Source: a virus. Taken from it: a stretch of 26,302 nt of DNA. Positions 1 through 26,302 of this stretch are shown here, one piece after another (position 1 is the stretch's first letter; the number at the start of each line of letters is the position of its first letter). Where the stretch lies: positions 1 to 26,302 of IMG/VR virus record IMGVR_UViG_3300035670_001111; one strand, written 5' to 3'. Below the pieces are notes generated by a model. The model was not told the origin of the DNA. It worked only from the letters and a program-made list of their open reading frames with translations, and ran no database searches. Position numbers and translations under genes: made by a program.

Positions 1-18
1 ACGACTATTTGAGGAGAT

Positions 19-426
19 TTACAAACACTCATCCAACCATTCTTGTGGAATTTCTTTTTTTGACCACAACCAACCCCGTTTCTCACAGAATTGGGCATAG
101 GTTGTTTTACTTCCTTTGTAGAGTTTTGCGTTTGGATTCTGAAAGACAAACCTAATATCTATGTTTGGATATTGGTTGAATATCAGTTCCATCTTTTCTC
201 TATCGGCTTTTACCCAACGTCCTTTTGTTTCCAAGTACATTGTTCCACCCTTTTTCTTTTGTAGAACAAAGTCGGGTGTGTAGGTGTGGTTTGTGGCTGG
301 TTTCACATATGAAAGTTTCTCGGTTTCGTAACTGTACTTTTTCTTGGATTCTTTGAGTAGTTCATTTGTAACATCCTCCAATCCTGATTTGAAACCATGT
401 TTTATCGCAACTGCATTTCTTTTCAT
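19..426 (-). CDS. T7 gp3-type endonuclease I (Holliday junction resolvase)
   Basis: This 135-residue protein matches the phage T7 endonuclease I family, which cuts branched DNA such as Holliday junctions and helps resolve replicating phage DNA before packaging. The family landmarks appear in order: GFKSGLED near residues 11-18, PATNHTYTPDF near 43-53, LETKGRW near 65-71, DIRFVF and KLYKGS, then FCEK. The catalytic set expected from T7 (Glu, Asp, Glu, Lys) is intact as E17, D52, E66 and K68. Length is close to the T7 enzyme (about 149 residues). The ATG has a good ribosome site (AGAGGT, 4 nt before the start) and lies 12 nt after the stop of the preceding structural gene. It is the only nucleic-acid enzyme in a block of virion genes. 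T4 itself uses an unrelated resolvase, endonuclease VII. Confidence 0.93.
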   Translation of the reverse strand: MKRNAVAIKHGFKSGLEDVTNELLKESKKKYSYETEKLSYVKPATNHTYTPDFVLQKKKGGTMYLETKGRWVKADREKMELIFNQYPNIDIRFVFQNPNAKLYKGSKTTYAQFCEKRGWLWSKKEIPQEWLDECL

Positions 427-438
427 TAGTACCTCTGA

Positions 439-2199
439 TCAGACATCAAATCTAATTATAACGTTCATATCTACATCATCTCTTTTAGCAAGTGGTGATG
501 CCAATTTTCCAATAGCAACCAAATCATACTTTTCGTTGTAAAGTCCGATTGTAGTAATATATGGATTGAAGAATGAACTCGTTACATAATCATCAACCAG
601 TTGAGACGAAACATCTTTATCCTGCCTTACAGTCCAATTTTGAGTGAAATTGAACTCGTTCTTTCTCAATTTACAAGTGACTTCGTGTTCATAAAACGTA
701 GTTGTTGATCTGAATGAACCAGTAAATCCATACTGAATCCCGTTATAATCGTAGTTTCCATTTTCACCCAAGAACACATTTGCATATTTTGGTCTTGGGT
801 CAGAAACTACAATCATACCTGATCTATAAAAAACGTTTCCTATACGTGGAGTTTGGTACGCATACCCTGTTTCAAAACTATTGTCACCAAGATAGGTTAT
901 GTTTTCAGTAGTCAATCCTCTCTTGTAAATTCTGATTTCATCAAGATAACCGGAGAAATTACCCTGAGATGTTCCATTGCTTCCTATGAAAAATCTGTTT
1001 TCGTTTGCAGTACTCTGTGTTATTGAACCCGTTACTTGTCCTTGAAGAACTCCATTCACCCAAACTTGATAATAACTTGCACTCTTTTGACAAACTATGT
1101 GATTCCACATGGAATGTGAAATCATACTTGATGTAACAGAGAACATAGAATTACCAGACTTTTGTGAAAATTCTATTCTGTGCTTGTAGTTTTCTCCGGC
1201 CGTTTGATTATAGAGTTTTACATCAAATGGGTAATTTGATGCATTATTTGCATTTGAGTCATATTGTGTGTTCTCAATTCCAGATACTCTTTTTGTTTGA
1301 TTATCTCGAACAAGTATGTCCTTCACTGTTTTTTTATCAAATAGCTGATTATAAGTCAACTGAAGATTCGACTGTGTTGGGGGTATATTTACCCAAAAAC
1401 TAAGTGCAAAACTCGTTTTACCACTGAAGTTGAAGTTATTTGCACTTTTTACTTCGTAATAACCACCGTCAATGTATGCCGATGTCCCTGTTGACTGAGA
1501 TGTATTTGTTACATAAATTCCAGGTAGGTATGAGATATTCTTCGTATTGTATGACTCTATCTCATTTGATATTGGAGAACCATCCATTACAAATTGAGTT
1601 GGTTTATTTCTAAAGTTATACTCTCGATACTTTTCGTTGAAACCTACATACAGGTACAAGTTATCCGTTCCAACTATTTTTGTTTGATCAAAATCAGTAT
1701 CAATCAAGTTACCCTTTCCATCATCTTGCATAGAGACTTGTTTATTTGCAATAGTGTGAAAACTGGTAAAACTAACAGAGTTTCTACGGATACCTTCACC
1801 AAAAACACCCTGTGGCAGTACCATAACAGAACTTGATTCTGCAAGATATGTTACTCTATCATAGTCGGTGATGACATTAGGAATTTTGTCTTTTGTGTAT
1901 TCCGTATAGAAGTTGTGATCTAAATAATACCAAAGCATTTTAGGATCAACACTTTGAGAGGTAAAAACTCTTTCGTAGAGTGAAGATGAAAGATTTGCAA
2001 TACCACCGTAGTACTTATGATTCTCAGGATATAGTGCCCTATAAACGTTTATTCCAAATCTACCGTAGTATGTTACGGCGTCGTTTACATCAGATGAAAC
2101 TTCCCACAACTTGTAAACCTCAAAAGGACGAACTGTGTAATCTCCTTTTTTGAGTTTTTTCCAAATAAGACTTATTGTATTTCCAGTTTGAAATGACAT
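439..2199 (-). CDS. Virion structural protein E: LamG domain inserted in a conserved phage baseplate/fibre protein
   Basis: This 586-residue protein is the last member of the five-gene paralogous series. Residues 1-160 look like a conserved virion N-terminal part, with VYKLWEVSSDVNDAV and a later LPQGVFGEGIRR segment ending at DDGKGNL. A LamG/concanavalin-like lectin domain follows at about 235-440, recognised by ALSFWVN, WNHIV, a VWVNG strand, FFIGSNG and YLDEIRIYKR. The conserved part resumes with GNVFYRSGMIVVSD and GFTGSFRSTTTFYE. It ends with the family signature NPYITTIGLYNEKYDLVAIGKL. The start lies one base after the stop of the previous gene, with no clear ribosome site, so translation is probably coupled. 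A role in outer baseplate or receptor contact is inferred from the LamG fold and the neighbours. It could instead be a fibre attachment protein. Confidence 0.8.
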   Translation of the reverse strand: MSFQTGNTISLIWKKLKKGDYTVRPFEVYKLWEVSSDVNDAVTYYGRFGINVYRALYPENHKYYGGIANLSSSLYERVFTSQSVDPKMLWYYLDHNFYTEYTKDKIPNVITDYDRVTYLAESSSVMVLPQGVFGEGIRRNSVSFTSFHTIANKQVSMQDDGKGNLIDTDFDQTKIVGTDNLYLYVGFNEKYREYNFRNKPTQFVMDGSPISNEIESYNTKNISYLPGIYVTNTSQSTGTSAYIDGGYYEVKSANNFNFSGKTSFALSFWVNIPPTQSNLQLTYNQLFDKKTVKDILVRDNQTKRVSGIENTQYDSNANNASNYPFDVKLYNQTAGENYKHRIEFSQKSGNSMFSVTSSMISHSMWNHIVCQKSASYYQVWVNGVLQGQVTGSITQSTANENRFFIGSNGTSQGNFSGYLDEIRIYKRGLTTENITYLGDNSFETGYAYQTPRIGNVFYRSGMIVVSDPRPKYANVFLGENGNYDYNGIQYGFTGSFRSTTTFYEHEVTCKLRKNEFNFTQNWTVRQDKDVSSQLVDDYVTSSFFNPYITTIGLYNEKYDLVAIGKLASPLAKRDDVDMNVIIRFDV

Positions 2200-2200
2200 A

Positions 2201-4633
2201 TTAGTTCAATCTTAGTACTACTTCAAATATAATTACTTTGCCGTCATTCTTTCGAATCGGATTTCTTAGTTTACCGATAGCCAATAATTCTTTTTCTCTG
2301 TTGTATAGACCAACAGTTGTTATGTATGACTGTGGATCTTTTGAGAAGTAATCATACTTCAAAAAATTACCACTACCAGATGTATAAGTATAATTAGTGG
2401 ACGTGTTGAACTCGTTGAAGTCTGCCCTACAAAAATAGGTTTCAGTCAAAAATGTTTCAAACGATCTTGCAAAAAACGAACCACTTGGACGATATGCATT
2501 TGGTACAGCCGCACCACTTATAGCCAAGAAAAGTCTATTAGAATTTTGACCATCAGTCGAACTAGTCACCGTGCTGAATGAACATGATTGATCTAATACT
2601 ACACCATCTAAGATTATGAGACCCATTTTTGGAAATACTATTCCCCAAGCGTCATCTGTGGGCTCATTGTAAACCCCATCACGTAATGATCCAGACGTAA
2701 CATAGTAATATTCCTGTATGCCTTCATCAGTAACTACTTCTTGTTTTGTATCTTTACTTTCATCTATCAACGTAAAAAATCTAGTAGATGTTGGTGATGT
2801 CTCTGTTCCACCGGATGTAAGTTCACATAAAGCCAATTCAAAATTACCAGCGTCTAATTTTTCTTTGTATTGATTTCGATCAAGTTGAATTACATAGAAG
2901 TAATCACCATTTTTCCCATTCTTGAACGGAAACTTTCCGTTTGTGTGACCAAAACATTCTAACATATACTTACGATACATGGCTTTTGCAGGATATAAGT
3001 CTACTTCATTTTCAATAAGACTAGAACCTGAGCCAGATATATGACAATATGTTATGTCAAACTGATGATATGATTCATCTGTATATTGTTTTTCGTTGAA
3101 TACCGTGAGGTAGTACTTACTTTGTTTGGTAGTCAGTGATCCAGTATAAAATGTTGATAGCTTTTCACCTGTACATCTAAATAACCCGTTTGTCTTGTAT
3201 CTAAGTATGGGAAGTGAATAATCAGATACCTTTGAAACTTTTTTGAATACATAAGTACTATTATCATCAATAGTCAAGTCATCTATCAACTCATCAATGT
3301 AAGAATCAAATATGTCTAAATTTCTCTTATCGTCAACCGCCTTAGATACTAAATCGGGAGGTAAAACATTTACTCGTGGTAATATGATGATATTTCCGTT
3401 TTCATCTATCGACCAACGTTCAGATTCTCTTTCAGGTATATCTACATCTTCTATGATACAAATTTGTTCATATAGATAGTTCTTTACAAACTCATTTAGT
3501 TTTATCTGAACGAGTGCGTTGAATTTTGCAGTCTTATCTGAAAGGAATGGGTCATTTATAATAGTCGTTGCATTTTGTATCTTATATAATACACCATTCA
3601 ATTCAGAATTGAATTGGTCTATATTCGATATGGTGAAACTGGCCTTGTTTAGAGTAAATAAGTCCAAAGCACGTTTTGCCGCTAACTCATTCTCGTTGTT
3701 TGTTGGCAATGAAAATACCGCAACAAATTCTGGTTTTGCAGGTAGAACTGATATTTTTGGTTCACCGTCTACTGTAAGATCGATGCCAAATGGTTCTGTA
3801 GTTGTACTGACTACACGCTGACCGGTCGTTGTATCTAATTCCAATGGAGTGCCAAGAACCATTTGAGATAAGTCGATCAAATCAAACTTATTCATACCAA
3901 CTGTAGAATTTACAGAGGTTGTCTGATATGGAGGTGTATCTATACCTTGGTTTTGTAGAGTATTTACCGTTTCGACTAGTGTAAATCTATTCCCACCAAA
4001 TACTCTGATAAGATTTGAAAGTTCTTTAGGACTTACGGGTATTACAAACTCAACGTAAACGGCGGTATCTTCAAAACTGTTTGAATACCGAATGTCCATC
4101 TCATCTGATGTATCAAAATTCCAACCGGATTGAATTGGTAATTTACTATATGTAATATTCTTTGGTTGTTTTTTGTTGAATCTATAAAGGACAGTTCTAC
4201 TCTTCAAGAAAGAGGAGTCCACTCTCATCTGAACTAGATAATCTTCTATCACATCCGAGGATAACTTACCGACTTCAAATGAAAAATCGGAATCTACCAA
4301 GTTCTCGTTTAGTCTAACTAAATCTAAATCAGTTTCGTCTGTAAAGTAAAGTTTAGTCCGTCCACCCGTATAGAAACGCCGTTGGTTAGCCAGTCTAAGT
4401 CGAATGTCTTCTCGTTCTTGTTGAGAAAGTCCAATCACAGATGTTGATAAAATAGGAGTTGGTGCATCTATTGGAGGTTGTACTAAATTTGGAGTTACAG
4501 TCCCCCCTAACGATTGGCCGTCAACAAGTAAACGAACCTCGAATGTTTTACCAACATTCTTTGGTGAATCTGTTTTACCCCTCCATAGAGATCCAATAAA
4601 TCCTAACTCTCTGATTTCATATACGGATGCCAT
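2201..4633 (-). CDS. Virion structural protein D: paralogous C-terminal module with long unique N-terminus
   Basis: This is an 810-residue protein. About residues 473-810 form the shared module of the A-E series: GLF near its start, DAGNFELALCEL, FFTLIDES, VTSGSLRDGVYN, WGIVFPKMGLIILDG, SFSTVTSS, TYFCRADFNEFN and finally YITTVGLYNREKELLAIGKL. Residues 1-472 are unlike the other copies and I do not recognise them. They contain a Pro-rich stretch near 51-60, a predicted mostly beta region, and an acidic helical part near 430-460 (DIFDSYIDELIDDLTIDD). The ATG follows the upstream stop by one base and lacks a Shine-Dalgarno match, which suggests coupled translation. It is probably a baseplate or tail-fibre component; the exact role is unknown. 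Confidence 0.75.
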   Translation of the reverse strand: MASVYEIRELGFIGSLWRGKTDSPKNVGKTFEVRLLVDGQSLGGTVTPNLVQPPIDAPTPILSTSVIGLSQQEREDIRLRLANQRRFYTGGRTKLYFTDETDLDLVRLNENLVDSDFSFEVGKLSSDVIEDYLVQMRVDSSFLKSRTVLYRFNKKQPKNITYSKLPIQSGWNFDTSDEMDIRYSNSFEDTAVYVEFVIPVSPKELSNLIRVFGGNRFTLVETVNTLQNQGIDTPPYQTTSVNSTVGMNKFDLIDLSQMVLGTPLELDTTTGQRVVSTTTEPFGIDLTVDGEPKISVLPAKPEFVAVFSLPTNNENELAAKRALDLFTLNKASFTISNIDQFNSELNGVLYKIQNATTIINDPFLSDKTAKFNALVQIKLNEFVKNYLYEQICIIEDVDIPERESERWSIDENGNIIILPRVNVLPPDLVSKAVDDKRNLDIFDSYIDELIDDLTIDDNSTYVFKKVSKVSDYSLPILRYKTNGLFRCTGEKLSTFYTGSLTTKQSKYYLTVFNEKQYTDESYHQFDITYCHISGSGSSLIENEVDLYPAKAMYRKYMLECFGHTNGKFPFKNGKNGDYFYVIQLDRNQYKEKLDAGNFELALCELTSGGTETSPTSTRFFTLIDESKDTKQEVVTDEGIQEYYYVTSGSLRDGVYNEPTDDAWGIVFPKMGLIILDGVVLDQSCSFSTVTSSTDGQNSNRLFLAISGAAVPNAYRPSGSFFARSFETFLTETYFCRADFNEFNTSTNYTYTSGSGNFLKYDYFSKDPQSYITTVGLYNREKELLAIGKLRNPIRKNDGKVIIFEVVLRLN

Positions 4634-4634
4634 A

Positions 4635-7175
4635 TTACCAATTTAGTCTGATTTTTACAAGAACATCATTATCGAAAGACTTGTTTATTGGTTTGCTCAG
4701 TTTGGCTACAGCAAGAAGCTCGTTGAAATCGTTGTAGAGTCCAATACTTGTTATGTATGTTTGTGGATTTTTTTCAAAACATGGGTGGAAGAAAGCACCT
4801 TCACTACCACTAACATATGTTGGATTGCTACTATAATTTGCCAGTGATGAAGCAACTCTTACAAAGAAATGATTTGTTGTCTTATACTTGACATTTCTGG
4901 CTTTCATATATGAACCAATCACTCCAGAACCACTTATAGATGTGAATAACTTGAAAGCATTATCACCAGCAACGTTACTACCGGTAACGGTATTGAATGA
5001 AAGCTCACTATTCAACTTATAAGGATCAAGTACCATTATTCCAAGATTAGGATAGACAATACCATATGTGTGGAGGGAATTCGATGTATAAATTCCGTCG
5101 TTTAAACTTCCACTTACGATAGCATAAGAAACGTATGGATCATGAGCACATGATATTGTATCTGATCTATCATCTGAATCATCAATGAACGTGAGTACTT
5201 TATTTGATGCAGACACTTGGACGTTACTACCGGTAAACACATTATTTGCATAATCACCACCATTCAACTCGGCAAGTGAAATTTCAAAATTTCCCGGATC
5301 AATTCTATCACTCATACCGGTTCTTGAGAAGTTTATGACATAAACATCTTTTGACGAGGTAGCTACACCATTTGTGTAGAAAGTAAATTCAGTATCTGGT
5401 AAGTCTAATGCAAGTAATCTATATTGAGAATAAATGGCACGTGTTGGGGTATCATTTAGTTCACCCACTGACCAAACAGACCCTGAGCCACGGTTATGTC
5501 CATAAGCGACTGCAAAGTACGGAGTTCTTCCACATGAATCACAATCAGTTACTTCGTAATAATGTGTTTTTGATGCCGTTGCTTGAGTTGAACTTGTATG
5601 ATGACACTCTAATGTTTGCGATCCGTCAAATAATCCTTTTGTTTTTGCACGAACTTTTGCAGTCATCACATCACGTCCTAAATCTAATGGGTGATAGATT
5701 TTTACAGTTTCAGGTGAACAATCTGCATCTTGTTTACGATAATATCTTACAAAAACACCGGTAGCCACAAGCTCTTGACGACCATCCTCATATATTCGTG
5801 TTACGTCTTTCTTGATTATTCCAAAACATCTATCTGAAGGATCATCCTCTTCGTATTCTCTGACCACTTCTCTGTATCCACAGTTTGGATCAGGAATTTC
5901 ATTTATGTATTCTGTAAATGTTCCACGTGATACTGGATAAAGTTCAATTCCGTTTTCAGCTGGAATGTAGTTTATTATGTTTCCAGAAAAATCCGAGTTA
6001 GCATAAACGGGAAATCCGTATTCTACTTGCCAAATTTGAATGTCCTCATATGAGACAGGTATGGCAAGAACACATGATTTATTAGGATGTTTTACTCTAG
6101 GTGTAGTTTCTGGATCTACAACTTGAAGTTGTCTCTTTTCTGTTTGATCTGTTGGTCTTCTTGTTCCAGGAATTTCAACTCGGTTCCTTCTGTCAACAAA
6201 TGGACCAGACTGTGTTACGGGTGGTGGAGCAACTACTCTTGGAGTAAATGTTACGTTAGAAAGACAGAAATCTGGTTGTTTTGATAAATCACATTTTCTT
6301 GCCAAATCATCTGCAATCTCATTTATAGTTCCAGTTGGTGTTCTAAATCCTGGAGCAGCTGATGTTGTAACACTCAATAAGTTGTTTAGAATTGCAGTCA
6401 TATCAAATTGACTGAACTCTCTTATTACTGCGTTACTACTACCAGGACGTGGTGTGGTTGAAACCGAGCCAATTATTCCTTCTCCTAAATCCGGTCTATC
6501 AACTAGTTTAGGAAGAAAAGTTTGAGCAGTTGCAAATGAACCAAATCCTTGAATAGTTGAAATCAAAGATTCTTTTGTAAGTCTTCTACCTGTTATTCTT
6601 CTTGTTCCAACTACACCGTTCTGAACAAAGTTAGTATCTGTTTCGTCCACATCTGAACCAGAGGCTGTAATATCAAGATACCCCATAAGTTCAGGAGCAT
6701 ACGATAGACTCGCGCCACTTCTAACAGCCAATATGTTTGGAGGTGAGAAACACGTTCTATACACGGGTAGGACAATTCTACAACCAGGTTCATTTGGTAT
6801 CCTTGAAAATTCAGGACAACCGAATGAGTATCTATAATCACACTCAGGTTCGTTATTTCTTCTGACCGGTGGTGGTGGTGCAACTGGCGGTGGAATAACA
6901 CCACCTGTTATATCAATACCACCAATTGGTGTATCGGTCAATAAACTACCTTGATCAAATACTCCGGTACCAACATTTGCACCAGTTGGGTCTACAAACG
7001 GTGGCGATGTAATATCGAACTCAAACCGTTGAACCGCTGTTGATATTGCATTTGTCAGAGACTGAGCATTAGCAGCAAGTTGGGCAGTTTGGGCAACCAA
7101 ATTTGCTTTGTTCGGATCATTATCCGGTATTCTACTCAGTTGCTGCGATAAATTACTTATAGTTGTAGTTGCCAT
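4635..7175 (-). CDS. Virion structural protein C: shared module plus Pro/Cys-rich N-terminal extension
   Basis: This 846-residue protein carries the shared A-E module at about 505-846: HYYEVTDCDSC, DTPTRAIYSQYRLL, DPGNFEISLAELNGG, FTGSNV, FIDDS, LFTSISGSG, and the ending YITSIGLYNDFNELLAVAKL. The first 500 residues are unique in the window. They hold a Gln/Ala-rich helix (1-50), a Pro-rich linker (94-104), a second Pro-rich spot (316-319), and scattered cysteines near 112, 120, 132, 142, 295, 304, 368, 432, 450 and 486. The module is much closer to that of protein A than to that of neighbour B. The start is 8 nt after the stop of B, with only a weak AAGAT-like ribosome site. It is presumably part of the baseplate periphery or fibre network. 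The cysteines could form disulfides or bind metal; this is not established. Confidence 0.75.
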   Translation of the reverse strand: MATTTISNLSQQLSRIPDNDPNKANLVAQTAQLAANAQSLTNAISTAVQRFEFDITSPPFVDPTGANVGTGVFDQGSLLTDTPIGGIDITGGVIPPPVAPPPPVRRNNEPECDYRYSFGCPEFSRIPNEPGCRIVLPVYRTCFSPPNILAVRSGASLSYAPELMGYLDITASGSDVDETDTNFVQNGVVGTRRITGRRLTKESLISTIQGFGSFATAQTFLPKLVDRPDLGEGIIGSVSTTPRPGSSNAVIREFSQFDMTAILNNLLSVTTSAAPGFRTPTGTINEIADDLARKCDLSKQPDFCLSNVTFTPRVVAPPPVTQSGPFVDRRNRVEIPGTRRPTDQTEKRQLQVVDPETTPRVKHPNKSCVLAIPVSYEDIQIWQVEYGFPVYANSDFSGNIINYIPAENGIELYPVSRGTFTEYINEIPDPNCGYREVVREYEEDDPSDRCFGIIKKDVTRIYEDGRQELVATGVFVRYYRKQDADCSPETVKIYHPLDLGRDVMTAKVRAKTKGLFDGSQTLECHHTSSTQATASKTHYYEVTDCDSCGRTPYFAVAYGHNRGSGSVWSVGELNDTPTRAIYSQYRLLALDLPDTEFTFYTNGVATSSKDVYVINFSRTGMSDRIDPGNFEISLAELNGGDYANNVFTGSNVQVSASNKVLTFIDDSDDRSDTISCAHDPYVSYAIVSGSLNDGIYTSNSLHTYGIVYPNLGIMVLDPYKLNSELSFNTVTGSNVAGDNAFKLFTSISGSGVIGSYMKARNVKYKTTNHFFVRVASSLANYSSNPTYVSGSEGAFFHPCFEKNPQTYITSIGLYNDFNELLAVAKLSKPINKSFDNDVLVKIRLNW

Positions 7176-7183
7176 ATTTTATC

Positions 7184-8248
7184 TTAGTAATCTAGTTTAA
7201 CTTTTATTACCAGCTCTCGGTCAAATGACTTTTTGACTGGTTTACTTAATTTTGCCACCGCCAATAATTCCTGATTATCATCATACAGACCAACCGTTGT
7301 TATGTAAACCTGTGGATCTGTTACCATCGAATCGTACTTTAGAACTCCAGTACTAGAACTTACAAATGAGTTGTTTGTTGAGTAGTTATACTCACCATTG
7401 AACATACGTACAAAATAATAGGTTGAAGAGAAAACCTCACTCGTTCTTCCTTGAAAGGCATAATCAGAACTGGCAGCCATGGCACCACTTATGGATGTAA
7501 ACAACGTCAACGCATTATCATATCCACTTGCAGTAGCCGGTACTCTTTGTGTATTGAAAGAAGCCGATGCATCAAGTGCCTGTCCATTCAATACGATTAC
7601 ACCTCTATCTGGATAGAAAAGTCCCCATGGCGTTGTATCTTGTGTATAAATACCATCTGAAATAGAACCACTTCTAACATTGAATACACGACCACCTTGT
7701 TGTGCTAACTCAGTTGTTGTTGTAGTTGAATCATCTATGAGTGTAATATACTCATCATTAGAGCCAGATAATGTTAGTTGCCATGTTTTGGTATCAACTC
7801 TATCTTTGAATCTTGCCCTGTTTATATTGATTACATAGATATAATCTGAAGATTCGTTGTTTCTAAATGTAAATGTATTATCACCCGCATTCAAAAGCAT
7901 TTGTTTATATTGTGCATATACCGCTTTTGTTGGATAATCATACAGGTTTTGTGCACCTGAACCAGTTGCAGAACCACTACCTACCAAATCACCATACGCA
8001 ACACTAAACTGTGATTCAGCTCCTTGAAGATTGGATTGACTATTGAATAGTTCATAATAGTATCGTTTCTGATTTACAGATTGAGCAGAACTCGTAAATA
8101 CGGCTGTCAACGAGGCACGACTATTCGACCACAATGGAGCTGAAACGACTTCTTTTTGATTAGGAGAAATATCTATATCGTCTACAAATGGGGTAAACGT
8201 CTTTCCATTTCTCAAACTTTTCCGTAGTAAAATATCTGCCTGTGTCAT
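7184..8248 (-). CDS. Virion structural protein B: compact member of the paralogous series
   Basis: This 354-residue protein consists almost entirely of the shared module. It starts with a short unique leader of about 38 residues, then LWSN and VFTSS, KRYYYELFN, FSVAYGD, YPTKAVYAQYKQML, YVININRARFKDRVD, YITLIDDS, VRSGSISDGIY, WGLFYPDRGVIVLNG, SASFNTQ, LFTSISGA, YYFVRMFNGEYNYSTN and YITTVGLYDDNQELLAVAKL. It lacks the GNFE-ELNGG stretch seen in A and C, so it is the more diverged of the three short-module copies. The start is 5 nt after the stop of gene A, with no recognisable ribosome site. No enzyme motif is visible. A virion, probably baseplate-associated, role is inferred from the locus. Confidence 0.75.
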   Translation of the reverse strand: MTQADILLRKSLRNGKTFTPFVDDIDISPNQKEVVSAPLWSNSRASLTAVFTSSAQSVNQKRYYYELFNSQSNLQGAESQFSVAYGDLVGSGSATGSGAQNLYDYPTKAVYAQYKQMLLNAGDNTFTFRNNESSDYIYVININRARFKDRVDTKTWQLTLSGSNDEYITLIDDSTTTTTELAQQGGRVFNVRSGSISDGIYTQDTTPWGLFYPDRGVIVLNGQALDASASFNTQRVPATASGYDNALTLFTSISGAMAASSDYAFQGRTSEVFSSTYYFVRMFNGEYNYSTNNSFVSSSTGVLKYDSMVTDPQVYITTVGLYDDNQELLAVAKLSKPVKKSFDRELVIKVKLDY

Positions 8249-8253
8249 AATGT

Positions 8254-9354
8254 TTAGTACTCAAGTTTTACAGTAATTGATAACTCACTATTGAAAGACT
8301 TCTGAAGTGGTTTGCTCAATTTGGCAACCGCCAGTAAGTCACCACCAACTCTATCATAAAGACCAATGGATGTTATGTAAGTAACAGGTTCATTTGAGAA
8401 TCGTGTATTGTTTATGAACCCATCTCCACTACCAGTAACATATGTTGGATTAGTTGAATAGTTGTATTTTGAATTGTCTATTCTAATGAAGTAGAAATCT
8501 TGTTGCTTTACGTCTACAGCTCTTGCAGTAAATCCAGCTGATCTTGCACCCGAACCACTTATCGATGTAAAGAGTTTATAGGCATTATCACCGTTTATAT
8601 TACTTCCAGTAACAGTATTGAAAGAAGCTGAAATATTCAATACATCTGCCGATATGATAATCGTTCCCACATCCGCATATACAAGTCCATAATAGTGAGG
8701 AGCCGATGGATTGTGAATTCCATTTGCCAAACTTCCACTTACTAAGTTTCTAACAGGAGACGGAACACCATTATAGCCAAGACTATCACTTTGATCGGCG
8801 GAATCGTCAATCAGAGTAATAATGTTATCTGAGGATGAAACTTCAACATTACTTCCTGTAAAAACAGAGTTTGCAAATCCTCCACCATTTAGCTCTGCAA
8901 TAGAAAGTTCAAAGTTACCCGGATCGAGTTTATCTCCAACTCTACTTCTATTGAAATTTATAGCATAAAAATGAGAAAAGGCTGTACTGTTAGTATCTCC
9001 TAATGTAAAGAGTCTTTGATCTTGCTCTAAACACAACAACCTGTACTGTGAGTAAATTGCCCTAGAAGGTGTGTCAGACTGTTCTCCACCTTGAGATAAA
9101 GATCCAGAACCAGCTGCATTACCGTAAGTGACTGAAAAAATCTGTGCATCCTCACAGTCTAATGAAGCCGAACTCCAAACTTCGTAGTAGTATTCACGAG
9201 AAGATGTATTTTGTAAAGAGCTGGTGAAGAATGTAAATAATTCACCGGTTCCGTTTGACCAAAGTCCTCGTGTTTCAATCACCTTTTCTGGTGTCAAGAT
9301 TTCTCTACCAACAGAGTCGAGTGGTCTTGCAACAGGGCTAAAAATTCTTGACAT
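8254..9354 (-). CDS. Virion structural protein A: first member of the paralogous series
   Basis: This 366-residue protein is the first translated member of the A-E family and, like B, is nearly all shared module. Landmarks are RGLWSNG and FFTSS (residues about 29-46), REYYYEVW, FSVTYGNAAGSGS, DTPSRAIYSQYRLL, LDPGNFELSIAELNGG, VFTGSNVEVS, LIDDS, LVSGSLANGIHN, ASFNTVTGSN, LFTSISGSG, FYFIRIDNSKYNYSTN, and the ending YITSIGLYDRVGGDLLAVAKL. Repeated SGSG and TGSN loops give it a beta-rich, fibre-like character. It has an ordinary ribosome site (AGGA, 8 nt before the ATG), unlike the four genes after it, so it may set the translation rate for the series. Its function beyond being a virion component is unknown. 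Confidence 0.75.
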   Translation of the reverse strand: MSRIFSPVARPLDSVGREILTPEKVIETRGLWSNGTGELFTFFTSSLQNTSSREYYYEVWSSASLDCEDAQIFSVTYGNAAGSGSLSQGGEQSDTPSRAIYSQYRLLCLEQDQRLFTLGDTNSTAFSHFYAINFNRSRVGDKLDPGNFELSIAELNGGGFANSVFTGSNVEVSSSDNIITLIDDSADQSDSLGYNGVPSPVRNLVSGSLANGIHNPSAPHYYGLVYADVGTIIISADVLNISASFNTVTGSNINGDNAYKLFTSISGSGARSAGFTARAVDVKQQDFYFIRIDNSKYNYSTNPTYVTGSGDGFINNTRFSNEPVTYITSIGLYDRVGGDLLAVAKLSKPLQKSFNSELSITVKLEY

Positions 9355-9383
9355 AATTTGTTCCTATATCATGTATTATACAA

Positions 9384-10064
9384 TTACGCCGGTCTACTTA
9401 GTGGATTCACTGTTACTGGGATAACGATTCTTCCACCTGTTTCATTGGCAGTTACAATAATTTTAGTTGACTTCGAACTTCCTAAATTCGTAGCTCTTGC
9501 ACTTGGATATGCCTTGAATGTCAATCCTATAACTGACATTGAATTTGCAGTCTCCGAATCACCGTTCATATTTGTAATAGGTGATGTAGATATTGTTGCT
9601 CTAGTAACATACTCCAATGTAACGTATGTACTATCAAGAACTGTAGCCGTATATCCTAATGTTGCATTTAGTCCCGAAGCAGCAATTCCTGTTCCATTGA
9701 AATTCGTCTGTGGAATGATATTTGCATTTTCAGGAATTGTTCCTTCTGTAAGTACAAGAGGATTTTGAGTTGTAAGTGTAACATAAGGAATTGCAGTTGT
9801 TCCCTTTGGTAAGGTAATCAACTTGTATTTCATAGATTGTGTTTCATCCGGAACTGCCTCTGTAACCGGCATATTTTCAATAACTACACCGTAGTAGTCA
9901 GAACCGAGTGGATGAGCAGGGTTCCATAAATCGTAATCTACTTCATCGTCCGCCAAAGCGAATTGTGTAATTTTGAATTGGCTTTGTCCCTTAGCTAAAA
10001 GTTCTCTTCCCTTTTTAGTAAGGATAGCATCCACTGTAATCGAGGTATTGTCTAAATAACCCAT
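9384..10064 (-). CDS. Conserved virion structural protein, 226 residues
   Basis: The N-terminus (MGYLDNTSITVDAILTKKGR, then ELLAKG, FALADDEVDYDLWN and DYYGVVIENMPV) is a pattern I recognise from conserved structural proteins of T4-like and related phages, so it is probably a real virion protein; T4 has no obvious counterpart. The first about 100 residues look like a compact attachment domain. The rest is Thr/Val-rich and beta-stranded and ends in an Ig-like run (SKSTKIIVTANETGG then RIVIPVTVNP). The gene has the strongest Shine-Dalgarno in the left half (AGGAG, 8 nt from the ATG) and follows the largest intergenic gap in the window. Both suggest it is made in higher amounts than its neighbours. 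It may link the wedge section to the A-E series; that is inference. Confidence 0.8.
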   Translation of the reverse strand: MGYLDNTSITVDAILTKKGRELLAKGQSQFKITQFALADDEVDYDLWNPAHPLGSDYYGVVIENMPVTEAVPDETQSMKYKLITLPKGTTAIPYVTLTTQNPLVLTEGTIPENANIIPQTNFNGTGIAASGLNATLGYTATVLDSTYVTLEYVTRATISTSPITNMNGDSETANSMSVIGLTFKAYPSARATNLGSSKSTKIIVTANETGGRIVIPVTVNPLSRPA

Positions 10065-10125
10065 GTTAGTTACTCCTTTTGAATATATTGTTACTCATAT
10101 AAATATACACATTCTTGATTTTCTA
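10065..10125 (-). promoter_or_regulatory. 61-bp intergenic gap, possible promoter/leader of the 226-residue protein gene
   Basis: This is the largest non-coding gap in the window and it is very AT-rich. Read on the minus strand it has the run TATATTTATAT, about 40 nt before the ATG, then AATATATT and the strong ribosome site AGGAG. The TATATT could serve as a -10 element, but I see no convincing -35 partner. The T4 late consensus TATAAATA occurs only on the opposite strand (10098-10105). The region could also be a plain spacer. The short self-complementary ATAT-TT-ATAT is too weak to call a terminator. Confidence 0.25.
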
Positions 10126-13100
10126 TTAGATTCCACTGTTACCTGAGTATTGATTTATGTTTATCTGATTTGGATCTACGATAAATAACTCGATAACCGG
10201 CTTACCATCTGGTGTACTTCTTGTATCAACATTTATATCTGGTCCAGTTAGTTTTGAACCTTCAAATCTGTGATTTCGTATAGAGTTTGTCAAACTGTTT
10301 GGATTTTCAAAACTACTACCTGTCACATACTCAAATGAGGAATAAGTACGATGTGCAATATCTCTACTACTTGTATAGTAGAACTTGTATCCACTATAAT
10401 AACTATCAGTTCTATAAGTTTGATACGTTGTAAATAGTGCTAAAGCCTTACCAGTATCGGAAGAAATTGGTTTCCAATTAGTACCATACCCAACATCCGG
10501 ACTGGATGGCGAATATTCAACATTTGTTCGTGTCTCTGTTTCTGAAAACTTGGTATCAAAGATAGCAAATACATTTGAAAAACCGGTTCCCATTCCTGAC
10601 GAAATAGATCCAAGCACTCTACCAAAATTAGCTCTAGCGATAGAGGTAAAGTATTGAGTATATTCTGATATAAAAGAACCCGTATTTACTTGTATAATTG
10701 CTCTATGCGGTTTGAATATTTCTTTTTTGAAGTTTGCAAAATTTCCACGTGAACTTGATATGGTCATCCTGTACTGTTTTGCGTAGCCGATTGGTGTTAT
10801 TATTGGATCAAAATCACCGGCAACATTTAGATCAGTAGATGCTTCAAATTCTAATGGATTTTCTATTTCAGTTTCCAATTCTTGATAGGAGCTTTCGTTC
10901 TCAAATCCAATCATGATAGTGGATTTGTTTGAAGATACAGAAGCAAACGGTGTACCGGAAGATGAAATCTCATTCGTTCTTCTAACCGTTTTTTCAGGAG
11001 AATCTCCACTTATACCACGTATAGCTCTTACTTTTGATCTTTCAAGAACATTAGGCTCAATAACGATTCCAAGAATCTCATTTACACGTGCCGGAATCAT
11101 TTGACGTATTTGATCAAACACACTAAAATCGAATATTGAAATCAGATTTATGTAGGCAGTAAAGTCATTTTTGTTTGGATATTTTTGCCAATACTCTCTC
11201 GAAAACTGTTTTAGTCTTGGATATTCTTCTTTGTTTATATTCGAATATTCTCCAAAGTAGTCATCGATGGTTGTATAACCTATTGCCTCGTATATGTCCT
11301 CATTTATAACAGACTGTGGTGAAAAGGCAATCATAAGTTTGTTGGAGTCAACCGAAAACTTATCAAACCTAGATACTACAACTGATTGATCTTTTGATAG
11401 ACCACCAAGCAAAGAACCAGAATCATTTCGTACCTTTTGAGAAAACGGAGTATTGTTTCCTACGGTAGCAACCTCCATATTATACGTCTCAGTTATTGAC
11501 TCAAACGATTCGGATGTGAAGTTGTAAAATGTAGCAACCTTAGGTGAAGTGGCAAATGAACTCTTTGTTTGATCTGGATGTGAACTGATCAAACTTGACG
11601 TTGCCGCAACGTCAAATGGTTGCCAGAACTTCCACTGTGCCTGTAGTTCATAAAATGAGGAAGTTGGTGTATTTCCATTATAAGCTCTTGGTGCAAGAAC
11701 ATGGTTATTGAAAGAAGATTCCTTGAGTTGATTTACCCAATATCTCAGTTCATAAACCGAACCAGATAATATGTTATCTGTTTGTATATTTGAACCTGAA
11801 CCGATGTATAGTGTACCATTCGATGCCCATGATTGGTTGTAACTGCCACTGTCACTTCCACTAACAATAATACTACCCGATCTCTCTATTACAAGTTTAC
11901 CGTACTTACCTGTCTTTACAAAGAAACTGTAAATCTGATTTGAAGATGTATTATCTGTACTATATTCTCGGCGAATCATTAGATTCAAAGGAACATCATC
12001 GTAGAAATAATCATCGTAAATAGAAGCAGAGGTGTAGTTTGTTCCATCACCTAACCAAAATGCAACACTACCTTTGCCAACATCGGTTCCAGAATTTTTG
12101 TCCATTGTTACAAACCAACCAACACTACCACCACTTTCTTTTTGTAATAAAGTCTGTGTTGAATTTCCAGTGTATTTGTAGGCAAATTCAGGTTCCATTT
12201 TCCAACGGAATGTCACTGTATCTGGATATTGATTTGTGTTATTTACCGTAGTCACTTCTTCCCACGGTACATAGATATATCTGTTTGTTGTTGGTGTAGG
12301 TAAACTACCAAAGAAGTTGAAATAGTAAGTATGCTTTTCCCACTCAGTTCTTGGTATTATACCGAGGTCTGCATTATCTGGTCCACCAAACTCTCTAATA
12401 GATAAAAGAGTCTGTGGAATACCATATGCAGCTAATAGTGCCCGTATACCTCTTGCAGTTCCTTTTGTCTTGTAGATGTATGGAAGATTGTTTAGAATAC
12501 GTCTCCAAACTTCTTTTGTTCTTTCTTCATATGTCTTAGATAGATCACGTCTTACACTTGTTTTTCCTGTCCAAATTGGATCTCCACTTCCACTTACACC
12601 AAGTGCATATTCCCATAGGTCTTTTGCAGAAGTTCCATGTGTGAGCGTCCATCCCATGTTCCTCGTTATTTCATATACCAAATCCTGTGATGCACCATCT
12701 TTTGGATTTTCTCTCCTTAGATTTTTTTTGAGTATATGATCCGTGTATAAGTAAAGAACATCAAAGTGTTGACCCAACATATTTACGAAAGATATTGCAG
12801 CTGAGTTATCTACATCTTCTGATATAAAGTCCGGAACAGCTTTTACCAAGGCATTGTAATTTTTAGCATCATATTCTCTGGCTTGTTCTAATAGATCATT
12901 ACCCCAATCAAGTACAATACTTGATGATATGGATTGAAAATTGAACTTACCTTCTTTTGTAACCAAATCAAAGTTACTAGCAGTAACGTCTAATTCAATT
13001 TTAGGAAACGGTTTTATTGATGAACTAATTTGATATGTGTAGTTTATACTACCCGTAGAAGATTGGTATAGATACTTCTCAAAACCGTCAAATCCATTTA

Positions 13101-14151
13101 TCAACGTGTCACGAAGTCTACGAACCTTTATCAGATTAGGACTCGTTACAGATGCAGAATAATTTTGTAGTATAGCTAACTCGGTTCTGTAGTTTTCAAG
13201 TAGGCCCATTTTGAAAATAAAGTTATCTACTCGTTCTTCTGCATTAGAGTAATAGATAAAGTTTCTAAATTCACCGTAATCTATGTTCAATGTTACAGGT
13301 GAAGCCGAAGACGATATATACCGACTTAGAATTTGTTCTGAGGTTTGGATATTCTCTGAAAGAATTTCAGACCATGACTTGTAATTTGTTTCGGAGACTA
13401 CCCAATAATCATAATCTACTTCAAAGTTAGGACCAGATATGAAATTAGGTTCTACCTGTATTTGTTCTGCAACATATGTTACCGTGTCTATGTACGGTTG
13501 CAACAGTCTTACCGATACCCAGCAGTACGTATATATGTCTATATCGTTCGCTAATGGTTCATAAAGCTTTGCATAAAAAGAAGTTGGATCACCAACCGAC
13601 GTGATATTGATAATGTCAAATATGACATTTGAACCAAAATTCAGAATTATCGGTGGTACATATTTCTTTGGCTTTAGATTTTCTAAAACAAAGGATGCTA
13701 ATTTTGTTTTACCATCAGATGAATCTGGATTCGTAAGTGATAGTTTTATTTCAGTTCTATCTTCAGATATTTCTGATATGAATAGTTTATCTTTTGAATC
13801 AAACGACCCAATGTAGTCTTTATGGAAATTGTAAACTACTTTGTATGTGTTAGCGGGTAAAAGTAAGTTACGTATATCAGAGTGGACATCTAATGCAAAC
13901 TCAGGAGCTTTTCTTTCTCCAAACGTTTCCAACAAGTATCCTGTTTTTACATTGTGTTCCGATTTTTGATATACCAAATTTGACAAAAACACATGAAGTT
14001 CTTGTCTAAATGAGGAATCATTTACATCGAGTTGTGGTATTACAGCAGCTTTCTCTAACAAACTAAGTTGTTCAGTAGCTATTGTTTGACCAAAAACAGG
14101 AGTATTGGTTCTATTGATTTCTTTTATATTTTTGTAATTGAAATTTGACAT
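10126..14151 (-). CDS. Very large baseplate protein with gpI-like segment and LamG-like domain
   Basis: This 1341-residue protein is probably a major baseplate wedge or periphery component. About residues 540-590 (EERTKEVWRRILNNLPYIY, then KTKGTARGIRALLAAYGIP) resemble the P2 gpI/Mu-type tail protein segment. A concanavalin/LamG-like beta-sandwich follows at about 640-840 (TVTFRWKMEPE, LNLMIRREY, LYIGSGSN, VYELRYWV). Near 1015-1045 lies FDQIRQMIPARVNEILGIVI followed by EPNVLERSK, a segment I recognise from large structural proteins of many phages. The C-terminal 300 residues are Ser/Tyr/Thr-rich. It starts 14 nt after the stop of the coiled-coil gene, behind a modest GGGA ribosome site. T4 gp7 (1032 residues) sits at a comparable place after gp6, so it may be a functional counterpart, but I see no clear gp7 similarity. 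Confidence 0.8.
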   Translation of the reverse strand: MSNFNYKNIKEINRTNTPVFGQTIATEQLSLLEKAAVIPQLDVNDSSFRQELHVFLSNLVYQKSEHNVKTGYLLETFGERKAPEFALDVHSDIRNLLLPANTYKVVYNFHKDYIGSFDSKDKLFISEISEDRTEIKLSLTNPDSSDGKTKLASFVLENLKPKKYVPPIILNFGSNVIFDIINITSVGDPTSFYAKLYEPLANDIDIYTYCWVSVRLLQPYIDTVTYVAEQIQVEPNFISGPNFEVDYDYWVVSETNYKSWSEILSENIQTSEQILSRYISSSASPVTLNIDYGEFRNFIYYSNAEERVDNFIFKMGLLENYRTELAILQNYSASVTSPNLIKVRRLRDTLINGFDGFEKYLYQSSTGSINYTYQISSSIKPFPKIELDVTASNFDLVTKEGKFNFQSISSSIVLDWGNDLLEQAREYDAKNYNALVKAVPDFISEDVDNSAAISFVNMLGQHFDVLYLYTDHILKKNLRRENPKDGASQDLVYEITRNMGWTLTHGTSAKDLWEYALGVSGSGDPIWTGKTSVRRDLSKTYEERTKEVWRRILNNLPYIYKTKGTARGIRALLAAYGIPQTLLSIREFGGPDNADLGIIPRTEWEKHTYYFNFFGSLPTPTTNRYIYVPWEEVTTVNNTNQYPDTVTFRWKMEPEFAYKYTGNSTQTLLQKESGGSVGWFVTMDKNSGTDVGKGSVAFWLGDGTNYTSASIYDDYFYDDVPLNLMIRREYSTDNTSSNQIYSFFVKTGKYGKLVIERSGSIIVSGSDSGSYNQSWASNGTLYIGSGSNIQTDNILSGSVYELRYWVNQLKESSFNNHVLAPRAYNGNTPTSSFYELQAQWKFWQPFDVAATSSLISSHPDQTKSSFATSPKVATFYNFTSESFESITETYNMEVATVGNNTPFSQKVRNDSGSLLGGLSKDQSVVVSRFDKFSVDSNKLMIAFSPQSVINEDIYEAIGYTTIDDYFGEYSNINKEEYPRLKQFSREYWQKYPNKNDFTAYINLISIFDFSVFDQIRQMIPARVNEILGIVIEPNVLERSKVRAIRGISGDSPEKTVRRTNEISSSGTPFASVSSNKSTIMIGFENESSYQELETEIENPLEFEASTDLNVAGDFDPIITPIGYAKQYRMTISSSRGNFANFKKEIFKPHRAIIQVNTGSFISEYTQYFTSIARANFGRVLGSISSGMGTGFSNVFAIFDTKFSETETRTNVEYSPSSPDVGYGTNWKPISSDTGKALALFTTYQTYRTDSYYSGYKFYYTSSRDIAHRTYSSFEYVTGSSFENPNSLTNSIRNHRFEGSKLTGPDINVDTRSTPDGKPVIELFIVDPNQININQYSGNSGI
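11632..12234 (-). other. LamG/concanavalin-like domain within the 1341-residue protein
   Basis: These bases encode about residues 640-840. Beta-strand spacing and the motifs TVTFRWKM, VAFWLGDGTN, LNLMIRREY, GTLYIGSGS and VYELRYWVNQ fit the two-sheet lectin fold seen in LamG-like domains, which often bind carbohydrate. No binding residues can be assigned by reading alone. Confidence 0.55.
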
Positions 14152-14165
14152 TAGAATTCCCGATC

Positions 14166-16133
14166 TTATTGTCCTCTTATACTTCCACCACTTCCACCAC
14201 CACGACTACCACCACTTCCAGTTGTTGATGCTGATGTCAACCCTAGATCCGTCAAAAATTTCCATATTTTATCTAATAGTCTATCGTCTGTGTTTGGTAT
14301 AGATATTTTTCTTATTTCACTAACGATTTGTTCTCTAAATGATTTGACCTTACTGGTATCTGGCTCTGAAAAAGCACCTTTGAATTCATCTCTAACTGTG
14401 AGAACAGATTCAGTTGAAAAAGTTGTTCCATTGAATTCTTTGAAGATTTTTGAAATCTCACGTAAACTTTCAAGTTGTAGAGAGTTTCGTTCTATTCTGT
14501 TTCGACTGACTATTGAAAGTATTTCTGCTACTCTCAGTCGTTCTTCTCGTTCTGTTAAGAAATCATTGTTTGGTGTATTCGCCCCAGCCCCACTTCCACT
14601 ACTTGTAGTTGTAGAAATCAGACCAGCTTCTTTCAGATCAACCCAAATGGTGGATACTTTATCAACATTAGTTCTATTGTATTTCAGATCTTTCACTTCA
14701 TTTGAAATTCTCTGTTTAGTCTCACGTACTATTTTCAATTGTTCTTGATCAGTTATGTAACTTGAACCTTCTACAGCCTCACCCAAATCAAGAATAATTC
14801 CTAATGTATCTCTAACAAGTCTTAGAGTGAAAATTGTTATTTTTGGATTTCTAATGGCATCAACAGATTGTTGTCTTCGGTTGTTGAATTCAGTTTCGGT
14901 TATAGGTAATGGACTTTCTGATTCATTTGAACCCCCACCTGTTTGATTATTAGTTGAACCACCACCACTTCCTGTATTAGTTCCATTTGATCCACTTACC
15001 TGTGATGATTGTAGGGCAGCAGCTATAGCTCCGATACCATCCTTGAATGCATCAAGTTGAGCCTTTGCCTGTTCTTCTGCTCGTTTAGCCTGTTCTTCAA
15101 GTTTCGATGAGAGTGAATCGAAGGCATCGGCTGCATTTTCAATTTGTGAAGTTACAGATGTACCGAGATCGGTCAAGGTCGAATCTATTGTTTCATTCAA
15201 TGTAATTATCTGTGAATCTTTTACCTCTACCTCGGCAACTTTTGCATTGAACTCTACTGATAACTGTTCTATAGCTTCTAAAAGATTATCGTTAGTGTCT
15301 GTTAGATTTTGTTGAACCTCTTCCGCCTCATTCAATTGCAATTGTAATTTTTCTATCTTCGTTTCCAAAGCGGGTACACTTGTAGAATCTTCATTGATCA
15401 GTCTTTTCAACTTTTCCAAGAAAACAGCTTCATCTGCACTTACATTTATATCTGTGGCCCATTCTTCTGCCTTTTCTAAGACATAACGTTCAGCATCTAC
15501 GGCTTCTGGTATACTAGTAAACGTTTTATCTACAACGTAATCAAAACTTCTTGGCATATATCTTTCAGTTGTGGTATCAAATGAAACAAATCCTCTGTTC
15601 TTCAGGTAATTCTTGAAAGAAACTATTTTACCAGTCGAGTCTCTTTCAACCGGAACCGTGGGGTCTAAGTTTACCTCTGTGTTTCGTCTGTTTTGTTCAT
15701 CCAGTATTGCCTTCAGATTCTCAGACGGTAAGACTCCATTCTCGTTTCCTGTTAGTATTTTCCTAACAATAAATCCAAAGAACGGATCCAATTCTTCTTT
15801 TGTGAGTGAATCGAACTCATTTTTTGCAACTTCAATTTTACCTACCTGAACTGCCTCTTCTATCAATTTTTCTCGAACGATATACTTTTTTACGTAATCG
15901 TAATCTGTTGATGATTTGAAATTTTTCAGTCTTTCCAATAGTACCTGAGTATCATCAGTTGCTATAACTGATTCTGTGACATTCTTGATAACAAGTCGAA
16001 CACCTTGACTTTCGAAAAAGTCTCTAAACTCTTGACTTGTATCAAACGAAAGATTACCATAAATACCAATCAGAGATTCTGCCTGTGATTGTTCTACATT
16101 TTCCAAAAACAAAAAGTCTTCAATTCGTATCAT
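14166..16133 (-). CDS. Coiled-coil virion protein with duplicated C-terminal domain and Ser/Gly linkers
   Basis: I do not recognise this 655-residue protein as a named family. Residues 1-245 are mixed helical. About 250-375 form a long coiled coil (ETKIEKLQLQLNEAEEV, later LEEQAKRAEEQAKAQLDAF). A Gly/Ser/Thr/Asn linker (379-404) leads to two related helical domains, about 409-506 and 524-633. Each begins with an ITE/LTE segment, carries an arginine/lysine-rich helix, and closes with a Trp-containing DK-W helix (DKVSTIWVDLKEAGL versus DKIWKFLTDLGL). Each is followed by another Ser/Gly tail (507-520 and 636-652). The start overlaps the preceding stop by 4 bases (ATGA), with AAGG upstream. Its place between the DNRLRE-like and 1341-residue baseplate genes suggests a baseplate part, perhaps a rod-and-hinge connector. 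Confidence 0.75.
   Translation of the reverse strand: MIRIEDFLFLENVEQSQAESLIGIYGNLSFDTSQEFRDFFESQGVRLVIKNVTESVIATDDTQVLLERLKNFKSSTDYDYVKKYIVREKLIEEAVQVGKIEVAKNEFDSLTKEELDPFFGFIVRKILTGNENGVLPSENLKAILDEQNRRNTEVNLDPTVPVERDSTGKIVSFKNYLKNRGFVSFDTTTERYMPRSFDYVVDKTFTSIPEAVDAERYVLEKAEEWATDINVSADEAVFLEKLKRLINEDSTSVPALETKIEKLQLQLNEAEEVQQNLTDTNDNLLEAIEQLSVEFNAKVAEVEVKDSQIITLNETIDSTLTDLGTSVTSQIENAADAFDSLSSKLEEQAKRAEEQAKAQLDAFKDGIGAIAAALQSSQVSGSNGTNTGSGGGSTNNQTGGGSNESESPLPITETEFNNRRQQSVDAIRNPKITIFTLRLVRDTLGIILDLGEAVEGSSYITDQEQLKIVRETKQRISNEVKDLKYNRTNVDKVSTIWVDLKEAGLISTTTSSGSGAGANTPNNDFLTEREERLRVAEILSIVSRNRIERNSLQLESLREISKIFKEFNGTTFSTESVLTVRDEFKGAFSEPDTSKVKSFREQIVSEIRKISIPNTDDRLLDKIWKFLTDLGLTSASTTGSGGSRGGGSGGSIRGQ
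14178..14228 (-). repeat. Low-complexity Gly/Ser codon run at the C-terminus
   Basis: The plus strand shows a CCACCACTTCC-type repetitive run that encodes the flexible Gly/Ser/Arg tail (about residues 636-652) of the 655-residue protein. It is an in-frame linker, not an independent DNA element. Confidence 0.7.
14922..14999 (-). repeat. Low-complexity Gly/Ser/Asn linker codons
   Basis: This encodes about residues 379-404 of the 655-residue protein (SGSNGTNTGSGGGSTNN and onward), joining the coiled coil to the duplicated domains. It is likely a flexible hinge. Confidence 0.7.
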
Positions 16134-17302
16134 CTAGAAACCTTGAAGTAATAATTGTTGTCAAATATTTTACTAACGTCACCACCATCTGTTTCTGATT
16201 TTATCAATACTCTGTAAAATCTTTCTGGTTGAAATGAATTCATCCACAATTTGAAATAATTACCATTACTGTCACAACTAATTTTAGAACCAGTTTCATC
16301 AAATCTTATGATTATTTCATCAGTATGTGCATCTCGTATTTCATAATACGACGAAGTTGGTAAGTAAAAATTACGTGTATAGTATGATTCCGTTGTGTAA
16401 GTCTTTGTTGGATACTTTTCATTTACATTTATTCTTATCTTTGTCTTTTCTTTTTCAGAATATGTTTGATTCAATTGAAGATTTACAACTGAATTATCAA
16501 ATGGTATCTGAGTCAGACTTCCCGTAGAAAATACTGAGTCATCCCAAACGACGTGGAGTCTTGGAACATATATGGTGTTACTATCTGTTGAAAAGAATTT
16601 CAAACTAACAAGTGTTTGATTCGATGACTCTATCTCATTTGAAAACTTTAGGATGAAACCTTCATTATCAAATCTACCGGAACCAGTTATCCATTTGTTA
16701 ACAATTGATGTGACATCCATGTAAATATCGCCCGTTTCAAATGAAAATGACTGTGTACATTCAGCACCATCCCAAGTCCACCAAGTACCACCACCAACGG
16801 TTGAAAAATAAGAACCCGTTACGGATGCATATAGTGCTCCAAATATGAGATCGGCATCTACCCACGACTCGGATATTTCGTCCCATTCGTAATTCAAACC
16901 ACCAGTTACTTCGGTAACTCCCCACAAATTATTGAGTGCCTTTGATGATCTGTATTTCCAAGAAACTCCATCAGTAGTTGCAGGATTGTTTGCAAATTTT
17001 CCAGTTCCATTTGTCCAAGAACCACTTACAGGATACGCATATACTGTATATTCTTGTGGTATCTCTCTGACATCTGATGCTCTTAGTTGTAGATAGTATT
17101 TTGCATCCGCAGATATTTTTCCGGCATTTACATCAGATTCTATACTTGATACATCGAACTTCAGAAGTACTCGACTGTTGTATTTTGAAGCACTACCAAT
17201 CAATTCATGTGATAATTCCAAAACAGAATCTGTTCCGGTATTCAGAGATTCTGTTTTTTCGTAAATAGTAGCATCAAATTTTGGATATATTGTGTATATC
17301 AT
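16130..17302 (-). CDS. DNRLRE-like beta-sandwich virion protein
   Basis: This 390-residue protein begins with the pattern of DNRLRE-type carbohydrate-binding-like modules: YPKFDATIYEK, a short linker, then SRVLLKFDVSSI and YLQLRASDV, and YTVYAYPVSGSW followed by aromatic-rich loops (WKYRSSKALNNLWG, GGGTWWTWDG). FETGDIYMDVTSIVNKW also fits this fold, ending near residue 245. The remaining about 145 residues are beta-rich and may be a second domain (RINVNEKYPTKTY, YYEIRDA, RFYRVLIKSETDGG). Both ends overlap neighbours by 4 bases (ATGA), so it is translationally coupled between gp6 and the coiled-coil protein. The location implies a baseplate protein, possibly a glycan-contacting one; no catalytic motif is seen. 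Confidence 0.7.
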   Translation of the reverse strand: MIYTIYPKFDATIYEKTESLNTGTDSVLELSHELIGSASKYNSRVLLKFDVSSIESDVNAGKISADAKYYLQLRASDVREIPQEYTVYAYPVSGSWTNGTGKFANNPATTDGVSWKYRSSKALNNLWGVTEVTGGLNYEWDEISESWVDADLIFGALYASVTGSYFSTVGGGTWWTWDGAECTQSFSFETGDIYMDVTSIVNKWITGSGRFDNEGFILKFSNEIESSNQTLVSLKFFSTDSNTIYVPRLHVVWDDSVFSTGSLTQIPFDNSVVNLQLNQTYSEKEKTKIRINVNEKYPTKTYTTESYYTRNFYLPTSSYYEIRDAHTDEIIIRFDETGSKISCDSNGNYFKLWMNSFQPERFYRVLIKSETDGGDVSKIFDNNYYFKVSR

Positions 17303-19206
17303 CCGAATGCCCTCACTCTACCGATAATGTCATTATCAGGATATTTGATTTCAAAAATAGATGGGTCAAGAGATGGGAAAATAATACCATCCTTTGTTGC
17401 TCTTTCTATACTATATGCATTTGGAGAGTACCCCAATGCAATATCATTTAGGTTTGTAATCTTCACACTAGAAACTGTTTGCACACCCTCGACCTTATCA
17501 ATTTCGGTATAAATGTTACTTATCACGATAGGTTGGTTTATTTGCCACTTCTTTATATCAAAATATTGTTTCAATCTATCGATACAACGAAGAATTACTT
17601 GGTTTCCGTTTTGATCTGGAAGTGTAATGATGTCAAATTCAACACCAATGTTTATTATGTATGCATCTTTTATGTTTATTGCATCAGTCAACATTCTGTG
17701 ATAGTTTATGTATGTTATCAAGTTTTCTTTAGTTGCATCATTTAGTGTTGTTAGTTTATTGGATGCATCATACCCTAAAACATAGAAATTCAAAGCAAGA
17801 TCATTTGCAACACGATCACTGTTGAATACAGATTCTTCAGTGAGTTGTGTATCTTTTGTTATGTATGCCTTTGCAATAGAACCATATTTTTGAGGTAAAC
17901 TATAAGCACGTATGATGTAGTCTTCTTTTGTTACTGCTCGATTTTGAGCTGCAAAAGAAGCAAGTGCATTCTGACGTATTTCATCTAATGTTTCTCCGTC
18001 TTTACCACCAGTAGCTGGTTGAGGATTTGTTACAGCAAGACTACCTATCACTTGTTGATATAATGTATTGTCCAACCCTGTTTCATCAAGATTTATTGTT
18101 CTCTGAGAAATTCGAGTCAATGAATCTACTTGAACATTGTCCCTAAGTCCACCACCTTGTGTATAGAAAATTCTTAGAGTAGTATTGCTAGGTGCTAAAC
18201 CATAAGTCTTTGTGTATAGAAAATTGGATGGGTCTATATCAACTGATGTTGATGATTCAATTCCTGTAAGTGACTTACCTACCAAATCTGGATTAGGTAT
18301 CAGTAACTCATCATCGAATTCAGAAACACCGGCACCAAATTGTATTTCGTATGTATCTTCTGCTCCAGTCTCTGTTCTAAAAAGTCTAGTTGAAAATCGT
18401 CTAGCAACTTTTCGTAATTTCAACAAATATGGAGTTTCACTTCTATGTGCCGATAACGATACATCATTTCTTGGTATGTTTATTACGGGTTCAAATATAG
18501 TGTCTTGTGCTAAGTGTGGTACATGATGCCACTTATTGCCATCAGAATCTATGGCGTATAAAATTTCAATTATAGATGAGTCAATCAAATCAACTTTATC
18601 ATACGGAAGTGGTGAACCAAATTCAAAGTCCTGATACTTTAGTAGACCAGAAACAGCTTTTACTGATTTCTTCAAAAGATAGTATGTTGGTTCATTGAGT
18701 ATATCATCTATTTCAAAAATAGAAACTTCTGTTGGGTCAAATGAACTACTAAATTTGAAGTCTAAATAATCAATGGTTCTGAATTCTATGTTTGAATCAC
18801 CAGAATGGGCAACTAACATTCCTGGTTCTATTGCAAATGCATAATTCCAATCGGGTCTGTTATTTGCACCAGTTCCAATTGCAGGAACTAACTGAAACAC
18901 ATCTAATATCACGTTAGCAGCAACAGAAGTCTTTGGCTTATAACCAAAAGACTGAGCCAGGTTTATCACATTCTGAGTCTCTGTTGCATTCAATATCATA
19001 GACTCCTGCAACGAAACATCCGTATAGTATGATAATACATCACCAACGTATGCGGCCATTTCCATAAACATCATACCAGGAGATGCTTCATTGAAATCCT
19101 GATACGTATCTGGAAAATAGTTCTTGGCAAAGTCAATTAGACCTTGACGTAAAGATCCGAAATCTCTAGATAGATAACGAACGTCCTTTTTTATTAGATC
19201 AGCCAT
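17299..19206 (-). CDS. gp6: Baseplate wedge protein gp6 (gpJ-like family)
   Basis: This 635-residue protein matches the T4 gp6/P2 gpJ baseplate family, which forms the inner wedge ring that holds the hub and triggers sheath contraction. The diagnostic N-terminus is present: RYLSRDFGSLRQGLIDFAKN followed by YFPDTYQDFNEASPGMMFME, AAYVGDVLSYYTD and LNLAQSFGYKP-like text (VINLAQSFGYKPKTSVAANV). The central GGKDGETLDEIRQNALASFA, then NRAVTKEDY, is also typical of the family. The C-terminal half (near 525-600) includes DRLKQYFDIKKWQINQPI and VEGVQTVSSVKI, typical of the last wedge domain. Length is close to T4 gp6 (660 residues). Its ATG shares a base with the gp25 stop (TAATG), keeping the two wedge proteins coupled. 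Confidence 0.93.
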   Translation of the reverse strand: MADLIKKDVRYLSRDFGSLRQGLIDFAKNYFPDTYQDFNEASPGMMFMEMAAYVGDVLSYYTDVSLQESMILNATETQNVINLAQSFGYKPKTSVAANVILDVFQLVPAIGTGANNRPDWNYAFAIEPGMLVAHSGDSNIEFRTIDYLDFKFSSSFDPTEVSIFEIDDILNEPTYYLLKKSVKAVSGLLKYQDFEFGSPLPYDKVDLIDSSIIEILYAIDSDGNKWHHVPHLAQDTIFEPVINIPRNDVSLSAHRSETPYLLKLRKVARRFSTRLFRTETGAEDTYEIQFGAGVSEFDDELLIPNPDLVGKSLTGIESSTSVDIDPSNFLYTKTYGLAPSNTTLRIFYTQGGGLRDNVQVDSLTRISQRTINLDETGLDNTLYQQVIGSLAVTNPQPATGGKDGETLDEIRQNALASFAAQNRAVTKEDYIIRAYSLPQKYGSIAKAYITKDTQLTEESVFNSDRVANDLALNFYVLGYDASNKLTTLNDATKENLITYINYHRMLTDAINIKDAYIINIGVEFDIITLPDQNGNQVILRCIDRLKQYFDIKKWQINQPIVISNIYTEIDKVEGVQTVSSVKITNLNDIALGYSPNAYSIERATKDGIIFPSLDPSIFEIKYPDNDIIGRVRAFG

Positions 19207-19700
19207 TAGTTCTGTGCCTCTTCAATTATACGAATCGTTGCTGTTTCAGATATAAATATCCTGACCGGCAAATATATCCCTGTACCAGTAATAGAGACTC
19301 GAAGAAAAATACCGACTGCATGAGAAGGATCATCTACCCTACCGTCTTCATCCATGTTTACATTTACAGTGAGAGTGTCTACAAAAAGGTATGGCATCCA
19401 ATATGATATTGCTGCAAGTATCTCACCTCTTAGTTTTTCTTTGAAGTCTTCTTCATCACTTATGTTTTCAAACAAAATTTTTCTGATGTCTGTACCAAAG
19501 TCTGGTTGGAAATAGCGTTCACCCTTTGAGGTCATTAGAAGATTTTTCAAATTTGAAAAAACCTGATTTCGGTTTAGATATGTGGTGAAGAAAATACCAT
19601 TCGGATTATTGAACGGTAAACTGATGCCGATTCCTCTAGTTTTTTGTGGTATTCTAGATACAACAGCCGGGTTGGTTATTATCGTTTTTTTCCTGAACAA
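19206..19700 (-). CDS. gp25: Baseplate wedge protein gp25 (gpW/gp25 family), TTG start
   Basis: This is a 164-residue member of the gpW/gp25 lysozyme-like-fold family, which in T4 contacts gp6 and nucleates sheath assembly. The family core is visible: GISLPFNNPNGIF, NLKNLLMTSKGERYFQPDFG, TDIRKILFEN and a C-terminal beta-rich part. T4 gp25 is 132 residues, so the N-terminal about 25 residues are an extension. The only possible start is TTG at 19700-19698. The codon directly upstream in frame is TAA, no ATG or GTG precedes the conserved core, and GGGAG lies about 9 nt upstream, inside the end of the previous gene. The stop TAA overlaps the gp6 ATG by one base. Confidence 0.92.
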   Translation of the reverse strand: MFRKKTIITNPAVVSRIPQKTRGIGISLPFNNPNGIFFTTYLNRNQVFSNLKNLLMTSKGERYFQPDFGTDIRKILFENISDEEDFKEKLRGEILAAISYWMPYLFVDTLTVNVNMDEDGRVDDPSHAVGIFLRVSITGTGIYLPVRIFISETATIRIIEEAQN

Positions 19701-19703
19701 TTA

Positions 19704-20132
19704 TCACACTCCCTTTTTTTCGTTGATCTTTGCCATCAGGGCAGAATAATCTCGTGTAAGTGCATTAGATACTTCCGGTGTTAGTTCCGATTCACTATAT
19801 CCATCAGGAACCATGTTCGGAACGTGTCTACCAGCATGAATTGAATCGGTAGTGAATCTCATCTCAGGATAATCGTCATCCATAGCTGCTTCCATAGACA
19901 TTCGTGTTTCATTCAAAATATCTTGAATGCTTGATAAACCTGTTTTAGATGATTTTGGTTTCTTGACTTGTTCTTTTTTCAATACACCAAGTTCCTTCAT
20001 AAGACTCATACCATGATTTAGAGTTTTTACGTCATTTTTCTTCGTTGATTCATTCAATTTTTTGTCAAGTGCATATTCTATTTCTTCTCGAATTATAGCA
20101 CGAATTTGTTTCAAAAATTTTGAAGTATCCAT
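19704..20132 (-). CDS. Small conserved virion-type protein of unknown function
   Basis: This 142-residue protein, rich in Lys and Glu, has an N-terminal helix (SKFLKQIRAIIREEIEYALD), a central helix (LNHGMSLMKELGVL) and a Met/Asp-rich segment (MSMEAAMDDDYPEMRFTTDS). I recall similar small proteins next to gp25 in T4-like aquatic phages, but know no function. I place the start at the second ATG, 20132. AAAGGA touches the first ATG (20138) but lies 6 nt from the second, the normal spacing; the longer form would add MF. The end supplies the ribosome site for gp25, so the two are probably coupled. It might be a scaffold or assembly factor of the wedge; this is a guess from position. Confidence 0.7.
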   Translation of the reverse strand: MDTSKFLKQIRAIIREEIEYALDKKLNESTKKNDVKTLNHGMSLMKELGVLKKEQVKKPKSSKTGLSSIQDILNETRMSMEAAMDDDYPEMRFTTDSIHAGRHVPNMVPDGYSESELTPEVSNALTRDYSALMAKINEKKGV

Positions 20133-20152
20133 AAACATTCCTTTGAGTGTTA

Positions 20153-23100
20153 TTAGTGTCCACCTGTAAATTCACTTGGATTCAAGATGGAATCGAATTT
20201 ATAGTTATTGAGATCAATGCTTCCACTTAGATAAATATCATTGTAGGTATGTATGTTGAATGATTGATCGGTCAAAGCCAACTTATTGTCTTGTGTCAAT
20301 TTGATTTCACTAGTTCTAGTGTAGACGGAATCGGATACGTTACCCCTAAGTATGTTGTATGCCTCGGCAAAAAGTTTTGTGTTCTTGGGGGAATTCGAAT
20401 TTTCAATCGATAACATATACTCATTCAATGCCGGTGTTCTCTTTATTCTACCATCCAATCTACCATTTACAGTCCAACCATTCTTTTTACCTCTCTTTAT
20501 GATGTAAACATCATTTGAAGGTGAGAATTCTTTTAGGGAATAATAAGTTTTGAACCCATGTGTTGCACCAAACTTAGAGACACGATCTAGTTGTATGTTT
20601 CCAGCAAGAGTTATAAACCCACCAATTGTTGTTCTCAGTAGTAATTCAGCGTGACCTTTTCTTGTAGCTTTATCAAAATAAGCAATAACAGCGCCTGGAA
20701 AACTTCTTGGTATTTCAGTCAAAGGTGCCGTATTTTTCAATTTCAACCCATGTCCCTCATTGACATACTTCTCTACATTTGCTATTTTTCTGAAGTTTAG
20801 GAAATCTTCATCTGATTGAAACACCCCGTTCTCTTCTAACAAGAAGTTTAGATATAAACCTGCCCATTCAGGATTATATGCCCAGTTAGGTTGTTCTTCT
20901 GTACCAATTCCTCCTTTTGAGAATAAAGACCCAACAGAACGTTGAGTTGTTTTTTGGAATGTAACGGCAGCTGCCAATTCACTACCCTCACCGAATCCAT
21001 AAGGAGCTACATTGTTGAACATACCTACATTACCAGGATTCAAAAGAAGTGCAACATCAATTGGACTCATTATAGAATCAAGATACCCGTCAAATAACTT
21101 TTTCAAATTTACAGGTGTAGATTCACTCTTACCAAAATCAAAGTATGATTTGAATTGGGTAGGTATTCTCTCAAATCCAAAGTTGGTATAAGTACCACTA
21201 TTCATTTGAGCAAGTGTTGGATTATTTATCTTTCCAGTAGCACCCCTGTAAATTATGTATGGGTTTGATTGTACTGGAGCAGATTGTGTCAATGTTTGAT
21301 TTGATAATTGACTTCCAATATCATCGGTAGGTATTGTGTTTGTCAATAAAGTCGGTGATCCTTCTACCGTAACTAATTGAGTAGAATCAGTTGTTGTACT
21401 TTGACCTCCCTGTGGAACTTCAATATTCAATACTTCGTTCTCTCTAGCTAATACCCATTCAGAGAATGGACGGAAGTCTTTGGGGAAATGTTTTACGGGC
21501 TCTTTAGTTATGTTTGTTTTTTCTTTTGAATTCAAGAGAGCTTTCTGTGTAGAAATGACTTTGTTTATAGCAGTATCAAAAGCTTGTTTTTTCTCTACTG
21601 CACTCTCTATGGTTGAAACCACATCTCCAGAATATGAATCTTTTAGAAGATCAACTGATTGTTTTGCATCATCTAATTTAGCTTGAGCCTCATTGGCAGC
21701 TACAACTTTAGGATCCTCTAATAATGTTTTTCCTTTATTCAGTAAATCTTCAGATTGCGTTTTCAATGAATCATATTCTTTTTTCACAGAATCCAGTCTG
21801 ACCTGTCCTTCTTTCTTTAGAGACTCTATTTTAGTCTTTGCCTCTAGCTCCAATTGATTTGCCTTTGCAATAGCGGCATCTCGGAGATTACCCGGTAAAT
21901 TTTTAGCTTCTTCTAATAATTGACCAGCCTCATTTCTCAAGTTATCCACTTCTGCCTTAGCTTCATTCCAAAGACGACCACCTTCTTTCCAAGCAGCCTC
22001 ACCTTGTTTCTTCAAGTTTTCATATTCTTTGTAAGCCTTAGATGCTTTATCTGCTATGGCTTTACCCTCATCATAATACTTTTTTCCTTGCTCGTATATC
22101 TTCTTACCTTCTTCAATAATTGAACCAACACTAGCTTGTAGTGATTTTAGTTCTTCAAACGAGTTTATGGCATCTAATGCTCCAACGTCACCTAGAGTTG
22201 AAGTAAGAGTTGATAGATCACCGTCATAAAGTGCCTTTGCCTGATCTGCATACTGAGCTATATCATCCAATTCACCCAATCCCGGTAGACTGAATGAAGA
22301 TAGTGAAGATAACAATGATTTGAATGATAACCCACCGGCAAGTATAGTCGCTAAATCAGAAAGTTTTGGTGGTGTTAGTTTCTTTAGTTTTATATCGAGT
22401 TTGTCTACTTTATCACCCGGATCATATAGGTCAAATTCTTTCAGAGAACCACTATTTATGGTACGTGTTATACTATCAGTGGCATCGTCACCCAATCCTG
22501 TTACATCACTTACCACCGTTCCAATACCACTAGAATTTATGTAATTAGAAACTCTTTTTTCCACTTCACTTCTAGCTTCTTCCAAATCTTCGGTTTTGAT
22601 TTCAAGTTGTTTTTGTAAAGAGTTTATTTTTGCATCCATAGTGCCTATAGAAGACTCTATGCGATTTAGTTTAGACGTTAGGTCTGAGATTATTTCCTCT
22701 GCATTTTTACCGTTGGAAAAAACAGCCTCCAACGTTTTATTTAGATTACCTTCAGGATTCTTCTGTTGTGATTTTATCTTATCCCAAAACTGTGCCGGTA
22801 AATCTTCATCTATTTCGTCTGTTCCTGACTGTTTTTCAATAATGTTCTTGTACTCGTCCAATACGGTTTTCAATTCATTATATTCCAATTCCATTGCATT
22901 CTTTTTAGCAGACAGCTCGTCTACTTGTGTCTTGACTGCCCTTATCGTTTCATCTTCTTGAACCGACGGAACACTTGACCAGGTAGAATTATCAGTCAGA
23001 TTTTCAGCAGTGTCTTGATTTTCTCCAAATTGATCTTGGTAATCAGGACGTGTATCTGTATTTTGAGAACGTCTATACCTGTCTAGTAATATGAGTTCAT

Positions 23101-24259
23101 TATCATCAGTAAGATATTTCAATCCAACTAACACTGTGTTTTCATTTCGTTCAAGACTAAGTGGTGGTAAAGTTTCTCGTACAGCCTCCAATGATGAGTA
23201 TGTATATTCTTCAATATCATAACCATCTGGAGTGTCATCCTGAGGTTCTTGAAATTCGACGTTAGGTTCATCATCCACAACAGGTTGATCGGTAACGGTT
23301 CTTTCATCTGTAACAACTGTACCGTCTTCGTTTTCTACGTTACCAGTTTCTGATGTAATTGTATCTGGTGGATTAGATGCTAAGAGTGATTTTACACCCT
23401 CAGGATTTTCTAATGGATTGTTGAACTGCCAATGCCAGTATTCATTCGTTATGTTACTGAAAAAATACCTATGTGCATTTTCCGTAAAGAACATATACCG
23501 TGCAAAATTACAACTATTAGTCCAGTTTGGCAAATAATATGGGTCTGGCATCCACCACGATCCTACATATGTAAAGAAATCTATTGCACGACCAGCTGCA
23601 TGATTACTTGAACAGGCTCTTTCACCATAACATTCGCCAACGTTTATACTCTGACATTGAGATGTACTTAGATTATTTGGAAAATTTGCACCTGCAGCTT
23701 TTGCTGGTGCACTGTTTTTACATCCAGTTTTATTTTTGGTATATTCAAAAACACGCCTTGTAGTTTGTTTTTCAGACATACAAAACGCGTTACTTCCACC
23801 TTTATTCTCAAGACCAATTGCCATATTACCAACAGTTCTGGTTCTATTTCCACATATACTTTTTACCCAAGGGTCATTATTCATTGCGGTAACAAGATTT
23901 GTAAGGTATTTCACTACCACCTTACTTTGTTCATCCCAACATAGTGGCAAGCCTTTTGACTTTCTCGTTTTTTCATATGATGAATATGAATTACCCCCAT
24001 TCAAATTAGCAACATATGGGTGAACACCGGATGATCCTTTTCCAGCTCCCTTCCCATTTACAAGTGCAGTACCTACACCCGAACACTTTCTCCATTGATC
24101 CCGTGTTCCAATCTTTATAAAACGAATACCGGCTTCAAATTTTGAAGAAGTTGGTTTTATGGTACACCCAAACAAATTACCCGCTACACCAACTGGCCAA
24201 CCTCTACTATTTGCTTTTTCCGACTTATGATACCAAGATCTCGGTGATGGTACTGCCAT
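20153..24259 (-). CDS. Giant hub-associated protein: M15 (VanY-like) peptidase + coiled coils + cysteine-less NlpC/P60-like domain
   Basis: This 1368-residue protein starts with a zinc peptidase domain of family M15 (D-Ala-D-Ala carboxypeptidase/VanY type) at about 100-285. The motifs SNHAAGRAID (H220, D227) and NEYWHW (E273, H276) give the three metal ligands and the general base. A Thr/Asp/Glu-rich linker (300-440) leads to coiled coils at about 440-575 and 700-910; the second has Gly-Lys-x-x-Tyr heptad-like repeats. About 1115-1235 resembles a TIGR02594/NlpC-P60 amidase core: NPEWAGLYLNFLL, FPGAVIAYFD, GHAELLL and AGNIQLDRVS. The usual Trp-Cys is Trp-Ala here (W1132-A1133). All ten cysteines lie in the first 250 residues. 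A strong AGGAG ribosome site precedes the ATG. It follows the spike gene, so it probably acts in cell-wall entry as part of the hub or tail tip. It is unlikely to be a free endolysin, because it has no signal peptide and is very large. Confidence 0.82.
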   Translation of the reverse strand: MAVPSPRSWYHKSEKANSRGWPVGVAGNLFGCTIKPTSSKFEAGIRFIKIGTRDQWRKCSGVGTALVNGKGAGKGSSGVHPYVANLNGGNSYSSYEKTRKSKGLPLCWDEQSKVVVKYLTNLVTAMNNDPWVKSICGNRTRTVGNMAIGLENKGGSNAFCMSEKQTTRRVFEYTKNKTGCKNSAPAKAAGANFPNNLSTSQCQSINVGECYGERACSSNHAAGRAIDFFTYVGSWWMPDPYYLPNWTNSCNFARYMFFTENAHRYFFSNITNEYWHWQFNNPLENPEGVKSLLASNPPDTITSETGNVENEDGTVVTDERTVTDQPVVDDEPNVEFQEPQDDTPDGYDIEEYTYSSLEAVRETLPPLSLERNENTVLVGLKYLTDDNELILLDRYRRSQNTDTRPDYQDQFGENQDTAENLTDNSTWSSVPSVQEDETIRAVKTQVDELSAKKNAMELEYNELKTVLDEYKNIIEKQSGTDEIDEDLPAQFWDKIKSQQKNPEGNLNKTLEAVFSNGKNAEEIISDLTSKLNRIESSIGTMDAKINSLQKQLEIKTEDLEEARSEVEKRVSNYINSSGIGTVVSDVTGLGDDATDSITRTINSGSLKEFDLYDPGDKVDKLDIKLKKLTPPKLSDLATILAGGLSFKSLLSSLSSFSLPGLGELDDIAQYADQAKALYDGDLSTLTSTLGDVGALDAINSFEELKSLQASVGSIIEEGKKIYEQGKKYYDEGKAIADKASKAYKEYENLKKQGEAAWKEGGRLWNEAKAEVDNLRNEAGQLLEEAKNLPGNLRDAAIAKANQLELEAKTKIESLKKEGQVRLDSVKKEYDSLKTQSEDLLNKGKTLLEDPKVVAANEAQAKLDDAKQSVDLLKDSYSGDVVSTIESAVEKKQAFDTAINKVISTQKALLNSKEKTNITKEPVKHFPKDFRPFSEWVLARENEVLNIEVPQGGQSTTTDSTQLVTVEGSPTLLTNTIPTDDIGSQLSNQTLTQSAPVQSNPYIIYRGATGKINNPTLAQMNSGTYTNFGFERIPTQFKSYFDFGKSESTPVNLKKLFDGYLDSIMSPIDVALLLNPGNVGMFNNVAPYGFGEGSELAAAVTFQKTTQRSVGSLFSKGGIGTEEQPNWAYNPEWAGLYLNFLLEENGVFQSDEDFLNFRKIANVEKYVNEGHGLKLKNTAPLTEIPRSFPGAVIAYFDKATRKGHAELLLRTTIGGFITLAGNIQLDRVSKFGATHGFKTYYSLKEFSPSNDVYIIKRGKKNGWTVNGRLDGRIKRTPALNEYMLSIENSNSPKNTKLFAEAYNILRGNVSDSVYTRTSEIKLTQDNKLALTDQSFNIHTYNDIYLSGSIDLNNYKFDSILNPSEFTGGH
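20555..20917 (-). other. NlpC/P60-like domain lacking the catalytic cysteine
   Basis: This segment encodes about residues 1115-1235 of the 1368-residue protein. The order Trp-(Ala)-Gly-Leu-Tyr, Asn-Phe-Leu-Leu, Phe-Pro-Gly-Ala, Gly-His-Ala-Glu and Gly-Asn-Ile-Gln follows the TIGR02594-type cysteine amidase layout, with the histidine (H1203) kept but Ala where Cys is expected. There is no cysteine anywhere after residue 250. It is probably a binding rather than a cutting domain. The assignment rests on motif order only. Confidence 0.45.
21530..22162 (-). repeat. Long coiled-coil repeat region of the 1368-residue protein
   Basis: About residues 700-910 are almost uninterrupted charged helix. 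Between about 717 and 740 there are recurring GKKIYEQ, GKKYYDE, GKAIADK seven-residue units, followed by looser 11-residue-like spacing. This suggests a rod or fibre-like spacer between the peptidase and the C-terminal domain. Confidence 0.65.
23405..23962 (-). other. M15 peptidase domain (VanY-like), active-site residues intact
   Basis: This encodes about residues 100-285 of the 1368-residue protein. Zinc ligands H220, D227 and H276 and catalytic E273 fit the SxHxxGxAxD and ExxHW patterns of the D-Ala-D-Ala carboxypeptidase/VanY/VanX group. The domain is cysteine-rich, which is atypical for cytoplasmic relatives. Confidence 0.85.
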
Positions 24260-24278
24260 TGTTCTATCTCCTAAAACA

Positions 24279-25619
24279 TCAAATCAAGTTGCTGAAAGAT
24301 ATACCACCTGAGAGGTCTCCACCTAATTTTGTAGGAACAGGTAGTACAAAATTTGTTTGTTTTAGCTTTTCAAACTTTGCCAATTCGGATTTCTTGGCGC
24401 CACCGGCAAACTCATTTACGAACGCAAACTTACTAGCAAGTGCCGGTAATCTTGACAAGAACAAGTTTAGTTGAGTAACATAACTAATATATTCACCTGC
24501 AAAAAGTGACGGAGTTGTTGGCCCCCAACTCGTTCCATGTGTGTCTCTTGCTAATGTTTGGTTCATTTCAATTAGAAGATGAAGTATTGAACCAAGTAAA
24601 TCAACGACCCTATCACCTAGTAATAGTGGAGATGTAGCATTTAGACCAAGTGATATTTTAGAAGCCTCTAACTCAAGAATTTGTTTTGCGTTCAGTGCAA
24701 GACATCTCTCGGTTGCAAATCCAATTCCTTCTTTTGCAAAACCAACAATCTCTTGTTTTTTAGAGTTCAGAATAATTCTATCAGAAGCAATTATAACTTG
24801 ATTTCCACCAAAGTCATTTTTTCTAAACAGATCTATTTCCTTATCAACAAGAGAAGGTGAGTATTTTGAAGCAGGTGAAAACTTTACTTTCTGTCCTGAT
24901 GTCATCCATATCGATGAGTCATCATTATCAGGACTTTCAATATGAAATTGATTGAATGACTTTTTGTCAACTCTTGGATTTGTTCCATTTGAAATTATGG
25001 TGATTGGATTACCGGTTGCACCAGTACCCTTATCCCAATTTGGATTTGAAATATACTTTCTTCGTAAATCAACAGTTGAACCAAGACGTATAGACTGTCC
25101 CCATCTACCCTCGATGATCAGATCACCAGAAAAAGGTTGAATTGGAAACAAATCCTTTCGTTCTGGAAATGTTGGATCAATTGTTTCCTTTATAACACTA
25201 GAATCAGTTATCTTTGTGGGTATGCCGAGTACAGCAGATGTTATTTTTTCATTTTGTGGTCTACTATCTAATTGAACCCGTGAGGCACCAGCTAAACCGT
25301 TATGATGTACCGAACTTTGTATTGAGATCGGCATCGTGTAGTAAAATTCCTTAGTAGATGCAGCACCGGCGTGATGTGGTGTTGGTGCAAGACAAACAAA
25401 AACTATCTCACCAATAATTGGAATCTGTTTTATGTTTGCATGAAGGGCACGGGCCTGAATTACATCGTTTGGACTTCTACTAAGTCCACTACTAAGTAAT
25501 TTACAGTATATAGTATAGAGTCTATCTCTTGTTTTCTGAGTATAGTCTACTGAGACAACTTCTGCAGCTGCCCATTCAAAATCTACGCCATCAAGATTTA
25601 TCTTCTGTGGATTTGCCAT
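24279..25619 (-). CDS. gp5-like baseplate central spike/hub protein with OB-fold region
   Basis: This 446-residue protein resembles the gp5-like spike proteins of T4-type aquatic phages, which sit at the tip of the tube and pierce the outer membrane. Residues about 55-130 look like the OB-fold (IKQIPIIGEIVFVCLAP). The segment QPFSGDLIIEGRWGQSIRLG followed by ST at about 161-182 is the pattern I recognise for these proteins. Residues about 270-330 contain short alternating beta units (NQVIIASDRIILNSK, KQILELEASKISLGL), consistent with a triple-stranded needle. I see no T4 gp5-type lysozyme domain, and the wall-cutting role may have moved to the M15 protein encoded next. The ATG lies 29 bases inside the end of the previous gene, with GAGG about 12 nt upstream, suggesting coupling. 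Confidence 0.8.
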   Translation of the reverse strand: MANPQKINLDGVDFEWAAAEVVSVDYTQKTRDRLYTIYCKLLSSGLSRSPNDVIQARALHANIKQIPIIGEIVFVCLAPTPHHAGAASTKEFYYTMPISIQSSVHHNGLAGASRVQLDSRPQNEKITSAVLGIPTKITDSSVIKETIDPTFPERKDLFPIQPFSGDLIIEGRWGQSIRLGSTVDLRRKYISNPNWDKGTGATGNPITIISNGTNPRVDKKSFNQFHIESPDNDDSSIWMTSGQKVKFSPASKYSPSLVDKEIDLFRKNDFGGNQVIIASDRIILNSKKQEIVGFAKEGIGFATERCLALNAKQILELEASKISLGLNATSPLLLGDRVVDLLGSILHLLIEMNQTLARDTHGTSWGPTTPSLFAGEYISYVTQLNLFLSRLPALASKFAFVNEFAGGAKKSELAKFEKLKQTNFVLPVPTKLGGDLSGGISFSNLI

Positions 25620-25965
25620 TTACATCGTTCGCCTCATGTGTTTCACCGATTGATTTTATCTCTTTTAGAAGAGCATCCTTTTCTTCATCTGTCAAGAATG
25701 AGCTTCCTTCATCCGTGGTTTTCGAAACCATACGTTGAACAACAGCGGCAAGTTTCACAAGATGTTCGTCATTCTTGACGGATACTTCCATGTAATCTTT
25801 GATTACGGGTACAAGTAAAGCCGCATCACCTATGTTTGTGATAAGAGGCTTCAAGTCCGCAATCAGAAGATTTATCTGACGGTCTTTCTTTTTTTGATTC
25901 TCGTAAATATCTTTTAGAAGATCCGAGAACTTTTTACTTCCAAATATTTCTGTATCAAAGCTCAT
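25591..25965 (-). CDS. Small helical protein of unknown function
   Basis: I do not recognise this 124-residue protein. It is mainly helical and charged: KKFSDLLKDIYENQKKKDRQ is followed by INLLIADLKPLI, a mildly hydrophobic middle (NIGDAALLVPVIKDYM), and an acidic tail (GETHEANDVNGKSTEDKS). There is no signal peptide or clear membrane segment. I chose the ATG at 25965 (MSFDTEIFG). An upstream in-frame ATG at 26007 would add 14 residues that lie entirely inside the preceding gene. The ribosome site is weak: GAGGA sits about 18 nt away. Its last 29 bases overlap the start of the spike gene. It is possibly an assembly or hub accessory factor; this is inferred only from location. Confidence 0.65.
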   Translation of the reverse strand: MSFDTEIFGSKKFSDLLKDIYENQKKKDRQINLLIADLKPLITNIGDAALLVPVIKDYMEVSVKNDEHLVKLAAVVQRMVSKTTDEGSSFLTDEEKDALLKEIKSIGETHEANDVNGKSTEDKS

Positions 25966-25978
25966 AACTATAACTATG

Positions 25979-26302
25979 TTAGTCCTCAATAATGTCTTGA
26001 ATGTCAAACCAATCCATATCGGCTATGTTTCTTCCGTCTGAATATGCCTCATAGAGTTTTCCGTAGATAAACTTGAACTTGGTAATGACATTTGTTATGT
26101 ACTGTGTTTTTATACCTGTTCTTTCTCTAATGAGAATATATAGAGCCTTTTTATTGTAGTTTTCTATGTTGTCACGGGTTTTGAAAAGATACAATACCGA
26201 GTCTGCTACTTGTAAATCTCTGTTCTTTGTAAAAATCAAAGGCAAAAATTGTTCCATGATTTCTGCAAACATATCTATGAAGTCTTTTTGTTCGTCAATA
26301 TA
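25979..26302 (-). CDS. Unknown protein, 5' end cut by the window edge
   Basis: The visible reading frame is open up to the right edge. Ten more codons (YIDEQKDFID) precede the first in-window ATG at 26272, so the true start is probably outside. The visible 107 residues are rich in aromatic and charged residues and predicted helical: FLPLIFTKNRDLQVADSVLY, NKKALYILIRERTGIKTQYI, TNVITKFKFIYGKLY, and an acidic end MDWFDIQDIIED. The spacing of two helices around RTGIKTQYITNVITK resembles a helix-turn-helix, but I cannot confirm DNA binding. It is next to baseplate genes with a 13-nt gap to the following gene. No function can be assigned. Confidence 0.65.
   Translation of the reverse strand, partial: YIDEQKDFIDMFAEIMEQFLPLIFTKNRDLQVADSVLYLFKTRDNIENYNKKALYILIRERTGIKTQYITNVITKFKFIYGKLYEAYSDGRNIADMDWFDIQDIIED

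Follow-up and report, generated by a model that had tools for sequence, protein, structure and literature searches.

Shared docking domains are known on several receptor-binding proteins, for example on the branched tailspikes of CBA120. T4 gp8, A511 gp105 and Milano gp125/gp127 are tail-fibre or baseplate-peripheral proteins, and in Milano paralogous beads connect the fibres (PMC10811340), a mechanism close to the docking-module reading developed here. In T4, gp9-gp12 are encoded by adjacent outer-baseplate genes, with domains shared between gp9 and gp10, and in P2 the tail fibre gpH begins with an N-terminal domain (PF12571, Phage_tail_fib). For the uncultivated Far-T4 group, RM378 has served as the sequenced relative in discussion, in a study in which baseplates and paralogues go unmentioned (PMC4360716).

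The present analysis concerns a 26.3-kb fragment of a virus record (the whole of this stretch is called the window) on which every plausible gene lies on the minus strand. The window is a contractile-tail baseplate cluster, with gp25- and gp6-like genes, and ends in five consecutive genes, A-E, followed by a nuclease gene. We argue, with moderate confidence, that A-E are peripheral baseplate proteins docked via a common C-terminal module, which in C and D would bear variable tips and in E a lectin-like domain.

Results

Five paralogues with a common C-terminal module

The five intact ORFs occupy positions 439-9354 and are separated by gaps of 1-8 nt (Table 1). The initial annotation, made from the letters alone, had described them as paralogues ending in one shared module with different N-terminal additions, and its terminal signature was found in each of A-E. 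By BLASTP, A-D have in common a C-terminal module of about 340 residues, with 35-48% identity over 320-372 residues (within the window: A-C 48% over 361 aa, 3e-99; A-B 38% over 372, 8e-67; B-C 37%, 1e-57; B-D 35%, 1e-53; A-D 35%, 7e-50; C-D 35%, 7e-44). The module is thus shared as proposed, but the short motifs listed for it vary more than was said, C having FIDDS and D having LIDES in place of LIDDS, and D also AISG in place of SISG. A and B are indeed module-only paralogues, and the roughly 470-500 extra unique residues ascribed to C and D amount to 500 and 466 residues before the module, the two extensions having no similarity to each other detectable by BLASTP. The question of whether the likeness is confined to the last 40 residues can be answered: it reaches further, clearly so for A-D by BLASTP and by profile for E, since the alignment of 67 module relatives with 52 E relatives covers 125 columns (hhalign, E 6.6e-20).

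The picture drawn of E, a module with an added LamG, has to be revised. E forms a paralogue of its own, present as a single copy and possessing a conserved N-terminal part that is peculiar to it. As had been noticed, E retains only the terminal part of the module, namely its last ~125-150 residues; in BLASTP its match is 152 aa long with D (4e-9) and 39-92 aa long with A, B and C. Its LamG (PF13385) passes the curated cut-off of 27.6 with 52.5 bits, recurs in 48 of the 52 E relatives and is therefore an old part of E, not a local insertion. When the E profile was searched against PDB sequences, the matches were mostly LamG-type lectin domains.

Table 1. Positions of the features discussed, in the window unless a locus is named
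Feature	Position	Strand	Characteristics
A, 366 aa, module-only	8254-9354	-	module about 8254-9306; orthologue group A in tree
B, 354 aa, module-only	7184-8248	-	module about 7184-8173
C, 846 aa	4635-7175	-	module 4635-5675; variable N-terminal extension 5676-7175
D, 810 aa	2201-4633	-	module 2201-3235; variable N-terminal extension 3236-4633
E, 586 aa	439-2199	-	own N-terminal part; LamG about 898-1452; shared C-terminal domain about 439-846
Nuclease gene 3' of E	19-426	-	phrog_945-type endonuclease
X226, 226 aa, conserved companion	9384-10064	-	residues 13-41 (9942-10028) match first half of PF12571
1341-aa protein, T4 gp7 place	10126-14151	-	gene position; PF09684 only E 0.2
655-aa coiled-coil protein	14166-16133	-	~45% conserved among close relatives
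390-aa baseplate-cluster protein	16130-17302	-	family consensus scores as CBM96 (PF24517, 4.8e-8, above cut-off)
Baseplate J / gp6-like wedge protein	17299-19206	-	phrog_6 7e-19, phrog_10646 8e-17
gp25-like baseplate protein	19206-19700	-	PF04965 1.4e-8, above cut-off
1368-aa protein	20153-24259	-	M15-peptidase-like motif SSNHAAGRAIDFF; long coiled coil
ORF between C and D, other loci	L015 14759-15163; L016 14520-15023; L017 8798-9238; L018 14621-15064; L026 7277-7708		134-167 aa

Constant module and variable extensions

Measured against the five relatives closest to the window, mean identity was 0.78-0.90 in the modules of C and D (0.80-0.90 for C), versus 0.15-0.46 for the first ~450 residues of C and 0.14-0.61 for those of D; the design of a constant module with a variable remainder, suggested from the single sequence, is thereby borne out. 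Divergence at fourfold sites is similar in the module and in the extension of C/D, which places the contrast in protein constraint; synonymous sites being near saturation, domain swapping and faster evolution of the extensions are not separable. The extensions have no BLASTP similarity beyond the closest relatives, and family scans returned no match to a known fibre, spike or depolymerase family. At the other extreme, B is the most conserved of the five (68.5% identity to the copy of Microcystis phage Mel-JY01), its last residues being invariant in six sequences. In another relative, L008, an RCC1-type beta-propeller is inserted at module position ~107. Taken together, conserved modules with variable remainders, this insert and the old LamG of E suggest that the module behaves as a constant platform carrying exchangeable outer parts.

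Further observations were made on L008: in both of two tandem module proteins (8330-13194) an insert of ~400 aa interrupts the module at position ~107, the beta-propeller belonging to the first of them (8330-10711), and a third module copy lies ~30 kb away on the same contig.

The variability of the C and D extensions is as would be expected of receptor-binding parts, a role that we argue from variability and context since the extensions match no known fibre, spike or depolymerase family. One might instead propose that the module itself binds the host, with extensions acting as spacers or enzymes and several modules providing several specificities. The modules are paralogous and mutually divergent (35-48%), as this would have it, but each orthologous module is strongly conserved, B most of all, and it is the extensions that vary. 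Receptor-binding parts usually show the reverse of such conservation, and we regard host binding by the module as highly improbable.

Distribution and history of the family

At least 589 IMG/VR stretches encode relatives of the module, which also occurs on six bacterial MAG contigs (presumably viral sequence) and in Mel-JY01, Flavobacterium Immutovirus, an uncultured 484-kb phage and Rhodothermus phage RM378. The window is itself a fragment without a capsid gene, and the T4 gp23-type major capsid family (PF07068) was scored in relatives, where it lies above cut-off in 7 of 7 (Mel-JY01, Immutovirus, RM378 and four long IMG/VR records). Module-bearing phages are thus T4-like, and the relatives are akin to RM378 and to the Far-T4 group. 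The search for the same array in related phages, which had been recommended, found the five genes in the same order in Mel-JY01 (PP395634, WWT39513-WWT39517) and a reduced two-gene form in Immutovirus (gp106-gp105), annotated in both merely as hypothetical proteins.

Copy number was counted in 98 loci, some of them cut by contig ends: two module-bearing genes were present in 66 loci, five in 13, one in 12, three in 6 and four in 1, and five relatives of 111-145 kb have two each. The usual pair consists of one module protein, preceded by X226, and one E-like protein after it. Five copies are a trait of one clade, Mel-JY01 included, and two are the norm of the family. In a tree of 88 modules the orthologues of A, B, C and D fall into groups supported at 100 (the A and B groups including rows from partial loci), which implies that the array had become fixed by the time its clade radiated. 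The repeated duplication that had been postulated is visible in these four orthologue groups and in the separate duplications of other lineages (L023/L050/L075, L028, L087 and L008), where several extra copies also carry long N-terminal parts. In a sub-clade with very long C extensions, an ORF of no known family stands between C and D (Table 1); it could be a candidate fibre chaperone.

Gene order and the baseplate context

In the direction of transcription, the gene in the place of gp5 is followed by those for the 1368-aa, gp25-like, gp6-like, 390-aa, coiled-coil and gp7-place proteins and for X226, after which come A, B, C, D, E and the endonuclease (phrog_945). The baseplate reading of A-E rests on this position after the gp25-like, gp6-like and gp7-place genes and on the conservation of their neighbours, X226 immediately preceding the first module gene in 90 of 92 loci and an E-like gene adjoining a module gene downstream in 75 of 79. 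The location of A-E is a matter of inference and all are hypothetical proteins in Mel-JY01, which leaves room for the view that they act in assembly or tail completion, or decorate another part of the tail, with no attachment to the baseplate. Against this, order and adjacency with baseplate genes are kept across Immutovirus, LR756508 and most loci, and the A-E C-terminus resembles a tail-fibre attachment domain (see below); we deem a site away from the baseplate very unlikely.

Several of the neighbouring genes deserve a comment. The family consensus of the gp7-place protein contains a LamG-like stretch (PF13385, 1.7e-4), and the CBM96-scoring 390-aa protein is a second sugar-binding candidate within the cluster. 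The coiled-coil protein (~45%) is much less conserved than this neighbour (~77%) among close relatives. For the 1368-aa protein PF13539 reached only E 0.2, and no relative was found across the loci examined, most of which end before that region. The nuclease gene 3' of E is swapped, being of phrog_945 type in the window and a GIY-YIG nuclease in Mel-JY01 (L009 21447-21959).

Comparison with gp8-type connectors

Homology of the module with T4 gp8, plausible by eye and by gene order, was tried and rejected, as it failed the profile tests with both the 6-row and the 85-row gp8 alignments (P 0.19-0.45 in every comparison). With A511 gp105, profile comparison gave P 0.29-0.54. None of PF09215 (gp8), PF25691 (BW3TFN) and PF07880 (gp9/gp10) was found over cut-off in seven relatives, the controls being positive in T4 for gp8, in A511 for BW3TFN (231 bits) and in T4 for both gp9 and gp10.

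These results bear on a proposal in which the module is a diverged connector of the T4 gp8 or BW3TFN type, whose paralogue dimers link fibres to the baseplate in a ring or garland, as modelled on A511 and Milano, each paralogue filling a different bead. The place after the gp7-place gene, the similar size (334 vs ~350 aa), the location of the conserved part at the C-terminus and the precedent of paralogous gp8-fold proteins in Milano (PMC10811340) all speak for such a connector, and the best local alignment with gp8 pairs the two C-termini. That alignment changed after column pruning, however, and the P values and missing PF09215 and PF25691 matches given above weigh against the proposal, which we consider rather unlikely.

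Similarity of A-E and X226 to segments of the P2 fibre domain

The module has no convincing match in Pfam, PHROGs or PDB: scans of 67 modules against Pfam and PHROGs gave nothing coherent except weak tail-fibre-family matches at one spot, and the PDB sequence search with the module profile stayed at chance level. That spot recurs in the consensus sequences as weak matches to three tail-fibre PHROGs (1162, 4618 and 381). A profile of 206 C-termini compared with that of the P2-type fibre N-terminal domain scored 39.6 (P 2.6e-6), versus a mean of 11.8 and a maximum of 19.4 when the columns were shuffled 60 times. Taken separately, the module profile (P 1.7e-4) and the E profile (P 3.3e-5) gave matches at the corresponding site of the PF12571-type profile. 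Nothing comparable or significant came from T4 gp6-gp12, P2 gpI and gpJ or three A511 proteins set against the C-terminal profiles. The match spans 22-40 columns of a domain of ~150 residues. Run over the relatives' whole genomes, the PF12571 model gave only two matches, both sub-threshold (11.4-11.7 bits, positions 87-115), which fall on the C-termini of one E-like protein and of the Mel-JY01 D; the gathering score (23 bits, ~150-position model) is reached by no A-E relative. On profile evidence, part of the last ~45 residues of A-E is related to the P2 segment IGLYDxxGxLIAVA, and this lends indirect support to the reading of the module as a docking domain.

The N-terminus of X226 aligns with another segment of the P2 domain, ITTxG...ITxxAVGDG, in its first half (P 3.2e-6). 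With the halves of the domain separated, hhalign gave P 1.6e-7 for X226 against the first and P 3.2e-6 for the module against the second, and the complementary halves went undetected in X226 and the module (P 0.59 and 0.058). Either X226 and the module would together form a split P2-type domain, or each would hold a complete but strongly diverged one. It is tempting to picture a split socket, in which the fibre-docking domain has its first half in X226 and its second in each of A-E; one common baseplate socket protein could then be completed by any plug protein, giving a mixed outer baseplate, and a single fibre-docking domain would have been turned into a multi-part platform. We nevertheless hold this particular arrangement to be unlikely.

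Discussion

The modular reading first given to A-E is largely right, the corrections concerning E, the copy number and the abundance of the family. What we propose about virion location, docking and receptor binding is inferred from homology, variability and gene place. A-E would sit at the baseplate periphery of a T4-like phage, in whose relatives no T4 gp8, gp9 or gp10 can be recognised, and every one of them would carry the same C-terminal docking domain. The module would serve to anchor them on the baseplate, probably close to X226 and the protein in the gp7 place. A and B may be plain platform subunits, whereas in C and D the same platform would carry variable N-terminal parts that point outward as receptor-binding tips, and E would present its lectin-like LamG domain outward for adsorption. 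As to their origin, an ancestral module gene would have been duplicated, its copies then being fused to N-terminal parts that diverged rapidly. The resulting picture would be one of interchangeable attachments fitted to a single type of socket at the phage tail tip.

The literature searched contained no description of the shared module and its family, of the C-terminal docking arrangement or of the X226 partner, and neither a paper on Mel-JY01 nor one on virion proteomics of Immutovirus. The family is widespread in aquatic phages, with no counterpart in Pfam or PHROGs. In a large and almost uncultured group of T4-like phages it points to the probable host-contact machinery, shows which parts of this machinery differ between close relatives, and provides a rule by which likely receptor-binding proteins can be picked out: one looks between X226 and an E-like gene for a conserved module that bears a variable N-terminal extension.

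Among described systems, T4 gp8, A511 gp105 and Milano gp125/gp127 would work in a similar manner; the Milano connectors are paralogous, as are A-E, and T4 gp8 is encoded after gp7, as here, the difference being that gp8/BW3TFN connectors have no significant sequence or profile match to the module. T4 gp9-gp12 resemble A-E as adjacent outer-baseplate genes with domain sharing between gp9 and gp10, but PF07880 is absent from the relatives and the sharing is here C-terminal and extends across five proteins. The P2 fibre gpH aligns with the A-E signature, but in another architecture: in P2 a single N-terminal domain ahead of the fibre contains both segments, whereas here they are split over two neighbouring proteins, and the segment that is N-terminal in the P2 fibre stands at the extreme C-terminus of the ~340-aa modules, with the additional parts placed N-terminally.

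Follow-up and report, generated by a model that had tools for sequence, protein, structure and literature searches.

A phage baseplate-locus protein that probably pairs an M15-type peptidase with a CHAP/NlpC-type domain lacking its catalytic cysteine

The window, by which we mean the whole stretch of 26,302 nucleotides analyzed here (virus record IMGVR_UViG_3300035670_001111), contains a gene for a protein of 1368 aa in a cluster of baseplate genes. Its open reading frame occupies exactly 20153-24259, as originally predicted; the coding strand is the minus strand, and the plus strand across the same interval has many stops. The genes of the locus and the main parts of the protein other than its putative enzymatic domains are as follows.

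24279..25619, minus strand: 446-aa neighbour, probably an OB-fold plus beta-helix spike (gp5-like role), as suggested by motifs and position (alignment A8)
20153..24259, minus strand: 1368-aa baseplate-locus protein (M15-type region, coiled coils, putatively retired CHAP/NlpC domain); open reading frame call, AGGAG ribosome site 5' of the ATG
23675..24259, minus strand: N-terminal cysteine-rich part, residues 1-195; C32, C59, C107 and C160 align in relatives
22505..22945, minus strand: first coiled-coil region, residues 439-585, strongest at 518-572; heptad periodicity
21515..22159, minus strand: second coiled-coil region, residues 701-915, strongest at 710-795; heptad periodicity
19704..20138, minus strand: 144-aa conserved small protein, found at the same place in L004, L006, L009, L010 and L012
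19206..19700, minus strand: gp25-like baseplate wedge protein (PF04965, phrog_261)
17299..19206, minus strand: baseplate wedge gp6/J-like protein (phrog_6, phrog_219)

The order spike-like gene, lysin gene, small protein, gp25, gp6 is common to the relatives (contigs of related phages, given here by L numbers), and the gp25-like and gp6-like genes lie downstream of the lysin gene, within the same baseplate cluster. In the Microcystis phage Mel-JY01 (PP395634.1), the slot where the window has its M15 fusion, between the spike-like gene and the pair formed by the small protein and gp25, is occupied by an annotated chitinase (COG3179; L013:6424-7455), and in Flavobacterium phage immuto the same slot holds a helical-looking protein of 371 aa. 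The slot beside the spike-like gene looks like an exchange site for putative wall enzymes (CHAP/NlpC, M15 and the annotated chitinase).

The 1368-aa protein has ten cysteines, every one of them within residues 1-250 (window:23510-24259, minus strand), and C32, C59, C107, C160 and C216 are among those kept in L004 and L006, which suggests that the conserved ones form structural disulphides or metal sites. The coiled coils that had been proposed for the middle of the protein are borne out at residues 518-572 and 710-795, where hydrophobic heptad periodicity is significant (shuffle p <= 0.0005), and more weakly at 439-478 and 800-860, but not over residues 850-912, where the periodicity test found none. 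Such coils would make the protein elongated and probably oligomeric. A large protein so rich in coiled coil, with a weak PHROG tail match on the coil, might instead be a tape-measure-like or tail-fibre protein and not a wall-cutting lysin. We regard this as very unlikely, given that the gene sits between the spike-like gene and gp25, that its length varies and that it is split in relatives, which a tape measure would not easily tolerate, and that the Mel-JY01 slot carries an annotated chitinase.

The N-terminal cysteine-rich part is followed by a region resembling M15 peptidases.

23360..23674, minus strand: M15-type metallopeptidase region, residues 196-300; motif kept in L004 and L006, subthreshold Pfam M15_4 and VanY matches
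23600..23602, minus strand: H220, predicted zinc ligand (motif, conservation)
23579..23581, minus strand: D227, predicted zinc ligand (motif, conservation)
23441..23443, minus strand: E273, predicted catalytic base (motif, conservation)
23432..23434, minus strand: H276, predicted zinc ligand (motif, conservation)

By motif this site is complete, H..G.A.D (H220, D227) being followed by E.WHW (E273, H276), so that the four residues named in the original prediction are in place. The chance expectation of this motif pair in a protein of the same composition is about 3e-8, and a relaxed version of it appeared in none of 20,000 shuffles. Moreover, L004 and L006, which are 27-31% identical over the region, keep all four site residues together with R224, P238/D239 and NAHR. 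Profile scores are low: PF13539 reaches 17.5 bits (E 0.0062) against a gathering cut-off of 25, the match of PF02557 to the region in one relative (E 0.022) is also below cut-off, and a sequence search of the PDB with the region gave no match. The metal and base residues, H..G.A.D and E..H, are those of the M15 family, which includes VanX, VanY and M15 endolysins of phages, and their spacing in the window presumably matches that in VanX; the window protein differs from these enzymes in scoring below the Pfam cut-offs and in its long cysteine-rich N-terminal extension. From its motifs we take the region of residues 196-300 to be a peptidase of M15 type whose site is complete, although it is not a curated M15 member. 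It would be the working cutter of the protein, probably opening cross-bridge or stem peptides once the tail arrives at the wall.

The second putative wall-related domain lies near the C terminus.

20462..21070, minus strand: papain-like (CHAP/NlpC-P60-type) domain, residues 1064-1266, delimited with AlphaFold, fold searches and alignment A6
20861..20863, minus strand: GCA codon of Ala1133, where catalytic members have Cys; 14 distinct relatives carry Cys (TGY), and 4 sequences, the window included, carry Ala (GCN)
20651..20653, minus strand: His1203, retained catalytic-type histidine, invariant in 17/17 sequences of A6
20597..20599, minus strand: Asn1221 of GN, candidate third catalytic-type residue, invariant in 17/17 sequences of A6

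Ala1133 stands in the context NPEWAGLY and His1203 in KGHAE, and the protein has no Cys past residue 250; the earlier claim of an alanine in place of the cysteine, with the GHAE histidine kept and a C-terminal half free of Cys, can thus be read directly from the translation. The window domain alone matched no family in Pfam, NCBIfam or PHROG, and PDB profile searches with the C-terminal domain yielded no match or mostly coiled-coil matches. Among the matches outside coiled coils, TIGR02594 recurs (9 of the 17 members, best E 0.0048). By score the domain is not a TIGR02594 member: the cut-off is 70.55 bits, Cys-bearing relatives reach at most about 16 bits, and the window has no match. When the coiled-coil insertion carried by Cys-bearing relatives was removed, the TIGR02594 match in several of them was colinear from the Cys helix to GGN.

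AlphaFold gave a mean pLDDT of 37 for the C-terminal domain with five close sequences; the deeper alignment of 17 sequences gave a model with pTM 0.73 and core blocks mostly at pLDDT 75-94, in which the first core helix begins close to residue 1133 and a core strand close to residue 1203. The best matches in the BFVD fold search were a CHAP protein (E 1e-4), TIGR02594 and C51, and the VIA search placed Tse1 first (Z 6.7, rmsd 3.8 over 132), with NlpC/P60, MepS, PcsB, CHAP endolysins and a phi812 baseplate chain in the rows after it. A Z of 6.7 is moderate and within reach of unrelated folds, and we place weight on how uniform the list is and on the sequence link. What emerged from the model and both searches was not an unrelated fold but that of papain-like amidases and endopeptidases, in keeping with the TIGR02594/NlpC-P60 assignment first proposed. 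The fold and the motif order (Cys helix, GH strand, GGN) are shared with TIGR02594, CHAP and NlpC-P60 enzymes, from which the window domain differs in having neither the Cys nor a profile match of its own. On the evidence of the model and the aligned motifs, we take the C-terminal domain to be a homologue of the NlpC/P60-CHAP papain-like superfamily but, because the Cys is absent at 1133, not a catalytic member of it. N1221 is a candidate for the third catalytic-type residue.

Thanks to the relatives, the state of position 1133 can be followed across the family. Cys is found in 14 distinct phage-contig relatives, which near-copies (L017, L018, L025 and L026; L030 and L032) reduce to about ten independent lineages, and Ala in four sequences: the window, L001, L004 and L005 (= L006). 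This is the comparison that the original prediction had proposed, and it marks 1133 as the predicted catalytic position in the family. The two codon types, TGY and GCN, are two bases apart, and both GCA and GCT occur as synonymous Ala codons, the window and L001 themselves differing in this respect. The window domain is 56-60% identical to those of L004 and L005/L006 and 31-37% identical to 13 further distinct sequences in A6; the 14th Cys relative, L049, is 33% identical over a shorter stretch and keeps both GH and GGN as read by eye. Within the Ala clade the cleft residues W1132, H1203 and N1221 are unchanged. The homologous domains of L009, L010, L012, L018, L021, L027, L029-L032, L035 and L049 are C-terminal in proteins of the same slot and keep the His and Asn, whereas they differ from the window in having the Cys, a long insertion between Cys and His, another N terminus and no M15 seen in the contig. 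The insertion, a long coiled coil that separates the Cys helix of the papain-like domain from its GH strand, was noted in L009, L010, L012, L018, L021, L027, L031, L035 and L049, and the Ala clade lacks it. A search for homologues of the domain in 50,697 phage records and in bacterial genome contigs found none; matches in Bacillus and Vibrio phages, with E values of 0.03-0.6, were judged too weak to count, and L002 was discarded as a coiled-coil chance match.

In the domain tree the Ala sequences form one fully supported branch, and a tree built from the gp6-like neighbour also unites the Ala group in one branch (support 97/99). Cys is likely the ancestral state at 1133 and its loss derived, because L049 (with Cys, its placement weakly supported) and Mel-JY01 fall outside both groups in the gp6-like tree, and because Cys is the state of the superfamily. 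The branch between Ala and Cys domains is long (2.15), and the gp6-like tree keeps both clades close (0.08), as would be expected if the Ala clade had taken up a whole foreign gene in which the M15 region and a Cys-less domain were already joined. We find such a horizontal replacement rather unlikely: branches inside the Cys clade are similar in length (2.08 to L030/L032), which points to a fast gene anyway, and the synteny is unchanged.

Retention of the histidine and asparagine could also mean that the domain is still an enzyme, using another nucleophile or His-assisted chemistry only. This is extremely unlikely, since there is no Cys after residue 250 and no Ser or Thr at or beside 1133 (WAGLY), and Ala is fixed in 4/4 sequences. 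For the core of the C-terminal domain, the window and L001 give a dN of 0.013 and a dS of 0.245 (dN/dS about 0.05); between the window and L004, identity is 60% in the papain-like region, 29% in the M15 region and 23-34% in the coils. Conservation is highest in the C-terminal 370 residues and extends there to stretches beyond the papain-like core. These substitution patterns show the putatively retired domain to be under strong purifying selection, not debris, and it would still have a job because it is the best-conserved part of the protein.

As to what that job is, the retained cleft suggests a ligand and the conserved surroundings suggest docking. It is quite possible, although we do not favor it, that the domain is purely structural, a docking module always needed for assembly, with no wall ligand, for which loss of the Cys became costless after M15 arrived. 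The conservation of the C-terminal 370 residues beyond the papain-like core fits this view, as does the hydrolase of Staphylococcus phage 11, which reportedly has a structural role in the particle (reference cited in PMC6116005). Against it stands the invariance of W1132, H1203 and N1221 in the Ala clade, a weak argument at about 60% overall identity.

Presence of M15 and loss of the Cys go together. M15 is present wherever an Ala contig reaches far enough to cover the N-terminal side (L001 ends before the M15 region), fused in the window and L004 and in an adjacent upstream gene in L005/L006. The M15 profile matched, among 16 records, only the window and the L004 and L006 contigs; it gave no match in ten Cys-clade contigs (fragments of 20-37 kb), Mel-JY01, immuto and LR756508, and no M15 motif was seen in six frames of the Cys loci. 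Since these contigs are fragments, M15 may be encoded elsewhere in the genomes they come from. The coupling of M15 and Ala may be a single evolutionary event. In L005/L006 residues 28-582 of the window protein are matched by a protein of 785 aa, which continues for about 280 residues more, and residues 523-1344 by one of 832 aa. Because the gene is split there, the M15 and CHAP parts can be separate chains; the two proteins might associate through the first coil, because both match its stretch 523-582. The original prediction of one protein joining the two domains therefore describes the window and L004 but not L005/L006, where one gene encodes M15 and another the coil and CHAP part. Of that prediction, the M15-type site and the papain-like domain without its nucleophile stand, and the gene lies in a baseplate cluster; the peptidoglycan binding and the tail-tip rod that it proposed are conjectural.

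We therefore propose that the 1368-aa protein is probably a virion-associated peptidoglycan hydrolase from the baseplate locus of a T4-like contractile-tailed phage. Its C-terminal papain-like domain would derive from an ancestral cutter, as relatives with Cys, His and Asn indicate, and would have lost its nucleophile in the M15-carrying clade. We think it fairly likely that this is a baseplate lysin in which cutting shifted from CHAP/NlpC to M15 while the old domain stayed on in a binding or docking role; for that role, holding a ligand from the wall in the former cleft and docking of the lysin in the baseplate appear about equally plausible. More tentatively, at somewhat less than even chances, acquisition of M15 would have freed the older CHAP/NlpC domain, and the dead domain would have been kept, more strictly than the live one, to position the new enzyme by binding the wall or by docking in the baseplate.

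The individual parts are of known kinds, and the lineage-matched replacement that we propose is a novel variation on them. In RipD (Rv1566c) of Mycobacterium tuberculosis, an NlpC/P60 domain is reported to have been adapted for binding peptidoglycan without catalysis (Both et al. 2014, as cited in PMC6628586). As described in that citation, RipD resembles the window protein in keeping an NlpC/P60-type domain with an altered catalytic site in a wall-related protein, and differs from it in being bacterial and not joined to a second active peptidase; binding is reported for RipD and only predicted for the window. In T4 the tail lysozyme gp5 has its muralytic domain inside the puncturing device (PMC6116005). 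Both proteins would bring wall-cutting activity from the baseplate region of a contractile tail, the activity being predicted in the window, whose enzyme is a separate protein beside the spike-like gene and has M15 and CHAP/NlpC-type domains. By analogy, the 1368-aa protein may act as a tail lysin of the kind exemplified by T4 gp5, except that its enzyme is encoded apart from the spike-like gene. The original prediction had drawn the same contrast with gp5, which agrees with the 446-aa neighbour, where we recognized no hydrolase domain and obtained no weighty Pfam, PHROG or PDB match (including a spike-like profile searched against the PDB), but is incomplete in that the neighbour's identity as a spike is itself a reading of motifs and position.

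Pseudoenzymes of phage tails are as a rule guessed from a single sequence; in the present case both versions occur in the same slot of closely related phages, the gp6-like proteins of the Cys-bearing and Cys-less phages being about 80% identical. The presence of the second enzyme tracks the loss of the Cys, which makes a binding versus an assembly role of the pseudoenzyme directly testable.

Some further features of these loci are worth recording. The roughly 280 extra C-terminal residues of the M15 protein of L006:2811-5168 (also L005:412-2769) contain the motif GDGGGSTCFVVNG; a NAGPA-like (phosphodiester glycosidase) reading of this extra domain from GDGGGSTCFVVNG found no database support and was rejected. 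A late-sigma-like protein (T4 gp55-like, by eye) is encoded slightly upstream of the spike-like gene at L006:367-1098 and L015:3322-4032. Finally, the gene after gp6 in the window (16130-17302, minus strand) encodes a 390-aa protein with a CBM96 match just above cut-off (E 4.9e-6), and homologues of equal length follow gp6 in syntenic relatives.
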